Positions 1 to 64,000 of a stretch of DNA of 64,000 nt are shown piece after piece (the stretch's first letter is position 1; each line of letters begins with the position of its first letter). The notes beneath the pieces are model-generated. The model was given only the letters and a program-made list of their open reading frames with translations. It was not told the DNA's origin and searched no databases. Made by a program: the position numbers and the translations under genes. The stretch spans positions 124,001-188,000 of the forward strand of contig NZ_JBDJAW010000013.1 in NCBI RefSeq assembly GCF_039649665.1. The letters are read 5' to 3'. The stretch is from Microbispora sp. ZYX-F-249. GTDB taxonomy: Bacteria; Actinomycetota; Actinomycetes; Streptosporangiales; Streptosporangiaceae.

Positions 1-693
1 CCCGTCGGCGGTGAAGAGCGTGCCCTCCCAGTCGACGCCGCCGTCGAACAGGTCGGGGCGGTTCTCGATCTGCCAGCGGACCAGGTAGCCGCCGTTCGAC
101 TGACCGGCCGCGATCGTCGTGCGGGCCGGCCTGCCGTACCGCTGCCGTACGACGGCCTTGGCGGCGACCGCCAGCTCGCTGACCCGGTGGTTCCACTCGG
201 CCACCGCGTCGCCGGGCCGTACGCCGTCACGGTAGAACGTCACGCCGGTGTTGCCCTTGTCGGTCGCGGCGTACGCGTAGCCCTTGGCCAGCGCCCAGTC
301 GGAGATCGTGAAGTCGTTGGCGTAGGTCTCCCGGTTGCCGGGGGACCCGGCGACGACCAGGCCGCCGTTCCACTGCTTGGGCAGCCGGATGACGAACTGC
401 GCGTCGTGGTTCCAGCCGTGGTTGGTGTTCCCCTTGGAGGTGTCGGGGAAGTAGCCGTCGATCTGCATGCCGGGGACGCCGATGGGGTTGACGGCGCCCG
501 CCGAGTTGAGCCCCGACCAGTCCGACTGGTCGGTGTGGCCGGAGGTCAGGGTGCCCTTGGTGGTGAGGTCGTCGAGGCAGGCCGTGACCTGCCTCTCCGC
601 GCCGGGGACCCTTATCTGCGGGCAGGCGGCGGCCTCGGACGGAAGTGCGACGGCCAGGGGGAGTGCCAGCGCGAGGACGGCGAGAGCCTTCAT
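1..693 (-). CDS. Secreted alpha/beta hydrolase, tannase/feruloyl-esterase-like (3' end outside window)
   Basis: The visible 231 residues start with a signal peptide (MKALAVLALALPLAVALPSE), so the enzyme is exported. A GQSNGG motif near the right-hand end of the visible part matches the nucleophile elbow of alpha/beta hydrolases, and the stretch from ISDWALAKGYAYAATDKG onward is typical of actinobacterial proteins annotated as tannase/feruloyl esterase. The start codon shares one base with the stop of the upstream symporter gene (TGATG), so the two are translationally coupled. Because a 3-hydroxybutyrate dehydrogenase lies in the same gene string, a 3-hydroxybutyrate oligomer or other ester hydrolase is an alternative. 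The substrate is inferred, not seen. The C-terminal His and Asp of the triad are beyond the window edge. Confidence 0.72.
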   Translation of the reverse strand, partial: MKALAVLALALPLAVALPSEAAACPQIRVPGAERQVTACLDDLTTKGTLTSGHTDQSDWSGLNSAGAVNPIGVPGMQIDGYFPDTSKGNTNHGWNHDAQFVIRLPKQWNGGLVVAGSPGNRETYANDFTISDWALAKGYAYAATDKGNTGVTFYRDGVRPGDAVAEWNHRVSELAVAAKAVVRQRYGRPARTTIAAGQSNGGYLVRWQIENRPDLFDGGVDWEGTLFTADG

Positions 694-2030
694 CAGGCCT
701 CCTTCACGATCGCGGCGGCCTGGGCGGCGCCGGAGGTGGGTTCGATGGCGGACAGGTCGCGGTCGCGGGTCTCCCTGGAGGCGAGCACCGCGATCATCGT
801 GAGGATCGCCGCCGCCAGCACGTAGACGGAGATCGGCACGCTCGACCCGTACGCGTCGAGCAGGGCGACCGCGATCAGCGGGGCGACGCCGCCGGCCGCG
901 ATCGAGGCGAGCTGGTAGCCGATCGACACCCCGGAGTAGCGCATCCGGGTGGCGAACAGCTCGGAGAAGAACGCCGCCTGCGGGCCGTACATCGCGCCGT
1001 GCAGCACCAGGCCGACGGTCACCGCCACGGTGACCAGGGCGAAGTTCCTGGTGTCGATCAGCGGGAAGAACGCGAAGGCCCACAGCCCGATGGCGGCGGC
1101 GCCGAGGAGGTAGACCGGCCGCCGGCCGATCCGGTCGGACAGCGCGCCCCACAGCGGGATCGTGACGAAGTGGATCGCCGAGCCGATCAGCACGGCGTTC
1201 AGCACGGTGCCCTTGGGCAGGCCCGCCGTGGTGGTGCCGTACACGAGGACGAACGCGGTGATCACGTAGTAGGACACGTTCTCGGCCATCCGGGCGCCCA
1301 TCGCCACCAGCACGTCGCGCCAGTGGTGGCGCAGCACGCCGAGGATGGGGGCCTTCGGCGCGGGCTCCCGCCGGGCCAGCGCCTGCTGGAACACCGGCGA
1401 CTCGGCGACCGTGAGCCTGATCCACAGGCCGATCAGCACGAGCACGCCGGACAGCAGGAACGCGATCCGCCAGCCCCAGGCGAGGAAGGCCTCCTCGGAC
1501 TGCACCGCGGCCAGCAGCGCCAGCACGCCGGTGGCGATCAGGTTGCCACCGGGAGCGCCGGCCTGCGGCCAGGACGCCCAGAAGCCCCGGTTGCGAGGGT
1601 GGCCGTGCTCGGAGACCAGCAGCACCGCCCCGCCCCACTCGCCGCCGAGGGCGAAGCCCTGCACCAGGCGGAGGAGGGTCAGCAGCAGCGGCGCGCCGGC
1701 GCCGAGTGCGGCGTACGTCGGCAGGCAGCCGATCAGGAACGTCGACCCGCCCATCAGCAGCAGGCTGATGACGAGCAGCCGCTTGCGGCCGAGCCGGTCG
1801 CCGTAGTGACCGAAGACCAGCCCGCCGAGCGGGCGGGCGACGAACCCGACGGCGTAGGTGAGGAACGCCAGCAGGGTGCCGGTCAGCTCGTCCTCGGTGG
1901 GGAAGAACAGCTTGTTGAAAACCAGGGCGGCGGCCGAGCCGTAAAGGAAGAAGTCGTACCACTCGATGGTGGTGCCGATCAGGCTGGCCCCGACGACCTT
2001 TCCGATCCGGGCAGGTGGGGTGTTTGCCAT
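693..2030 (-). CDS. MFS transporter, metabolite:H+ symporter (MHS) type
   Basis: A 445-residue protein with about 12 hydrophobic segments. The first part (TTIEWYDFFLYGSAAALVF) and the loop motif FGHYGDRLGRKR are hallmarks of the MHS family, which imports organic acids with protons across the cytoplasmic membrane; the second half-motif LSDRIGRRP is also present. The ATG is preceded by a clear ribosome site (CGGAGGAG, 6 nt spacing). It lies between a GAF/PucR regulator and a secreted ester hydrolase whose start overlaps its stop. The likely cargo is a hydroxy- or carboxylic acid released by that hydrolase, but this is inferred from context only. Confidence 0.88.
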   Translation of the reverse strand: MANTPPARIGKVVGASLIGTTIEWYDFFLYGSAAALVFNKLFFPTEDELTGTLLAFLTYAVGFVARPLGGLVFGHYGDRLGRKRLLVISLLLMGGSTFLIGCLPTYAALGAGAPLLLTLLRLVQGFALGGEWGGAVLLVSEHGHPRNRGFWASWPQAGAPGGNLIATGVLALLAAVQSEEAFLAWGWRIAFLLSGVLVLIGLWIRLTVAESPVFQQALARREPAPKAPILGVLRHHWRDVLVAMGARMAENVSYYVITAFVLVYGTTTAGLPKGTVLNAVLIGSAIHFVTIPLWGALSDRIGRRPVYLLGAAAIGLWAFAFFPLIDTRNFALVTVAVTVGLVLHGAMYGPQAAFFSELFATRMRYSGVSIGYQLASIAAGGVAPLIAVALLDAYGSSVPISVYVLAAAILTMIAVLASRETRDRDLSAIEPTSGAAQAAAIVKEA

Positions 2031-2068
2031 GGGAACTCCTCCGATGGGGGGTTCCGCACACGGTATGC

Positions 2069-2084
2069 AGTGACCGAGGTCACT
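2069..2084. promoter_or_regulatory. CRP-like palindrome upstream of the MHS symporter
   Basis: A perfect 16-bp palindrome AGTGACC-GA-GGTCACT lies about 40 bp before the symporter start, in the 77-bp gap after the regulator gene. It fits the CRP/FNR pattern TGTGA-N6-TCACA at 8 of 10 positions, and the same core recurs before the Sdh1 operon. This suggests an internal promoter for the symporter-hydrolase pair under a CRP-type regulator. Confidence 0.5.
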
Positions 2085-2107
2085 CCTATGGGGTGCCGCC
2101 ACACACC

Positions 2108-4012
2108 TCAGGCATCCGGCATGTGGGTGCGCAGCCGGTGCAGCCGCAGGGCGAGCTGGATCTCCAGGGCGCGCTCGGGCTCCTGCCAGTCCGCGCCGAG
2201 CAGCTGCCCCACCCGGTCGAGCCGCTGGGTCACCGTGTTGACGTGGATGTGCAGGGCCTCGGCCGTACGCGACAGCGAGCCGCCCGTGCCGAAATAGGAG
2301 TTCAGCGTCTTGACCAGGGCGGTTCCCCGGCGCGCGTCGTAGTCGAGCACCGGCCCGAGCGCGCCGGACAGGAAGCCGGACACCTCGCGCCGCTCGCCCA
2401 CCAGCAGGCCGACGAAGCCCAGCTCGTCCGCGCTCGCGCCGTCGCCCGTACGGCCCAGCGCGACCAGCGCCCCGGCGCAGCGCCGGGCCTCGGCGTAGGC
2501 GGCGGCGACCGCCGTCACCGGCCCGCGGGCCGGCGCGGCCCCCGCCGTCGCCGGGCGGCCGAGCGAGGCGCTCAGCTCGGCGGCGACGCGCCGGGCCAGC
2601 GCGCCCGGCCGGTCGCCGGGCAGCAGCAGCACGACCTCGTCGCCCCGCGCGGTGGCCAGGCCGTGCGCCAGCGTCGCCTGCGACGACGCCCAGAAGGCGG
2701 CGCGTTCCCGCTGCCCGTCGTGCCGCGCCACGACCAGCACGTGCGGCGCGCCGAGGTCGACGCCGAGCCGCCGTGCCCGGTCGTCCAGCCCGCGCAGCTC
2801 CGGACGGGAGACCAGGTCGTCGAGCAGTTCGCCGCGCACCCGCCCCTCCGCCTCGGCCACGCTGCGGCGGAACAGCAGCAGCAGCGCGGTGACGATCGCG
2901 GCGCGCTCCAGGATCCGCTGGTCGGTGTCGGACACCGGATGGTCGGTCCGCAGGACCAGCGTGCACAGCGGCGCCGCGCCGACGTCCACCGAGGCGACGT
3001 ACGCGTCGCCCCGCTTGACCGTGCGGCCGAGGGCCCGCGACGACTGGGCGGCGTCGAACACGCCCGTGTCGAGGTCGCCGGACTCGCCCACCAGGGGGCG
3101 GCCCTCCTCGTCCAGCACGGTCAGGCGGCCGCCCAGCACCCCGGTGACGACCGCGGCGACGTCCTCGACCCCGCCGCCGCGCAGCACGAGCCCGGTCATC
3201 CGGTCGTGCGCGTCCGCGGCCCGCTCGATCGACTCGCTGTGCGCCCTGATCAGCGTGTTCGCCTCGCTCAGCTCGGCCAGCGCGGCCCGGGTCTCCTGCA
3301 GCAGCCGGGCGGTGTCGATGGCGACCGCCGCGTGCGCCGCCAGCGAGCACAGCAGCGCCACCTCCTCCTGCGCGAACGGCCTGGCGCTGCGGTTGGCCGC
3401 GAACAGCACGCCGATGACCTGCGTGCCGAGCCGCAGCGGCACCCCGAGGATCGCGACCAGGCCCTCCTCGTGGACGGCCACGTCGATCGTGTCGGTGTGC
3501 CGGAACCTCGGGTCGGCGAAGTAGTCCGCCGTGTTGTACGGCGTGCCGCTCTGCGCCACCAGCCCGCCCAGCCCGGCGCCCATCGGCAGCCGCAGCCGCC
3601 GGAAGCTGGCCGAGATCGACCCGTCGGTCACCCGCATGTAGGTGTCGCCGCGCTCGGGGTCGTTCAGCGTCATGTACGCGATGTCGGTGGCGAGCAGCTG
3701 CCTGGCCCGATGGACGATGGCCTCCAGCACCGCGTCGAGGTCGCGCAGCCCGGCGAGGTCGCTCGCGGTGTCGAACAGCGCCGACAGCTCCGCCTCGCGC
3801 TTGGCCCGCCGGCGCAGCGCCGCCCGCACCTGCAGCGCGGCGACCTTGGCCCGCTCCAGCTCCTCCAGCGTGGCGGAGTCGGCCCCGGCCGCCCTGGCCT
3901 GCAGGATCGGCCCCTCGAACTCGACCGCCGACGCCTCCCGCGCGAGCAGGTCGAGGTAGGCGTAGGCGCCGTCCGTCTTTCTCGGGGCCTTCGGGGTCAG
4001 CGCGCGCTCCAT
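2108..4012 (-). CDS. GAF-domain transcriptional regulator with PucR-type C-terminal HTH
   Basis: A 634-residue regulator. An N-terminal helical segment (about 1-70) leads into a GAF domain (about 75-230) and a long central region. The C-terminus (SLSRTAEALHIHVNTVTQRL) is the PucR-type helix-turn-helix. Proteins of this layout sense a small ligand and activate neighbouring catabolic genes. The ATG lies 16 bp inside the 3' end of the 3-hydroxybutyrate dehydrogenase gene, so the two are coupled. Longer upstream starts in the same frame would run over most of the dehydrogenase gene and were rejected. It probably controls the dehydrogenase/symporter/hydrolase genes; the ligand is unknown. Confidence 0.85.
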   Translation of the reverse strand: MERALTPKAPRKTDGAYAYLDLLAREASAVEFEGPILQARAAGADSATLEELERAKVAALQVRAALRRRAKREAELSALFDTASDLAGLRDLDAVLEAIVHRARQLLATDIAYMTLNDPERGDTYMRVTDGSISASFRRLRLPMGAGLGGLVAQSGTPYNTADYFADPRFRHTDTIDVAVHEEGLVAILGVPLRLGTQVIGVLFAANRSARPFAQEEVALLCSLAAHAAVAIDTARLLQETRAALAELSEANTLIRAHSESIERAADAHDRMTGLVLRGGGVEDVAAVVTGVLGGRLTVLDEEGRPLVGESGDLDTGVFDAAQSSRALGRTVKRGDAYVASVDVGAAPLCTLVLRTDHPVSDTDQRILERAAIVTALLLLFRRSVAEAEGRVRGELLDDLVSRPELRGLDDRARRLGVDLGAPHVLVVARHDGQRERAAFWASSQATLAHGLATARGDEVVLLLPGDRPGALARRVAAELSASLGRPATAGAAPARGPVTAVAAAYAEARRCAGALVALGRTGDGASADELGFVGLLVGERREVSGFLSGALGPVLDYDARRGTALVKTLNSYFGTGGSLSRTAEALHIHVNTVTQRLDRVGQLLGADWQEPERALEIQLALRLHRLRTHMPDA

Positions 4013-4770
4013 CCTCCGTCGATGGGGATCGAGACGCCGGTGACGAACGATCCCTGCGGCCCGCACAGGTAGGCGACCATTTCGGCCACCTCGTCGGGCT
4101 CGATGAGCCGCTTGATCGCCGCCGGGGCGAGCATGATCTGCTCCACCACCTCGTCCTCGCTGATCCCGTGGGTGCGCGCCTGGTCGGCGATCTGGTTCTC
4201 CACCAGCGGCGTGCGCACGTAGGCGGGGTTGACGCAGTTGGAGGTCACGCCGTGCGACGCCCCTTCGAGGGCGATCACCTTCGACAGGCCCTCCAGCGCG
4301 TGCTTGGCCGTCACGTAGGCCGACTTGTACGGCGAGGCGCGCAGGCCGTGCACCGAGGAGATGTTGACGATCCGGCCCCAGCCGCGCTCGTACATCCCGG
4401 GCAGCACGGCCCGCACGAGCAGGAACGGCGCCTCGACCATCACCCGCATGATCTTGCTGAAGATCTCGGGCGGGAACTCCTCGATCGGGGCGACGTGCTG
4501 GAACCCCGCGTTGTTCACCACGATGTCGGCGTGCAGGCGGGTGTCCGGCGAGGGCGGGAGCTGACCTCGCCAGGCGACCAGGAACTCCGGGTCGGACAGG
4601 TCGACGGCCACCGGCGTGCCGCCGATCTCGGCCGCCACCTTGCCCGCGGCCTCGGCGTTCATGTCGGCGACGACGACGTGTGCGCCCTCGGCGGCCAGGC
4701 GCCGGGCGCACGCCCGTCCGATGCCGCTCCCCGCGCCGGTGACGAGGGCCGTACGCCCTTCAAGGCTCAT
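3997..4770 (-). CDS. 3-hydroxybutyrate dehydrogenase (short-chain dehydrogenase)
   Basis: A 257-residue SDR enzyme that interconverts (R)-3-hydroxybutyrate and acetoacetate with NAD(H) in the cytoplasm. Visible features are the nucleotide-binding TGAGSGIG near residue 11, NNAG, the catalytic Ser in NISSVHGL, and the YVTAK active site. The stretches NNAGFQHVAPIEEFPPE and NPAYVRTPLVENQI are specific to 3-hydroxybutyrate dehydrogenases rather than generic SDRs. It begins 67 bp after fumC on the same strand and overlaps the following regulator gene. The neighbouring secreted hydrolase and MHS symporter fit a route that cleaves, imports and oxidises hydroxybutyrate-type compounds, feeding acetoacetate into central metabolism. 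Confidence 0.88.
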   Translation of the reverse strand: MSLEGRTALVTGAGSGIGRACARRLAAEGAHVVVADMNAEAAGKVAAEIGGTPVAVDLSDPEFLVAWRGQLPPSPDTRLHADIVVNNAGFQHVAPIEEFPPEIFSKIMRVMVEAPFLLVRAVLPGMYERGWGRIVNISSVHGLRASPYKSAYVTAKHALEGLSKVIALEGASHGVTSNCVNPAYVRTPLVENQIADQARTHGISEDEVVEQIMLAPAAIKRLIEPDEVAEMVAYLCGPQGSFVTGVSIPIDGGWSAR

Positions 4771-4837
4771 GACGCCTCACGATAGGAACCGCACCGCTGC
4801 CGGCACATGGGGGTGGGCGACATAGATGCCTGCCTTC

Positions 4838-6229
4838 CTATGTGGGGCGGGTCATGGACAGCACGTCCAGTGCCCGGTCGAGCTGCTCCTCGGTCAGCGT
4901 GCCGTTCGCCACGTGGCCGCGCTCGATGACGACCTCCCGGATCGTCTTGCGCTCCTTCAGCGCCTGCTTGGCGATCTCGGCCGCCTCCTCGTATCCCACG
5001 TACCGGTTCAGCGGGGTGACGATCGACGGTGACGACTCGGCGTACTCGCGCAGGCGGTCCAAGTTGGCCGTGATCCCGCTGACGCATTTGTCGGCGAGCA
5101 GCCGCGACACGCCGGCCAGCAGCCGGATCGACTCCAGCACATTGCGGGCCATCACCGGCAGCATCACGTTGAGCTCGAACGATCCCGAGGCGCCGCACAT
5201 CGTGACCGCGGCGTCGTTGCCCACGACCTGCGCGGCCACCATCGTGACCGCCTCCGGGATCACGGGGTTGACCTTTCCCGGCATGATCGACGAGCCGGGC
5301 TGGAGGTCGGGGAGATTGATCTCGCCCAGCCCGGCGCGCGGGCCCGACCCCATCCACCGCAGGTCGTTGGCGATCTTGTTGAGGGAGACGGCGATCACCT
5401 TGAGCATGCCCGACAGCTCGACCAGCCCGTCACGCGCGCCCTGCGCCTCGAAGTGGTCCCTCGCCTCGGTGAACGGCAGGCCGGTCGTCCGGCTCAGCTC
5501 GGCGATCACGGCCTGCGCCCAGCCGGGACCCGGCACGTTCACTCCGGTGCCCACGGCCGTGCCGCCCAGCGGCAGCTCGGCCAGTCGCGGCAGCGCGGCC
5601 TGGAGTCGTTCGAGGCCCAGCTCGATCTGGGTGGAGTAGCCGCCGAACTCCTGGCCGAGCGTGACCGGCGTGGCGTCCATGAGGTGGGTGCGGCCCGACT
5701 TCACCACGTCGGCGAACTCGATGGACTTCTCCTCCAGCGCGGTCGCCAGGTGCTCCAGCGCGGGCGTCAGCTCGTGCACCACGGCGTACGTCGCCGCGAC
5801 GTGGATCGAGGACGGGAAGACGTCGTTGGACGACTGCGCGGCGTTGACGTGGTCGTTGGGATGGACGGGTTGCCCGAGCCGCTCCTGCGCGAGCGTGGCG
5901 ACGACCTCGTTGATGTTCATGTTGGACGAGGTGCCCGACCCGGTCTGGAACACGTCCACGGGGAACTGGTCGTCCCACCTGCCCTCGGCGACCTCGCTCG
6001 CGGCCTCCTGGATCGCCTGCGCCATGTCCTTGTCGAGCACGCCGTACTCGGCGTTGACCTTGGCACAGGCGGCCTTGATCCGGGCGAGCGCCGCGATGTG
6101 CGCGGGCTCAAGCCCCCGGCCGGACACCGGGAAGTTCTCCACCGCCCGCTGCGTCTGGGCCCGCCACTTGGCGCGGGCCGGCACCCGGACCTCGCCCATG
6201 GAGTCGTGCTCGATACGGAATTCGTCCAT
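4838..6229 (-). CDS. fumC: Class II fumarate hydratase
   Basis: A 463-residue protein that hydrates fumarate to malate in the TCA cycle. The fumarase/aspartase signature [11 protein letters not shown] sits at residues 312-322 with the catalytic serine loop, and [10 protein letters not shown] and [11 protein letters not shown] are the other conserved substrate-site segments. Full length for the family. The start is 3 bp after the stop of the NACHT gene, with AAGGA and GAGG ribosome sites inside that gene's last codons, so expression may depend on readthrough from the NACHT gene. A second, unrelated class I fumarase is encoded at 14697-16349. Class II enzymes lack an iron-sulfur cluster and are oxygen-stable, which may explain keeping both. 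Confidence 0.96.
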
Positions 6230-6232
6230 GCC

Positions 6233-9148
6233 TCAGTCCTTCGACCCGTCCCCAGTCGCATCGTTCCTGCCCGGATCCGTGCCGTCTGAACGGGCAGTCT
6301 TCAGCACCTCGCCCGTGACCTCCGCGGGCAGCTCCGCCCCCGTCACCTCCCGGAAGACCGCCGTGACTCCTTCCGGATCCGACTGGTACGCCTTCCGCAA
6401 GTCATCGATCAGGATTTCGGCCATTTTGCGGGGTCTTTCCGACAGGCGCCATGCCTCGGCCAGTGACCGGACTTCCGCCGTCCCGGGGCGGAACAGGAGG
6501 GTCGCCTCGACCAGGGAGTACTGCGCCGCTATCGGCCGTTCGGCGGCGAGGGCCAGCCCGTCGAGCCGCGGATCGGCGAGAAAGTGCATCGCGTCGAGTG
6601 TGTGGGGCCCCGGGAGGGGCCAGGCCAGGTCGTCATGCCCCTCGGGTTCGAAGCCGCCCACCCGCTGGTATTCGGTGTCGCCGATGTACCGGACCACAAG
6701 GTCGTCCCGATACCTCTCGACCTGGAAGTGCCGGAGCAGGCTCTCGAAGGACGCCATGCCGAGGCGGGCGAACCAGAGGGACGTCATGTGGGGCCAGGCG
6801 TCGAGGGGCTGCGTGTGGTCGGGGAACAGGTCTCCCGCGGTGATCCCGTCGGCGGTGAGGGAGGCGAGGATCACGAGGTTGGCGGTGTAGTAGGCGTACC
6901 GGGTGATGAACGTCGACTTCTTCGGGCGGTAGTCGGTGTAGCTCTGGCCGGTGCGGGTCTCGGCGCCGTGCAGCAGGCGGACGAGCAGGTCCACGGTGGG
7001 CTCGCGGTCGAGGGCGGGCAGCAGGTCGCGGAGGAACTCCACGATCGGCTGCCGCTCGGTCAGCACGGAGAACGACAGCAGCGCGTACAGGAGCCCGTCG
7101 TCGGGCTGCGGGCGGCCGAGGTACGGGTCGGCCGCCGCCGCGATCTCGCGGGCGACCATGCCGCGCAGCACGTCGCGCGTCATCCGCGCGACCAGGTACT
7201 CGCCGAAGGTGGCGTGCAGGAACTCGTACGTCCGCAGCGAGGCGCTGTCTTGGATGGCGGACGCCTGGTGGACGAAGAAGAACTTCCCGATCACCTTGTC
7301 CGCCTGGGACAAGGGCGTCTGGAAGCTCGTGGTGTGATTCGCGGGCGCCGGGAGCAGCGCGGCAAGGTCGTTGTCGAGGTCCTCGGTCGTGACCCACTGC
7401 CTGCCCCGGTCGAACATCGCGAACGCCGCGACGGACAGGGTGCGCAGCTCCGTTTCCACGGCCTGCGCGGCCTGCGCGCCGGGCAGTCCCGGCTGGTGCT
7501 TGTCGACCTCGCGGCGGGCGAAACGGGTCAGCAGCCGCTCGTACAGCTCGGCCTGGCTGAGCCCGGTCTCGCCGCGCTGGAGGGGGTTCGCGTCGGCGTC
7601 GTACAGCGCGAGCATCAGCAGCAACAACGGCTGCGACGCCAGCTCGCCATGTGCCAGCGCCGTCTCCGGCGGCAGCGGTGTCAGGCCGTGAGCGGCGAAA
7701 TAGTCCTGGTTCGCCGCGTTCCACACCGTCAGCCAGCGGTGGACCTGCTCCTCCTTGAAGGGTTCCAGCCGGATCGTCAGGCATCCGGGCGGGAAGCGCA
7801 TCCGGTCGGCGACGGCCGTCCGCGTGGTCACGAGCACGACCGCCGGGCGGCCCAGGTCCGCCTCTCGGCGCTGGAACTCGACCACCCGGGTCAGGTAGTC
7901 GGACCGGTGGATTCCGGTGGCCTGGAGCAGCTCGTCCAGACCGTCCAGCATGACGACCGGCAGCGCGCCGTCCGCCGACCTCGTCAACTCCGGCCAGGTG
8001 ACGTGTTCGCCGGTCGCGTCCCGGACCGCGGCCTCGATCTGCTCCTGGATCGTCCCGTCGGCCGGCACCTCGCGCAGGGGGACCCGCACCGGCAGGAAGT
8101 CGCCGTCGGGGAGACGACCGGCCAGGATCTTGGTGAGCACGGACTTGCCGGCGCCGGGCTGGCCCAGCACGACCAGTGGCGTCCTGGTGGCCTCGGGCGA
8201 GGTGAAGTAGCGGGCCAGGAACCCGGCGATGTCGTCGCTCGGCTCCCTCTGGGCCCACCACCATTCGGCGCTCGGATCGGCCTGCGCGTCGTACTCGCCC
8301 AGCCGGAAATCCGGGTTCACGTACGCCTCGACGAGTGTGGGCATGCGCATGCCCGACGGGACCTCGCCGGACTGCGCGATCGGGCGGTGCAACAGGGCCC
8401 GGTGGGCGCGCGACAGCGTGTGCCCGTGCTCCGGGGTTCTCGTCTGCGCGGCGACTCGGGTGAGCAGCGCTTCCAGCTCGCCCAGGCCGGTGTCGACCCG
8501 CTGCCGGCCGATCATCTGCTGCCACAGCGCGAACTCGGGGACGTCCAGGGCCAGCCGCCGGTGGAGTTCCTCGTACTTCCGGCGGGCGGCCTCGGGCAGC
8601 TCCTTCTCGATCGCCGCCTTGGCGCGCGCCCACTCGGTCGCGTCCAGCCGGTCGCGGACCGCCAGTCCGGAGACGAACCTGATCAGCGCCGCCGCCAGCT
8701 CGCCGTAGTAATCCTCGATCGCCCGCAGCATGGCCGTGTACGACTGGTCGGCCCGGAAACCCGCAGGCTTGATCGCCTTCAGCTCGTCGACGAACGATGC
8801 CTTGATCGAGCCGGACCCCGTCAGCGTTACCTGCTCGTCTGCGGTGATGCGCAGTTCCTTGGGATCGAACGGCAGGGGCAGCTCGCCGAGGGCCTCGAAG
8901 AACGCCGCGACGACGAGGGCGGTCTGGGCAGCCTCCAGCCGGGCCGTGCGGTCGTACCGGTTCAGGCCGGTCAGCCGGTCGCGGAGCCTGCCGCTCGCCT
9001 CGCCCGCCAGCCGTACGGCCTCGTCCTTGACGTCGAGCAGGGACAGCACCGGCACGGCCCCGACGAGGGTGCCGGTGAGGACCTTCGCCAGCGTGCTCTC
9101 CTGGCCGAGCATGCGGACGGCGTCGGCGTAGCCGATCCCTTTGCGCAC
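6233..9148 (-). CDS. NACHT-domain STAND NTPase with N-terminal helical domain
   Basis: A 971-residue protein. Residues 1 to about 230 are helical and begin GIGYADAVRMLG, followed by a stretch around RYDRTARLEAAQ and FFEALGELPLPFD. From memory this resembles the NACHT N-terminal helical domain 7 of actinobacterial STAND proteins. The NACHT NTPase follows: Walker A GQPGAGKS at 329-336, Walker B LDGLDE at 401-406, and TTRT at about 441-444. The C-terminal half (about 600-930) is long, helical and without a recognised effector or repeat domain. Bacterial NACHT proteins are known as antiphage sensors, but no role is shown here. The start is GTG at 9148, preceded by TTGGAG. fumC follows after 3 bp, so the two probably share an mRNA. 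Confidence 0.88.
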   Translation of the reverse strand: MRKGIGYADAVRMLGQESTLAKVLTGTLVGAVPVLSLLDVKDEAVRLAGEASGRLRDRLTGLNRYDRTARLEAAQTALVVAAFFEALGELPLPFDPKELRITADEQVTLTGSGSIKASFVDELKAIKPAGFRADQSYTAMLRAIEDYYGELAAALIRFVSGLAVRDRLDATEWARAKAAIEKELPEAARRKYEELHRRLALDVPEFALWQQMIGRQRVDTGLGELEALLTRVAAQTRTPEHGHTLSRAHRALLHRPIAQSGEVPSGMRMPTLVEAYVNPDFRLGEYDAQADPSAEWWWAQREPSDDIAGFLARYFTSPEATRTPLVVLGQPGAGKSVLTKILAGRLPDGDFLPVRVPLREVPADGTIQEQIEAAVRDATGEHVTWPELTRSADGALPVVMLDGLDELLQATGIHRSDYLTRVVEFQRREADLGRPAVVLVTTRTAVADRMRFPPGCLTIRLEPFKEEQVHRWLTVWNAANQDYFAAHGLTPLPPETALAHGELASQPLLLLMLALYDADANPLQRGETGLSQAELYERLLTRFARREVDKHQPGLPGAQAAQAVETELRTLSVAAFAMFDRGRQWVTTEDLDNDLAALLPAPANHTTSFQTPLSQADKVIGKFFFVHQASAIQDSASLRTYEFLHATFGEYLVARMTRDVLRGMVAREIAAAADPYLGRPQPDDGLLYALLSFSVLTERQPIVEFLRDLLPALDREPTVDLLVRLLHGAETRTGQSYTDYRPKKSTFITRYAYYTANLVILASLTADGITAGDLFPDHTQPLDAWPHMTSLWFARLGMASFESLLRHFQVERYRDDLVVRYIGDTEYQRVGGFEPEGHDDLAWPLPGPHTLDAMHFLADPRLDGLALAAERPIAAQYSLVEATLLFRPGTAEVRSLAEAWRLSERPRKMAEILIDDLRKAYQSDPEGVTAVFREVTGAELPAEVTGEVLKTARSDGTDPGRNDATGDGSKD

Positions 9149-9217
9149 CGGTCACTCCAAGGGGAAACCGAACGTATTCGTGACCTTGCTAGCAGTGTGC
9201 GGGCGCCCGCCGCAACA

Positions 9218-10633
9218 TCACTTCGCGAAGAAGAAGAACACGCCCAGAAGGATCAGCACGAGGACGACGACGAGCACGATCCCCATCGTCACGAGAACCC
9301 GGACCCGCGTCCCGGTGTCCGGCCCGTCGGGGCCGCGCATGGTGAACAGGTCCGTGCCCAGGCTGGGCGGCCGCCCGGAGTGTGGCGGTTGCGGCGGTTG
9401 CGGTGAGTGCTGTGGGTGCGGGCCGGCGGGCTGTCCCGGCATGACGGGCGCGGGATGGTTCCCGGCGACGGGGCCGGGTGGCGGGGGCGTCGCGGGTCCT
9501 CGGCCGGGGAGCCTCCCGGGGACCGTGGTGCTGTGCCTGTCGGCGGCTTCCGCGCCGTTGCCGGACGGCGGCCGGGCGGCGGCGTCCTGTCCGTTCTGCC
9601 CGGCCTGCCGCGCCTCGCCGGGCGGCGGGATGCGCAGCCCGCCCTTGGGGCGGACGACGACCATCGTCCGGTTGGCGTCGTCCTCGTCGGCTCCGGCCGG
9701 GCCGCCCTGCGCGACCGGCGCGGCGGAGGCGACCGGTGCGACCGGCCCCGCGGGTGCGGGACGAGGGGACGGCGCCGGGGGCGCCGGAGGCACCGCCGGA
9801 ATGGAACCCGTGGGGGTGTCGGCGATCACCCGCAGTATCGCGGCGGCGCGCTCGGGCGTGAGGCGCGCGGTGTGGTCCTTCTCCAGCAGCCCGTCCAGGA
9901 CCTGGCGCAGCGGCCCGGCCTGCCGGGGCGGGTCGGCCTTCTCCGTCATCAGCGCGGCCAGCGTCTCGCCCACGGTCGCCCGCTCGTACGCCGGCCGCCC
10001 CTCGACGGCGAAGTACAGCGTCGCGCCGAGCGACCACAGGTCGGACTCGGGGCCGGTGTGCTCGCCCCGGGCCCGCTCCGGGGCGGTGTAACCCGGAGAG
10101 CCGATCACCATGCCCGTCTGGGTGAGCGCGTTGTCACCCAGGGCCTTGGCGATGCCGAAGTCGGTCAGCACGACCCTGCCCGTCTCGGTGAGCAGCACGT
10201 TCGCCGGCTTGACGTCACGGTGCAGGATGTTCTGCGCGTGGGCCGCGCGCAGCGCGCCGAGCAGGTCGTAGCCGATCTCCGCCACCAGACGTGGCGGCAA
10301 CGGCCCCTCCTCGTCGATCACCTGTTCCAGCGAGCGTCCCTCGACGAGCTCCATGATGATCCACGGAATGCCGTCGGACACGATCACGTCATGAATGGTG
10401 GCGACGGAGGGATGGCTGACGCGCGCGGCCATGCGGCCCTCGCGCATCATGCGTTCGCGCAGCTCCTGACGTTGCCGCGGGCTGAGCGAGGGGTCCTGGC
10501 GGATTTCCTTGACCGCGATCTCCCGGCCCAGCGACCGGTCGTACGCACGCCAGACGGTGCCCATGGTGCCCCGGCCGATTCGGGTGCGCAGCTCGTAACG
10601 GTCGGTGAGTAACCGCGGGTGCTGTTCCGGCAT
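9218..10633 (-). CDS. Ser/Thr protein kinase with C-terminal membrane anchor
   Basis: A 471-residue Hanks-type kinase. The glycine loop GRGTMGTVW starts at residue 20, the ATP lysine is K42 (AVKE), the catalytic loop is HRDVKPAN (Asp140), and DFG ends at 160; APE (APERARG) and DLWSLG are also intact. Residues 270-430 are a Pro/Ala/Gly-rich linker. The last about 25 residues form one hydrophobic helix ending FFFFAK, so the kinase domain is cytoplasmic and tail-anchored with no extracellular sensor. It is divergent from the GH26 mannanase gene and paralogous to the kinase beyond it. A TATCTT box 7 nt before the ATG suggests a leaderless mRNA. Confidence 0.93.
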   Translation of the reverse strand: MPEQHPRLLTDRYELRTRIGRGTMGTVWRAYDRSLGREIAVKEIRQDPSLSPRQRQELRERMMREGRMAARVSHPSVATIHDVIVSDGIPWIIMELVEGRSLEQVIDEEGPLPPRLVAEIGYDLLGALRAAHAQNILHRDVKPANVLLTETGRVVLTDFGIAKALGDNALTQTGMVIGSPGYTAPERARGEHTGPESDLWSLGATLYFAVEGRPAYERATVGETLAALMTEKADPPRQAGPLRQVLDGLLEKDHTARLTPERAAAILRVIADTPTGSIPAVPPAPPAPSPRPAPAGPVAPVASAAPVAQGGPAGADEDDANRTMVVVRPKGGLRIPPPGEARQAGQNGQDAAARPPSGNGAEAADRHSTTVPGRLPGRGPATPPPPGPVAGNHPAPVMPGQPAGPHPQHSPQPPQPPHSGRPPSLGTDLFTMRGPDGPDTGTRVRVLVTMGIVLVVVLVLILLGVFFFFAK

Positions 10634-11294
10634 GTCTAGAAAGATAGCGATTCGACCTTGCAGAGCGCTTTATTCCCAGCGTGATCCACTTCGCGGAGTT
10701 GCGACACGCCAGCCGAAGCCCGTTCCCTGGCCCCATCCTCGCCTGGCGGGTCGGCGACGGCAGGCGCGGGGCCCCGGCCCGGCGCCTGGACCCGTCGCGT
10801 CCCGCGCCCGGCCCCTCACGCGGACGAGGGCACCGGCCGGGCCGGAAAAGGAATTTCACCTTCGAAGGCGAATGAACCGGTCAATAAACTGTGGATTCAC
10901 ACATGCTGCAAACGGTTACATGCGCGAAATCGAACACATATCGATGCCGATACAGCAGTCACCGGCCGCCGGGATCGGCGGGGGGCCGGGCGGCCATGCG
11001 AGATCTGTGCCCCTCGGCGCGACCTGCGGGAGAGCGGACAGGTCATGTGTGATGAACGTTTCATCCCGTCGCGCCGGGGTCCCCGCCGCCGCTGAAGTGG
11101 CAGGGCGGCTTGCCGCTCCTCCGCGGGCGGCCAAGGTTCGAGGTCCTCTATTGACGTATTAACCGGTTCATTCCCACTATCGGGACACCCTCCTGTGCGG
11201 GCGTCCACGGCCCGTGCGATGTGTCCCGTTCGACGGTGACCCCCAGGCGCGCGGGACACGGAGGGCGTCGCACCCCCCTACCTCGGGAGAACCG
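10634..11294. promoter_or_regulatory. Divergent control region between kinase and mannanase genes
   Basis: This 661-bp gap has no convincing gene. It contains a dispersed inverted pair, GAATGAACCGGTCAATAA (10870-10887) and GTATTAACCGGTTCATTC (11156-11173). The reverse complement of the first matches the second at 16 of 18 positions. A separate palindrome GATGAA-CGT-TTCATC lies at 11051-11065. CG-centred palindromes of this kind are typical LacI-family operators in actinomycete glycosidase promoters, so these are candidate sugar-responsive sites for the GH26 gene. The mannanase ribosome site is GGGAGA, 4 nt before its ATG. Confidence 0.5.
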
Positions 11295-13097
11295 ATGAAC
11301 CATCCTGAACGTCGCCGCCCGGCGACCCTGGCCGGCCTCGCGACGGCAGTGGCACTGGCCCTGCTGTCGGCGGCGCTCGTCGTGTTGCCCGGCGCCCACG
11401 CCGCCCCGGCCCCCTGCCAGGTGCGCTACCAGGTCACCAACGACTGGGGCTCGGGCGCCACCGTGGACGTCGTCGTCACCAACGGCGGCTCGACCACGAT
11501 CAACGGCTGGACCCTCGCCTGGGCGTTTTCCGGCGGCCAGACCGTCGCCGACGTGTGGAGCGCGACCTACACCCAGAGCGGCTCCGGCGTGTCGGCCACC
11601 AACGTGGACTACAACGCCGTCATCCCGGCGAACGGCGGCTCGGTCGCCTTCGGCTTCAACGTCCGCTACAGCGGCTCCAACCCCGCCCCCACCGCGTTCA
11701 CCCTGAACGGCGCCTCCTGCGGTGGCGACGCGTCGCCCAGCCCCACACCCGACGACAGCCCGAGTGCCACACCGAGCGCAACGCCTAGTGCAACGCCTAG
11801 TGCAACGCCGACCGTCACTGCGCCGGCCGGAAACCTGGCCCTCCGCAGGCCGGTGAGGTCCTCGTCCGACGAGAGCGGCAGCCTGGCCGCCGCTTACGCG
11901 GTGGACGGCGACCTCGGCACCCGCTGGTCCACCGCCTACAGCGATCCCCAGTGGATCCAGGTCGACCTCGGTGCGAACTACCCAATCAGGCAGGTGACCC
12001 TGCGCTGGGAGGCCGCGTACGGCAGGAGCTACCGGATCGAGACCTCCACCGACGCCGCGAACTGGGTCCCGGTCTACAGCACGACCACCGGCGCGGGCGG
12101 CGTCGAGGACCTGCCGGTGTCGGGCGCCGGCCGCTACGTCCGCCTGTACGGGACCGCACGCGGCACCGCCTGGGGCTACTCGCTCCACGAGTTCGAGGTC
12201 TACGGCGTCACGCCGAGCCCGTCGCCCAGCCCGACCGGCCCGGCCTGTGGGCAGACCCCCGCCGACCCCGGCGCCAACTCCAAGGCGAGGAACCTTCTCT
12301 GCTACCTCAAGACCCACTCCTACGTCAGCGGTCAGACCGACGCTCCGGACGCCGACCGGGTCAAGTCGCTGACCGGCCGCTACCCGGCCATCGTCGCCTT
12401 CGACTTCATGGAGTACACCAGAGGGAACATTCAGACCCAGAACGTGATCGACTGGTACAACTCCCACCACGGCATCGTCGCCTTCCAGTGGCACTGGTAC
12501 TGCCCGCGCGGAGGCGACTACGCGGCCAGCTGTGACTTCGTGCCGGATCTGAGCAACCCGTCGTCCAAGCTCTACCAGGACATCGACCTGGTGGTCCGGG
12601 AGCTGAAGAAGATGGGCGACGCGGGCATCCCCGTCCTGTTCCGCCCGCTCCACGAGAGCAACAACAACTACATGTGGTGGACCAGGAAGGGGGCCGACGC
12701 GTACAAGCAGCTCTGGCGGCTCATCTTCCAGCGCGCCCAGTTCGCCGGCGTCCACAACGTGCTGTGGATCTTCAACGGCATGGCGAGCGGGCAGAGCACG
12801 CCGATGTCCTCCTGGTATCCCGGCGACGCCTACACCGACCTCGTCACCTCGGACTACTACCAGAGCTGGGGCGACTTCACCACGCTCAAGGCCATCGGGA
12901 ACGGCAAGACCGCGGGGATCGCGGAGACCTTCAGCCCGCTCAACCCCGCCTCCGACCCGGCGTGGCCCTACTTCGTGGTGTGGGCCTCCCGCGACTGGGG
13001 CGGCAGCGGCAAGGACGTCCCGTCGCTGTGGAAGACGGCGATGGCGAACCCCAGGACGATCTCCATCGACCAGCTTCCCGACATGACCAGGTGGTAG
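11295..13097 (+). CDS. Secreted modular beta-mannanase: CBM2, discoidin-type domain, GH26
   Basis: A 600-residue exported enzyme. A signal peptide (about 1-36, ending GAHA) precedes a family 2 carbohydrate-binding module bounded by Cys41 and Cys142. An SPSPTP/SATP-repeat linker follows, then an F5/8 type C (CBM32-like) module at about 179-306, a second Pro/Ser linker, and a GH26 catalytic domain from about 318 to the end. The GH26 acid/base is Glu454 (RPLHESNN) and the nucleophile Glu544 (GIAETFSP). GH26 enzymes mostly cleave beta-1,4-mannan; the CBM2 suggests docking to cellulose or mannan in plant cell walls. It is probably regulated by the palindromes in the upstream gap. Confidence 0.93.
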   Translation: MNHPERRRPATLAGLATAVALALLSAALVVLPGAHAAPAPCQVRYQVTNDWGSGATVDVVVTNGGSTTINGWTLAWAFSGGQTVADVWSATYTQSGSGVSATNVDYNAVIPANGGSVAFGFNVRYSGSNPAPTAFTLNGASCGGDASPSPTPDDSPSATPSATPSATPSATPTVTAPAGNLALRRPVRSSSDESGSLAAAYAVDGDLGTRWSTAYSDPQWIQVDLGANYPIRQVTLRWEAAYGRSYRIETSTDAANWVPVYSTTTGAGGVEDLPVSGAGRYVRLYGTARGTAWGYSLHEFEVYGVTPSPSPSPTGPACGQTPADPGANSKARNLLCYLKTHSYVSGQTDAPDADRVKSLTGRYPAIVAFDFMEYTRGNIQTQNVIDWYNSHHGIVAFQWHWYCPRGGDYAASCDFVPDLSNPSSKLYQDIDLVVRELKKMGDAGIPVLFRPLHESNNNYMWWTRKGADAYKQLWRLIFQRAQFAGVHNVLWIFNGMASGQSTPMSSWYPGDAYTDLVTSDYYQSWGDFTTLKAIGNGKTAGIAETFSPLNPASDPAWPYFVVWASRDWGGSGKDVPSLWKTAMANPRTISIDQLPDMTRW

Positions 13098-13123
13098 GCG
13101 GCGCCGCCGGGTGAGACCGCGAC

Positions 13124-13150
13124 AGCCGGGCCGGGGAATCCGGCCCGGCT
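13124..13150. terminator. Bidirectional hairpin terminator
   Basis: A perfect 11-bp stem (AGCCGGGCCGG, 13124-13134, pairing with 13140-13150) with a 5-nt loop lies between two converging genes, the GH26 mannanase and the second kinase. It overlaps the kinase stop codon (13149-13151). There is no U-tract, as is common in actinomycetes. Confidence 0.7.
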
Positions 13151-14597
13151 ATCTGAGGAAGCCGCGGGGCCAATACCGGCGCGGGAGCAGGATCTTGATC
13201 ATCTTCGCCACCTGCCGCATCATGGGGATGCGCACGACGTGGTGGAGAGCGGGCTCCGACGGCTTGCGGTGCAGGCCCTCGCTCGGCCGCCGGCGCGGAG
13301 ACGGCACGGCCGGCATCTCCCGATGGTGGTGGCCGGACTGCCTGTACTGCGGATGCGGGCCGCTGAACGCGCCACTGTGGGAGCCGCTGTGGGAGCCGCT
13401 GTGGGGACCGCTGCGGGACCCGGTGGAGGAGCCGCTGGGCCGGAGCTGACCACTCGCGTCGAACTGCCCGTACGGTCCCGACTGCCCGCGGGAGCCGTAC
13501 AGGTCGTAGCGCCCCGAGGCGTACGAGTCGTACGGGTGGGGCTGGCCGTACTCCGCCGGCCGGTACGGCTGGCCGTACGGGCCCGGCTGCCGGTGGGGCC
13601 CCGAGTCGCGGTCGCGCGGGGTCACCTTGGGTGTGGGCCGCGACTCGGCGCGGTGCTGCCCACGCTGGCTGCGCTGCGGCGGCTTGCGGGTCTCCGGGGC
13701 CGTGGGCTGCGGGGCGGTCGGCGGCGGTGTGGGCCGGCCGGCCCGGAGCGGGGAGGCGTAGGGGTCCTCGGCCGTGCCTCCGGCGGCGATCCTGGACAGG
13801 GCGTGGGCCGCGCGGACGCCGTCGAGCCTGGCCGCGGGGTCGATCTGGAGCAGGCCGCGCAGGACCGGGGCGAGCGGGCCGGCCTTCTCCATGGGGATGG
13901 GAGCGCCGCTGGTCAGGGCCGCGAGCGCGGCCGCCGCGGTCCGGCGGCCGTGCAGGCCGCGGCCCTCGACGGCGGTGTAGAGGGTCGCGCCCAGCGACCA
14001 CAGGTCGGCCGCCGGGCTCGCCTTGTCGCCGAGGACGCGCTCGGGGGCGATGTACCCGGCGGAGCCGAGGACGATCCCGGCCTGGGTGATGGAGGCGTCG
14101 CCCTCGAGGGCGGCCAGCCCGAAGTCGGTCAGCACGGCCCGGTCGTCGTCGGTCACCAGCACGTTGCTGGGCTTCACGTCGCGGTGCAGGATGCCCTTGG
14201 CGTGGACGGCGCGCAGCGCGCCGAGCACCTGCCTGCCGATGTCGGCCACCCGGCGTGGCGGCAGCGGGCCCTCCTGGCGGATGAGCTCCTCCAGCGAGCG
14301 CGCCCTGAGCAGCTCCATCACGATCCAGGGGCGGTCGTCCTCGGTGATGACGTCGAAGACCGTGATGACCGAGGGGTGGGCGACCATGGCGGTCGCCCGG
14401 CCCTCGCGTTCGGTGCGCGCGCACAGCTCCGCCCGCAGGTCCTCGTCCAGGACCAGGGGGAGGCGCACCTCCTTGACAGCCACCTCGCGGTCGAGCAGCT
14501 CGTCACGCGCGCGCCACACAGTGCCCATCCCGCCGCGCCCGACCGGCTCGATCAGCCGATAGCGCGCGGCTAACAGGTATCCGGACGGCGCACGCAT
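13149..14597 (-). CDS. Ser/Thr protein kinase, soluble, Gly/Tyr/Pro-rich tail
   Basis: About 482 residues. The N-terminal kinase domain has GRGGMGTVW from residue 20, lysine K42 in VAVKEV, HRDVKPSN, DFG, APE and DLWSLG, so it should be active. The C-terminal 200 residues are low-complexity with many Gly, Tyr, Ser, His and Pro (a GSHSGSHSG run) and end in a basic segment; I see no transmembrane helix. It is paralogous to the kinase at 9218-10633. An upstream in-frame ATG at 14642 would add 15 residues. Neither start has a ribosome site; 14597 fits the usual length before the kinase core. Confidence 0.9.
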   Translation of the reverse strand: MRAPSGYLLAARYRLIEPVGRGGMGTVWRARDELLDREVAVKEVRLPLVLDEDLRAELCARTEREGRATAMVAHPSVITVFDVITEDDRPWIVMELLRARSLEELIRQEGPLPPRRVADIGRQVLGALRAVHAKGILHRDVKPSNVLVTDDDRAVLTDFGLAALEGDASITQAGIVLGSAGYIAPERVLGDKASPAADLWSLGATLYTAVEGRGLHGRRTAAAALAALTSGAPIPMEKAGPLAPVLRGLLQIDPAARLDGVRAAHALSRIAAGGTAEDPYASPLRAGRPTPPPTAPQPTAPETRKPPQRSQRGQHRAESRPTPKVTPRDRDSGPHRQPGPYGQPYRPAEYGQPHPYDSYASGRYDLYGSRGQSGPYGQFDASGQLRPSGSSTGSRSGPHSGSHSGSHSGAFSGPHPQYRQSGHHHREMPAVPSPRRRPSEGLHRKPSEPALHHVVRIPMMRQVAKMIKILLPRRYWPRGFLR

Positions 14598-14696
14598 GAG
14601 TGGCAGCTTACCGATTTGTGTAGTGCGACCTGTAGAGACCATGCCGGGAAATTGTTGAGATCTTCTGTCAAAGATCCTGACAACCTCCCCGCAGGA

Positions 14697-16349
14697 TCAG
14701 CGTCGTCCGATGGTAAGGACGGGGCCGGTCGTATCGGTGAAAAAGTCGTCGCCCTTGTCGTCCACGACGATGAATGCGGGAAAGTCCACGACCTCGATCT
14801 TCCAGACCGCCTCCATGCCGAGCTCCGGATATTCCAGGACCTCGACCTTCTTGATGCAGTCCTGGGCCAGGCGCGCGGCCGGGCCGCCGATGGAGCCGAG
14901 GTAGAAGCCGCCGTACTTCTGGCACGCGTCCGTCACCTGCTTGGACCGGTTGCCCTTGGCCAGCATCACCATCGAGCCTCCGGCCGCCTGGAAGCGCTCG
15001 ACGTACGAGTCCATCCGCCCGGCGGTGGTGGGGCCGAAGGATCCGGACGCGTAGCCCTCGGGGGTCTTGGCCGGACCGGCGTAGTAGACGGCGTGGTCCT
15101 TCATGTACTGCGGCATGTCCTCGCCGGCGTCGAGCCGTTCGGCGATCTTGGCGTGGGCGATGTCGCGGGCCACGACGAGGGGGCCGGTGAGCGACAGCCG
15201 GGTCTTGACCGGATACCTGCTCAGCTCGGCGAGGATCTCCGGCATCGGGCGGTTGAGGTCGACGCTCACCACGTCGCCGCCGAGGTGCTCGTCCGTCGTG
15301 TCCGGGAGGAACCGGGCGGGGTCGGTCTCCAGCTGCTCGAGGAAGACCCCCTCCGGCGTGATCTTCGCCAGGGCCTGCCGGTCCGCGCTGCAGCTCACCG
15401 CGATGGCGACCGGGCAGGACGCGCCGTGCCTCGGCAGCCGGATGACCCGCACGTCGTGGCAGAAGTACTTGCCGCCGAACTGCGCGCCGATGCCCAGCTT
15501 CTGGGTCAGCTCGAAGACCTTCTTCTCCATCTCCAGGTCGCGGAAGCCGTGCCCGCTGGGCGAGCCCTCGGTGGGGATGGAGTCGAGGTAGCGCGCCGAG
15601 GCGTACTTCGCCGTCTTCAGGGCGTACTCCGCGCTGGTGCCGCCCACGACGATCGCCAGGTGGTACGGCGGGCAGGCGGCGGTGCCGAGCGAGCGGATCT
15701 TCTCCTCCAGGAAGGCGAGCATGCGCTTCTCGTTGAGCACCGCCTTGGTCTCCTGGTAGAGGAACGACTTGTTGGCCGAGCCGCCGCCCTTGGCCATGAA
15801 CAGGAACTTGTACTCGTCCGGGTGGCCGTTCGGGTCCTCGGCGTACAGCTCGATCTGGGCCGGCAGGTTGGAGCCGGTGTTCTTCTCGTCCCACATCGTC
15901 AGCGGGGCCATCTGCGAGTAGCGCAGGTTGAGCCGGGTGTAGGCGTCGTACACGCCGCGGCTGAGGTGCTCGGCGTCGCGCCCGTCGGTGAGCACGTGGC
16001 GGCCGCGCTTGCCCATGACGATCGCGGTGCCGGTGTCCTGGCACATCGGCAGCACGCCGCCGGCCGAGATGCTCGCGTTCTTGAGCAGGTCGAGGGCGAC
16101 GAAGCGGTCGTTGCCGCTCGACTCGGGGTCGTCGACGATCTTACGGAGTTGCGCCAGGTGGGACGCCCGCAGGTAGTGCGAGATGTCGTGGATCGCGGTC
16201 TCGGTGAGCAGCCGCAGGGCCTCGGGCTCGACCTCCAGGAACCTGCGCCCGGCCGCCTCGGTGACCCGCACCCCCTCGGTGGTGATCAGGCGGTATTCCG
16301 TCTCGTCCGGTCCAAGCGGGAGCAGGTCGGTGTAGTCGAACTCCGGCAT
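14697..16349 (-). CDS. Class I fumarate hydratase, [4Fe-4S] dependent
   Basis: A 550-residue single-chain fumarase with fused alpha and beta regions. The cluster cysteines are in [18 protein letters not shown] and [28 protein letters not shown] and the C-terminal [12 protein letters not shown] substrate segment are all present. It catalyses the same TCA step as fumC but depends on an oxygen-sensitive cluster. The start is ATG 16349, supported by CGAGGAC just upstream; an in-frame ATG at 16448 lacks support. It is a single-gene unit between a kinase and a small membrane protein gene. Actinomycetes often encode this class near glpX, which lies about 7 kb away. Confidence 0.94.
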
Positions 16350-16536
16350 CGTCCTCGGTTCCTCGTGGTCTGCCTGGTCGGGCGTGCCCGCCGTCCGGAC
16401 CGCCCATGGTCTTTGCACAGCGTACGGCGCGCGGGCCGCGGTCATCATGCCCGGGGCGTGAGTAGGTTTTGAATAATTTCATACTGAACATCCGAGCACA
16501 AAGGGGGATAATTGAGACATAGAGAAGGGAGGGGCC

Positions 16537-16794
16537 ATGGACGGCGGAGTATGGATCATGGTCATATTCGCGATCGGCATCCTCGTGGCCCTGGCGGTGT
16601 CGCTGCTCACGCTCGTGCTGCGGCAGGTCAAGGACGGCGACATCCTCTGGTGGACCCCTCCCGGCGCGGGGCGGCCCTCCGGTGAGTGGCCGCCGCCGAG
16701 CGAGGCCGCGGACCAGGTCAGGGCATCTCGTGAGCCGCGACCCGGACCGGCGGACGAACCGAGGACGAGCGGAGCCCGAGGGCGATTCCGCTGA
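16537..16794 (+). CDS. Small single-span membrane protein of unknown function
   Basis: 85 residues. One hydrophobic helix (about 5-29: WIMVIFAIGILVALAVSLL) is followed by a cytoplasm-like tail rich in Pro, Arg and Ser. The start has an excellent ribosome site (GGGAGGGG, 2-3 nt before ATG) and an AT-rich upstream stretch containing GATAAT (16507-16512), so it is probably expressed. The last 77 bp overlap the 3' end of the opposing EamA transporter gene. I do not recognise the family. Confidence 0.6.
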   Translation: MDGGVWIMVIFAIGILVALAVSLLTLVLRQVKDGDILWWTPPGAGRPSGEWPPPSEAADQVRASREPRPGPADEPRTSGARGRFR

Positions 16795-17611
16795 TCACGA
16801 GGGCCGCTCCGGCCAGGTCGGCGGCGGAGGGGACGGCGACGCCCAGGAGGGCCGCCGTGGCGATCGCGCCCACGGGGATCATCCCGGCGAAAAGGCCGGC
16901 GCGGTCCGCGCCCAGCCGGGGCAGCGAGCGGTACCAGAGGAAGAACGCCACGGTAGTCACCACCACGGCGAGGTAGGCCAGGCCGGCCGCCTCCGCGGCG
17001 GTCGGCACGCGCAGCACCCCACGGCCGTCCAGCGCGACGCCGGCGACCAGCAGGAACGGCACCGCGAGCGCGGCCGACCAGGCCGACACCCTGACGGGTC
17101 CGATCAGCGGCAGCAGCGGCAGGGCCAGCAACGAGAAGCAGAGCTCGCAGGCCAGGGCGCCCAGGGACCACAGCAGCCCGGCCGTGTTCCCGCTGCCGGC
17201 GCCGGTCGCCAGGGCCGCGCCCGCGGCCACGACCAGGCCCGCCGCCACCACGCGCGGCGACGGACGGCCGCCCGTCGCGACCGGCCCCACGAGGGCGAGG
17301 GCCAGCGGCACCGCGCCGAGAATGATGCCGGGCAGCGCGGGCCCGGCCGCGCGGGTCGCCTCGATCACGCAGATGTTGAACAGCACGAGCCCGGTCAGCG
17401 ACAGCGCGCCGAGCAGGCCCCACTGGCGTGGCCGCAACCGTACCGGGCCGAGGCCGCGCGCCCGGGCGGCGGCGAGCAGGATCACGGCGGCGAGGGCGTA
17501 GCGGACCGCCTGGCCGCCGTAGACGGGATAGCCGGCGATGACGTCCGAGACGGCCGCGAGCGTCCCCACGAGGAACATCGCTCCGGCGGCGCCGGCGACA
17601 TGGGTGTTCAT
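16718..17611 (-). CDS. EamA/DMT-family transporter
   Basis: 297 residues in about ten short hydrophobic helices arranged as two EamA repeats, the drug/metabolite exporter fold of the inner membrane. It begins MNTHVAGAAGAMFLVG and ends in a short Arg-rich tail. The ATG at 17611 is preceded 8 nt away by TAGCAT, so it is likely leaderless; the in-frame start 48 bp further up was rejected because it passes through that box. It is divergent from a MocR-type regulator across a 67-bp gap holding MocR-like half-sites, so it is a probable target of that regulator. The exported metabolite is unknown; MocR partners often concern amino acids or vitamin B6. Confidence 0.87.
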   Translation of the reverse strand: MNTHVAGAAGAMFLVGTLAAVSDVIAGYPVYGGQAVRYALAAVILLAAARARGLGPVRLRPRQWGLLGALSLTGLVLFNICVIEATRAAGPALPGIILGAVPLALALVGPVATGGRPSPRVVAAGLVVAAGAALATGAGSGNTAGLLWSLGALACELCFSLLALPLLPLIGPVRVSAWSAALAVPFLLVAGVALDGRGVLRVPTAAEAAGLAYLAVVVTTVAFFLWYRSLPRLGADRAGLFAGMIPVGAIATAALLGVAVPSAADLAGAALVISGIALGLRSSSVRPPVRVAAHEMP

Positions 17612-17633
17612 GTCTGGCGATGCTAGGAAGGCT

Positions 17634-17679
17634 TTGGTCCTCGCAACCGGTCCAATCACACCGCGTTATCGTGGACCAA
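17634..17679. promoter_or_regulatory. MocR operator and overlapping divergent promoters
   Basis: Three copies of a 7-mer, TTGGTCC (17634-17640), GGTCCAA (17649-17655) and GGACCAA (17673-17679), fill the gap between the EamA and MocR genes. The last copy runs into the MocR ATG. A TATCGT box (17667-17672) lies 6-7 nt before that ATG, implying a leaderless transcript. Binding here could repress both promoters at once. Confidence 0.6.
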
Positions 17680-19034
17680 TGGCCGATCTTCATCTGGTGG
17701 TCGACAGGGCCGCGGGCGGGCTCGCCGCGCAGATCGCCCGCGAGGTGCGGGAGGCCGTCCGGTCCGGCCGGCTCGCCCCCGGCGTCCGCCTGCCCGCCAC
17801 CCGCGACCTCGCCCGTGATCTCGGCCTCTCGCGCGGCGTCGTGGTCGAGGCGTACGAGCAACTGGTGGCTGAGGGCGTCCTCGAGTCCAGGACGGGCGCC
17901 GGCACCCGGGTCGCGGCGGGGGCGGGGCGGCAGACCGCCGAGCAGAACCCGGAGGATCGGGAGGGGTGGCCCCACTACGGTCATCGGCCCACCTCGCCCG
18001 ACCTCGGCACCTTCCCCCGGCAGGCCTGGCTCGCCGCCGTCCGCCACGTCCTGGCCACGCTGCCGAACGACGCGCTCGACTACGGCGACCCGGGCGGGGT
18101 GCCCACCCTGCGCCGCGAACTCGCCGCCTACCTCGGCCGGGTGCGCGCGGCGGACGCGCCGCCGGACCACGTGGTGATCGTGACCGGGGTGGCCCAGGGG
18201 CTCAGCCTCGCCGTCCAGGCGCTGGCGCGGGATCTGGGCCGGCGGGCCGTCCTGGCCGTCGAGGACCCGACGAGCCCGCGTCAGCTTCCGCTGCTGCGGC
18301 GGGCCGGGGCGGACATCGTGCCCGTGCCCGTCGACCGGGAGGGAATCGTCGTCGATGCCCTGCCCCACGACGCCGACGCCGTGCTGGTGACCCCGGCGCA
18401 CCAGTACCCGACCGGCGTCGTCCTGTCCCCGGCCCGCCGGGCCGCGCTGATCGACTGGGCGGGCCGTACGGGCGCCCTGGTGCTCGAGGACGACTACGAC
18501 GCCGAGTTGCGCTTCGATCGGGACCCCGTCGGGTGCCTGCAGGGCCTCGCGCCCGACCGCGTCGTGCTCGCGGGCAGCGTGAGCAAGGCCCTCGCACCGG
18601 GGCTGCGGCTCGGCTGGGTCGCGGCGCCCCCGCGCGTCGCCCATGCCGTACGGCTCGCGCGCGGGGAGCTCGACCTCGGCTCGCCGGTCATCGACCAGTA
18701 CGCGCTCGCCCACCTCATCGCCGTCGGCGCGTACGACCGGCACCTGCGCCGCATGCGCCGGGAGTACCGGCGGCGCAGGGACGCCCTGGTCCGCGCCCTG
18801 GCGGAGCACCTGCCGTGGGTCACCGTGCACGGCATCTCGGCGGGGCTGCACCTGTACGCCGAGCCGGACGCCGACCCCGCCGGCCTGGTGGCGGCCGCCC
18901 GCGCCGCCGGCCTGTCCGCCGAGGTCGTGACGTCCGCCCACGGGTCGCCGGGGCTGGTGATCGGCTTCGCCCGCCTGCCCGCCCACCGGGTGACCGAGGC
19001 CGTCCGCGCCCTCGCCGCCCGCGCTCCCGGTTAG
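17679..19034 (+). CDS. MocR/PdxR-type regulator (GntR HTH fused to class I aminotransferase fold)
   Basis: 451 residues. Residues 1 to about 75 are a GntR winged helix (GVRLPATRDLARDLGLSRG, then YEQLVAEGVLESR). From about 95 to the end is a class I aminotransferase domain, with the DDYDAE segment and the PLP lysine in GSVSKALAPGLRLGW. MocR proteins use PLP as effector and do not usually act as transaminases. The ATG at 17679 was chosen over an upstream in-frame start that would run through the operator. It is divergent from the EamA exporter and overlaps the converging MFS gene by 4 bp. Confidence 0.92.
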   Translation: MADLHLVVDRAAGGLAAQIAREVREAVRSGRLAPGVRLPATRDLARDLGLSRGVVVEAYEQLVAEGVLESRTGAGTRVAAGAGRQTAEQNPEDREGWPHYGHRPTSPDLGTFPRQAWLAAVRHVLATLPNDALDYGDPGGVPTLRRELAAYLGRVRAADAPPDHVVIVTGVAQGLSLAVQALARDLGRRAVLAVEDPTSPRQLPLLRRAGADIVPVPVDREGIVVDALPHDADAVLVTPAHQYPTGVVLSPARRAALIDWAGRTGALVLEDDYDAELRFDRDPVGCLQGLAPDRVVLAGSVSKALAPGLRLGWVAAPPRVAHAVRLARGELDLGSPVIDQYALAHLIAVGAYDRHLRRMRREYRRRRDALVRALAEHLPWVTVHGISAGLHLYAEPDADPAGLVAAARAAGLSAEVVTSAHGSPGLVIGFARLPAHRVTEAVRALAARAPG

Positions 19035-20266
19035 GACGTCAGGGGAGCCGTCGTGGGGGCCGGGCGGGCCGTACGGGGCTGGAAGCCGCGCGCGAGCAGG
19101 ATGATCGCGGCGGCGAGCACGAGCGGAGCGGCGAAGGCGACGCGGAAGCCGGCGGCGTCCGCGACGCCTCCGACGAGCGCGGCCCCCACGATGAAGCCCA
19201 CGTAGTTGAACATGTTGACCCGGGCGATCGCCACGCCGGTGCCCGCCGGGTCGAGGCGACCGGCCGCGGAGAACGACTGCGGGGCGACGACGGACAGGCC
19301 GATGCCGGTGAGGGCGAAGCCCGCGATCGCCAGCGGCACGGACGGCGCGGCCACGATCGCGACGAAGCCCAGCGTCGCGACGGCGCCCCCGGCGCGCACG
19401 ATCGCCGCCGGGCCCCACCTGCGCACCGCGAGGTCGCCGCCGACGCGCACCAGGAACGTCGTGAGCTGATAGGCCCCCAAAGCCAGCGGGATCACGGTCG
19501 CCGAGGCGTGCAGGACCTTGTCCATGAAGACGGTGCCGAAGTTGGAGACCGACGAGTCGCCCACGTAGAGGAACGCCATCGCGAGGCAGAGGGGGATGAT
19601 CGGGCGCCATGCGACCCCGGCCGGCCTGCCGGCGTCCGCCTCCTCGTCGCGGGCGGCGGACGCGCGGTGCTCCTCCTGCGGACGGTAGAGCCAGAGGGAG
19701 GACAGGACGGCGAGCGCGGCGGCCGGGACGAGGGCGATCGCGAACGTGACGGGCAGGCCGAGGCCGAGCGTGGCCGCCGCCGAGGCCCACAGCGACCCGA
19801 TGACCGCCGCGACGCTCCACAGCGCGTGGAACCCGGTGAGCACCGCCCGGCCGTACTCCCGCTCGACCGCGACGCCCTGCATGTTCATGCCGGCGTCCAC
19901 CCCGCCCAGGCCGAGGCCGAACAGGACGTTGGCCGCGACCAGCATGGGGACGTTCGTGGCGAGGCCCGCGAGCACGACGGCGGCGCAGGCGAGCGGCTGC
20001 ACCAGGCGCAGGATCAGCCGGCTGCCCCACCGCGACGCGGCGGCGCCGGCGAGCGCGCTCCCGGCCCCCGCGATGACCGGGACGACCAGGAGCAGGATGG
20101 TCAGCTCGCCGTCCGTCAGGCCGTGCTTCTTCTGCAGCGCCGCCACCTGGGTGAGCAGCGTGGCGAAGGTGAGGCCCTGGACGAAGAACACCGCGAACGT
20201 GGCGAGCCGCGCCTGCCGGTCGCGAGGAGTGGGCCGAGGAGTGGGCACCGTGCCCTCTGCTGACAC
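19031..20266 (-). CDS. MFS transporter (sugar/drug-type, unknown substrate)
   Basis: About 411 residues with 12 predicted membrane helices; LFGLGLGGVDAGMNMQGV and the arrangement of loops fit the FucP/YfkF-like branch of the major facilitator superfamily. I chose GTG 20266 because GGAGG sits 6-7 nt upstream; an ATG 18 bp earlier (20284) has no ribosome site. A promoter TTGACC-N17-TACGCT lies upstream (20335 to 20307 on the minus strand). The gene converges on the MocR gene with a 4-bp overlap. Nothing in the context fixes the substrate. Confidence 0.85.
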   Translation of the reverse strand: MSAEGTVPTPRPTPRDRQARLATFAVFFVQGLTFATLLTQVAALQKKHGLTDGELTILLLVVPVIAGAGSALAGAAASRWGSRLILRLVQPLACAAVVLAGLATNVPMLVAANVLFGLGLGGVDAGMNMQGVAVEREYGRAVLTGFHALWSVAAVIGSLWASAAATLGLGLPVTFAIALVPAAALAVLSSLWLYRPQEEHRASAARDEEADAGRPAGVAWRPIIPLCLAMAFLYVGDSSVSNFGTVFMDKVLHASATVIPLALGAYQLTTFLVRVGGDLAVRRWGPAAIVRAGGAVATLGFVAIVAAPSVPLAIAGFALTGIGLSVVAPQSFSAAGRLDPAGTGVAIARVNMFNYVGFIVGAALVGGVADAAGFRVAFAAPLVLAAAIILLARGFQPRTARPAPTTAPLTS

Positions 20267-20306
20267 CGCGGGCCTCCGGAACATGAGGGGGGTTCAAGTT
20301 TTCGCC

Positions 20307-20335
20307 AGCGTAGGAGCAGCCACCCGCCCGGTCAA
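20307..20335 (-). promoter_or_regulatory. Promoter of the MFS transporter
   Basis: Read on the minus strand: TTGACC (20335-20330), a 17-bp spacer, then TACGCT (20312-20307), a good vegetative-type actinomycete promoter. It points to a roughly 30-nt leader before GTG 20266, which supports that start. The region lies in the gap after the LuxR-type regulator gene. Confidence 0.6.
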
Positions 20336-20348
20336 TGGGGTGCGCCGG

Positions 20349-22730
20349 TCAGGGCCTGCCGCCTGCCTCGCGTGCCGCCACCCAGGCGGCGATCTGGGCC
20401 CGGGAGGCGAAGCCGAGCTTGTCCAGGATGTGCTCGACGTGGCCCTCCACCGTGCGCTGCGAGATGACGAGGGCCGAGGCGATCTCCTTGTTGCTGCGTC
20501 CCTGGGCGACCTGGTCGGCGATCTCCCGCTCCCGCCGGGTGAGCGGGGAGGGCTCGGCCGCGGAGACCGCGGTCGCGGGCCGCGTGGGTCCGGCCTCTGC
20601 GGTCGTTTCGTCCGGGCGTCCGGGCCCGCCCTCGGCCCGGACGCCGAGCGCCTCCTCGATGATCTCGTCCGTCGTCAGCCGCTGCCCCCTGCGGGTCTCG
20701 CGGTTCAGCCCCCGGTCGCCCAGGTTCGTACGGAGTTCGGTCAGGCACCGCTCGTGGAACTCGGCGAACCGCTTGTCGCGGCTGGGCACCAGCCCGACCC
20801 TGCGCCCGATCTCCTCCGAGGCCGCGAGCAGCCGGGCCGCATGGGCGTGGCGGCCTTCGCAGGCCTGCACCCAGGCGAGGACGCTCAGGTTCGTCGCGAT
20901 GTTCATCCGGTCGCCGAGCTCGCGGCCGAGCAGGAGGGCCTCGCGTGCCATCGCCAGCGCGCGGTCGTTCTCCCCGCCCTGCCACAGATGGACGGCGAAG
21001 ATCGTGAACACCCAGGCCCGGCCGGAGCATTCGCTGTGGGCCTCGGTCAGCGCCAGCGCGCGCTCGAACAGCTCCGTGGCGCGGGCCCGGTCGCCGAGGT
21101 AGCCGACGCCGGCCGCCAGCGTGATCAGGGCGATCAGCAGGCCGCTCAGGTTGCCGACGGCCTCTTCCTCCTCGACGGCCCGTTCCAGCAGCGGGACCGC
21201 CCTCGCGTAGTCGCCGGCGTAGTGCTCCGCCAGCCCGGCGACGAGGGACGTCTGGGCGAGTGCCTCCGGGTCGCCCAGCCTCTCGGCGAGCGCCCGGCTC
21301 TCGGCCAGCAGGAGCCGGCCCCTGGCGGTGTCGCCCTGCGTGAGCACCAGCTCGGCGTCGGCGCACAGCGCCCGCGCCCGCAGCACGGTGGGCGCGGGCG
21401 CGGCCCACAGCATGCGGTCCAGCCAGTGGCGGCCCTCGTTGTAGTACGCGTTGGCCAGCCAGCAGGGGTCGGTCAGATAGAGGGCCATCCACAGCCCGGT
21501 CTCCGCCTCGCCGGGCTCCTGCAGGCAGAAGTCCATCGCGGCGCGCAGGTTCGCCTGCTCCAGGTCGAGCAGCCTCAGCCAGGCGAGTTGGTCGGGGCCG
21601 AACCACTCGTCGGCCGCCCGCCGCGCCAGCAGGAGATACCGGTCCCGGTGCCGCCGCCGGAGCGACCGGCGCTCCGCGGGCCCGCCGAGACGCTTGCGGC
21701 AGAACTCGCGCAGGGTGTCCAGCATGCGGTAGCGGACCGAGCCCCAGTGCTCCTCACGCAGCAGCAGCGACTTGTCCAGCAGCGCGTCGAGCAGGTCGAG
21801 CACGTCGTCGCGTTCGATGCCGTCGCCGGTGCACACCTCCTCGACGGCGTCCAGGTCGAAGTGCGAGGGGAAGATCGACAACCGGGTCCACAGCGTCCGC
21901 TCGGCGGCGGGCAGCAGCTGGAAGCTCCAGTCGACCAGCGCGTGCAGGGTCTGCTGCCGCGGCACCGCCGTACTGCTGCCTCCGGTGAGCAGGCGGTAGC
22001 GGTCGCGCAGGCGTTCGACCAGCGCTTTCACCGACAGGGCCCGCAGCCGCACCGCGGCCAGCTCGATGGCCAGGGGGATGCCGTCGAGCTGGCGGCACAG
22101 CTCGGCGACGGCCGCCTGGTTGTCCTCGGTGACGGTGAAACCGGGCAGGACCGCGGCCGCCCGCTCCGTCAGCAGGCTGACCCCGTCGTACAACTCCAGC
22201 GACCTGCGGTCGAGCGGCCGGTCCGGCTCCGGGACGGGCAGCGGCGAGATCTTCATCCGGTGCTCGCCGGTGATGCCGAGCGACTGCCGGCTCGTCGCGA
22301 GGATGCGCAGTTCGGGGGCCGCCCGCAGGAGCCGGTCGGCGAGCACGGCGCAGGCGTCGCGCAGGTGCTCGCAGTTGTCCAGCACGAGCAGGGTCCGCTG
22401 GGAGGCCAGCACCCGCTCCAGCGCGTCAAGCGGGCAGTCCGCGGCCTCGTCCCGCACGCCCATGGTCGCCGCCACCGTCTCCGCGACGAGGCCGGGGTCG
22501 CCGACGGTGCTCAGGTCCACCAGCCAGACGCCGTCGAACGCGCGGCGCTGCTCGGCGGCCGCCCGCAGGGCCAGCCGGGTCTTGCCGACGCCGCCCACTC
22601 CCGTGAGGGTCACCAGGCGCGACGCCGAGAGCAGCCGCCTGATCTCGGCCAGCTCACGCCTGCGGCCGACGAAGCTCGTCAGGTCGGCCGGAAGGTTGCC
22701 GACCTGCCGTGTCACCGCCCCCGCGACCAC
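20349..22730 (-). CDS. LuxR-family regulator with AfsR-like ATPase and TPR region
   Basis: 793 residues. An NB-ARC-like ATPase comes first (SFVGRRRELAEI, Walker A GVGGVGKTRLA, Walker B TLLVLDNCEHL, ATSRQSLGI). A winged-helix region and TPR-like helices (about 390-650, many RALALxxEAL-type pairs) follow. The last about 65 residues are a LuxR helix-turn-helix (LTRREREIADQVAQGRSNKEIA). Such proteins are STAND-type transcription activators. The start is GTG 22730; GAGGAG abuts it, so a GTG five codons later is possible. It is a single gene; its targets are unknown. Confidence 0.9.
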   Translation of the reverse strand: MVAGAVTRQVGNLPADLTSFVGRRRELAEIRRLLSASRLVTLTGVGGVGKTRLALRAAAEQRRAFDGVWLVDLSTVGDPGLVAETVAATMGVRDEAADCPLDALERVLASQRTLLVLDNCEHLRDACAVLADRLLRAAPELRILATSRQSLGITGEHRMKISPLPVPEPDRPLDRRSLELYDGVSLLTERAAAVLPGFTVTEDNQAAVAELCRQLDGIPLAIELAAVRLRALSVKALVERLRDRYRLLTGGSSTAVPRQQTLHALVDWSFQLLPAAERTLWTRLSIFPSHFDLDAVEEVCTGDGIERDDVLDLLDALLDKSLLLREEHWGSVRYRMLDTLREFCRKRLGGPAERRSLRRRHRDRYLLLARRAADEWFGPDQLAWLRLLDLEQANLRAAMDFCLQEPGEAETGLWMALYLTDPCWLANAYYNEGRHWLDRMLWAAPAPTVLRARALCADAELVLTQGDTARGRLLLAESRALAERLGDPEALAQTSLVAGLAEHYAGDYARAVPLLERAVEEEEAVGNLSGLLIALITLAAGVGYLGDRARATELFERALALTEAHSECSGRAWVFTIFAVHLWQGGENDRALAMAREALLLGRELGDRMNIATNLSVLAWVQACEGRHAHAARLLAASEEIGRRVGLVPSRDKRFAEFHERCLTELRTNLGDRGLNRETRRGQRLTTDEIIEEALGVRAEGGPGRPDETTAEAGPTRPATAVSAAEPSPLTRREREIADQVAQGRSNKEIASALVISQRTVEGHVEHILDKLGFASRAQIAAWVAAREAGGRP

Positions 22731-22839
22731 CTCCTCACGCTAAGCGGCCACGAAGTCCCCGGTCAACGTCGCCCCTGGTGGACGCCGGGCGCCGCGTCGC
22801 GTGGTGACCGCCGCGCGAAGACCGCTTACTCTCGATGGT

Positions 22840-23487
22840 GTGAGCAGCAGCGAGTCCTCAGCCGTGAAGTGGATCTCCGCCTTCCTCTCGCCGCGCACCG
22901 CCGACACGCCGGACCCCTCCCTGCTGCGGGCATCCGACGCCGATCGGGAGCGGATCGTCGCGGTGCTCGCGGACGCCGTCACCGACGGGCGGCTCACTCT
23001 CGTGGAGCACGAGGAACGGATCGAGCGCGTGTGGGCCGCGCGGACTCTCGGCGAGCTGGCCGAGCTGACCGTGGACCTGCTGCCGCCGGAGAGCCAGCCG
23101 TTCCGCATGGACAGCCGTCCCGTCACCGCCTTCTTCCGCACCGAGACCCGCGGCGGCCGGTGGGTCGTGCCCTCCCAGGTGCCGGTGACGTCCCTGGGCG
23201 GCACGGTGTCGATGGACCTGTGCGAGGCGCTGCTCCAGTCGCGGCACGTGGTGGTCCAGCTCGCCGTCATGGCCGGCACGGTCAACCTGACGGTTCCCGA
23301 GGGCGTGCGGATCGTGACCGCCCCGGACGCCCGCGTCCGGACCTTTAAGAACGAGGTACGGCTCCCGCCGGGCGCGACCGACTTCGCGCCGGACGCGCCC
23401 GTGATCGAACTCGCCGGGTTCGTCTTCGGCGGCAAGGTCGTCGCCCGTTCGCCGAAGCGCCCCCGTCGCCGCCTGTTCGGCCGTTAG
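22840..23487 (+). CDS. DUF1707-domain protein (cell-wall-active-antibiotic-response-like C-terminus)
   Basis: 215 residues. DUF1707 occupies about 27-78 ([20 protein letters not shown] and [19 protein letters not shown]), a short helical module very common in actinobacteria. The rest is a beta-rich domain like the C-terminal part of LiaF-type proteins, with no membrane helix. Start: GTG 22840, with TACTCT 8 nt before it and GTGACC 17 bp further up, which argues for a leaderless transcript. It overlaps the converging glpX stop by 4 bp. The function is not established. Confidence 0.82.
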
Positions 23488-24512
23488 ACGGCAGTGTCGA
23501 AGTTGATGGCGCTGTAGGCCCCGAGCTTCCAGAGCTGGTGCTCGCTCTCGATCTTCCGGATCGTGCCCGACCGCCCCCGCATGACGAGGGAGTGCGTCAC
23601 CGCCGCGCCGCCCTGGAACCGCACGCCGTGCCCAAGCTCGCCGTCCGTGATGCCCGTGGCGGCGAAGAACACGTCGTCGGAGCGTACGAGGTCGTCGGTG
23701 GTGAGCACCTGGTCGAGGTCGAGCCCTGCGTCGAGGGCCTTGCGGCGCTCCTCCTCGTCGCGCGGCCACAGCTTGCCCTGGATGACGCCGCCCATGCACT
23801 TGAGCGCGCAGGCGGCGACGATGCCCTCGGGCGTGCCGCCGATGCCGAGCATCAGGTCGACGCCGGTGCCGCTGCGCGCCGCCATGATCGCACCGGCCAC
23901 GTCGCCGTCGGTGATGAAACGGATCCGCGCGCCGGTCTCCCGGATCTCCTTGACGATCCGCTCGTGCCGCGGCCGGTCCAGGATCACCACGGTGACGTCG
24001 GACGGCTTGGCGCCCTTGGCCCGCGCCACGGCGCGGATGTTGTCGCCCACCGGGGCGTTGATGTCCACCTGCTCGGCCGCCTGCGGGCCCGTGACCAGCT
24101 TCTCCATGTAGAAGACCGCGGACGGGTCGTACATCGAGCCGCGCTCGCTGACCGCGATCACGGAGATCGCGTTGTTCATGCCGAGCGCGCACAACCGGGT
24201 GCCGTCGATCGGGTCCACGGCGACGTCGCACTCGGGGCCGGTCCCGTCGCCGACGTCCTCGCCGTTGAACAGCATCGGGGCGTTGTCCTTCTCGCCCTCG
24301 CCGATCACCACGACGCCCTTCATCGAGACCGTGTTGATCAGTTGGCGCATGGCGTTCACGGCGGCGCCGTCCGCCCCGTTCTTGTCTCCCCGTCCCACCC
24401 AGCGCGCGGCCGCCATCGCCGCCGCCTCGGTCACCCTGACCAGTTCCAGAGCCAGATTGCGGTCGGGTGCGTGTTCCCCCGTCGCCAGAGCGGCCGGTAC
24501 GTGATCAGCCAT
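23484..24512 (-). CDS. glpX: Class II fructose-1,6-bisphosphatase
   Basis: 342 residues. Hydrolyses fructose-1,6-bisphosphate to fructose-6-phosphate in gluconeogenesis. Metal- and substrate-binding motifs are [14 protein letters not shown], the Asp-rich VDPIDGT and GIGGTPEG; the Li-sensitive phosphatase fold spans the full length. The ATG at 24512 has AAAAGGGGAT just upstream; a far longer in-frame reading to 25247 would cover the opposite-strand TetR gene and was rejected. Its nearness to DUF4245, xseB/xseA and ispH genes matches the conserved actinobacterial neighbourhood. A 147-bp gap separates it from the divergent TetR gene. Confidence 0.96.
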
Positions 24513-24659
24513 TGATCCCCTTTTAGGTAGGTGCCGTTCCAGCGATCGTAGTTCGCGAAAGCCGTTCTTGTCCGATTGGTCTGGACCTGTTGGGCCAGGT
24601 AGGAGGCCATTTGCGGGCGCGGACCCCCGGAACGGACGGCGCGGGGATATCGTCGCCGC

Positions 24660-25253
24660 ATGAGCAGCGACACCGAACGACCAGTGACGATGCGCACGTC
24701 GGAGCGGGGCGCGGCGACCAGGGGAGCCCTCCTGGAGGCCGCGAAGGAGACGTTCATCACGAGCGGCTTCGCCGAGGCGGGCGTCACCGACGTCGTGGCC
24801 CGGGCCGGCGCCAGCGTCGGCAGCCTTTACCACCACTTCTCCGGCAAGGCCGATCTCTATCTGACGCTGTTCGACGAGTTCCAGAAGCGGCAGGCCCAGC
24901 GCACCCGGCAGGCCGTGCAGGAGGCCCGGGCGGCCGGGGAGACCGACCCGATGCCCCAGTTCCTCGCCGCGGCGCGGGCCTACCTGGAGGGCTGCCTCGC
25001 CGAGCGCGACCTCGCCGCGCTCTTCCTGCGCGGCGACGCCCCGCCCGGGTTCGAGGTGATCATGCGCGACCGGCTCCGGCAGTGGGCCAGGCGCACCGCG
25101 GCGCTGTTCGAGCACGAGGACGCGCTGGTCGTCGTCGTCACCGGCGCCCTGGCGGCCGTCGTGCAGGAGGTGACGCTGTCCGACGACCCGGAGGCGGCCC
25201 GCAGGATGGCCGAGGACGCTCTTCGCATCATCGGCGAAATTCGGCATCCGTGA
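24660..25253 (+). CDS. TetR/AcrR-family regulator
   Basis: 197 residues. The N-terminal helix-turn-helix (about 18-64: [42 protein letters not shown]) is followed by an all-helical ligand domain. A TATCGT box 6 nt before the ATG suggests a leaderless mRNA. It is divergent from glpX and upstream of the DUF4245 gene on the same strand with a 46-bp gap. The ligand and targets are unknown; glpX or its own gene are the obvious candidates. Confidence 0.9.
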
Positions 25254-25299
25254 CGGCCGGTACGGCCACCGCCCGCTTCACCGGCTAGGCTCGCATCAC

Positions 25300-25848
25300 G
25301 TGGGACGATTCACCCAGGGACTGTACGGTTACGCGTTCGCGCTCTTCGTCTGCCTCGCCGCCGTCGGCGTGTTCCTGCTCATCACGCCGCAGAGCCGCAC
25401 CGAGCACATCCCCCGGGTGGACTTCTCGATCGACCAGGTCAACGCGGCGCGCACCGCGCCGTACGAGGTCGTCGCCCCGAACCGGGTCCCGGACAACTGG
25501 GTGCCCAACAGCTCCTCCCTCACGCAGAAGAACGGCGTCGTGACGTGGCGGCTGGGGTTCGCGACCGCCAAGCGGCAGCACGCCATGCTCGCCCAGAGCG
25601 ACGAGAGGCCGTCCGCGGACTTCGTCAACCGCATGGCCAACACCGACAAGCCCGGCGGAAGCCGTCAGATCGACGGTGTGACCTGGGAGGAGCGGTTCCG
25701 CCAGGACAAGAACCAGCGGACGCTGGTCCGCGTTCTCCCCGACCACGCGGTGGTCGTCACCGGGTCGGCCGACTGGGACGAGCTGACCGCCCTCGCCCGG
25801 ACCCTCGCCCCCCAGGCCAAACCCTCCACGGCGCCGTCAGCGGGCTGA
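25300..25848 (+). CDS. DUF4245 membrane-anchored protein
   Basis: 182 residues. One N-terminal hydrophobic helix (about 10-30: YAFALFVCLAAVGVFLLI) anchors an extracytoplasmic domain. The pattern APYEVVAPNRVPDNWVPNSS and the later TWEERF segment are characteristic of DUF4245, found beside glpX and xseB in actinobacteria. GTG start at 25300, with TAGGCT 8 nt upstream. The 3' end overlaps the converging LysR gene by 12 bp. The function is unknown. Confidence 0.88.
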   Translation: MGRFTQGLYGYAFALFVCLAAVGVFLLITPQSRTEHIPRVDFSIDQVNAARTAPYEVVAPNRVPDNWVPNSSSLTQKNGVVTWRLGFATAKRQHAMLAQSDERPSADFVNRMANTDKPGGSRQIDGVTWEERFRQDKNQRTLVRVLPDHAVVVTGSADWDELTALARTLAPQAKPSTAPSAG

Positions 25849-26742
25849 TTCGGGAGCCTGACTGACGACGGCCAGCAGGTTCGCGACCAGCGGGCTCCGG
25901 TCGTCCTCGCGCCAGCCGACGGCGACCCGGGTACGCGCGCCGGGCTCGACGCCGCGGAAGGCCACCCCCTTGAGGCGGATCCGCCGGATGCTCGCCGGGG
26001 CCAGGCTGACGCCCAGGCCGGCTTCCACGAGGGCGCACACGGTCTGCCATTCCACCGCGCGCTGCGCGACTCGGGGTGTGAAGCCCGCCGCCGCGCACAG
26101 GCCGACGATCTGGTCGTGAAGTCCCGGCCCGGCCGCGCGGGGCAGCAGCACGAAGGGCGAGTCCGTCAGCTGCGCGAGCCGTACGGACCGCCGGGCGGCC
26201 AGCGGGTGCGCGGACGGCAGCACGGCCACGAAGGGCTCGGTGAGCACCGTCCGGAAGCACAGGTCGGGCTCGTCCGTGGGGGGCTCGCGCAGCAGGCCGA
26301 CATCGATGGTCCTGTCGCGCAGTGCGGTGATCTGCGGCGCGGTGGTCATTTCGTGGACGTCCAGGCGGACGCCGGGGTAACGCCGCCGGAACGCGCGCAG
26401 CAGTCCGGGCAGGATGGTCAGGGCGGTGGAGGCGGCGAAGCCGATCCGCAGGCGGCCGGTCCGGCCGCTGCCGGCGGCCCTGGCGGCGGACAGCCCGTCG
26501 GCGAGATCGGCGAGGGCGCGCCGGGCGGCGGGCAGCAGCTCGCGGCCCGCCGCGGTCAGGGCGACACGTCCCGGTTCCCTGGTGAACAGCGCGTGGCCGA
26601 CCTTGTCCTCCAGACGCCGGATCTGCTGGCTGAGCGGTGGCTGGGCGATGCCCAGGCGGGCGGCCGCGTGGCCGAAGTGCAGTTCCTCGGCGAGCACGAC
26701 GAAGGCGTGCACCTGCGCCAAGGGGAGTTCGGGGCGCTCCAT
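25837..26742 (-). CDS. LysR-family regulator
   Basis: 301 residues. N-terminal winged helix (about 8-66: HAFVVLAEELHFGHAAARLG, QPPLSQQIRRLEDKVG) and a periplasmic-binding-like effector domain (about 95-300). It is divergent from a RidA-family gene; the gap carries a palindrome TCAGGC-GAT-GCCTGA, so that gene is its likely target. Longer in-frame starts beyond 26742 would run through the RidA gene and were rejected. Confidence 0.91.
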   Translation of the reverse strand: MERPELPLAQVHAFVVLAEELHFGHAAARLGIAQPPLSQQIRRLEDKVGHALFTREPGRVALTAAGRELLPAARRALADLADGLSAARAAGSGRTGRLRIGFAASTALTILPGLLRAFRRRYPGVRLDVHEMTTAPQITALRDRTIDVGLLREPPTDEPDLCFRTVLTEPFVAVLPSAHPLAARRSVRLAQLTDSPFVLLPRAAGPGLHDQIVGLCAAAGFTPRVAQRAVEWQTVCALVEAGLGVSLAPASIRRIRLKGVAFRGVEPGARTRVAVGWREDDRSPLVANLLAVVSQAPESAR

Positions 26743-26755
26743 ACGCCCAGTGATA

Positions 26756-26770
26756 TCAGGCGATGCCTGA
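26756..26770. promoter_or_regulatory. LysR-type operator between LysR and RidA genes
   Basis: A perfect 15-bp palindrome (TCAGGC, GAT spacer, GCCTGA) starts 14 bp from the LysR start and lies about 47 bp before the RidA start. A direct repeat GACGTAT follows at about 26772 and 26781. The RidA gene has TAGCGT (26803-26808) 8 nt before its ATG. Confidence 0.5.
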
Positions 26771-26816
26771 GGACGTATTAGACGTATCGGCACGCCTCGG
26801 CCTAGCGTTGCGGCGC

Positions 26817-27206
26817 ATGACAGAGCGACGCGCGATCCTCGGCGGTTCGACGTTCGAGGAGCAGATCGGCTACGCCCGGGCCGTGGTGGACGGCGACAGG
26901 GTGCACGTGTCCGGAACGACCGGTTTCGACTACGCCACGATGACGATCTCCGATGACGTGGTGGAGCAGGCCGAGCAGTGCCTGCGCAACATCGAGGCGG
27001 CGCTGTCCGAGGCGGGGTGCACCTTCGCCGACGTCGTGCGGGTGCGTTACCTGCTGCCCGACCGGGCTGACTTCGAGCCGTGCTGGCCGGTCCTGCGCCG
27101 CCGGTTCGGGGAGGTACGGCCGGCCGCCACGATGCTGGCGTGCGGCCTGGCCGACCCCCGCATGAAGATCGAGATCGAGGTGGACGCGCGGCGGCGCGGC
27201 GTCTGA
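26817..27206 (+). CDS. RidA/YjgF-family protein (enamine/imine deaminase-like)
   Basis: 129 residues with the Rid fold: SGTTGFDYATM, QAEQCLRNIEAALSEAG, VRYLLPD, then RPAATMLACGLADPRMKIEIE. The Arg of RPAAT matches the conserved active-site Arg of deaminating Rid proteins. These remove reactive enamine/imine intermediates in the cytoplasm; other subgroups have lost the activity. ATG 26817 was preferred to an in-frame ATG 54 bp upstream because of the leaderless-type TAGCGT box. It is paired with a divergent LysR regulator. Confidence 0.85.
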   Translation: MTERRAILGGSTFEEQIGYARAVVDGDRVHVSGTTGFDYATMTISDDVVEQAEQCLRNIEAALSEAGCTFADVVRVRYLLPDRADFEPCWPVLRRRFGEVRPAATMLACGLADPRMKIEIEVDARRRGV

Positions 27207-27235
27207 CGACGCCTGCCGTCACGCCGGGCGCATGC

Positions 27236-27868
27236 TCACGTCCGCGGCATGCAGCCGTGCACGATGACCTCGGCCATGCTGCGCACGACGTCCCTGCTGA
27301 CGTGCTCCGGTGGTGCGCCGACCAGGGTGAAGAGCGCACCACCGGAGAGCGCGATCAGGGCGGGGATCTTCTCGCGTGGAATCTCGAGGCCGAGTTCGTC
27401 GTGGTGCCCCGCCGTGACCAGCGACGCCGTGTCCTGCAGGCCCGCGAGCGCCGAAGCGAGCGCCGGCCGGCGCGCGGCCTCCAGCCGCAGTTCGAAGATC
27501 GCCAGGTAGCGGCTGCGAAGTGTGGTCGCGGCTGTGAACAACGACTCCGTCAGCAGGTCGACCAGCGACGCCGGCTGCTTGACGGCCTGATCGGTGCTCG
27601 CGTGACGCAGTTCCGCGATGCGCTCCGCGGCGGCCACCAGCAGCGCTTCCCGGCTGCGGAAGTAGTTCGACGCCGTTCCCGGCGGCACGTCCGCCGCTTT
27701 CTCCACCGCCCGATCTGTCAGGCCGTGCACCCCCGCTGACGCCAGCAACTCGATGGCGGCATCGGTCAGGGCCCGGCGCCGGGCTCGGCGGAGTTGCGGC
27801 GGCGGTGGGCCATGATCGTGGCCGACGGCAGCGGCAGCACGCTGCGCGCGCAGCTGTTCCCCGCCCAT
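27236..27868 (-). CDS. TetR-family regulator with displaced or lost start
   Basis: The region of homology (27236-27793, 186 codons) is a normal TetR protein: ALTDAAIELLASAGVHGLTD, EKAADVPPGTASNYFRSREALL, then a helical C-terminal domain. No standard start codon precedes the homology at the usual place. The first in-frame ATG is at 27868, inside the opposite-strand monooxygenase remnant, has no ribosome site, and would add a meaningless 25-residue leader. The 5' end was therefore probably removed by the same deletion that truncated the monooxygenase. It may be a pseudogene or be expressed from the new start. Confidence 0.6.
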   Translation of the reverse strand: MGGEQLRAQRAAAAVGHDHGPPPPQLRRARRRALTDAAIELLASAGVHGLTDRAVEKAADVPPGTASNYFRSREALLVAAAERIAELRHASTDQAVKQPASLVDLLTESLFTAATTLRSRYLAIFELRLEAARRPALASALAGLQDTASLVTAGHHDELGLEIPREKIPALIALSGGALFTLVGAPPEHVSRDVVRSMAEVIVHGCMPRT

Positions 27869-28538
27869 CCCGGGCTGCGGCGGACCGGCCGGATGGACCT
27901 GCGCGGCATGCTGCCCCGTCCGCTCGGCCTGGACACGGAGCTGCTCGCCAGTCAGCTGGTCGACCGGCGGAGTGGGGCGATGTTCGGCCTGTTCCCCGTC
28001 GGCGAGGACCGCCTGTACTGGTTCACCGACTCGGTCCTGCACGGCACGCCGCCCGGAGCGGAGGAGGCGCGCCGGCGGATGCTCTCCCTGATGGCCGACT
28101 GGCACCCCCTCGTCACGACGCTGATCGAGGCGACCCCGCCCGCCGCCGTCCACGTCGATCTACGTCGATCCGATCACCCGCCTGGCCGAACCCCTGCCGT
28201 CGTTCGCGGCCGGCAGGATCGCGCTCCTCGGCGACGCCGCGCACGCCATGTCGCCCGACCTCGGGCAGGGCGTCAGCCAGGCATTCGAAGACGCGGCGGC
28301 GCTGTGTCATCACCTGGGTCACCGCCTGGGCGGCGCCGAGCCGGCGGACGTCGCCGAGCGGCTCCTGCGCTACGACGCCGAGCGCAGGCTCCGTGCCACC
28401 CGCATGATGCGGGCGGCGTTCCGGCAGTCACGGCTGACCTCCCGGACCGGCATCGCCGCGTGGCTGCGTGACACGTCGCTGCGCGCGGTGCCGTCCCGGC
28501 TGGCCACCCGGCGGCTCGCCGCCCTCTGGAACGCCTGA
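27812..28538 (+). pseudogene. FAD-dependent monooxygenase remnant, 5'-truncated and frameshifted
   Basis: The reading frame opens directly at VADGSGSTLR, the second FAD motif of aromatic-ring-type monooxygenases; the N-terminal GxGxxG Rossmann part (about 150 residues) is missing. At 28155-28174 the sequence ACGTCGATCT is followed at once by ACGTCGATCC, a 10-nt tandem duplication that shifts the frame. Removing it restores a continuous reading (VHVDPITRLAEPLP) into the third FAD motif GDAAHAMSPDLGQG and on to the stop at 28538. Both the truncation and the frameshift point to an inactive gene. It abuts the TetR gene head to head, so it was probably once that regulator's divergent target. Confidence 0.8.
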
Positions 28539-28609
28539 GCGGGGTCCGGCGGCCGCTGCCGGTCGCGAGCGCGGACAAGGCGGACGCGCCGCACGGCGGA
28601 GTCCAGGCG

Positions 28610-28867
28610 TCAGAAGGGTGCTTCCTCCGGGCCGCTGGACTGGGGCTCCTGGCGCTGCGCCATCGCGGCGGCCAGCTTCGCGCGGGCGCCCTGGAGCCAC
28701 TCCTCGCAGATCGCGGCCAGCCGCTCTCCCCGCTCCCACAGCTCTATCGACTGCTCCAGCGTGAGCCCGCCGGTCTCCAGCCGGCGGACCACCTCGGTCA
28801 GCTCCTCGCGCGCCTGCTCGTACGACGGGGTCTGCTTGTCCGACGGGGTCTGCTTGTCCTCAGCCAC
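28610..28867 (-). CDS. xseB: Exodeoxyribonuclease VII small subunit
   Basis: 85 residues, with the core YEQAREELTEVVRRLETGG then LTLEQSIELWERGERLAAICEEWL typical of XseB, which helps the large subunit degrade single-stranded DNA. Immediately after the start is a perfect tandem duplication of 18 bp (28823-28840 and 28841-28858) giving DKQTPS twice. Unusually, xseB is separated from xseA by a 1.8-kb asnB gene in the opposite direction. Confidence 0.93.
   Translation of the reverse strand: MAEDKQTPSDKQTPSYEQAREELTEVVRRLETGGLTLEQSIELWERGERLAAICEEWLQGARAKLAAAMAQRQEPQSSGPEEAPF
28823..28858. repeat. 18-bp tandem duplication inside xseB
   Basis: Two identical adjacent 18-bp units (28823-28840, 28841-28858) keep the reading frame and repeat six residues of the disordered N-terminus of XseB. 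It looks like a recent slippage event without functional effect. Confidence 0.85.
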
Positions 28868-29000
28868 GTCCCCACCTTAGAGGCCGGGACCGACACTCCG
28901 CGGCCCCTTAGTGCTGTCCGCTTTGGGCATAAAAGAGGTGATTAGTCCGTTATTTAGGTGTACTAACCATCTTCGGGGGCGATGATCGGGGGTCATCCTT

Positions 29001-30842
29001 ATGTGTGGAATCAGTGGCTGGGTGGACTACGGACGCGACCTTCGTCGCGAACGGCAGACCCTGCAGGCCATGACGGACACGATGGCGTGCCGGGGGCCCG
29101 ACGCCGAGGGGGCGTGGCTCGCTCCGCACGTCGCGTTCGGCCACCGGCGGCTGGCCATCATCGACATCGAGGGCGGGCGCCAGCCCATGACCGCCGGAGC
29201 CGAGGGCGAGGTCGTGGCCGCGCTCACCTACAGCGGCGAGGTCTACAACTTCAGGGAGCTGCGCGCCGAGCTCGAACAGCGCGGGCACCGGTTCCGGACG
29301 CAGAGCGACACCGAGGTCGTCCTGGAGGCGTACCTCGAATGGGGCGAGGACTTCGTCTCCCGCCTCAACGGCATGTACGCCTTCGCCATCTGGGACGCCC
29401 GCCGCGAGGAACTGCTGCTCGTGCGCGACCGGATGGGGATCAAGCCCCTGTACTACTACCCCACCCCCAACGGGGTGCTGTTCGGCTCCGAGCCCAAGGC
29501 CATCCTGGCCAACCCGCTCGCCGAGCGGGTGATCGACGCCGACGGCCTGCGCGAGATCCTGGCCTGCGTCAAGACGCCCGAGGCCGCCGTCTTCCGCGGC
29601 ATGTACGAGGTGCGGCCCGGCCAGGTGGTCAAGCTGCGGCGCGAGGGCCTGAGCAAGCGGCGCTACTGGCGGCTGGAGTCCCGTGAGCACACCGACGACC
29701 TGCAGACCACGATCCGGACCGTGCGGGAGCTGCTCGACGACATCGTCGAGCGGCAGCTCATCTCCGACGTGCCGCTGTGCACGCTGCTGTCCGGCGGTCT
29801 CGACTCCAGTGCGGTCACCGCGCTCGCGGCCCGCGCACTGGCCGGCAAGGGCGGGGTGCGGTCGTTCTCCGTCGACTTCGCCGGCTACAGCGAGAACTTC
29901 CAGGCCGACGACATGCGTGACACGCCCGACACGCCGTACGTCAGGGACGTCGTCCGGCACGTCGGCTCCGACCACTCGGACATCGTGCTGGACTCGGCCG
30001 ACCTCATGGACCCCGCCGTCCGCGCGGCCGTCCTGCGGGCGAGGGACCTCCCGCTCGGCATCGGTGACATGGACACCTCGCTCTACCTGCTCTTCAAGGC
30101 GATCAGGGGGCACTCGACGGTGGCCCTGTCGGGAGAGTCCGCGGACGAGGTCTTCGGCGGATACCGGTGGTTCCACGACCCCCAGGCGGTCAACTCCGGC
30201 ACCTTCCCGTGGCTCGCCATGCAGGGCCAGACGGGCCTGTCCACCAGGGGCGAGTTCCTGAACGAGGAACTGCTGCGCAAGCTCGACATTCCCGCCTACC
30301 GCGCCGACAGTTACCAGCGGGCGCTGGCCGAGGTGCCGCAGGTGCCGGGAGAGACCGGGCTGCAGAAGCGGATGCGGGAGATCAGCTACCTGCACCTGAC
30401 CCGGTTCGTGCAGATCCTGCTCGACCGCAAGGACCGCATGAGCATGGCCGTGGGCCTGGAGGTCCGGGTGCCGTTCTGCGACCACCGCCTGGTCGAGTAC
30501 GTCTTCAACGCCCCCTGGTCCATGAAGACCTTCGACGGGCACGAGAAGAGCCTGCTGCGTGCGGCGACCGCCGACGTGCTGCCCCGCTCGGTGGTGGAGC
30601 GCCGCAAGGTGCCCTACCCCTCGACGCAGGACCCGGCCTACGAGCGCGCGCTGCGTGCCGAGGTCACCCGCGTGCTGGACGGGGACTCCGCCATCGGCTG
30701 CCTGGTCGACGCGGACAGGGTGCGGACGATGCTCGACCAGCCCCTGGGCGCGGTCAGCCTCCAGGGCGCCCGGACCTCGCTGGAGGGCATCCTGCAGATG
30801 AACGCCTGGCTCGGGGCCTACGACGTCAGCCTCGCGATCTGA
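29001..30842 (+). CDS. asnB: Asparagine synthetase, glutamine-hydrolysing
   Basis: 613 residues. Cys2 (MCGISGW) is the N-terminal glutaminase nucleophile; RGPDAEG, GHRRLAIID and the YSGEVYN region complete that domain (about 1-200). The C-terminal synthetase domain has the PP-loop SGGLDSS at 264-270 and SGESADEVFGGY. It makes asparagine from aspartate, glutamine and ATP. It is divergent from xseB (133-bp AT-richer gap) and convergent with xseA, so it interrupts the usual xseA-xseB operon. Amidation of a cell-wall or natural product precursor is an alternative role for such enzymes, with no support here. Confidence 0.94.
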   Translation: MCGISGWVDYGRDLRRERQTLQAMTDTMACRGPDAEGAWLAPHVAFGHRRLAIIDIEGGRQPMTAGAEGEVVAALTYSGEVYNFRELRAELEQRGHRFRTQSDTEVVLEAYLEWGEDFVSRLNGMYAFAIWDARREELLLVRDRMGIKPLYYYPTPNGVLFGSEPKAILANPLAERVIDADGLREILACVKTPEAAVFRGMYEVRPGQVVKLRREGLSKRRYWRLESREHTDDLQTTIRTVRELLDDIVERQLISDVPLCTLLSGGLDSSAVTALAARALAGKGGVRSFSVDFAGYSENFQADDMRDTPDTPYVRDVVRHVGSDHSDIVLDSADLMDPAVRAAVLRARDLPLGIGDMDTSLYLLFKAIRGHSTVALSGESADEVFGGYRWFHDPQAVNSGTFPWLAMQGQTGLSTRGEFLNEELLRKLDIPAYRADSYQRALAEVPQVPGETGLQKRMREISYLHLTRFVQILLDRKDRMSMAVGLEVRVPFCDHRLVEYVFNAPWSMKTFDGHEKSLLRAATADVLPRSVVERRKVPYPSTQDPAYERALRAEVTRVLDGDSAIGCLVDADRVRTMLDQPLGAVSLQGARTSLEGILQMNAWLGAYDVSLAI

Positions 30843-30866
30843 CCCGCCCGCGGCTCGCGATCCGGG

Positions 30867-32072
30867 TCACGCGTCCTGGGCGGTCACCGTCACGCGGTCG
30901 TCGGAGAAGCGGACCGTGAGCTCGTCGCCCGGCTTGACGTCCCCGGCCAGGCGGACGACCTCTCCGGAAGGGCGCTGCGCGATGGCGTAACCGCGCTCCA
31001 GCGTTGCGGCGGGGGAGAGGGCCACGAGCCTGGCCCTGAGATGTTCCAGCGAGTCGGCCGAGCGGTCCAGGGACGCCGAAAGACAGCGCCTGGACCGCTC
31101 GCGCAACGCGTCGACCTGCTCGGCCCGCCGGTCGAGCTCCCGGACGGGGTCGGCGAGCGACGGCCGGGAACGGACGGACTCGAGCCACGACATCTCGCGG
31201 TCGACCCAGCCGCGCAGCACCCGGCGGCCCCGGTCCCTGAGCTGGTGGATCAGCGTGAGCTGCTCGCCCACGTCGGGAACCACCTTCTTGGCCGCGTCCG
31301 TCGGGGTCGACGCGCGCACGTCGGCCACGAGGTCGAGCAGCGGGCTGTCCTGTTCGTGGCCGATCGCGCTCACCACGGGCGTCCGGCAGGCCGCGACGGC
31401 CCGCACCAGCGACTCGTCGGAGAACGGCAGCAGGTCTTCCAGCGAGCCGCCGCCCCTGGCGATGATGATCACGTCGACCTCGGGGTCGGCGTCGAGCTTC
31501 CGCAGGGCCTCGGTCACCTCGCCCACGGCGTACTGCCCCTGGACGGCGACCTGCTCCACCTTGAAGCGGACGGCGGGCCAGCGGCGGCGGGAGTTCTCCA
31601 GCACGTCGCGCTCGGCCGCCGAGTCCCGCCCGCAGACGAGGCCGACGGTGCCCGGCAGGAACGGCAGCCGTCTCTTCCTGTCGACGTTGAACAGGCCCTC
31701 GCCCGCGAGCACCTGACGGAGCCGTTCGAGCCGGGCCAGCAGCTCGCCGATGCCGACCGGGCGGATCTCCAGGGCCGTGAACGCGAACGAGCCCCTGTTG
31801 ACCCAGAAGTCCGGCTTGACGTTCATCACGACGCGCGCGCCGTCCACGGGGCGGGGCACACTCGCCTCGTAGACGGCCCGCGAACAGGTGATCCGCGCCG
31901 AGACGTTGGCCACGGGGTCGCGCAGCGTCAGGAAGACGGTGCCGCCCCGGGCCGTCAGCTCGGTGATCTGCCCCTCGACCCAGACGGTGCCCAGCTTGCC
32001 GATCCACTGGGCGACCATCTGCAGCACCGACCTGATCGGCAGGGGCGCCTCCGGGGACGTCTTCGCGCTCAA
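30867..32072 (-). CDS. xseA: Exodeoxyribonuclease VII large subunit
   Basis: 401 residues. N-terminal OB-fold (about 10-105: [23 protein letters not shown]) and the catalytic core with [45 protein letters not shown] and [11 protein letters not shown], followed by a helical region. Degrades single-stranded DNA with XseB. The start is TTG at 32072, with an unusually strong ribosome site GAGGAGG 4-5 nt upstream, which decides the start. It converges on asnB with a 24-bp gap. Confidence 0.94.
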
Positions 32073-32197
32073 GTGCCCTCCTCGCCTGACCCGGCCGCGT
32101 CACCCGCCGTACGCTCGCCGTTCGCACCTGCAGGCTAGCCGTACCCGCCGACAATCCACCGGCGGCCGGGCGGGCACGGGGCAAGCGAGCCCGGGGA

Positions 32198-33349
32198 TCA
32201 GGACTCGGACTGGAGCTTGGACAGCCGGTTCTGGAACATCCGGACCACCTCGGGGCGGTTCAGGTGTGCCTGCTCGTAGTCCAGCAGCGCGTGCACCTGC
32301 TCGGCCGACTTGCCGCGCATCCGCGCCCGCAGCGACGCCACGGAGAGGTTCGCGTAGCCCGGCATCGGCTCGGCGGCCTCGATGGGCTCGGCGGCCTCGG
32401 TGGGCTGGGCAGGCTCGGTGGGCTGGGCAGGCTCGGCGGCGGCTTCCGCGGAGGGCTGTGCCGCGGTCGCCTCGGCGGGGCTCTCCGGCGCCGGGGAGGC
32501 GGCGGCCTTGCGGCGCGTCCTGGTGGCCTTCGGCGCGACGGTGGCCTTCGGCGCTGCGGTGGCCGCGGCCTCGGGGGTCGCATCGGGGGTCTGGGGTGCG
32601 GCTTCGGGCGTCTCGGCGGTGGCCTTGCGGCGGGTGCGCGGCTTCTTGGGCGCCTCGACGGGGGCGGCCTCGCCGGTCTCGGCGGTCTCACCGGCTCCGG
32701 CAGTCTGGGTGGTTCCGGCGGTCTCGGTGGTTGCGGCGCTCTCGGTGGTTGCGGCGGCCTCGGTGGTTGCGTCCGCGGGTGCGGCGCTTTCCGTGGCTTC
32801 GGCCGGCTTCGCGGGCTTGGCGGCGGCCTTGCGGGTGCGCGGCTTCCTGGGGGCGGGGGTCTCGTCCGCGACCTCGGCGGCGACGGGAGGCTCGGCCTCG
32901 GCGGACGCCGTCTCGGCCGGGGCGGGCTCCGCCGCCGGTGCCTCCACCGGTGTCTCGGCCGCTGTCTCCGCCGGTGCCTCCGCCGGTGCCTCCACCGGTG
33001 TCTTCGCCGCTGTCTCGGCCGCCTTGGGCGTCTCGGCGGTCACCGCGTCGGCCCGCTCGGCCTGCTCGCTCTCCTTGGCCTGCTCGGTCTTGCTCGGACG
33101 GGGGGCGTAGATGACGGGCTTGCGGGGCTCGGTCCGTTCCTCGGTGGCCTGCTCGGTCCCGGTGCCGGTCGCGGTGCCGGTCGCGGTGCCGGTCGCGTCG
33201 GCGGTCTCGGGACGCTCGCCGTCCTGTGCCTCACCGCCGGCGAAGCGCTGCTTGATCGTGGTCTTGATCTTTTCGCCGACCACGACTGCCTGCCCGACCC
33301 CGTTCAGCGCGGTCTGAAGCACTGTTGTTATTGCCTTAAGGACGGACAT
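32198..33349 (-). CDS. Ala/Pro/Glu-rich protein with Lys/Arg-Pro-Arg-Thr motifs
   Basis: 383 residues. A short ordered N-terminus (about 1-45: MSVLKAITTVLQTALNGVGQ) and an ordered C-terminus (about 335-383: YANLSVASLRARMRGKSAEQ, HALLDYEQAH) flank about 280 residues of low-complexity Ala, Pro, Thr and Glu. This holds repeated basic islands (KPRTRKAAAKPAKP, KPRTRRKA, ATRTRRKA) like histone H1 or HupB tails. The C-terminus matches the domain at the end of actinobacterial proteins encoded next to ispH and annotated as lipid-droplet-associated. DNA binding is an inference from the basic motifs. Start ATG 33349 (GGGAG upstream); divergent from ispH. Confidence 0.7.
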   Translation of the reverse strand: MSVLKAITTVLQTALNGVGQAVVVGEKIKTTIKQRFAGGEAQDGERPETADATGTATGTATGTGTEQATEERTEPRKPVIYAPRPSKTEQAKESEQAERADAVTAETPKAAETAAKTPVEAPAEAPAETAAETPVEAPAAEPAPAETASAEAEPPVAAEVADETPAPRKPRTRKAAAKPAKPAEATESAAPADATTEAAATTESAATTETAGTTQTAGAGETAETGEAAPVEAPKKPRTRRKATAETPEAAPQTPDATPEAAATAAPKATVAPKATRTRRKAAASPAPESPAEATAAQPSAEAAAEPAQPTEPAQPTEAAEPIEAAEPMPGYANLSVASLRARMRGKSAEQVHALLDYEQAHLNRPEVVRMFQNRLSKLQSES

Positions 33350-33385
33350 TTCGGCTCCCGGGGAGATGTGTATCTGGTACACCCA

Positions 33386-33397
33386 GTCTTGCAAGAC
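33386..33397. promoter_or_regulatory. 12-bp palindrome in the ispH divergent gap
   Basis: A perfect palindrome GTCTTGCAAGAC lies midway between the ispH start and the start of the divergent Ala/Pro-rich gene, flanked by CTGGT and ACCAG. It is a candidate operator; no regulator is evident. ispH itself has TAGCAT (33427-33432) 6 nt before its ATG. Confidence 0.35.
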
Positions 33398-33438
33398 CAG
33401 GGTCAAGAAGCGGCTCGCGTTCCACATAGCATAGGAAC

Positions 33439-34404
33439 ATGGACGTGCAGACCTCAGCGACCCGCCGTGTCCTGGTCGCCAAGCCCCGCGGTTACTGCGC
33501 GGGGGTCGACCGCGCGGTGCAGGCGGTGGAACGGGCGCTGGAGCAGTATGGCGCGCCCGTCTACGTACGCAAGCAGATCGTGCACAACACCCACGTCGTG
33601 AAGACGCTGGAGGAGCGCGGCGCCGTCTTCGTGGAGGAGACCGAAGAGGTCCCCGAGGGCGCCATCGTCGTCTTCTCCGCCCACGGCGTCGCGCCGGCCG
33701 TGCACGAGGAGGCCGCGAGCCGCCGTCTGCGCACCATCGACGCGACGTGCCCGCTGGTGACCAAGGTGCACAACGAGGCCAAGAGGTTCGCGGCCAAGGA
33801 CTACGACATCCTGCTCATCGGGCACGAGGGGCACGAAGAGGTCGAGGGCACCGCGGGCGAGGCGCCGGAGCACATCCAGCTCGTGGACGGCCTCGACGGC
33901 GTCGACGGAGTGTCCGTACGCGACCCGGAGAAGGTGGTCTGGCTCTCCCAGACGACCCTGTCGGTGGACGAGACCACCGAGACGGTCGCGCGGCTGCGGA
34001 CGCGGTTCCCGAACCTCATCGACCCGCCGAGCGACGACATCTGCTACGCCACCTCCAACCGGCAGACGGCCGTCAAGCGGATCGCCGCCGATTCCGACCT
34101 GGTCATCGTCGTCGGCTCGGCCAACTCCTCCAACTCCAAGCGGCTGGTCGAGGTCGCCAAGGACTACGGCGCCGCCGCCGCCCACCTCGTCGACGACGCC
34201 TCGTTCGTACGGGACGAGTGGCTGGAGGGCGTGCGCACGGTCGGCCTGACGAGCGGCGCCTCCGTCCCGGAGGAACTGGTGCAGGGCGTGCTCGCCAAGC
34301 TGGCCGGCCACGGCTTCACCGACGTCGAGGAGGTCGAGTCGGTGCACGAGAGCATGCGTTTCGCCCTGCCGCACGAGCTCCGCAAGGACCTCCGCGCGAT
34401 CTGA
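33439..34404 (+). CDS. ispH: 4-hydroxy-3-methylbut-2-enyl diphosphate reductase
   Basis: 321 residues. The last step of the MEP isoprenoid pathway, giving IPP and DMAPP. The three cluster cysteines are in [11 protein letters not shown] (Cys20), [11 protein letters not shown] and [29 protein letters not shown] and [10 protein letters not shown] are the other substrate-site motifs. Complete length. Leaderless-type start. Divergent from the Ala/Pro-rich gene and 10 bp from the converging DUF6542 gene. Its neighbourhood is the standard actinobacterial one. Confidence 0.96.
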
Positions 34405-34414
34405 CCCGCCGGGG

Positions 34415-34903
34415 TCACTCGTCGGCGGCCCTGCCGTACACGCGGGGCTCGAAGTAGCCCTCGGGCTCGGGGTCGAACCCGCGGCCACGGCGGGAGCGGG
34501 AGGCCGGCGCCCCGGTGGGCGCCGGCGCGCCGCGCAGGTCCCTGAAGTTGGCGGGCAGGCCGCGGAACCACGCGACCCCCAGGGCCAGCGCGGACCCGAG
34601 GAACAGCCACGGCGCGCCGGACGACAGCGTGGTGAACATGCCGAGCCCGAACGTCTTGAGCATCGAACCGGACCCGAGCGCCCGTACGAGTTCCACCAGC
34701 AGGGCCGCGGCGAAGAAGACCAGCGGAGGCGTCACCACCAGCGGCAGCAGGTCGCGGGGGCGCACCAGCAGGGCCGCAGCGAGGCAACCGGCCACGAACA
34801 CGGGTCCGGGCAGGAACGGCATGCCCACCAGAGTGATCACGAAGAGCATGACGATCGCCCCCCGAGCGGTCAGCCGCAGCCCCGCTCGACCGGTGCCTGT
34901 CAT
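34415..34903 (-). CDS. DUF6542 membrane protein
   Basis: 162 residues with about four membrane helices. The N-terminal LRLTARGAIVMLFVITLVG and the segment AALLVRPRDLLPLVVTPPL are typical of DUF6542 proteins, usually encoded beside ispH in actinobacteria. The C-terminal 40 residues are basic and disordered. No known function. It is 10 bp from rmuC on the same strand. Confidence 0.78.
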   Translation of the reverse strand: MTGTGRAGLRLTARGAIVMLFVITLVGMPFLPGPVFVAGCLAAALLVRPRDLLPLVVTPPLVFFAAALLVELVRALGSGSMLKTFGLGMFTTLSSGAPWLFLGSALALGVAWFRGLPANFRDLRGAPAPTGAPASRSRRGRGFDPEPEGYFEPRVYGRAADE

Positions 34904-34913
34904 CGGGCCCCCC

Positions 34914-36236
34914 TTACGACAAGTCTCGCGTCAATTTACCGTTCTGAGGATGCGGGGGTGGGGGGCTTACCCGCTCTTCACCTTCGAGTTCCGGGATGGC
35001 GACCGGACGGGGGACCTCCTCCACCGCCGCGGGGGCGTCGAGCGAGTAGTCCACCAGGCCGAGGTCGTTCATCCTCCGCGCGCTGACCAGGACCCGGCTC
35101 TCCAGCGAGCCGACCGTCTGGTTGTACGCGGTGACCGCTCTGGTGAGCGCCTTGCCCAGGCTGTCCACGTGCCGTCCGAGGCCGCCGAGCCGGTCGTACA
35201 GTTCCTTGCCGAGATCGAAGACGGCCTTGGCGTTCTCGCTGACGGCGGTCTGCTGCCAGGCGTACTGCGCGGTGCGGAGCATCGTCACGAGCGTCGTGGG
35301 AGTGGCGATGTGGACGCGCCTGCGCATGGCGTGCTCCAGCAGCCCCGGATCGCGCTCCAGGGCGGGCGCGAGGAACGCCTCGCCGGGGATGAACAGGACC
35401 ACGAACTCGGGCGACGGGCTGAACGCCTGCCAGTAGGACTTGGCGGCTAACCGGTCCACGTGCTCGCGCAGGTGCCGCGCGTGGGCGTCCAGCCGCGCGG
35501 AGGCGAAGTCGGGATCGGCGGCCTCGGCCGCGTCCAGGTAGGCCGCGAGCGACACCTTGGCGTCCACGATCACGTTCTTGCCGCCGCTGAGCCGTACGAC
35601 CATGTCGGGCCGGACCACGCCGTCGCGGGTGACGGCGCTCACCTGCTCGTCGAAGTCGCAGAAGCGGGCCATCCCCGCGATCTCCGCCACCCGGCGCAGT
35701 TGCAGCTCGCCCCAGCGTCCCCGCGCCTCCGGCCGCTGCAGCGCCCGCACCAGCGCGTCCGTCTGCGCCTTGAGCCGCTCGGAGCTCTGCCGTACGAACT
35801 CCATCTGCTTGCTCAGCTCGGCGCGGGCGGCGCGGGCGCCCGACTCGCTCTCCCTGAGCTGGCTCTCCACCTTGGCGAGGGTTTCCCGCAGCGGCGCGAC
35901 CAGGTTCTCGACCGCCTGCCTGCGCTGGTCGAGATCGCCCGCGGCCTCGGCCCTCGTGGTGTTGAGCCGGTTCTCCGCGAGTTCGAGGAAGCGCAGGTTG
36001 GCCACGTCGAGGGCATGCGCGGAGATGGCCTGGAACCGCTCGGTGAGCTGGTTCTCCATGTAGGCCACCTTGTCCTCGGCCGCCCGCGTCCTCGCCTCGG
36101 CCTCGGCCACCCTGGCGGCCTCCTGGGCGGCGCGGCCCGCGGTCCGTGCCGCGGCCAGCGCGAGGCCGATCACGAGCCCCACGGCGAGTCCCAGTACGAG
36201 TGCCACGACATCCACGGTCTGGATGATTTCAGGCAT
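34914..36236 (-). CDS. rmuC: DNA recombination protein RmuC homologue
   Basis: 440 residues. A single N-terminal membrane helix (about 10-28) leads to a long coiled coil (about 35-155), then the RmuC nuclease-like domain: GRWGELQLRRVAEIAGM, RPDMVVRL, VIVDAKVSLAAYLDA and ARHLREHVDRLAAKSYW. RmuC limits inversions at short repeats; its biochemistry is little known. ATG 36236 was preferred to upstream in-frame starts that lack the membrane helix context. It is upstream of the DUF6542 gene with a 10-bp gap, so probably co-transcribed. Confidence 0.92.
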   Translation of the reverse strand: MPEIIQTVDVVALVLGLAVGLVIGLALAAARTAGRAAQEAARVAEAEARTRAAEDKVAYMENQLTERFQAISAHALDVANLRFLELAENRLNTTRAEAAGDLDQRRQAVENLVAPLRETLAKVESQLRESESGARAARAELSKQMEFVRQSSERLKAQTDALVRALQRPEARGRWGELQLRRVAEIAGMARFCDFDEQVSAVTRDGVVRPDMVVRLSGGKNVIVDAKVSLAAYLDAAEAADPDFASARLDAHARHLREHVDRLAAKSYWQAFSPSPEFVVLFIPGEAFLAPALERDPGLLEHAMRRRVHIATPTTLVTMLRTAQYAWQQTAVSENAKAVFDLGKELYDRLGGLGRHVDSLGKALTRAVTAYNQTVGSLESRVLVSARRMNDLGLVDYSLDAPAAVEEVPRPVAIPELEGEERVSPPPPHPQNGKLTRDLS

Positions 36237-36322
36237 TGGCGTGCCAAACAGGGAGGCGCGCCTGGGAGTGGGCCGAGTCGAAGCATGGGGCCGTCGATGT
36301 CCGGCGCACCCACCGAGACCCC

Positions 36323-36328
36323 TAAACT
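36323..36328 (+). promoter_or_regulatory. -10 box of leaderless ychF
   Basis: TAAACT lies exactly 8 nt before the GTG of ychF (36337), with no ribosome site in between. This fixes the start and implies a leaderless transcript. Confidence 0.55.
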
Positions 36329-36336
36329 CGGGGTAC

Positions 36337-37425
<1,089 letters not shown>

Positions 37426-37470
37426 TCCGGGAGAGATCGACTTCCGGGTTGTCTACGTACACTGTCGGGC

Positions 37471-37854
37471 ATGGCATGCCGCATCAGTGAGCTGGTCATC
37501 GACGCCGCCGACCCCGAGCGGCTCGCCGAGTTCTGGAGCAAGGTCCTCGGCTATGTCGAACTCGGCAGGGAGGACGACGGGAGCATCGAGATCGGGCCGC
37601 CCGACGCCGGCTTCGGCGGCCCGCAGCCCACTCTCATCCTCAGCCCCAGCAGCGACCCGCGGGCCGGGAAGCTCCGGCTGCACATCGACGTCAATCCCAC
37701 CGACCGCGACCAGGACGCCGAGCTGGAGCGGCTGCTCGCTCTGGGCGCCAGGCCCGCCGACGTCGGCCAGACCGGCACCGAGAGCTGGCACGTCCTGGCC
37801 GACCCGGAAGGCAACGAGTTCTGCCTCCTGAGTGCCCGGCTCCGGCCCCTCTGA
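37471..37854 (+). CDS. VOC-superfamily (glyoxalase-like) protein
   Basis: 127 residues. Starts ISELVIDAADPERLAEFWSKVLGY and ends WHVLADPEGNEFCLL, the usual beta-alpha-beta vicinal-oxygen-chelate pattern (glyoxalase-like domain), with metal-type His/Glu positions in HIDVNP and PEGNEF. The substrate is unknown. TACACT 8 nt before the ATG implies a leaderless transcript independent of ychF. Confidence 0.85.
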   Translation: MACRISELVIDAADPERLAEFWSKVLGYVELGREDDGSIEIGPPDAGFGGPQPTLILSPSSDPRAGKLRLHIDVNPTDRDQDAELERLLALGARPADVGQTGTESWHVLADPEGNEFCLLSARLRPL

Positions 37855-37919
37855 GGCCCCGGGCGACCGTTCCGGCGGCGCATGAGCCGTCACCCTTCAC
37901 TCCGCTGCGAAGAAGCGGT

Positions 37920-37946
37920 GTGACCATTTCCGCCCCGATCGCGTCT
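37920..37946 (+). promoter_or_regulatory. Probable ECF-type autoregulated promoter
   Basis: GTGACC (37920-37925), 16-bp spacer, CGTCT (37942-37946), matching the actinobacterial ECF consensus. The CGTCT lies 8 nt before GTG 37955, so the sigma gene would be transcribed from its own start codon. Confidence 0.55.
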
Positions 37947-37954
37947 GGTCTGGT

Positions 37955-38442
37955 GTGACAGACACGAGAACGCGGGGGGCATCATCATCGAGGAGCTGTA
38001 CCGCGAGCACTGGGCGCTCGTGTGCGGGTTCCTGTTGCGCCGCACCCGCGACCCGCACCTCGCGGAGGATCTGGCTCAGGAGACCTTCGTCAAGGCGACG
38101 AGGGCGCTGCTCGGCTGGCGCGGCGAGAACGCGGCCGCATGGCTGCTCACCATCGCCCGCAACGTCCTGGTCGACCACGTCCGGCGCCACCGCCGCGAAC
38201 TGGACCTGCCCCGCCCCGACGAGCTCGGCGTGCCCCCGCTGCACATCGAGTCGCTGGCCGTGCGCGACGTCCTGGAGCGGCTGCCCGAGGAACAGCGCAG
38301 GCTGCTCACCTTGGTCTACTTCGACGGCTTCTCCCTGGTCGAGGTGGCCGCGATGACCGGCAGGAAGCACACCACTGTCAAGACGGCCGTGTGGCGGGCC
38401 AGGGCCGCCTTCGCCGATCAGTACGGAGTTCCCCATGACTGA
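37955..38442 (+). CDS. ECF RNA polymerase sigma factor (probable frameshift near the start)
   Basis: Region 2 (LYREHWALVCGFLLRRTRDP, EDLAQETFVKATRAL, then AWLLTIARNVLVDHVRR) and region 4 (VLERLPEEQRRLLTLVYFDG, SLVEVAAMTGRKHTTVKTAV) are present. The conserved reading extends upstream to about 37981, but no ATG, GTG or TTG exists in that frame before 38020, which would cut off region 2. The promoter evidence points to GTG 37955, which is in a different frame; one extra G in the G6 run at 37974-37979 would join the two. So either a frameshift mutation, slippage, or a base-call error. It overlaps the next gene by 8 bp (ATGACTGA). Confidence 0.8.
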
Positions 38443-39358
38443 CGACGACCTGTTGCCGCCCATGCCCGACTTCGATCCCAAGGCGACCCGACGGGCCGTC
38501 CGGCGGGGTGTCGCCCGCACCGCGCTCACGGTGCTGGCGGCACTGCTCGCCCTCGTCCTGGCGGCGACGGTGGGCTCCGGCCTGGTCCAGCGGCGCGGCG
38601 ACCGGGAACTGCGCATGACCGACGTGCTGGGCACCGCCTTCAAGATCTACAACCCGGCGTACGACATCGAAGTCCGGAGCTGGGGTGCCACCACACCGCT
38701 GTCGATGTCGTTCACCGTGGCCGCCAGGCCGATGCGGGCCATCGGGGGCTTCGTCGAGGGGTACGGCGGGGCCGAGCATGTCGTCACCCAGGACTTCTTC
38801 GGCCACGTGGGCAGGCTGCCGCTCGGGACCTACGCCGGCACCACGCTGAGCAGGGCGTTGATGAACGTGGGGACGACCCTCCAGCGCAAGGAGGACGGCC
38901 GCAAGGTGCTGGCCAGACTTCCGGAGGAGCTCAACGCGCTGGCGGTGGTCGAGTTCGCCAGGCCGCTCACCCCCGACGAGCTGGTCGCCTTCACCGCCGG
39001 ACACAAGTCGTATGCCGAGAAGGTGGTTCTCGAGCGGCGTCCCGGATCGATACCCATCACCTGGGGAGGGATGACGATGTGGGACAGGGCGCCGATGACG
39101 GGAGCCGACGATGAGCCGATCAAGTCGGACTTCGGGAACTTCCGCCGCTGGGTCGGCATCCTCGAGGACCACGACGACGACAACCTGCACGACTTCGACC
39201 TGAGCCTGGCCCGGCTGCGCAAAGCCGCGAACGACGGCCTGGCCTACGCCTACGTGGACTCGATGTCGACGATCGCGCAGCTACGGAAGATCATCGAGGA
39301 TCCGCAGGTCCGCACGGTCCGCCTGGCGGACGTCACCTACGATCTCGAACGGCCCTGA
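38435..39358 (+). CDS. Membrane-bound sigma-factor regulator (Sigma_reg_N/C-like)
   Basis: 307 residues. A cytoplasmic N-terminus of about 30 residues, one membrane helix (about 33-53: ALTVLAALLALVLAATV) and a large extracytoplasmic domain. Length, layout and position directly after an ECF sigma gene resemble Bacillus-type anti-sigma regulators with Sigma_reg_C domains; the closing segments SMSTIAQLRKIIEDPQVRTV fit. No zinc-type HxxxCxxC motif is present. It probably holds the sigma factor at the membrane until a cell-envelope signal arrives (inference). Translationally coupled by the 8-bp overlap. Confidence 0.78.
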   Translation: MTDDDLLPPMPDFDPKATRRAVRRGVARTALTVLAALLALVLAATVGSGLVQRRGDRELRMTDVLGTAFKIYNPAYDIEVRSWGATTPLSMSFTVAARPMRAIGGFVEGYGGAEHVVTQDFFGHVGRLPLGTYAGTTLSRALMNVGTTLQRKEDGRKVLARLPEELNALAVVEFARPLTPDELVAFTAGHKSYAEKVVLERRPGSIPITWGGMTMWDRAPMTGADDEPIKSDFGNFRRWVGILEDHDDDNLHDFDLSLARLRKAANDGLAYAYVDSMSTIAQLRKIIEDPQVRTVRLADVTYDLERP

Positions 39359-39790
39359 GACGGCCCGGTCGCGCAAAGCCGCGGTCACGGTGGCGGGGAC
39401 CCGCCATCGGGCGTGAGCGACGGGCTCGCCGTCCTCCGGGTGCCGGATTCCGGCGACGATCAGGGGCGGACAATCTCAGACCGCTCTGCCGTATAAGAAG
39501 CCGCAAACCGCCCTGGGGCATCACCTGCCGCAGCCCTCCCTCCGGTCAGATCCTCCATGGCCTGCGGAAACGCTTGGCCCAACTGCCCTAGACGCATTCG
39601 GGAGGCTCGTTGAAGCATCGAGATGAGGCCGTTTGGGTGCGAAGTCGCCTGTGAATTCTCCCTTTTCGCGACAAATTTCGTCGGTGCCGTAATCCGGCGC
39701 GGGCGGAAGGGAGACGGCCGAATTCGGGCACCGGGAAAAGCCCAGGTGGCCTGACCTGCCGAGGCCCCGATCGGGCCCAAGGAGGGGACC
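39359..39790 (+). other. Non-coding gap before the secreted coiled-coil gene
   Basis: 432 bp with no gene I can support. The only clear signal is the ribosome site GGAGGGG at 39781-39787, 4 nt before the ATG of the next gene. The half nearest that gene is relatively AT-rich (around 39650-39690) and may hold its promoter; no box stands out. Confidence 0.5.
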
Positions 39791-40633
39791 ATGCATCGGA
39801 AATCCAGACAGCTCGCTCTCGCGGCGATTGTCGCCTCGACCTTCACGGCCGGCGGAATCGCGCTGCTCGGCGGCACCGCCTCCGCGGCCACCGGCGCCCC
39901 GCAGGCGGGTGAGCCCGGCGGCTCGGTGCGGGCGACGTCGTACACCATCAGCGAGCCGCTGCTGGCGACGGAGTCCGCGTCCGGGGCCAGGACGATCTCG
40001 GCTCCGCTGTTCAGCGCGCCGCTGATCACGGAGAGCGCGTCGGCCTTCGCTCCGGGGGAGCTCCCGGCGACCAGCCTGGTATCCCAGGCGCCGCAGCTCA
40101 CCGTCTCCATGCCGCAGATGTCCCTCGCGGCGCTGCCGCGAACCGTCTCGGTCACGGTACGCGAGCAGTTCCCGGCGCAGTGGTCCGCACGGCAGTACAG
40201 CGGTTCCAGCCTCCACAGCTCGTCATGGCGCAGCGAGTCGCTGGGCGGCGCGAGCCTGCGCAGCGAGGCGTTCCCGTCCGCGTCGATGGAGCAGATGGCG
40301 GAGGAGGCCCGGCAGAGCATCAGGGACGAGGCGAGCAGCGCCAGGCAGCAGATCATGCAGGAGGCGACGAACGCGCAGCAGCGCATCGAGCAGATGTCCC
40401 TGCACGCGCAACAGCAGCTGTCGGAGACGCAGTCGCAGTCGTCGGCGAGCCAGTCGCAGAGCTCCTCCTCGCTGCCGCAGAGCGCTCCGGAAAGCGCTCC
40501 GGAAAGCGCTCTGGGAAGCGCCCCGGAGAGCCTCCCGCCCACGATCACGGGTCCGGAGAGCGCGCCGCCGGCGGGCATCCCGGAGACCTCGATCGAGTCG
40601 TCCTCCTCGTCCTCCTCGGAGGCGTGCCAGTAG
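39791..40633 (+). CDS. Secreted Ser/Gln-rich protein with short coiled coil
   Basis: 280 residues. A signal peptide (about 1-33: MHRKSRQLALAAIVASTFTA, ending ASA) is followed by a Ser/Ala-rich segment. A predicted helical heptad stretch (about 160-225: MEEMAEEA-like, DEASSARQQIMQEATNAQQR) comes next, then a low-complexity tail of SQSQSSS, a PESAPESA repeat and a run of seven Ser. No family recognised. Strong ribosome site GGAGGGG. A hairpin terminator follows, so it is probably a single transcription unit. Confidence 0.75.
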   Translation: MHRKSRQLALAAIVASTFTAGGIALLGGTASAATGAPQAGEPGGSVRATSYTISEPLLATESASGARTISAPLFSAPLITESASAFAPGELPATSLVSQAPQLTVSMPQMSLAALPRTVSVTVREQFPAQWSARQYSGSSLHSSSWRSESLGGASLRSEAFPSASMEQMAEEARQSIRDEASSARQQIMQEATNAQQRIEQMSLHAQQQLSETQSQSSASQSQSSSSLPQSAPESAPESALGSAPESLPPTITGPESAPPAGIPETSIESSSSSSSEACQ

Positions 40634-40654
40634 GGCGAAGGCTCGGTTCACGAC

Positions 40655-40685
40655 CCGACGGCCCCGCTCGGCGCGGGGCCGTCGG
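40655..40685. terminator. Hairpin terminator after the secreted coiled-coil gene
   Basis: Perfect 13-bp stem CCGACGGCCCCGC (40655-40667) pairing with 40673-40685, loop of 5 nt, starting 22 bp after the stop. There is no U-tract. Confidence 0.8.
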
Positions 40686-40995
40686 CTGTCCGGGGGCGGA
40701 GGTGTGGTCGGTTTCGATATGCCTGCGAGCTGCGAAGACAGCAATAGGTGGCGGTTAGGTAATCGATGCCCCGGCTGGCCAGGCGTAACGTGCTTTTCCG
40801 CGGAGTGGATAGGCGTGGGGCGCCTCGACGGGATGTGGACCCGGTTTGCTCGGTCGCGGCGATGCTTGCACCATGGGCGTGGCTTACCTGGAAGAATTGG
40901 CGAGACCGCTAGGGTGAATACTTCAATGCGGTTAACCGGATCGAGAGCAAGAGGAAACCGCGCCAGCCGGAGGGATCGGCGCGAGCGGAGGCGTG
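40686..40995 (+). promoter_or_regulatory. Leader region of the Tcp-like secretion locus
   Basis: About 310 bp without a gene, the only long gap at the 5' end of a 12-kb co-directional block, so the main promoter should be here. TAACGT (about 40787), TAGGGT (about 40911) and TTAACC (about 40933) are possible elements; none forms a convincing full promoter. GGAGG 4-5 nt before ATG 40996 is the ribosome site of the first gene. Confidence 0.4.
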
Positions 40996-42006
40996 ATGGC
41001 TCGCAGGTCAGACGTCCAGCAGGATCCGCGGATCGCTGGCGACCCTGACCCGTACCCACTGGAAGGCTTCGATCCCGCGAGCGGCGCGCGCGCCGCGGCC
41101 CCCCGCCGCAGAGGCTGGAGCGGCGGCGGAGGACGCTGGCTCGTCTGGACCGGGCGGGTCATCCTCTGGGCACTGATCGTCGTCATCGTGGTCAACGGCG
41201 TCCGTGCGGTGTTCGAGCGCTCCCTGCAGGACGACGCCGCCCCCTCGACGCCGGCCGGGACGGCCACCTCCGGGTTCCCGGCGACGCAGGCGGCGGCCTT
41301 CGCCAACCAGTTCGCGGCGGTCTATCTCAACTACGACGCGGCCAACCCCCAGCAGCGCGCGGAACGGCTGAAGTCGTTCCTGCCGGAGGGCGCGGACGAC
41401 CAGTTCGGCTGGAACGGCTACGGGCGCATGTCGGCCGGGGCCTTCCAGTTCGCCGGGATCGAGGTCGTCGACGAGCACAACGCCCGGGTGACCGTGACGT
41501 ACCAGTCCGGGGGCAGCCGTGGGCTGCTGTCCGTGCCGGTCTACTACGACAACGGCAGGTTCGTCGTCGCCGCTCAGCCGGCCCTGCTGCCCGCGCCGGG
41601 GCCGGCGGGTCTGCCGCAGCTCCCGGATCCCGACCGCGACTCCGCCACCGAAGCCGAACTACGTCCCCAGCTCGAAGGCTTCTTCAAGGCGTACGCCGCG
41701 GGCAACCAGGTCGACCTGCAGCGGTACGTCGCGAGCGGGGTGACCGTCAACGGGTTCGGCGGCGAGTTCACCCTCGCCGAGCTGAAGGACGTCGTGGTCC
41801 CGCCGGGCGGCACCGACAGCAGGAAGGTCACTGCGGTGGTCGTGTGGGCGGTGGCGTCCGGCGAGCAGGCGGCACCGGCGAGCCCGTCGCAGGACCCGGC
41901 GGCGCAGCCCGCCGGTCTCGAGCAGGCCTATGAGTTGACGATCGAAAAGCAGGGCGGCAAGTGGTTCGTCAGGGACATCCAGGGTGCGAACCGGTCCGTG
42001 GGGTAG
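40996..42006 (+). CDS. TcpC/VirB8-like conjugal transfer membrane protein
   Basis: 336 residues. A disordered basic N-terminus, one membrane helix (about 48-70: WLVWTGRVILWALIVVIVV) and an extracytoplasmic part with two NTF2-like repeats (about 95-190 and 215-335), the layout of TcpC from pCW3 and Tn916 Orf13. TcpC-type proteins are VirB8-like scaffold components. First gene of the locus, GGAGG ribosome site. It is followed by the small membrane protein gene after 50 bp. Confidence 0.82.
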   Translation: MARRSDVQQDPRIAGDPDPYPLEGFDPASGARAAAPRRRGWSGGGGRWLVWTGRVILWALIVVIVVNGVRAVFERSLQDDAAPSTPAGTATSGFPATQAAAFANQFAAVYLNYDAANPQQRAERLKSFLPEGADDQFGWNGYGRMSAGAFQFAGIEVVDEHNARVTVTYQSGGSRGLLSVPVYYDNGRFVVAAQPALLPAPGPAGLPQLPDPDRDSATEAELRPQLEGFFKAYAAGNQVDLQRYVASGVTVNGFGGEFTLAELKDVVVPPGGTDSRKVTAVVVWAVASGEQAAPASPSQDPAAQPAGLEQAYELTIEKQGGKWFVRDIQGANRSVG

Positions 42007-42056
42007 CGCATGCCCGGCAAAGACATCGCTGATCCACACCCCCGGGAGGGCGAGAG

Positions 42057-42344
42057 TTGATACTGAAGACCATCGCGGACCACGTCCTTGATCTGGCCGC
42101 GCCGTCGCCGGCGCCGACGACGGGCATCAACACCGAAGGTCTCGCCGACTTCCTCCGGAAGTTCTTCGCCCCGCTCTTCCTCGCGGTCGTCTCCGTAGTG
42201 GCGCTCTTCTTCCTCTTCACCCGCGAGATCACCAGGTTCGTCCAGTTCATCATCCTGGCGATCGCGATCGGCGTGATCTTCTACGTTCCCAACATCATCG
42301 AGGTGACGGCGAAGGCGATCGCGGGCGCACTTGGCATCAAGTGA
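42057..42344 (+). CDS. Small two-helix membrane protein, TcpD/pilin-like
   Basis: 95 residues. A short polar N-terminus (AAPSPAPTTGINTEGLADF) and two membrane helices (about 38-55 and 62-80). Such a small protein between TcpC and TcpE matches the tcpC-tcpD-tcpE order of pCW3; a VirB2-like pilin is possible. TTG start at 42057 with GGGAGGG 8-9 nt upstream. The function is inferred from synteny only. Confidence 0.72.
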   Translation: MILKTIADHVLDLAAPSPAPTTGINTEGLADFLRKFFAPLFLAVVSVVALFFLFTREITRFVQFIILAIAIGVIFYVPNIIEVTAKAIAGALGIK

Positions 42345-42366
42345 CCGGGCGGAGAGGAGGTTCGGG

Positions 42367-45084
42367 GTGGATCTGCCCACATATACGAATATTTGGCGCA
42401 TCGAGAAGCGGCTGTACAAGCTGTACGACCTACGGCTGCCGATGCCGCTTCCGGTCGTCTGGATCGGTGTGTTCGTGGGTGTCTCCGTGCCGTGGTGGGT
42501 CTTCCTCTACCTGATCGGCCTGCCTTTCGCGGCCCCGTGGCACGTCATCTACCTGGTTCCCCCCGGCGTGCTCACCTGGCTGTCCACCCGTCCCGTGATC
42601 GAGAACAAGCGTCTCACCGAGCTGCTCCAGTCGCAGCTCCGCTACATGAGCGAGCCCCGGACCTGGTGCCGGATGGCCCCGTTCGACGAGCCGGACGAGA
42701 TCGCCCTCACGGCGCGCGTCTGGCGGACCACGCCGCCGGCCATGCCGGCGAAGGGCGGGGCGGCGAACGGCAGGGCGGCCCGCAAGGCGCGCCGCGGTAT
42801 CTCGGTCAAGGTGCCGATCGCGGAGGTCCCCGGGACCGGCGCACGGCCGGCCTCGAAGGCCGCCGCACGTGCGGGCGCGCGTCAGGTGGACCCCTCGCGT
42901 GTCGTACGCCCGGCGGTGGCGGCCGCCGCGGCCGCCGCCGCACCGGTCGTGGCCGACACCCCGGCCCCCATCCCGGCCACCACCGCCCGCGCCGGCGGTG
43001 AGCGCGTCTACCACCTCTCGGAGCCGGCCGCACTTCCCGTACGCGAGGAGGCGCGGGGCGGCCACCTCACCGGTCCGGATCGTGGGCGCGAGCAGCGGCA
43101 CGAGAGCCACGAGGACCGGCACGAGGATCACCACGAGGATCACCACGAGGGCCAGGAGCGGCCACCCGCCTCTCCGGCCGCCTCGCACACCGCTCCCGCC
43201 GAGGCTGCGGACGCGCCCGCCGTCCCGCCCATCGGTACAGAGGCGCTGCGCCGCCTGCGCAGGCTCGCCGCTTCGGCCGAACCCCGCGCCGTGAGGCACT
43301 CCGGTGTGACCCCCTTCGCCGAGACGCCCCTGCGGCCCGTCGAGCAGGCGCCGGAGCAGGCGCCGGCGGCTGAGACGCCGGCAGCGCAGACACCGGTGGA
43401 GGAGGCATCGAAGGAGGCGCCGTCCGCGCCCCGGGAGCCCGCAGACGGCGAGCGGGACGCCGAGGCGCTCGAGCAGCATCGCAAGGGCCGGCCGCCGCGG
43501 CTCGTGCGCCCCAGGGTGCCGGGAGACGCCTGGGGCGAGACGCCCCGGACCGCCTCGCCGGAGCCGGAGCGGACGCCACCGGCGGCGGACGAGGCGCCAG
43601 CGGCCACGGGATACGCGGAGACGGCAGACGCGGAGACGGCAGACGCGGAGACGGCAGACGCGGAGACGGACGAGCCCGCGACGGCCGCTCCCACCGCGAC
43701 GGACACAGCGGCGGACGCAGCGACGGACACACCGGCAGACACAGCGGTAGAGACAGCGACGGACACCGCGACGGACACACCGGCAGACACAGCGGTAGAG
43801 ACAGCGACGGACACAGCGACGGACACAGTGGCGGGGCCCGCGCCCGATCCGTCCCCGGACACGTCGCCCGAGAGCAGGACGCCTGACGCTCCCGCCGACG
43901 CCGGTTCCGTCGCGGACGGCGCGCGGGAGGGGACGCACGCACCGGGGTCCCGGCCGTACGAGAGCGCCGGAGGCGCGTCCCGTGGCGCCCCCCGTGGCGC
44001 CGGTGCCCGCACCCCGGGCGCGGGGGACGTGACGCCTCCCGCGGCCCCCGCCGCGGTGTCGATCCGGGCCGTGCCCGCGGGCCCCCGGGCGGCGGGCCCG
44101 GCCGGTCCCGCCCGGCCGTCGCTGCCCGCCCCCGGCAGGACCACCCCCGGCAGGCCGGCGCACGAGGAGCCGCCGCGCCTGCGCCGCGTCGAGGCCGTCG
44201 TCGGCCGCGACACCTCGGGCGGCTGGCGGCGCCTGGCACAGGTGGTCGTGGGCGGCAGCCGTACGGACGGCATGGAGGTCGACGAGGCCCGGGCCCGCGT
44301 CCCGCTCACCAGCAGCAGCCGGATCATGGTGCTCGGCTGCACGGGCGGCGCCGGGCAGACGACCACGGCGTTAATGCTGGGCCACACGCTGGCCCGCTAC
44401 CGGGAGGACCGCGTGCTCGCGCTCGACGCGAACACCGGAGAGGACACGCTCACGACGAGGATCGCCGCCGAATCCCCCGAGACGCTGAGCTCGCTCATCG
44501 AGAGCTCGGAAGAGGTGACCGGCTATCTCGGCATGCGGGCGTACACGACGCGCTGCGAATCGGGACTGGAGGTCGTCGGAGCGGACACCGACGACCGGGT
44601 GACGCAGCGCCTGGCGGATCGCGCGTTCCTGTCCGACTGGCGCAGGACGCTCGCCGCGCTCGACCGGCACTACCGGCTTACCGTGATCGACCCCGCGGCC
44701 GCGCTGGCGGCCCGGCTCCTGCCGTACGCCGACCAGCTCGTGCTGGTCGCCCCCGCGAGCGAGGACGCCTCCGAGGCGGTTGCGATGACCTACGAATGGC
44801 TCGACGGGCACGGCTGCTCCGACCTGAGGCGCCGCGCCGTAATGGTGATCAACGGCGTGAGCCGCCGCAGCCTCCCCGACGTGGAGCAGGCCGAGGCGGT
44901 GGCCAGCGGCCGCTGCCGGGCCATCGTACGGGTGCCGTGGGAGGACGAGCTGGCTCCCGGGCGGCCGGGGCCGGTCGACGTCAATCACCTCCGAATGGGC
45001 GGCCGCAGGGCGTACGTTGCGCTTGCGGGTGTGATCGTGAGCGGCCTGGCGACTGTCCAGGCCAAGCAGGAGGTGGCCAGATGA
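42367..45084 (+). CDS. TcpE-like membrane domain fused to a ParA/MinD-like domain with altered P-loop
   Basis: 905 residues. Residues 1-115 resemble TcpE (LPTYTNIWRIEKRLYKLYD, two membrane helices, then a segment ending LRYMSEPRTW). Residues about 130-620 are disordered, with Ala/Thr/Glu repeats. Residues about 650-905 are a ParA/MinD-type ATPase fold: GCTGGAGQTTT at 657-667, VLALDANTGEDTLTTR, and LTVIDPAAALAARLL. The Walker lysine is replaced by glutamine (Gln664), so ATP hydrolysis is doubtful. GTG start with GGAGG 7-8 nt upstream. It may position the secretion complex (inference). Confidence 0.78.
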   Translation: MDLPTYTNIWRIEKRLYKLYDLRLPMPLPVVWIGVFVGVSVPWWVFLYLIGLPFAAPWHVIYLVPPGVLTWLSTRPVIENKRLTELLQSQLRYMSEPRTWCRMAPFDEPDEIALTARVWRTTPPAMPAKGGAANGRAARKARRGISVKVPIAEVPGTGARPASKAAARAGARQVDPSRVVRPAVAAAAAAAAPVVADTPAPIPATTARAGGERVYHLSEPAALPVREEARGGHLTGPDRGREQRHESHEDRHEDHHEDHHEGQERPPASPAASHTAPAEAADAPAVPPIGTEALRRLRRLAASAEPRAVRHSGVTPFAETPLRPVEQAPEQAPAAETPAAQTPVEEASKEAPSAPREPADGERDAEALEQHRKGRPPRLVRPRVPGDAWGETPRTASPEPERTPPAADEAPAATGYAETADAETADAETADAETDEPATAAPTATDTAADAATDTPADTAVETATDTATDTPADTAVETATDTATDTVAGPAPDPSPDTSPESRTPDAPADAGSVADGAREGTHAPGSRPYESAGGASRGAPRGAGARTPGAGDVTPPAAPAAVSIRAVPAGPRAAGPAGPARPSLPAPGRTTPGRPAHEEPPRLRRVEAVVGRDTSGGWRRLAQVVVGGSRTDGMEVDEARARVPLTSSSRIMVLGCTGGAGQTTTALMLGHTLARYREDRVLALDANTGEDTLTTRIAAESPETLSSLIESSEEVTGYLGMRAYTTRCESGLEVVGADTDDRVTQRLADRAFLSDWRRTLAALDRHYRLTVIDPAAALAARLLPYADQLVLVAPASEDASEAVAMTYEWLDGHGCSDLRRRAVMVINGVSRRSLPDVEQAEAVASGRCRAIVRVPWEDELAPGRPGPVDVNHLRMGGRRAYVALAGVIVSGLATVQAKQEVAR
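43606..43830 (+). repeat. In-frame tandem repeats in the linker
   Basis: Three identical 15-bp units (43621-43635, 43636-43650, 43651-43665) encode TADAE-type repeats. Two near-identical 48-bp units (43723-43770, 43771-43818) encode Ala/Thr/Asp-rich repeats. All keep the frame, so they lengthen the disordered linker without breaking the gene. Confidence 0.85.
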
Positions 45085-45114
45085 GGGGCGAGCGAGGAAG
45101 CTGGTGAGAGGTCG

Positions 45115-47592
45115 ATGAGCAGGGCGCGCAGTCGCCTCGCGGTGCGTTACTTCGACGATCGCGTTCTCCTCACCGACTCGGCGGCCTGGGCGTACTTCCG
45201 GCTGCCGACGGTGAGTTACGAGTTCCTCACCCCCGAGGAGCGCGAGGCGCTGGCCACCAACATCACGATCGCGCTGGCCGCGATCAGGATGCAGGACGCC
45301 GAGGTGCACCTGCGGATCGCGCACCGGGCCTATCCGGCCGCCGAGTGGGCGATGGCGCTCAACTCGACCTCGGACGAGGGCCCGGGGTGGCGGGAGTACC
45401 TGGAGGAGATGTACCGCCACGTCTGGGCGAAGGACTTCTGGAGCAAGGAGATCTATCTCGGCGTACGGCTCGGGCCGCGCGGCGCGCAGCTCGGCACCGG
45501 CGTGCTGGCCCAGCTCTTCGGCTTCTACCAGCGCAGCGAGAAGACGCTCGGCATCGAGGACGACCACGTGCCGGACAAGGAGATCGCCCGGTGGACCGAG
45601 GCCGCGGAACGGCTCGGCCGGGCCCTCGCCTCCAGCGCGTTGTACGCCCGCCACGCCACCTCCACGGAGATCGCCTGGCTGTACCAGCACGCGGCCGCCG
45701 GCGGGCTCGGTGAGCCGCTGCCCTCGGCCACGCCGCGCCGCAGGTGGGGCAAGGGCGAGATCGAGTCGCTGGTGGAGGGGCAGATCCACAACGGCAGGTC
45801 GCTGCTGCGCATCGAGCAGCCGGCCGGAGACTCCTGGACCGCGTACCTGTCGTTCGCCCGGTTCCCCGATCTGATGCCGTTCCCCGACGGGGAGCCGTGG
45901 CTGCATTTCGCCGACCAGTTGCCGTTCCCGGTGGAGGTCTCCAGCCGGATGCGGCTGATCCCTCCGGTCAGGGCGAGCAAGGACGTGGCGCGCAAGCTGG
46001 CCCACGCCCGCGACATGGACATCCACATCCGTGAGGCGGGCGCCGAGGCGCCGCTCGCGCTGGCCGAGCAGATCGACGCCGCCCGCATGCTGGAGCACGG
46101 GATCACCAAGGAGCGCCTGCCGTTCGTCTACGGCTGGCACCGGCTCAGCGTCAGCGCGCCGACCGAGGAGATGTGCGTGCAGCGCGTCGAGGCCGTCGTG
46201 GAGCACTACCGCGACATCGGCATCGACGTCGTCAACTCCACCGGCGACCAGTTCTCGCTGTTCTGCGAGGCCCTGCCGGGGGAGAAACTGCGGGTCAACG
46301 CGTACGCCCAGCGGCAGCCGCTGCGCACGATCGCGGGCGGCATGGCCACCGCGACCGTCGAGCTCGGCGACCGGGTGGACGAGTCGAACGCCGGGTGGAT
46401 CGGGCCGTACGTCGGGGAGACGCTGGGACGGGCCCGCAGCATCGTGCACTTCGACCCGCTCGTCGCGGCGGCGCGCAATCGCCCGACGGCCATCGCGATC
46501 ACCGGTGAGCCGGGCGGCGGCAAGACCACGCTCGCGTTGCTGCTGATCTACCAGATGGCGCTGCGCGGCGTCACGATCGCGGTCATCGATCCCAAGGGCG
46601 ACGCCGAGTCGCTCGTACGACTGCTGCAACGCCGGGGCCGCAAGGCACGGGTCATCCCGCTGGGGTCGGCCGCGCCGGGCCTGCTCGACCCGTTCTCGTT
46701 CGGCGACGACATCGCGACGAAGAAGACGATGGCGACAGAGACCCTGCGGCTGCTGCTGCCGAGGATGTCCGAGGAGCGCGAGTCCGCCATGATCCAGGCG
46801 GTCGCCGCGGTCTCCAACGAACCCGACCCCTCGCTGGGCAAGGTGGTCGACCACCTGGAGCAGTCGACCGACCCGGCGTCCAAGAACCTGGGGGCCGTGC
46901 TCCGGTCGATGTCGGAGATGCACCTGGCCCGGCTGTGCTTCGACGCCTCGGGCGGCGAGCAGATCGACACCGAGGGCTGGACGACCGTGTTCACGCTCGG
47001 CGGCCTCACGCTGCCCGACGTGATGACGGCCAGGGACGACTACTCCTACGAACAACGGCTGTCGGTGGCGCTGCTCTACCTGGTGTCGCAGTTCGCGCGC
47101 CGTCTGATGAACGGGCTCGACCGGCGTACGCCGAAGGCGATCTTCCTGGACGAGGCGTGGGCGATCACGTCCACGCCCGAGGGCGCCAAGCTCGTGCCCG
47201 AGGTCTCCCGGATGGGCCGCTCGCGCAACACGGCGCTCGTCCTGGTCTCGCAGAACGCCGGTGACCTGCTCAACGAGCAGGTGACCAACTGTCTGTCGTC
47301 GGTCTTCGCGTTCCGTTCGACCGAACGCGTGGAGGTCGAGCACGTGATGGAGCTCCTCGGCGTGGACCCGTCGGAGGAGCACAAGGCCGTGCTGCGCTCC
47401 CTGGGCAACGGGGAGTGCGTCTTCCGGGATCTGGACGGCCGGGCAGGCCGTATCGGGGTGGACCTGATCTCGGAGGAGCTGCTGCGGTGGCTTGACACCA
47501 ATCCGACACACGACAAACCCAGCGAGAACGTGCATGATCTTCTTGACGGGGGCTCCGGTCGGTCGGGGGTCGCGCAGGAGGTGCGATCGTGA
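45115..47592 (+). CDS. VirB4-like conjugation ATPase
   Basis: 825 residues. The N-terminal half (about 1-440) is the VirB4-type region without motifs; AWAYFRLPTVSYEFL near the start is common to actinobacterial homologues. The C-terminal ATPase has Walker A GEPGGGKTT at 464-472, IAVIDPKGDAESLVR, Walker B AIFLDEAW near 680, and VSQNAGDLLNEQV. VirB4 proteins energise pilus or channel assembly at the inner membrane. It starts 30 bp after the TcpE/ParA gene and its stop overlaps the next start (GTGA). A coupling-protein (TcpA/VirD4) identity is less likely because of the N-terminal region. Confidence 0.88.
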   Translation: MSRARSRLAVRYFDDRVLLTDSAAWAYFRLPTVSYEFLTPEEREALATNITIALAAIRMQDAEVHLRIAHRAYPAAEWAMALNSTSDEGPGWREYLEEMYRHVWAKDFWSKEIYLGVRLGPRGAQLGTGVLAQLFGFYQRSEKTLGIEDDHVPDKEIARWTEAAERLGRALASSALYARHATSTEIAWLYQHAAAGGLGEPLPSATPRRRWGKGEIESLVEGQIHNGRSLLRIEQPAGDSWTAYLSFARFPDLMPFPDGEPWLHFADQLPFPVEVSSRMRLIPPVRASKDVARKLAHARDMDIHIREAGAEAPLALAEQIDAARMLEHGITKERLPFVYGWHRLSVSAPTEEMCVQRVEAVVEHYRDIGIDVVNSTGDQFSLFCEALPGEKLRVNAYAQRQPLRTIAGGMATATVELGDRVDESNAGWIGPYVGETLGRARSIVHFDPLVAAARNRPTAIAITGEPGGGKTTLALLLIYQMALRGVTIAVIDPKGDAESLVRLLQRRGRKARVIPLGSAAPGLLDPFSFGDDIATKKTMATETLRLLLPRMSEERESAMIQAVAAVSNEPDPSLGKVVDHLEQSTDPASKNLGAVLRSMSEMHLARLCFDASGGEQIDTEGWTTVFTLGGLTLPDVMTARDDYSYEQRLSVALLYLVSQFARRLMNGLDRRTPKAIFLDEAWAITSTPEGAKLVPEVSRMGRSRNTALVLVSQNAGDLLNEQVTNCLSSVFAFRSTERVEVEHVMELLGVDPSEEHKAVLRSLGNGECVFRDLDGRAGRIGVDLISEELLRWLDTNPTHDKPSENVHDLLDGGSGRSGVAQEVRS

Positions 47593-50027
47593 GCGTGCGC
47601 AGGAACGATCCCAGGGGTCGCACCAGAGAGGGCGGCAGACGCGGGAGGCGGGTCCGCCGGACCCTGGCCCTGCTGTTCGTCGCCTTCGCGGCGTTCGTGA
47701 CGCTTCCGCTGGTCTTCCCGTCGGACACGGCGAGCGCCGTCGGGCCATGTGACCTGTCGCCGGCCCTCGCCCCGGAGATCGTGGGCGGCGGCGTCGACGG
47801 GCTGGTCCAGCCGCCGGCCGCGGATGTGACCGCGGCCGCCGGTCAGAACGCCGAACAGGCGCCGAAGGAACCGGCGACCAACTACGAGCGGTACGGCATG
47901 GCCGGCCAGTTCTGGCACACCTACGACCTGGGGTGCTCCGACGTCACGGCCGTGCTCGGCAACGCCTGGGCCAACACGGTCTTCTCCTGGGCCAAGGCCG
48001 TCGACCGGCTGACGATCAGCACCTACCAGGCGGCGGCCACCGAGGGCCCGCTGCAGCCCATCAAGGAAGTCGCCGACAAGATCGTCACCAACCTCGCCGA
48101 CGCGATGTACTGGCCGTACCTGCGGCCGATCGTCATCCTCGGCGCGATCTGGCTGGCGTGGTACGGCCTGATCCGCAAGCGCGCGACGACGACCACCGAG
48201 GGCGTCATCTGGATGGTCCTCGCCGTGACGGTCGCCATCTGGTTCTTCAGCCGCCCGGGCGACTTCACCAACCTCGGCAAGACCGTGACCGACAAGACCG
48301 GCGAGATCGTCAACTCGGCGTTCTCGGGACTGCCCGGAGCGGGCGGCGCGTCCTGTCTGCCGATGAACGAGGCCGCGCCGGGCGAGGTGCCGAGCGAGCC
48401 CACCGCGGGCGGCTACGGCCGCCAGGGCACGCCCGGCGTGGCGCAGAACGCCGACGCGCTGTGGTCGGTCCTGGTCTGCAAGCCGTGGCTGATGGGCGAG
48501 TTCGGCACCGCCGATCCCGACGCCGGTCTCGTCAAGGGCCTGGGCACGAAGGTCCTGAACCTCCAGGCGATCGACGCGAAGGAACAGGCGGCAGGCCAGG
48601 TCCCGGCCACCGACGAGCACCAGAAGCGATTCGAGGAGGAAGTCGCCAAGCCGATGCAGAGCACCCCGGCGTACTTCCTCTTCCAGGGCAAGGACTGGAC
48701 GAGCCGCCTGGGCATCGCCATCGGCGCCTTCATCGCGGCGATGGTCGCCGGACTGCTCATCTTCCTCGTCGCGGTGTCGCTGCTCGTCCTCAAGGTCGGC
48801 TTCCTGTTGCTGCTGATGCTCGGGCCGATCTTCCTGCTGATCGGCGTGCATCCGGGGTCGGGCCGCATCATCGCCATGCGCTGGGTGGAGATGCTGATCG
48901 GCACCCTGCTGCGCCAGGCCGTGCTGGCCCTGGTGCTCGGGGTCCTCGTGTACGGCTACGCGCTGATCATCTCGACCACCCTGCCCTGGGGCATGCAGAT
49001 CCTGTTCATGGCGCTGATGACGATCGCGGTCTTCTTCTACAGGCGGCCGTTCCAGCATCTGTTCGCCTCGATGGACGGGCACACGATCACCACCCGGATG
49101 CTCGGCGAGGCCACCACCGCGCCGACGCTGTCGCGGGCGGCCAACGCGCTTCCGCCGGTGGCGGCGGCCCGGGCGGGCCGGTGGGGCCTGCGCAAGGCCG
49201 AGCCGGTCATCGGCGCGGCCATGATGGCGACCGGCGCGGCCACGGCCGCCGCCGCGGCGGGCGTGGCACAGGGCCGCGTGCGCGGCGAGGAGGGCGCGGG
49301 CAACGTCGCCGCCCAGGCGGGAGCACGTGCGGGGGCGCAACCCGCGCCGCTCGACGCCGACGCGCAGGGGGCCGGTCGCCGCAAGGCCGCAGGCGCCGCC
49401 GCACGTCCCGGAACGGCCCCGCCGCTCAACCTGTCGGGCGTCCGGCCCGCCTCCCCGGCCCGGTCCGCCGCACAGGCCGCGTCGTCGGCGGCGTCGGCGT
49501 CGGCGTCGGCGTCGCCGGGAGGAAGCCCGGCCGCCCCGCCGCAGCGGGTCACCGGCGCGTCCGCCGCGCCCGCCGCGCCGTCCCGCGGCGGTTCGAGCGG
49601 CGGTTCGAGCGGCGGCCCTGGTGGCGGTTCGAGTGGTGGCTCGGGTGGCGGCTGGTTCAGCGGCAGGTCGGGCGGCTGGGCCTCCCGGCCGTCGTCCCCG
49701 CGTCCGTCCGGCGGCGGCTCGGGCGGGTTCTTCGGCGGCTCGCGCGGCTCGTCCGGCGGCTCGAGCAGGTCCGGTGGGCCGAGCAGGTCGGGCGGCTCCG
49801 GTGGCTCGGGCGGCTCGGGTGGTCTGTTCGGCGGTTCGTCCCGGCGCGGTGACGGCGGCCGTTCCCGGCCCGCGCCGCCACGCGACTCCGGATCGTCCTC
49901 GAGTCGTCCCCGTTCGGCCGAGCCGCCCCCGCTCTGGCTGCCGAGCAGGGGAGCGGGCACGCGCCGCGACGGCGACGCGCCGACGCCGTTCTGGGCCAAG
50001 CCCGCCGACCGCGACTCCGGCGACTGA
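47589..50027 (+). CDS. VirB6/TcpH-like polytopic membrane protein with Gly/Ser-rich tail
   Basis: 812 residues. A signal-type N-terminal helix (about 22-45), then about eight membrane helices (about 175-480) in the VirB6/TrbL pattern. The rest (about 520-812) is Ala-rich and then Gly/Ser/Arg-rich (SGGSSGGPGGGSSGG and similar). VirB6-like proteins form the inner-membrane channel of type IV systems. GTG start shares four bases with the VirB4 stop, and its own stop overlaps the next start (TGATG). Confidence 0.82.
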   Translation: MSVRRNDPRGRTREGGRRGRRVRRTLALLFVAFAAFVTLPLVFPSDTASAVGPCDLSPALAPEIVGGGVDGLVQPPAADVTAAAGQNAEQAPKEPATNYERYGMAGQFWHTYDLGCSDVTAVLGNAWANTVFSWAKAVDRLTISTYQAAATEGPLQPIKEVADKIVTNLADAMYWPYLRPIVILGAIWLAWYGLIRKRATTTTEGVIWMVLAVTVAIWFFSRPGDFTNLGKTVTDKTGEIVNSAFSGLPGAGGASCLPMNEAAPGEVPSEPTAGGYGRQGTPGVAQNADALWSVLVCKPWLMGEFGTADPDAGLVKGLGTKVLNLQAIDAKEQAAGQVPATDEHQKRFEEEVAKPMQSTPAYFLFQGKDWTSRLGIAIGAFIAAMVAGLLIFLVAVSLLVLKVGFLLLLMLGPIFLLIGVHPGSGRIIAMRWVEMLIGTLLRQAVLALVLGVLVYGYALIISTTLPWGMQILFMALMTIAVFFYRRPFQHLFASMDGHTITTRMLGEATTAPTLSRAANALPPVAAARAGRWGLRKAEPVIGAAMMATGAATAAAAAGVAQGRVRGEEGAGNVAAQAGARAGAQPAPLDADAQGAGRRKAAGAAARPGTAPPLNLSGVRPASPARSAAQAASSAASASASASPGGSPAAPPQRVTGASAAPAAPSRGGSSGGSSGGPGGGSSGGSGGGWFSGRSGGWASRPSSPRPSGGGSGGFFGGSRGSSGGSSRSGGPSRSGGSGGSGGSGGLFGGSSRRGDGGRSRPAPPRDSGSSSSRPRSAEPPPLWLPSRGAGTRRDGDAPTPFWAKPADRDSGD

Positions 50028-50665
50028 TGAGAAGCCGGAACAGCGATCGGGGCAAGGGCCTGGCCTTCGCGGCGGCCGTCGTGGTGCTCGCCGCCGTCGG
50101 CGTCTATCTCACGATGGCCCCGGCGTCCGAGGGCGACGAGCAGCCGCGGGAGCAGTCCGTCGCGGCCACCGCTGTGGCGACGAGGGCCGTCCGGCAGCCC
50201 AGCCCGGTGGCCACGACCCCCGGCGCCTTCGACGTCTACGCCTATCTGCCGCTGTCGAGGGAGGAGATCGGCGCGGCGGCCGACCTGGCGCGCCGCTTCA
50301 CCGAGGCGTACGGGACCTTCTCGGCCGGTGAGGAGCCGGCGGCGCGCGCCGACCGGCTGACGCGGTTCGCGACCGACGAGTTCGGCGGGCAGCTCACCAG
50401 GACCGTCACCGACCCCGCGGTGGTGGACCAGAACGAGGCCGGCCAGGTGACCTCGAAGGGGTCGGCGAAGGTCGCGACGATCCGCGACATGACGGCCAAC
50501 CAGGTGGTGTTCGTCGTCGACTCGGTCCGCCACGTGACGGACAAGGACGGCCAGAAGGACGTGCCCGAGCGGTTCGCCGTGACCGTGGTCAAGGCGGGGA
50601 CCGACTGGCGGGTGTACGACCTGCAACTGGCCGACGCCGGTCAGGACGGGGACACCTCGCCGTGA
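50027..50665 (+). CDS. Second VirB8/TcpC-like single-span protein
   Basis: 212 residues. One N-terminal helix (about 10-30: GLAFAAAVVVLAAVGVYL) and an extracytoplasmic domain (about 75-205) with an NTF2-like pattern: AAADLARRFTEAYGTFSAGE, then alternating strands up to WRVYDLQLAD. This resembles half of the TcpC protein at the start of the locus. It overlaps both neighbours (TGATG at its start; GTGA-type at its end), so all three are coupled. Confidence 0.72.
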   Translation: MRSRNSDRGKGLAFAAAVVVLAAVGVYLTMAPASEGDEQPREQSVAATAVATRAVRQPSPVATTPGAFDVYAYLPLSREEIGAAADLARRFTEAYGTFSAGEEPAARADRLTRFATDEFGGQLTRTVTDPAVVDQNEAGQVTSKGSAKVATIRDMTANQVVFVVDSVRHVTDKDGQKDVPERFAVTVVKAGTDWRVYDLQLADAGQDGDTSP

Positions 50666-51783
50666 CCGCCTCGACGCGCGTCGTGCGCAGGCTCGCGTCG
50701 GCGGGGCGGGACTGGCGGACGATCGCCGTGGCCCTGGTGGTGATCGTCCCGGCCACGCTGTTCGGCTCGATCATCCTGATGACCCCCAGCCCGTCGATCC
50801 TCCTCGGCGGCGGCGCGGCCGAGAACTGCGCCGAGGCGGCCACCGCGGACACGGCGGACGTCTCCCAGACGGCCCAGGGCGACATCCCGCCGGACTACCT
50901 GGAGCTCTACAAGAAGTTCGGCAAGCAGATCGGCGTGCAGTGGAACGTCCTGGCGGCCATCGGCAAGCGGGAGACGAACCACGGGCGCTCGACGCTGCCG
51001 GGCGTGAGCAGCGGCACCAACTACGCGGGGGCCGCCGGGCCGATGCAGTTCCTCATCAGCACCTGGGGCGGCCAGGCCAAGATGAAGATCGAGCCGGACA
51101 TCAACGGCTACGCCTCCGACGGCGACGGGGACGGCTACGGCGACGTCTACAACCCGGCGGACGCCATCCTCGGCGCCGCCAAGATGCTCAAGCGCAACGG
51201 CGCGCCCGACGACCTCAGAAAGGCGATCTTCGTCTACAACCGGGCCACCTGGTACGTCGACCAGGTGCTGGAGATCGCCAAACGCTACGCGGCGACCGGG
51301 GACATCGGCGTGCCGCCCGAGGCCGACCCGGCCTGCGACTCCGGCTACGTCGACAGCGCCACCGACGACGTCGTGCGGGACATCCTCGAGTACGCTCTGG
51401 CGCAGCGGGGCAAGCCGTACCGGTGGGGTGGCACGGGCCCGGACGCCTTCGACTGCTCGGGGATCATCTACATGGCCTATCGGAACGCGGGTCTGACCAT
51501 TCCCCGGACGACCTTCGGCCAGTGGCCCTTCGGCAAGAAGATCGAGGAGGGCGAGGAGCGGCCCGGAGACCTCGTCTTCTTCAACGCCGGTCCGGGCACG
51601 TCCGCGGACAATCCCGGGCATGTCGGCATGGTCGTGTCGCCCGGGAAGATGATCGAGGCGCGGTGCACGCTGTGCGGGCCGATCAAGGTCACGACCTACC
51701 GCGACCGGCCGAACATCGTGGGCTTCACCCGTCCGCTGGACAACGAGACCGTCGTCGCGCAGCTCAAGCGGGCCGTGACGTGA
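50662..51783 (+). CDS. Lytic transglycosylase-NlpC/P60 peptidoglycan hydrolase
   Basis: 373 residues. A membrane helix (about 22-42), a lysozyme-like transglycosylase domain (about 80-215; catalytic Glu104 in GKRETNHG), and an NlpC/P60 peptidase domain (about 240-360; Cys265 in DCSGIIYMAY and His320 in NPGHVGMVV). The same pairing occurs in Tn916 Orf14 and pCW3 TcpG, which open the cell wall for the conjugation channel. Start GTG at 50662 overlaps the upstream stop; the Nudix gene overlaps its stop in turn. Confidence 0.9.
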   Translation: MTASTRVVRRLASAGRDWRTIAVALVVIVPATLFGSIILMTPSPSILLGGGAAENCAEAATADTADVSQTAQGDIPPDYLELYKKFGKQIGVQWNVLAAIGKRETNHGRSTLPGVSSGTNYAGAAGPMQFLISTWGGQAKMKIEPDINGYASDGDGDGYGDVYNPADAILGAAKMLKRNGAPDDLRKAIFVYNRATWYVDQVLEIAKRYAATGDIGVPPEADPACDSGYVDSATDDVVRDILEYALAQRGKPYRWGGTGPDAFDCSGIIYMAYRNAGLTIPRTTFGQWPFGKKIEEGEERPGDLVFFNAGPGTSADNPGHVGMVVSPGKMIEARCTLCGPIKVTTYRDRPNIVGFTRPLDNETVVAQLKRAVT

Positions 51784-52178
51784 CGCGTCTCGTCGTCGGC
51801 GCCGCGATCGTCGGGGACGGCCGCCTCCTGGCCGCCCAGCGCGCCGCGCCCCCCGAGCTGCGCGGCGGCTGGGAGTTCCCCGGCGGGAAGGTCGACCCGG
51901 GGGAGGACGAGCGCGCCGCGCTGGTGCGCGAGTGCGCGGAGGAGCTCGGCGTCCGGGTCGTCCTCGGGCGCCGGGTCGGCGGGGACTGGCCCCTGCCCGG
52001 CGGCAACCTGATGCACGTGTGGCTCGCCACCGTCGTCACGGGTGTGCCCCGTCCGCTGGAGCACCTCGCGCTGCGGTGGCTGGAGCCGCACGAGTTGTAC
52101 GACGTCGCCTGGCTCCCGGCCGACCTGCCGGTCGTCGCCGCGATCGAGAAGCTGCTGCCCGGTTCCGCGACCACATAG
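51780..52178 (+). CDS. Nudix hydrolase, MutT-like
   Basis: 132 residues. Nudix box GGKVDPGEDERAALVRECAEELGV-type signature at about residues 39-62, within the consensus Gx5Ex7REUxEExGU, plus WEFPGG just before. The MutT subgroup cleans 8-oxo-dGTP. The start is GTG 51780, overlapping the stop of the peptidoglycan hydrolase by four bases. A housekeeping enzyme coupled to a secretion operon is odd and may be accidental. Confidence 0.9.
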   Translation: MTRLVVGAAIVGDGRLLAAQRAAPPELRGGWEFPGGKVDPGEDERAALVRECAEELGVRVVLGRRVGGDWPLPGGNLMHVWLATVVTGVPRPLEHLALRWLEPHELYDVAWLPADLPVVAAIEKLLPGSATT

Positions 52179-52271
52179 TCGCCGAATCGTTCGCAAGATC
52201 CGGCTTGGCTCCTCCTTTTGCCGAACTACAATCGGTCTTGACTTGGGAGCCGGGCCGACGGGAGGCGAGCG

Positions 52272-53258
52272 GTGAGCGGACGCGCGTATATGAGAGCCGC
52301 GTCCTCGGCGGTCGCGTCCGTGGGCCTCGCCACGGTGGCGATCCTGGTCATGGGCCCAGTGATCGGCGCCAACGCCGACCCCGTGGAGCCGTGCGACCCC
52401 GTCCAGGACCCCCAGTGCGCCGTCGTCACGGTCACCGTCACCCAGACGCCGCCGGCCACCTCCTCGGCGGAGGCGAGCCCCACGGCCGAGCCGGTGGTGA
52501 CCAAGACCGTCACCATCACGCCGACGCCGAAGCAGACCAAGACCAAGACGCCCAAGCCGGCCACGACGACCACCGCTCCCCCCGCGTCCACCACGGAGCA
52601 GGATCTCCCGCCGCAGACCACGCAGACGCTCCCCACGCTGACCGAGGCCCCCACCCCGAGTCCCAGCCCGTCCCCCGAGGACGACGGACAGGTGCTGCTG
52701 CCCCAGGCGTCCGCGTCGCCGGACGTGGCGCAGCAGACCCCCACCGCGGGCGCGTCGTTCGAGCAGCCCGATCCCGAGACGGTGCCGATCGAGATCCGCA
52801 ACGCGTCTCCGGAGTACGACAAGCCGACGCTGGCCCACCGGCTCGCCATCCCCGCCGGGGTTCTCGTGGGCATCGCGCTGATCGCCTGGCTGATCTTCGA
52901 GGGCCGGCTGCGGAGGATGGCGCACGCCGCCGCCGTACGGCGGGGAGGCCCGGCCGCGGCGCGGACGGCGACTCCCGAGCCGGCGGCGTTCCCGGCGGCC
53001 ACGCCCGGCTACGCCCCGATGGTCGGCTTCGTGCCCATGCAGCCCTACACGATGGGGTATCCGCAGCAGCCGCAGCCCTACGGCTACCCGGTGCCGTACG
53101 GCTACGCCCAGCCGTACGGCTATCCGCCGGCGGACCCCGCCCAGATGCAGGCCCAGATGCAGGCCCAGCAGCAGGCACAGGGTCAGCAGTATCCGGCCCC
53201 GGCCGACCCCTGGGCCGAGGCAACCGGCCCCGGCGAGGACCCGAACACCCGCCGCTGA
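52272..53258 (+). CDS. Pro/Thr-rich surface protein with C-terminal membrane anchor and Gln/Tyr-rich tail
   Basis: 328 residues. A signal peptide (about 1-35, ending IGANA), a long Pro/Thr/Ser segment with TPTPKQTKTKTPKP-like runs (about 50-180), a membrane helix (about 195-217: LAIPAGVLVGIALIAWLIF) and a cytoplasmic tail of PYGYP repeats and QAQMQAQQQAQ. GTG start with GGGAGG 6-7 nt upstream. Last gene of the block, followed by a strong terminator. No family recognised; it may be an envelope spacer for the secretion complex (inference). Confidence 0.78.
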   Translation: MSGRAYMRAASSAVASVGLATVAILVMGPVIGANADPVEPCDPVQDPQCAVVTVTVTQTPPATSSAEASPTAEPVVTKTVTITPTPKQTKTKTPKPATTTTAPPASTTEQDLPPQTTQTLPTLTEAPTPSPSPSPEDDGQVLLPQASASPDVAQQTPTAGASFEQPDPETVPIEIRNASPEYDKPTLAHRLAIPAGVLVGIALIAWLIFEGRLRRMAHAAAVRRGGPAAARTATPEPAAFPAATPGYAPMVGFVPMQPYTMGYPQQPQPYGYPVPYGYAQPYGYPPADPAQMQAQMQAQQQAQGQQYPAPADPWAEATGPGEDPNTRR

Positions 53259-53264
53259 AAGTGA

Positions 53265-53297
53265 GAAGCGCCGATCGGACCGGCCGATCGGCGCTTC
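53265..53297. terminator. Bidirectional terminator between the Tcp-like locus and sdhB
   Basis: Perfect 14-bp stem GAAGCGCCGATCGG (53265-53278) pairing with 53284-53297, loop ACCGG. It sits between converging transcription units, 7 bp after the stop of the membrane protein gene and 10 bp before the sdhB stop. Confidence 0.85.
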
Positions 53298-53307
53298 CTC
53301 CCCGGGC

Positions 53308-54060
53308 TCAGCGCTGACGCTTGAAGATCTTCGAGCCCAGCCAGACCAGCGGGTCGTACTTCCGGTCGACGACGCGTTCCTTCATCGGGATCAACGCGTT
53401 GTCGGTGATCTTGATGTGCTCGGGGCAGACCTCGGTGCAGCACTTGGTGATGTTGCAGTAGCCGAGGCCGTGCTCCTCCTGCGCCGACTCCTTGCGGTCC
53501 GCCACGTCGTACGGATGCATGTCGAGCTCGGCGATCCGCATGAGGTAGCGCGGGCCGGCGAAGTTCGGCTTGTTGTCCTCATGATCGCGGATCACGTGGC
53601 AGACGTTCTGGCACATGAAGCACTCGATGCACTTGCGGAACTCCTGCGACCGCTCGACGTCGACCTGCTGCATGCGGTACTCGCCCGGCTTGACGTCGGC
53701 CGGCGGCGTGAACGACGGGATCTCCCGCGCCTTCTGGTAGTTGAACGACACGTCCGTCACCAGGTCCTTGATGACCGGGAACGTCCGCAGCGGCGTGACC
53801 GTGATGGTCTCGCTCTCCTCGAAGGTGGACATCCGGGTCATGCAGCCCAGCCGGGGCTTGCCGTTGATCTCCATCGAGCACGACCCGCACTTGCCGGCCT
53901 TGCAGTTCCAGCGGACCGCGAGGTCGGGCGCCTGCGTGGCCTGGAGCCGGTGGATGACGTCGAGGACGACCTCGCCCTCGTTCACCTCGACGGTGAAGTC
54001 CTCCAGGCGGCCCTCGCCGCCCTCACCGCGCCAGATGCGGAACTTCGCCTTGTATCCCAT
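53308..54060 (-). CDS. sdhB: Succinate dehydrogenase iron-sulfur subunit (Sdh1)
   Basis: 250 residues. A [2Fe-2S] domain (CKAGKCGSCSMEINGKPRLG, about 53-72), then two cluster motifs CIECFMCQNVCH and NITKCCTEVCPEHI. Passes electrons from the flavoprotein to the membrane subunit. Start ATG 54060 shares one base with the sdhA stop (TGATG). It is closer to the mycobacterial Sdh1 (Rv0247c) type than to the second SdhB expected beyond 64000 (recollection, not computed). Confidence 0.95.
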   Translation of the reverse strand: MGYKAKFRIWRGEGGEGRLEDFTVEVNEGEVVLDVIHRLQATQAPDLAVRWNCKAGKCGSCSMEINGKPRLGCMTRMSTFEESETITVTPLRTFPVIKDLVTDVSFNYQKAREIPSFTPPADVKPGEYRMQQVDVERSQEFRKCIECFMCQNVCHVIRDHEDNKPNFAGPRYLMRIAELDMHPYDVADRKESAQEEHGLGYCNITKCCTEVCPEHIKITDNALIPMKERVVDRKYDPLVWLGSKIFKRQR

Positions 54061-55946
54061 CACGACTCCTTGACCGCGGTGTCGTACTCCGCCAGCTCTT
54101 CCTCGGTGAGGTACTTCTCCAGCTCGGAGCGCTCGAACAGGCTGATGAGGTCGCCCCGCATGGACGGCTGGATCTTCTCCTCGACCGTGACGGACGTGCC
54201 GTCCGGGGAGGCGGAGCAGACCAGCAGCCTGCGCCGCCACTCGGCCGACATGCCCGGGTAGTCGTCGCGGGTGTGACCGCCGCGGCTCTCCTCCCGCAGC
54301 AGCGCGGCCTTCGCCACGCACTCGCTCACCAGCAGCATGTTCCGCAGGTCGAGCGCCAGGTGCCAGCCGGGGTTGTAGATACGGCTGCCCGAGGAGGCGC
54401 AGTTCTTGGCCCGCTCCTTGAGCTTCTCGATGACCTGGAGGGCCTCGCTGATCTCCTCGGACTTGCGGATGATGCCGACCAGGTCGTTCATCGTGCGCTG
54501 CAGCTCGTGGTGGACCTCGTACGGGTTCTCCCCGCCGGTGCGCTCCAGCGGGGCCAGCGCCTCGGCCTTGGCCTCATCGAGGCCGCTCACCGCCGGCCGC
54601 CTGGCCAACCCGTCCACGTACGCGGCGGCTCCCGCGCCGGCCCGGCGGCCGAACACCAGCAGGTCCGACAGCGAGTTGCCGCCGAGGCGGTTCGAGCCGT
54701 GCATGCCGCCGGAGACCTCGCCGGCCGCGAACAGCCCGGGGACCGACGCGGCGCCGGTGTCGGCGTTCACCTCGACGCCGCCCATGACGTAGTGGCAGGT
54801 CGGGCCGACCTGCATGGGCTCCTTCGTGATGTCGACGTCCGCCAGCTCCTTGAACTGGTGGTGCATCGACGGCAGCCGCCTGGTGATTTCGGCGGCGGGC
54901 AGGCGGGTGGACACGTCGAGGAACACGCCGCCCTGCGGTGACCCGCGCCCGGCCTTCACCTCGGCGTTGATCGCCCTGGCCACCTCGTCACGGGGCAGCA
55001 GCTCCGGCGGACGCCGGTTGTTGGCCTGGTCGTCGTACCAGCGGTCCGCCTCCTCCTCGGTCGTCGCGTACTTGTCCTTGAACACGTCCGGGATGTAGTC
55101 GAACATGAAGCGGCGGCCCTCGGAGTTGCGCAGGACACCGCCGTCGCCGCGCACCGACTCCGTCACCAGGATGCCGCGCACCGACGGGGGCCAGACCATG
55201 CCCGTCGGGTGGAACTGGATGAACTCCATGTTGATGAGCTTCGCGCCGGCGAGCAGGGCCAGCGCGTGGCCGTCACCGGTGTACTCCCAGGAGTTCGACG
55301 TGACGACGAACGACTTGCCGATGCCGCCGGTGGCCAGGACCACGGCGGGGGCGTCGAAGACGATGAACTCGCCGGTCTCGCGCCAGTAGCCGAAGGCCCC
55401 GGAGATCGCGTCGCCGTCCTTGAGCAGCCGGGTGATCGTGCACTCGGCGAAGACCTTGATGTACGCCTCGGGGTCGCCGTGCAGCTTCTCGTCCTCCTGC
55501 TGCAGGGCGACGACGCGCTGCTGCAGGGTGCGGATCATCTCCAGGCCGGTACGGTCGCCGACGTGGGCGAGCCGCGGGTACTCGTGGCCGCCGAAGTTGC
55601 GCTGGCTGATCTTGCCGTCCTTGGTGCGGTCGAACAGCGCGCCCCAGGCCTCCAGCTCCCAGACGCGGTCCGGGGCCTCCTTCGCGTGCAGCTCCGCCAT
55701 GCGCCAGTTGTTGAGGAACTTGCCTCCGCGCATGGTGTCGCGGAAGTGAACCATCCAGTTGTCGCTGCTGTTGACGTTGCCCATCGCGGCGGCGGCGCCG
55801 CCCTCGGCCATGACCGTGTGGGCCTTGCCGAACAGCGACTTGCAGACGATGGCCGTCCGCTTGCCCTGCTGCCGCGCCTCGATCGCCGCGCGGAGCCCCG
55901 CTCCACCGGCTCCGATGACGACGACGTCGTATTCGTGACGCTCCAC
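54060..55946 (-). CDS. sdhA: Succinate dehydrogenase flavoprotein subunit (Sdh1)
   Basis: 628 residues. FAD-binding GAGGAGLRAA near residue 12, the covalent-FAD histidine in KSLFGKAHTVMAEGG, and the later SNRLGGNSLSDLLVFGRRAG. Oxidises succinate to fumarate, or reverse. The ATG start is 10 bp after the membrane subunit gene, and its stop overlaps sdhB. Its length and layout match the Sdh1 group of actinobacteria. Confidence 0.96.
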   Translation of the reverse strand: MERHEYDVVVIGAGGAGLRAAIEARQQGKRTAIVCKSLFGKAHTVMAEGGAAAAMGNVNSSDNWMVHFRDTMRGGKFLNNWRMAELHAKEAPDRVWELEAWGALFDRTKDGKISQRNFGGHEYPRLAHVGDRTGLEMIRTLQQRVVALQQEDEKLHGDPEAYIKVFAECTITRLLKDGDAISGAFGYWRETGEFIVFDAPAVVLATGGIGKSFVVTSNSWEYTGDGHALALLAGAKLINMEFIQFHPTGMVWPPSVRGILVTESVRGDGGVLRNSEGRRFMFDYIPDVFKDKYATTEEEADRWYDDQANNRRPPELLPRDEVARAINAEVKAGRGSPQGGVFLDVSTRLPAAEITRRLPSMHHQFKELADVDITKEPMQVGPTCHYVMGGVEVNADTGAASVPGLFAAGEVSGGMHGSNRLGGNSLSDLLVFGRRAGAGAAAYVDGLARRPAVSGLDEAKAEALAPLERTGGENPYEVHHELQRTMNDLVGIIRKSEEISEALQVIEKLKERAKNCASSGSRIYNPGWHLALDLRNMLLVSECVAKAALLREESRGGHTRDDYPGMSAEWRRRLLVCSASPDGTSVTVEEKIQPSMRGDLISLFERSELEKYLTEEELAEYDTAVKES

Positions 55947-55955
55947 TTGAAATCC

Positions 55956-56741
55956 TTATGCGAACGGGAAGTTGATGACGCCCTTGGCGACGAGCCGCAC
56001 GTACAGGTCGGCGATCATGACCGAGAAGAGCGAGGCCCAGGCGAACTTCTGGTGCTTCGCGTTGAGCTTCGAGACCAGGGTCCACGCCTTGTAGCGCAGC
56101 GGGTGCTTGGAGAAGTGGTTCAGGCGCCCGGCGGTGATGTGACGGCACGAGTGGCAGCCGAACGTGTAGCCGAGGATCAGTGCGGCGTTCACGAGCAGAA
56201 TCCAGCTGCCCAGCCCGGCGGGCCTGTGCACCAGCGCGAGCACCGCGTCGTACGTCAGGATCAGGCCGATGACGATGGCGAAGTAGAAGAAGTAGCGGTG
56301 GATGTTCTGCAGGATCAGCGGCAGACGCGTCTCACCGGTGTACTTCCCGTGCGGCTCGGCCACGGCGCACGCCGGCGGCGACAGCCAGAACGACCGGTAG
56401 TAGGCCTTGCGGTAGTAGTAGCAGGTGAGCCGGAACCCACCGGGCAGTCCGAGGATCAATATCCCGGGCGGCAGCGCGTACCAGTCGCCGAACGGGGCCA
56501 ACCCGAACAACCGGGCCCCTTCGGGACATGACGTCGCCAGACACGGCGACGAGAAAGGTGCGATGTACGGGTCGGTGAAGTAGCTCCCGTCAAAGGTCGC
56601 CCACACACCGTAAATCAAGAACAACAGGAGCCCGGCGAACGTGAGCGCCGGGGCCAGCCACCATCGGTCGGTGCGAAGAGTGCGCACCCTGATCTGCGCG
56701 CGTTGTTTCCTTGCCGCGCTCTCGGCCGTTGTCTGGGTCAT
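55956..56741 (-). CDS. Succinate dehydrogenase membrane anchor subunit (Sdh1 type)
   Basis: 261 residues with about five membrane helices and His-containing segments (FFYFAIVIGLILTYDAVLAL, GCHSCRHITAGRLNHF, FSKHPLRYKAW) seen in the single membrane subunit of mycobacterial-type Sdh1. The heme or quinone mode is not certain. Start ATG 56741 (GGAAGG upstream). Two CRP-like sites lie 110-150 bp before the start. Confidence 0.9.
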   Translation of the reverse strand: MTQTTAESAARKQRAQIRVRTLRTDRWWLAPALTFAGLLLFLIYGVWATFDGSYFTDPYIAPFSSPCLATSCPEGARLFGLAPFGDWYALPPGILILGLPGGFRLTCYYYRKAYYRSFWLSPPACAVAEPHGKYTGETRLPLILQNIHRYFFYFAIVIGLILTYDAVLALVHRPAGLGSWILLVNAALILGYTFGCHSCRHITAGRLNHFSKHPLRYKAWTLVSKLNAKHQKFAWASLFSVMIADLYVRLVAKGVINFPFA

Positions 56742-56852
56742 CGGAGACCTTCCACCCTCACTGACTCCGCGCACGCCGGAGCGACCGCGCCGTACTGCTC
56801 AGGCCGTGCGCGTTATTGGTGGGGCACACATTACGACGAGCACATCACGAAG

Positions 56853-56893
56853 TGTGAGGAGGGTCACTCCTCCTCCATGTGATCTCGGTCACT
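56853..56893. promoter_or_regulatory. Two CRP-like sites upstream of the Sdh1 operon
   Basis: TGTGA-GGAGGG-TCACT (56853-56868) and TGTGA-TCTCGG-TCACT (56878-56893) follow the CRP/GlxR pattern TGTGA-N6-TCACA, 25 bp apart. The second overlaps the stop of the response-regulator gene. GTGACCGAGATCAC (minus-strand reading of the second) differs at one base from the palindrome at 2070-2083. Confidence 0.55.
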
Positions 56894-57326
56894 TCCCCGG
56901 CAGTTTGACCACGGTCACGAAGAATTCGTCGACCTGCCGTACTACCCGCGTGAACTGGTCGAAATCCACGGGTTTTGTGATGTACGCGTTGGCGTGCAGG
57001 TTGTATCCACGCAGGATATCCTGCTCGGCCTCCGATGTGGTGAGGATCACAACGGGGATGCTCCGCAGGGAGGGGTCCTTCTTGACCTCCTCCAGCACCT
57101 CGAAGCCGTTCACGCGGGGCAGGTTGAGGTCGAGCAGCACCAGGTCGGGCCGGGGCGCCGAGGTGTACGGCCCCTCGGCGCGCAGGAAGGCCAGCGCCTG
57201 CTCGCCGTCGTTGACCACGTGGAGGTTGTTGCCGACCTTGTTGTAGGAGAACGCCTCCTGGCAGAGCAGGACGTCGCCCGGGTCGTCCTCGACCAGGAGG
57301 ACCTCGATCGGGCGGAATTCAGTCAT
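56889..57326 (-). CDS. Rcp1-type single-domain response regulator
   Basis: 145 residues, receiver domain only. Acidic pocket LVEDDPGD, phospho-Asp in [13 protein letters not shown], switch Thr in ILTTSEAE, and Lys in YITKPVDF. The EDDPGD and KPVD patterns are typical of Rcp1-like regulators that pair with a phytochrome-like kinase. The start ATG 57326 overlaps the kinase stop by 8 bp (ATGACTGA), so the two are coupled. It has no output domain; it must act by protein contact or phosphotransfer. Confidence 0.93.
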
Positions 57327-58923
57327 CGGGATCTCCCAGGGCCGGCAGCGTCCAGCGGAATGTGGCTCCGGCGCTCTCGTTCGTGTCGAGCCAGATCCGG
57401 CCGCCATGATATTCGACGATTTTGCGGCACAGAGCCAGTCCGATGCCCGTTCCCGGGTAGACGTCCCTCGGGTGCAGGCGCTGGAAGATCAGGAAGATCC
57501 GGTCGGCGTACTTCGCGTCGACGCCGATCCCGTTGTCCGCGCAGCTTAACTCCCACATGTCGCCGTTCCGCCGTACGCCGATGTGGACGCGGGGAGGCTC
57601 CTCGGAACGGAACTTGAGCGCGTTGCTGACGAGGTTCTGGAAGAGCTGGGTCAGCAGCGTGCGGTTGCCGACGACCTTGGGCATGTCGTCGTTCGTGACC
57701 GTGGCGCCGGTCTCCGACAGCCGGGAGTCGAGGTTGCGCAGGGCGGCGGCCAGCGCGTCGCCCGTGTCCATCTCCTCCCGCTCGCCGCCCACCCGGCCCA
57801 CCCGCGAGAAGTCGAGCAGGTCGTTGATGAGCAGCTGCATGCGGCGGGCGCCGTCGACCGCGAAGCCGATGTACTGCCGCGCGCGGTCGTCGAGGCGGTC
57901 GGCGTAGCGCTGCTCCAGCATCTGGGTGAAGCTCGCCACCTTGCGCAGCGGCTCCTGCAGGTCGTGGCTGGCCACATAGGCGAACTGCTCGAGCTCCCGG
58001 TTGGAACGCTTGAGCTCCTCGGCCTGCTCGGCGAGCTGCTGGCGGGCCTCGACGGACGACTGCCACTCGGTCATGATGCGGCGGCGCATCCCGTCGATGT
58101 GGCCGGACAGCTCCCACAGCTCGGCCGGCCGCTCGACCCCGAGCTCGTGGTCGAAGTCGCCCGCCGCGACCGCCCGGACCTGCCGGGTGAGCCGCGCGAT
58201 CGGGCCGGCGACGGCGCGGCGCACGATCAGCGCGCAGAACACGATCGCCAGCACCATCGCGCCGGCCAGCGCCGCGACCGCCCAGTAGATGGTGTTCCAC
58301 CCGGAGTAGAGCCGGTCCCTGGCGACGTCGTGCAAGCGCCCCAGCACGGCCTGCTGCTCGTCGAGGGCGGCCCTGACCGCCGAGAAGCGCTGCAGGTTGT
58401 GCTTGGCCAGGTCGGTGAGCGGCGCCGGGCCGCTCTTGAGCGTCCGCGTGACCACGGGCTCGGCGTAGTCGCGCCGCCAGGCGTCCGTCGCCCCGGTGAG
58501 CTCGCGGATCTGCCGCCGCACGCCGTAGCCCTCGGGCAGCTCGGGGACGAGCTTGGCGATGGCGTCCTTGGCCGACTGCTCCTCGGCGACGCCCTGGCGA
58601 TAACTGTCGAGGTACTGCTGCTCGCCGGTCAGCCCGTAGCCGCGGATCGCGCCCTCCTGCGCCTGCACGGCCCGGGCCACCCGCAGCGTCTGCAGGGCGG
58701 CGGGGTCGACCGCGTCCACGAGGGTCCGCCGGGCGTCGTACGTCGTGGAGAGCGCGAGCAGGATCGCGCTGAGCGCGATCACGAAGATGACCAGGACGCC
58801 CGCTCCGGCGAGCAGGAACCACCGGCCGACCGGCAGGCGGGAGCCGCGCCCGGACGGGGCGAGCGGGGGCAGCGGGGGCGGGGTCGTCACGTCCGGCGCC
58901 TGGACAGAGTCGGGCACGGTCAT
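57319..58923 (-). CDS. Sensor histidine kinase with CHASE3-like input
   Basis: 534 residues. One N-terminal membrane helix (about 35-57), an extracytoplasmic helical CHASE3-like domain (about 60-205), a second membrane helix (about 210-232) and HAMP. HisKA follows (His in [19 protein letters not shown]), then an HATPase domain with [15 protein letters not shown] and GTGIGLAL. It stays membrane-bound and phosphorylates the following response regulator. Overlaps the phosphatase gene upstream by 4 bp (ATGA) and the regulator downstream by 8 bp. The stimulus is unknown. Confidence 0.93.
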
Positions 58924-60095
58924 GCTCCGGCCTCCCGGACACGCTGGTCGGGGTGGCCGCGGGCCACGAGCACGGCGGCGACGTCGTCGTGCATCGCGCC
59001 GTCGAGGCTGGCGATGATGCGGTCGAGGTCGATGCCGTCCTGCGCGCGGATCAGGTTCGCGAGCCCCTCGGTGCCGAGCAGGTCGCGGTTCTCACCGACG
59101 GTGGCCTCGATCAGGCCGTCGGTGTAGAGCAGCAGCGACCACCTGTCGCCCAGGGTGATGTCGATGGGCGACCACTGGATGTCCGGGAAGATCCCCAACG
59201 GCGGGCCGGACGGCGTCTCGGTGACCACGCCGAGCACGCCGTCGCGCAGCAGCAGCGGCGGTGGGTGCCCGATCACGTGCAGGCGGGCGGTGGTCAGGTC
59301 GGGGGCGATGGTGGCGCTGCACATCGTGGTGAAGATCTCCGGTGACTTGCGCTCGTGCCGCAGCAGCGTGTCGAGCGTGCGCAGCACGTCGTTGCCGGTC
59401 TGCCCGGCCAGCACCAGCGTGCGCCAGGCGATGCGCAGCGCCGTGCCGAGCGCGGCCTCGTCGGGCCCGTGCCCGCACACGTCGCCGATCAGCACGTGGA
59501 CCGCGCCGTCGGGCGTCTGCACGGTGTCCCAGAAGTCGCCCGCGAGCAGCCCGCCCGTACGTCCGGGAAGGTAGCGGGCCTGGTGGTGCAGGAGCATGGG
59601 GTCGAGCAGGGGGACCGGCAGCAGGCCGCGTTCGAGCCGGGAGTTCTCCTTGCTGACGATGCGTTCCTGCAGGAGCTCGCGCATGGCGAGGTCGGCGCGC
59701 TTGCGCTCGATGGCGTAGCGGATCGCGCGGATCAGCAGCCGGTCGTCGACGTCCTGCTTGACCAGGAAGTCCTGCGCCCCGGCGGCGACCGCCTCGATGC
59801 CGACGTGTGAGTCCCCGAGTCCGGTGAGGACGAGCACCGCCGTGTCCGTGGCCATGGCGAGGATCTGCTGGAGCGCCTCCAGCCCCGACGCGTCGGGAAG
59901 GGAGAGGTCGACGAGCACGCACTGCACGTCGTCGGTGAGCCGTGCCCGCCCCTCGGCGAGCGTCCGCGCCCAGGTGATCTTCGGTGGCCTCTCGGCGCCC
60001 GCCAGCAACTCCTCGACGAGAAACGCGTCGCCGGCGTCGTCCTCGATCAGCAGGAGGGTAAGCGGATCGGGCAGATCAGGTGAGACGGGGGTCAC
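58920..60095 (-). CDS. Receiver domain fused to PP2C/SpoIIE-type phosphatase
   Basis: 391 residues. An N-terminal receiver (about 10-135: LLIEDDAGDAFL, phospho-Asp in VLVDLSLPDASG, Lys in DFLVKQD) is joined by a short helix to an RsbU-like phosphatase (about 165-385: AGDFWD, GDVCGHG, LYTDGLIE). Such proteins dephosphorylate anti-sigma antagonists in the general stress pathway. GTG start with GGAGAGG 6 nt upstream. First gene of the cassette; its target is not in the window. Confidence 0.92.
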   Translation of the reverse strand: MTPVSPDLPDPLTLLLIEDDAGDAFLVEELLAGAERPPKITWARTLAEGRARLTDDVQCVLVDLSLPDASGLEALQQILAMATDTAVLVLTGLGDSHVGIEAVAAGAQDFLVKQDVDDRLLIRAIRYAIERKRADLAMRELLQERIVSKENSRLERGLLPVPLLDPMLLHHQARYLPGRTGGLLAGDFWDTVQTPDGAVHVLIGDVCGHGPDEAALGTALRIAWRTLVLAGQTGNDVLRTLDTLLRHERKSPEIFTTMCSATIAPDLTTARLHVIGHPPPLLLRDGVLGVVTETPSGPPLGIFPDIQWSPIDITLGDRWSLLLYTDGLIEATVGENRDLLGTEGLANLIRAQDGIDLDRIIASLDGAMHDDVAAVLVARGHPDQRVREAGA

Positions 60096-60162
60096 GAACG
60101 CCTCTCCAGCGTCGGGATCATCGTGGGCACAAACCTATCGTCTGGGGGCGGCCCGATAGGGC

Positions 60163-61089
60163 TCACACATCAACGAGCGCCTCTATTCCCTGGGGAAGCG
60201 TGCCGTCACGTGCCGCCTCGCCGAGGAACGACAACAGCGTCCCACGGAAGGCCTGCGCCGCCCGGGTCGGCTCGACGTCCTTGCGGTGGGCGAGGGCGAC
60301 CGTACGGCGAAGCCCGGGCAGCAGCGGTGTGCCCGTCAGCCTCGGCCGGTTCTCCAGCACCATCGAGGGCACGACCGCGATGCCCAGCCCCGCCTCGACG
60401 AACCGCAGCACCGCGTCCATCTCCCCGCCCTCCACCGCGAAGCGCGGCTCGAAGCCCGCCTGCCGGCAGGCCGCCAGCGTCGCCTCCCGCACGTCGTAGC
60501 CCCGGCGGAACATGACCATGGGCCGCCCGCGCAGGTCCTCGATCCGCATGTACGACCTGCGGCCCCGGACCGACGTGGAGGCCACGACGAGGTTCTCGCT
60601 CAGGATCTCCTGGGTCACCAGGGACGGGTCGCTGCTCTGCAGCGGGAGGATGATCAGCGCCAGGTCGAGCTGGCCCCGGGCGAGATCGCGGACGAGGTCG
60701 CGGGATCCGCCCTCCTCCACCTGCAGCTCTACCCCCGGGTAGTCGTGGTGGAAGCGGGCCAGCGCGTCGGCCAGCAGCCCGGCGCACAGCGACGGGGTCG
60801 CGCCCAGGCGCACCCGCCCCCGCCGCAGCCCCGCCAGCTCGGCGACCTCGCGCCGGGCGGTCTCCGCGTCGGCGAGCATGCGACGGGCGAGCGGGAGCAG
60901 CGCCTCACCCGCGGGGGTGAGCGTGACGTTGCCCCGCGCCCGGCTGAACAGGGGCGCTCCCAACTCGGTCTCCAGGCTCTTGATCTGCTTGCTCAGCGAC
61001 GGCTGCGCGACCCGCATCCGCTCCGCGGCCTGCGTGAAGTGCCGCGTCTCGGCCACGGCCATGAAGTAGGCCAGTTGCTGGAGCTGCAC
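60163..61089 (-). CDS. LysR-family regulator of the divergent sdh operon
   Basis: 308 residues. Winged helix (about 1-60: AYFMAVAETRHFTQAAERM, QPSLSKQIKSLETELG) and effector domain. GTG start at 61089. It is divergent from the sdhC2 gene; two identical palindromes ATAGCC-N3-GGCTAT lie in the 197-bp gap. It is therefore the likely regulator of the sdh2 operon; the effector is unknown. Confidence 0.92.
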   Translation of the reverse strand: MQLQQLAYFMAVAETRHFTQAAERMRVAQPSLSKQIKSLETELGAPLFSRARGNVTLTPAGEALLPLARRMLADAETARREVAELAGLRRGRVRLGATPSLCAGLLADALARFHHDYPGVELQVEEGGSRDLVRDLARGQLDLALIILPLQSSDPSLVTQEILSENLVVASTSVRGRRSYMRIEDLRGRPMVMFRRGYDVREATLAACRQAGFEPRFAVEGGEMDAVLRFVEAGLGIAVVPSMVLENRPRLTGTPLLPGLRRTVALAHRKDVEPTRAAQAFRGTLLSFLGEAARDGTLPQGIEALVDV

Positions 61090-61095
61090 GACTCA

Positions 61096-61110
61096 ATAGC
61101 CTAGGGCTAT
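61096..61110. promoter_or_regulatory. LysR operator 1
   Basis: ATAGCC-TAG-GGCTAT, a perfect palindrome 7 bp from the LysR start codon; it would allow autoregulation. Confidence 0.65.
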
Positions 61111-61212
61111 CGACGGAACCGGCTCGATGCGGGTCCCATGCGGGGAACAGGTGTGAATTTCGTCGCACACCTTGTGACTTCCGACTCTGGGAAACCGTAC
61201 GGGACAGAGCGC

Positions 61213-61227
61213 ATAGCCCGCGGCTAT
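61213..61227. promoter_or_regulatory. LysR operator 2
   Basis: ATAGCC-CGC-GGCTAT with identical arms to operator 1, 117 bp away. It lies about 22 bp upstream of the -35 box of the sdhC2 promoter, the usual activation position. Confidence 0.65.
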
Positions 61228-61248
61228 CGAAACCAGACCCGTCATGAC

Positions 61249-61278
61249 TTGGACGCCTCAAAAACGCGAACCTAGCGT
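61249..61278 (+). promoter_or_regulatory. Leaderless promoter of sdhC2
   Basis: TTGGAC (61249-61254), 18-bp spacer, TAGCGT (61273-61278), then 8 nt to GTG 61287. Confidence 0.55.
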
Positions 61279-61286
61279 CTATTCAC

Positions 61287-62090
61287 GTGACTGCGACTGT
61301 TGACCACTCCGTGGACCCCGCTTCTGTGGACAGGGGTTCGGCGACCGCGCCGGTTCCCGCGCATGACGCACCTCGCAAGCCCTCCGGGGCCGCGCCGCGT
61401 ACGCCTGACCGTCGCGGCCTGCTCGGCACCTCGGCCGGCAGGAAGGCCGTCATGGCCGTCACGGGGGCCGTTCTCGTGCTCTTCCTGATCGCCCACATGC
61501 TGGGCAATCTCAAGATCTTCCTGGGTGCCGACTCCTTCAACCACTATGCCGAATGGTTGCGCACCGTGGGCTCGCCCGCGTTGCCGAACCGGACGATTTT
61601 GACGATCACCGAGATCGTGCTCGCGCTCTGCGTCGTGCTGCACATGTGGGCGGCCGTGTCGCTCGCCCGCCGGGCGGCCAAGGCACGGCCCGTCAAGTAC
61701 GCGGCCAAGCGGAAGTCGCAGGCCAAGGGGTACGCCACGCACACCATGCGGTACGGCGGCGTGATCATCCTCCTCTTCGTGATCTGGCACCTGCTCGACA
61801 TGACCTTCGGCACGGTCAACCCCAAGGGCGGCGACGCCACGCCGTTCGACCGGATGGTCGCCGGCTTCCAGCCCGAGCGCTGGTGGGTGACGGTGTTCTA
61901 CCTGGTCGCCATGGTGATGGTCGGCCTCCACCTGCGCCACGGCCTGTGGAGCGCGTTCCAGTCGCTCGGCCTGACCCGCCGCCCCCGCTCTCGCGGCGCG
62001 CTGCAGACGGGCGCCGCCGCGGTCTCCGCGGTGCTGGTGCTCGGATTCGTCGCCGCGCCCATCTGCATCATGATCGGAGTGGTCAAGTGA
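61287..62090 (+). CDS. sdhC: Succinate dehydrogenase cytochrome b558 subunit (Sdh2)
   Basis: 267 residues. A hydrophilic 50-residue N-terminus is followed by five membrane helices of the b558 family. Heme-ligand-type histidines lie in [29 protein letters not shown] and [10 protein letters not shown]. Anchors the flavoprotein and reduces menaquinone. GTG start at 61287 from a leaderless-type promoter. The downstream sdhA follows closely. Confidence 0.94.
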
Positions 62091-62125
62091 AGTTCCGCCG
62101 CCGCGCCCAGCAGCAGGAGGAGCAC

Positions 62126-64000
<1,875 letters not shown>

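Follow-up and report, generated by a model that had tools for sequence, protein, structure and literature searches.

The window analysed here is a stretch of 64,000 nucleotides from Microbispora sp. ZYX-F-249 (contig NZ_JBDJAW010000013.1, positions 124,001 to 188,000) and contains, on its forward strand, an operon encoding, in order, TcpC, a small membrane protein, TcpE fused to a pseudo-ParA domain, VirB4, VirB6, a second TcpC-like protein and an SLT/NlpC hydrolase. The first gene (40993..42006) encodes a 337 aa TcpC (VirB8-like) membrane subunit matching PF12642 with 69.4 bits (cut-off 27), and the second (42057..42344) a 95 aa protein with hydrophobic helices visible by eye and a sub-cut-off Pfam match only, which, going by its position and size only, is possibly the counterpart of TcpD. 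Downstream of the fusion gene lie the genes for an 825 aa VirB4/TcpF-type ATPase with an intact P-loop, GEPGGGKT (45115..47592; AAA_10, 232 bits; NCBIfam TcpF, 248 bits, under that model's own cut-off), an 812 aa VirB6/TrbL/TcpH-type polytopic membrane subunit (47589..50027; PF04610, 30.2 bits, cut-off 25.9; CD3337/EF1877, 85.6 bits, under the cut-off of 120), the 212 aa second TcpC-like protein (50027..50665; PF12642, a weak, sub-cut-off 17.8 bits) and a 373 aa VirB1-class wall hydrolase combining SLT and NlpC/P60 domains (50662..51783; PF00877, 74.5 bits, and PF13406, 24.8 bits, both above cut-off), an architecture that we take to be CwlT-like.

The fusion gene itself (42367-45084, forward strand) is an open frame of 906 codons including the stop and encodes 905 aa. 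Its GTG start at 42367 is preceded by CGGAGAGGAG, a ribosome-site-like sequence at 42350-42359, and the peptide MDLPTYT marks the start in all 32 aligned N-termini. The product comprises a TcpE domain (VirB3 class), an Ala/Pro-rich linker and a ParA/MinD-fold domain. The conserved TcpE domain (42367..42720) matches PF12648 with 77.8 bits (cut-off 29.9), or 83.3 bits in the genome search, where it is the sole TcpE match of Microbispora sp. ZYX-F-249; its AF2 model is poor (pLDDT 52). The low-complexity tether (42721..44196) runs to ~490 aa and is built partly of tandem repeats (arrays of 48 bp x2.6 and 15 bp x3.8). The first-pass annotation, made from the letters alone, had described a TcpE-like part and a repetitive linker of 490 residues, and both descriptions hold. 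In 108 loci the gap between TcpE and the ParA domain spans 133-1661 aa (median 559) with a median of 12% ILVFWYMC residues. The pseudo-ParA domain (44197..45081) opens with a conserved GGWRRLA lead-in.

A fused frame is found in 108 of the 113 loci having a TcpE match, which rules out a frameshift artefact. The five others are three in which the contig stops short of the domain (G055, G063 and G087), G043, where the frame ends after 161 aa with the Gln motif (see below) present downstream, and G028, a draft genome in which the operon is present with a TcpE of 255 aa and the ParA domain is absent, so that the domain is not universally needed. No TcpE was obtained for two further loci, G033 and G049.

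Gene content is kept in 101 long loci, and gene order is identical in the 23 printed. In the two locus sets, which overlap in species, and with the 31 of 132 loci shorter than 15 kb excluded, the TcpC and small membrane protein genes are present in 64/64 and 36/37 long loci and the second TcpC-like gene in 63/64 and 36/37, whilst the VirB4 P-loop is identical in all 131 loci that could be aligned (132 given). With a VirB3-class TcpE just upstream of virB4, VirB8-, VirB6- and VirB1-class subunits and an intact VirB4, the locus is a type IV secretion system (T4SS) of the MPF_FA type; a review, the source of the criterion that TcpE is encoded just ahead of virB4, equates TcpE of pCW3 most likely with VirB3 (PMC12857230). 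A conjugative element would carry a coupling protein and a relaxase alongside its transfer genes. Neither is conserved here: only seven genes are common to the loci (upstream, the window's own genes were sought), and past the hydrolase no gene is common to more than nine of 21 stretches, the window's included. PF02534, PF08751, PF02486 and PF03432 are all absent from six of 12 genomes; the other six have a PF02534 match, which in G035 is a VirD4-type gene ~12 kb beyond the ParA domain and otherwise lies far from the locus or on another contig. Nor is the domain a MinD of a type VII secretion system (T7SS), encoded with ecc genes: a scan of 19 ORFs of the window in the neighbourhood of the locus gave no match to T7SS families, and the operon is that of a T4SS.

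By sequence families alone the ParA-like part is elusive, with CbiA (20.7 bits) and AAA_31 (17.8 bits) both under their curated cut-offs, TIGR03371, the BcsQ family, at 18.6 bits against a cut-off of 157.85, and a ParA-like match of 35.4 bits in PHROGs. Structure prediction against ParA and MinD, the check that the first-pass annotation had proposed, was more informative. The predicted model (pLDDT 86, pTM 0.87) matches FlhG, ParA, MinD and Soj in Foldseek (E down to 6e-10), with VIA Z scores of 24.3 to Soj (2bek), 22.2 to FlhG (4rz3), 20.0 to BcsQ (6yay) and 19.1 to an E. rectale protein (3fkq) that we take to be TadZ, and so would place the domain in the deviant Walker A P-loop fold of ParA/MinD ATPases. 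Solved structures found by sequence were VpsO (E 2e-6), BceF, McdA and MinD.

What sets the domain apart is its P-loop, GCTGGAGQTTT (44335..44367, residues 657-667), in which Gln664 (CAG, 44356-44358) stands at the Walker A Lys position and Thr659 at that of the signature Lys, whilst the LDANTGED and VIDPAAAL motifs are retained; Gln664 and the two motifs had been read in the first pass. That reading had left it to homologues to decide whether Gln664 is fixed. Gln occupies the position in all 85 readable orthologous domains (81 aligned, L047 read by eye and three more diverged), none of which has an intact Lys, and is encoded by CAG in 81/81 aligned orthologues, in which the preceding Gly uses three codons; chance or sequencing error is thereby ruled out. 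One of the 81, G067, carries an in-frame TAG. At the signature-Lys position the aligned orthologues have 79 Thr, one Ala and one Ser, with His in one further domain. In contrast to the two lysines, the aspartates expected of ParA/MinD ATPases are retained, Walker A' Asp77 in 81/81 and Walker B Asp165 in all 80 rows with letters there. The Thr/Ser of the P-loop and its final two glycines are likewise kept (81/81 each). ATPases of this class also dimerise in an ATP-dependent manner and hydrolyse ATP. A DNA-pattern search for the Gln P-loop across the class yielded 30 loci, not counting a match outside the family (G163:C42) that had no locus. Eight encode a relative, all from the domain's own family. 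The remaining 22, of which 21 come from other families, encode none and are therefore chance matches, like those of the reversed-pattern control, which disposes of the candidate relatives in other families.

Lys is found only in separately encoded relatives. It is kept in all 17 whose P-loops were read, namely eight of eight non-orthologous relatives from whole genomes (two pairs of which are one gene in two genomes) and nine of nine further plasmid-borne ones (read among the 20 listed of 58 plasmid records). The closest are 28-39% identical in all, and some adjoin EccB/EccE or mycP/eccD. In a tree of Gln and Lys rows, from which twelve near-copies and one truncated row had been removed and L047 was absent, seven long Gln rows and the Lys rows meet, which is a caveat on that tree; a comparison with plasmid-borne relatives took 24 chosen Gln rows.

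Of 345 Streptosporangiales genomes, 327 carry TcpE, counted as such rather than as the fusion and with the best rows listed. In a sample of the class it was found in 33 of 34 genomes of the domain's own family, and the other 311 gave no match above cut-off. The operon adjoins ychF, rmuC and ispH across the order, and its divergence follows that of ychF (Mantel r 0.93 for VirB4, and 0.89 and 0.87), with a median p-distance for VirB4 of 0.11 against 0.15 for ychF. There is no tRNA in the window and no GC step at the locus, and the viral contigs searched hold no relative. This is not the patchy distribution of a horizontally moving element: order-wide presence and the tracking of ychF argue for a vertically inherited core T4SS, and a current mobile element is ruled out.

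We consider it probable that the Lys-less domain is a non-cycling pseudo-ATPase, a docking or scaffold module in a domesticated, vertically inherited T4SS core. A long disordered tether would have linked TcpE to an ancestral MinD/ParA ATPase, of a kind that elsewhere in actinobacteria is separate, Lys-bearing and encoded beside T4SS or T7SS genes. This ATPase would have lost both ATP-gripping lysines, whilst its P-loop Thr/Ser and the aspartates of Walker A' and Walker B are still in place. Since covalent tethering would hold the domain at the channel, nucleotide-driven recruitment would be unneeded and cycling with ATP may have ceased. The domain would be a permanent fixture where the VirB3/VirB4 channel opens to the cytoplasm and would present a substrate or a regulator there, with VirB4 supplying the energy and the whole machine serving a purpose other than conjugation. 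That Gln is found in every readable copy of a chromosomal machine suggests that a machine for mobile DNA has been refitted for another job. The non-hydrolysing ParA-like module tethered to a secretion channel that the first-pass annotation had inferred is partly borne out, namely in its ParA fold, the loss of lysine (both ATP-handling ones) and the VirB3-class T4SS subunit; a lack of ATP hydrolysis, and a role in positioning, would be putative traits. To judge from the retained residues, nucleotide could still be bound, and slow hydrolysis is possible.

Those same residues are an argument for regarding the domain instead as a nucleotide-responsive switch. Gln and the aspartates would hold ATP/Mg in a modified pocket, making the domain a sensor that hydrolyses slowly or not at all, and its nucleotide state would control VirB4 or the entry of substrate. 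Conservation of Asp77, Asp165, the P-loop Thr/Ser and the last two glycines exceeds the needs of a pure scaffold; the model also matches BcsQ, with PDB entries titled with ATP or ADP, and McdA, which has Ser at the aligned signature-Lys position, has an entry titled as an ATP complex. McdA keeps its Walker A Lys, however, whereas every readable orthologue here has lost both, and we regard the switch as rather unlikely. Less likely still is that the tethered domain acts as a surrogate coupling protein, receiving substrates for a T4SS that lacks VirD4. The absence of a coupling protein from the conserved genes, and of PF02534 from half of the 12 genomes, would fit, and such systems exist in Gram-negatives according to section 20 of the review (PMC12857230), but the other half do have a PF02534 match, in one case ~12 kb away, an FtsK-type coupling protein could be encoded elsewhere in the genome, and G028 keeps the operon without the domain. 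That the locus is an ordinary conjugative element (ICE), or a relic of one with a decaying ParA, is very improbable: it is built from the same components as MPF_FA conjugation systems and the order holds other ICE- or plasmid-type T4SSs, but the housekeeping neighbours are the same order-wide, Gln is invariant, VirB4 has changed less than ychF, and viral relatives, tRNA and GC step are all missing.

A plasmid-borne counterpart exists on the Nocardiopsis plasmids NZ_CP099838.1 and NZ_CP080600.1, whose VirB4 proteins are 75% and 71% identical to the core VirB4 and nest as a pair inside the core clade, on branches longer than most core rows and with very long outgroup branches. Their TcpE is unfused (169 and 158 aa) and, in the one compared, 57% identical to core TcpE, the TcpE tree being weak and unrooted. 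Unlike in the core locus, MinD is a separate gene with a KGGVGKTT P-loop, directly upstream of virB6 in the run MinD-virB6-SLT. The plasmid T4SS probably derives from a core copy, and this natural exchange of a tethered Lys-less domain for a separate Lys-bearing MinD speaks for the docking or scaffold reading. A more tentative proposal, on balance doubtful, is that the core machine is a VirD4-less, non-conjugative cell organ whose dead ParA arm substitutes for the coupling protein as receptor or gate, with return to a plasmid swapping in a separate, Lys-bearing MinD. The order-wide vertical core locus, the intact VirB4, the plasmid swap and G028 without the domain had all escaped the first-pass annotation.

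The system is an MPF_FA-type T4SS with a fusion of TcpE to a Lys-less ParA domain in an order-wide core locus. With pCW3 Tcp, ICEBs1 and Tn916 it shares TcpC, TcpE adjoining and upstream of VirB4, VirB6 and an SLT/NlpC hydrolase, and it differs from them in that fusion, in belonging to the core genome by vertical descent and in conserved genes that include neither relaxase nor coupling protein. Section 22 of the review names two systems as exceptions, Streptococcus suis 89K and the T4SS of Saccharibacteria, the latter essential on its host (PMC12857230). The locus presents a Gram-positive T4SS core that, throughout an order, behaves as housekeeping genes do; its VirB4 changes less than the neighbouring YchF GTPase, its hosts are soil bacteria in which gene deletions can be attempted, and fixation of Lys-to-Gln together with the plasmid swap offers a natural experiment on the role of ParA/MinD proteins in secretion machines. 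The MinD/ParA-like ATPases of actinobacterial T7SS loci, which we take to be EspI-like, are among the closest Lys-bearing relatives of the domain, but keep both the Walker and the signature Lys, lack TcpE and serve another secretion system. BcsQ, TadZ/CpaE, FlhG and (by class only) VirC1 are likewise ParA/MinD-fold accessories of envelope machines, but these are separate, soluble proteins of other systems, VirC1 being one that binds the relaxosome/VirD4 at the cell pole.

The reading frame at window positions 42367–45084 is open throughout, as the first-pass annotation had claimed, with a GTG start at 42367 that has a good CGGAGAGGAG upstream and an N-terminus (MDLPTYT) that is unchanged across 32 aligned relatives. 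The N-terminal TcpE domain scores above the Pfam cut-off, and the C-terminal part gives CbiA and AAA_31 matches below the cut-off and nothing stronger. The P-loop variant ascribed to the latter part, GCTGGAGQTTT, is indeed present at residues 657–667, Gln664 being encoded by CAG at 44356–44358. The resemblance to ParA and MinD that had been proposed is upheld by structure prediction. An AlphaFold2 model of the domain, built on an alignment of 46 sequences (the window protein and 45 loci from related-genome contigs), has a pLDDT of 86 and a pTM of 0.87, and its top Foldseek matches are FlhG, ParA, FleN, McdA, MinD and Soj. VIA-align superimposes the model on Soj (2bek) with a Z score of 24.3 and an rmsd of 2.7 over 233 residues, with Z scores of 22–23 for MinD and FleN, 20.0 for BcsQ (6yay) and 19.1 for 3fkq. 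As modelled, the C-terminal domain is a ParA fold.

Between the two domains lies a gap of 133–1661 residues (median 559 in 108 loci), 20% Ala and 15% Pro in composition, with ILVFWYMC residues at a median of 12%. In the window protein this linker contains many repeats. With its ends conserved and its middle of free length, and repeat-rich in the window protein, it would act as a flexible arm.

A search of 149 related genomes gave some match in 112. The best-scoring matches of 82 genomes (L002–L083; 81 of 90 Streptosporangiaceae and one from a sister family) all have the P-loop G-C-(T/A/S)-x-(G/S)-A-G-Q-(T/S). In an alignment of 81 of these orthologous domains (L047 escaped the motif filter, but has Gln by eye) the Gln column is invariant and always encoded by CAG, whilst the preceding Gly uses three codons. 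At the position of the signature lysine, the second ATP-handling lysine of the ParA/MinD P-loop, are 79 Thr (Thr659 in the window protein), one Ala and one Ser. The Walker A' Asp is kept in 81 of 81 sequences and the Walker B Asp in all 80 rows with letters there, and three more diverged genomes of the family read GCTVGAGQ, GCHGGAGQ and GCTVGAGQ. Non-orthologous relatives (L084–L091) have KGGVGKT in eight of eight cases, and all nine plasmid-borne relatives read retain Lys, eight as KGGVGKT or KGGIGKT and one as KGGVAKST. The Gln singled out in the first-pass annotation is thus present in every orthologue read, with Lys only in non-orthologous or plasmid-borne relatives. In a tree, 68 Gln and eight Lys sequences are split by a 100/100 branch that carries a long-branch warning; a second tree of 24 Gln and 15 Lys sequences gives the same split.

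There are exceptions. Genome G067 has a domain copy with an in-frame TAG, and G028 keeps the operon with a TcpE of 255 residues that stops short of any ParA domain and is immediately followed by VirB4; this domain-less TcpE (L276, 10213–10994) reflects either natural loss or a draft-assembly fault. In G055, G063 and G087 the contig stops before the ParA domain, and searches of G033 and G049 found no TcpE.

The fused gene is the third of seven co-directional genes, encoding TcpC, a 95-residue membrane protein, TcpE–pseudoParA, VirB4 (AAA_10, 232 bits), a TrbL-type VirB6, a second TcpC-like protein and a hydrolase with SLT and NlpC/P60 domains. Counting only loci of at least 15 kb, each gene is present in 63–64 of 64 related-genome loci and 34–37 of 37 others, and the order is kept in the 23 loci for which it was listed. 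Of 132 loci given, 131 were aligned, and all of these have the same VirB4 P-loop, GEPGGGKT, so that one ATPase of the operon stays intact and the other stays inactive-looking.

Could such a locus be a mobile element? Of 345 Streptosporangiales genomes, 327 have TcpE. Of the 18 genomes without it, 15 are assemblies of at least 400 contigs, and two so counted (G017 and G067) nevertheless carry the ParA domain; two of the 327 (G092 and G093) have ICE-type loci with unfused TcpE and a VirB4 just 24–25% identical. In a sample of the class, TcpE is present in 33 of 34 Streptosporangiaceae, with none above cut-off in the other 311 genomes. Across 84,980 species genomes, 291 relatives turned up; those named among the best 80 come from Microbispora, Planotetraspora, Sphaerimonospora, Streptosporangium, Sinosporangium, Sphaerisporangium, Thermocatellispora, Microtetraspora, Planomonospora, Planobispora, Nonomuraea and Spongiactinospora, or from an unplaced Streptosporangiaceae strain or an Actinobacteria MAG. 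Distances track the ychF distances (Mantel r 0.93 for VirB4, 0.89 for the ParA domain and 0.87 for TcpE; n=63; observed r reached in 0 of 999 permutations), and VirB4 diverges less than ychF (median 0.11 versus 0.15). The viral contigs searched contained no relative. Of 58 plasmid records with relatives only one exceeds 60% identity, the 11.85-Mb Nonomuraea gerenzanensis NZ_LT559118.1 (Gln form, VirB4 90% identical to the window's), which is filed as a plasmid but is presumably a chromosome. Among 12 genomes searched, the PF02534 coupling protein occurs in six, TrwC in two, Relaxase in three and Rep_trans in none, six lacking all four. For Gram-negative T4SSs it is established that function without VirD4 is possible (PMC12857230). 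As a counter-point, G035 has a VirD4-type PF02534 gene (L281; G035:C1:1463054–1464061) some 12 kb past the core ParA domain. Requiring an integrase, a coupling protein, VirB4 and a relaxase, an actinobacterial survey identified 17 T4SS-type ICEs; its main text contains neither the word Streptosporangium nor the word Thermomonospora (PMC3218068). The locus is core, order-wide and vertically inherited, not mobile.

A VirB4 query of plasmids matched 816 records, four at over 60% identity, of which one is the Nonomuraea replicon and the other three are Nocardiopsis plasmids (71–75%), the remaining matches among those listed being at about 31% or less. Two of the Nocardiopsis plasmids were read, NZ_CP099838.1 (T4SS region L291, 5084–14935) and NZ_CP080600.1 (L292, 12559–22733), the third being NZ_CP074136.1; MOB-suite types the two that were read as non-mobilizable. 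In these two the TcpE proteins (169 and 158 residues; the one compared shares 57% identity with the window's TcpE) are unfused and adjoin TcpC and VirB4. A separate MinD with KGGVGKTT is encoded on the opposite strand, about 7 kb away from tcpE and about 5 kb away from virB4. Immediately after it come a VirB6-like gene (TrbL 23.0 and 25.7 bits, just under the 25.9 cut-off; the one aligned with the VirB6 of the window is 31% identical across 519 columns) and an SLT hydrolase. The plasmid VirB4 pair nests within the core clade (100/98), with which the TcpE tree agrees weakly, and the plasmid MinD falls among the Lys forms, outside the Gln clade. The plasmid systems are thus probably core-derived, having dropped the fused domain and using a separate Lys-bearing MinD instead. 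Lys-bearing MinD genes also adjoin other T4SS genes on Iamia and Rhodococcus koreensis plasmids, and this association is the best evidence for a T4SS job for the fused domain. Others are found within T7SS loci, or with neither T4SS nor T7SS genes annotated nearby. The R. koreensis KGGVAKST protein (MinD-like; L287, 8638–9912), encoded beside T4SS genes, has a variant P-loop that keeps Lys. A Streptomyces plasmid MinD (L284, 8368–9966) groups with the T7SS-locus MinD L088, and the incomplete gene table of its stretch lists no T7SS gene.

In MinD and ParA proteins, ATP drives dimerisation and recruitment to membrane or DNA, for which the two lysines are required. Covalent linkage to VirB3 would make recruitment unnecessary, and the lysines would then have been lost; what remained is probably a surface at the cytoplasmic face beside VirB4, for scaffolding, gating or substrate presentation. 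The ParA/MinD fold serves other envelope machines, as in BcsQ and FlhG (PMC7439463), TadZ/CpaE (PMC8467076) and VirC1, called ParA/MinD-like in the title of a work cited by PMC4234268. The component parts are already known; a search of open-access papers found none on a fixed Lys-less ParA domain on VirB3, nor on an order-wide vertical T4SS core or the plasmid swap.

Within the available flank, the upstream neighbours ychF, rmuC and ispH occur in 53, 49 and 36 of 64 related-genome loci and 20, 12 and 3 of 37 others. The ychF–tcpC interval of the window (37471–40633) holds genes for a glyoxalase-like protein, for an ECF sigma factor and for an unknown protein that overlaps the end of the sigma factor, as well as Ser-rich or antisense ORFs, each in just 3–8 of the 64 loci and none of the 37. 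Downstream of the hydrolase, the commonest gene families, sdh genes included, occur in just 9, 8 and 8 of 21 stretches, four of which share an elongation-factor-like GTPase that we take by eye to be TypA. After the hydrolase in the window, 52272–53258 encodes a Pro/Thr-rich protein that has, by eye, a membrane helix and an N-terminus resembling a signal; present in 42 of 64 loci, 0 of 37 others and 7 of 21 downstream stretches, it is a possible accessory or cargo candidate.
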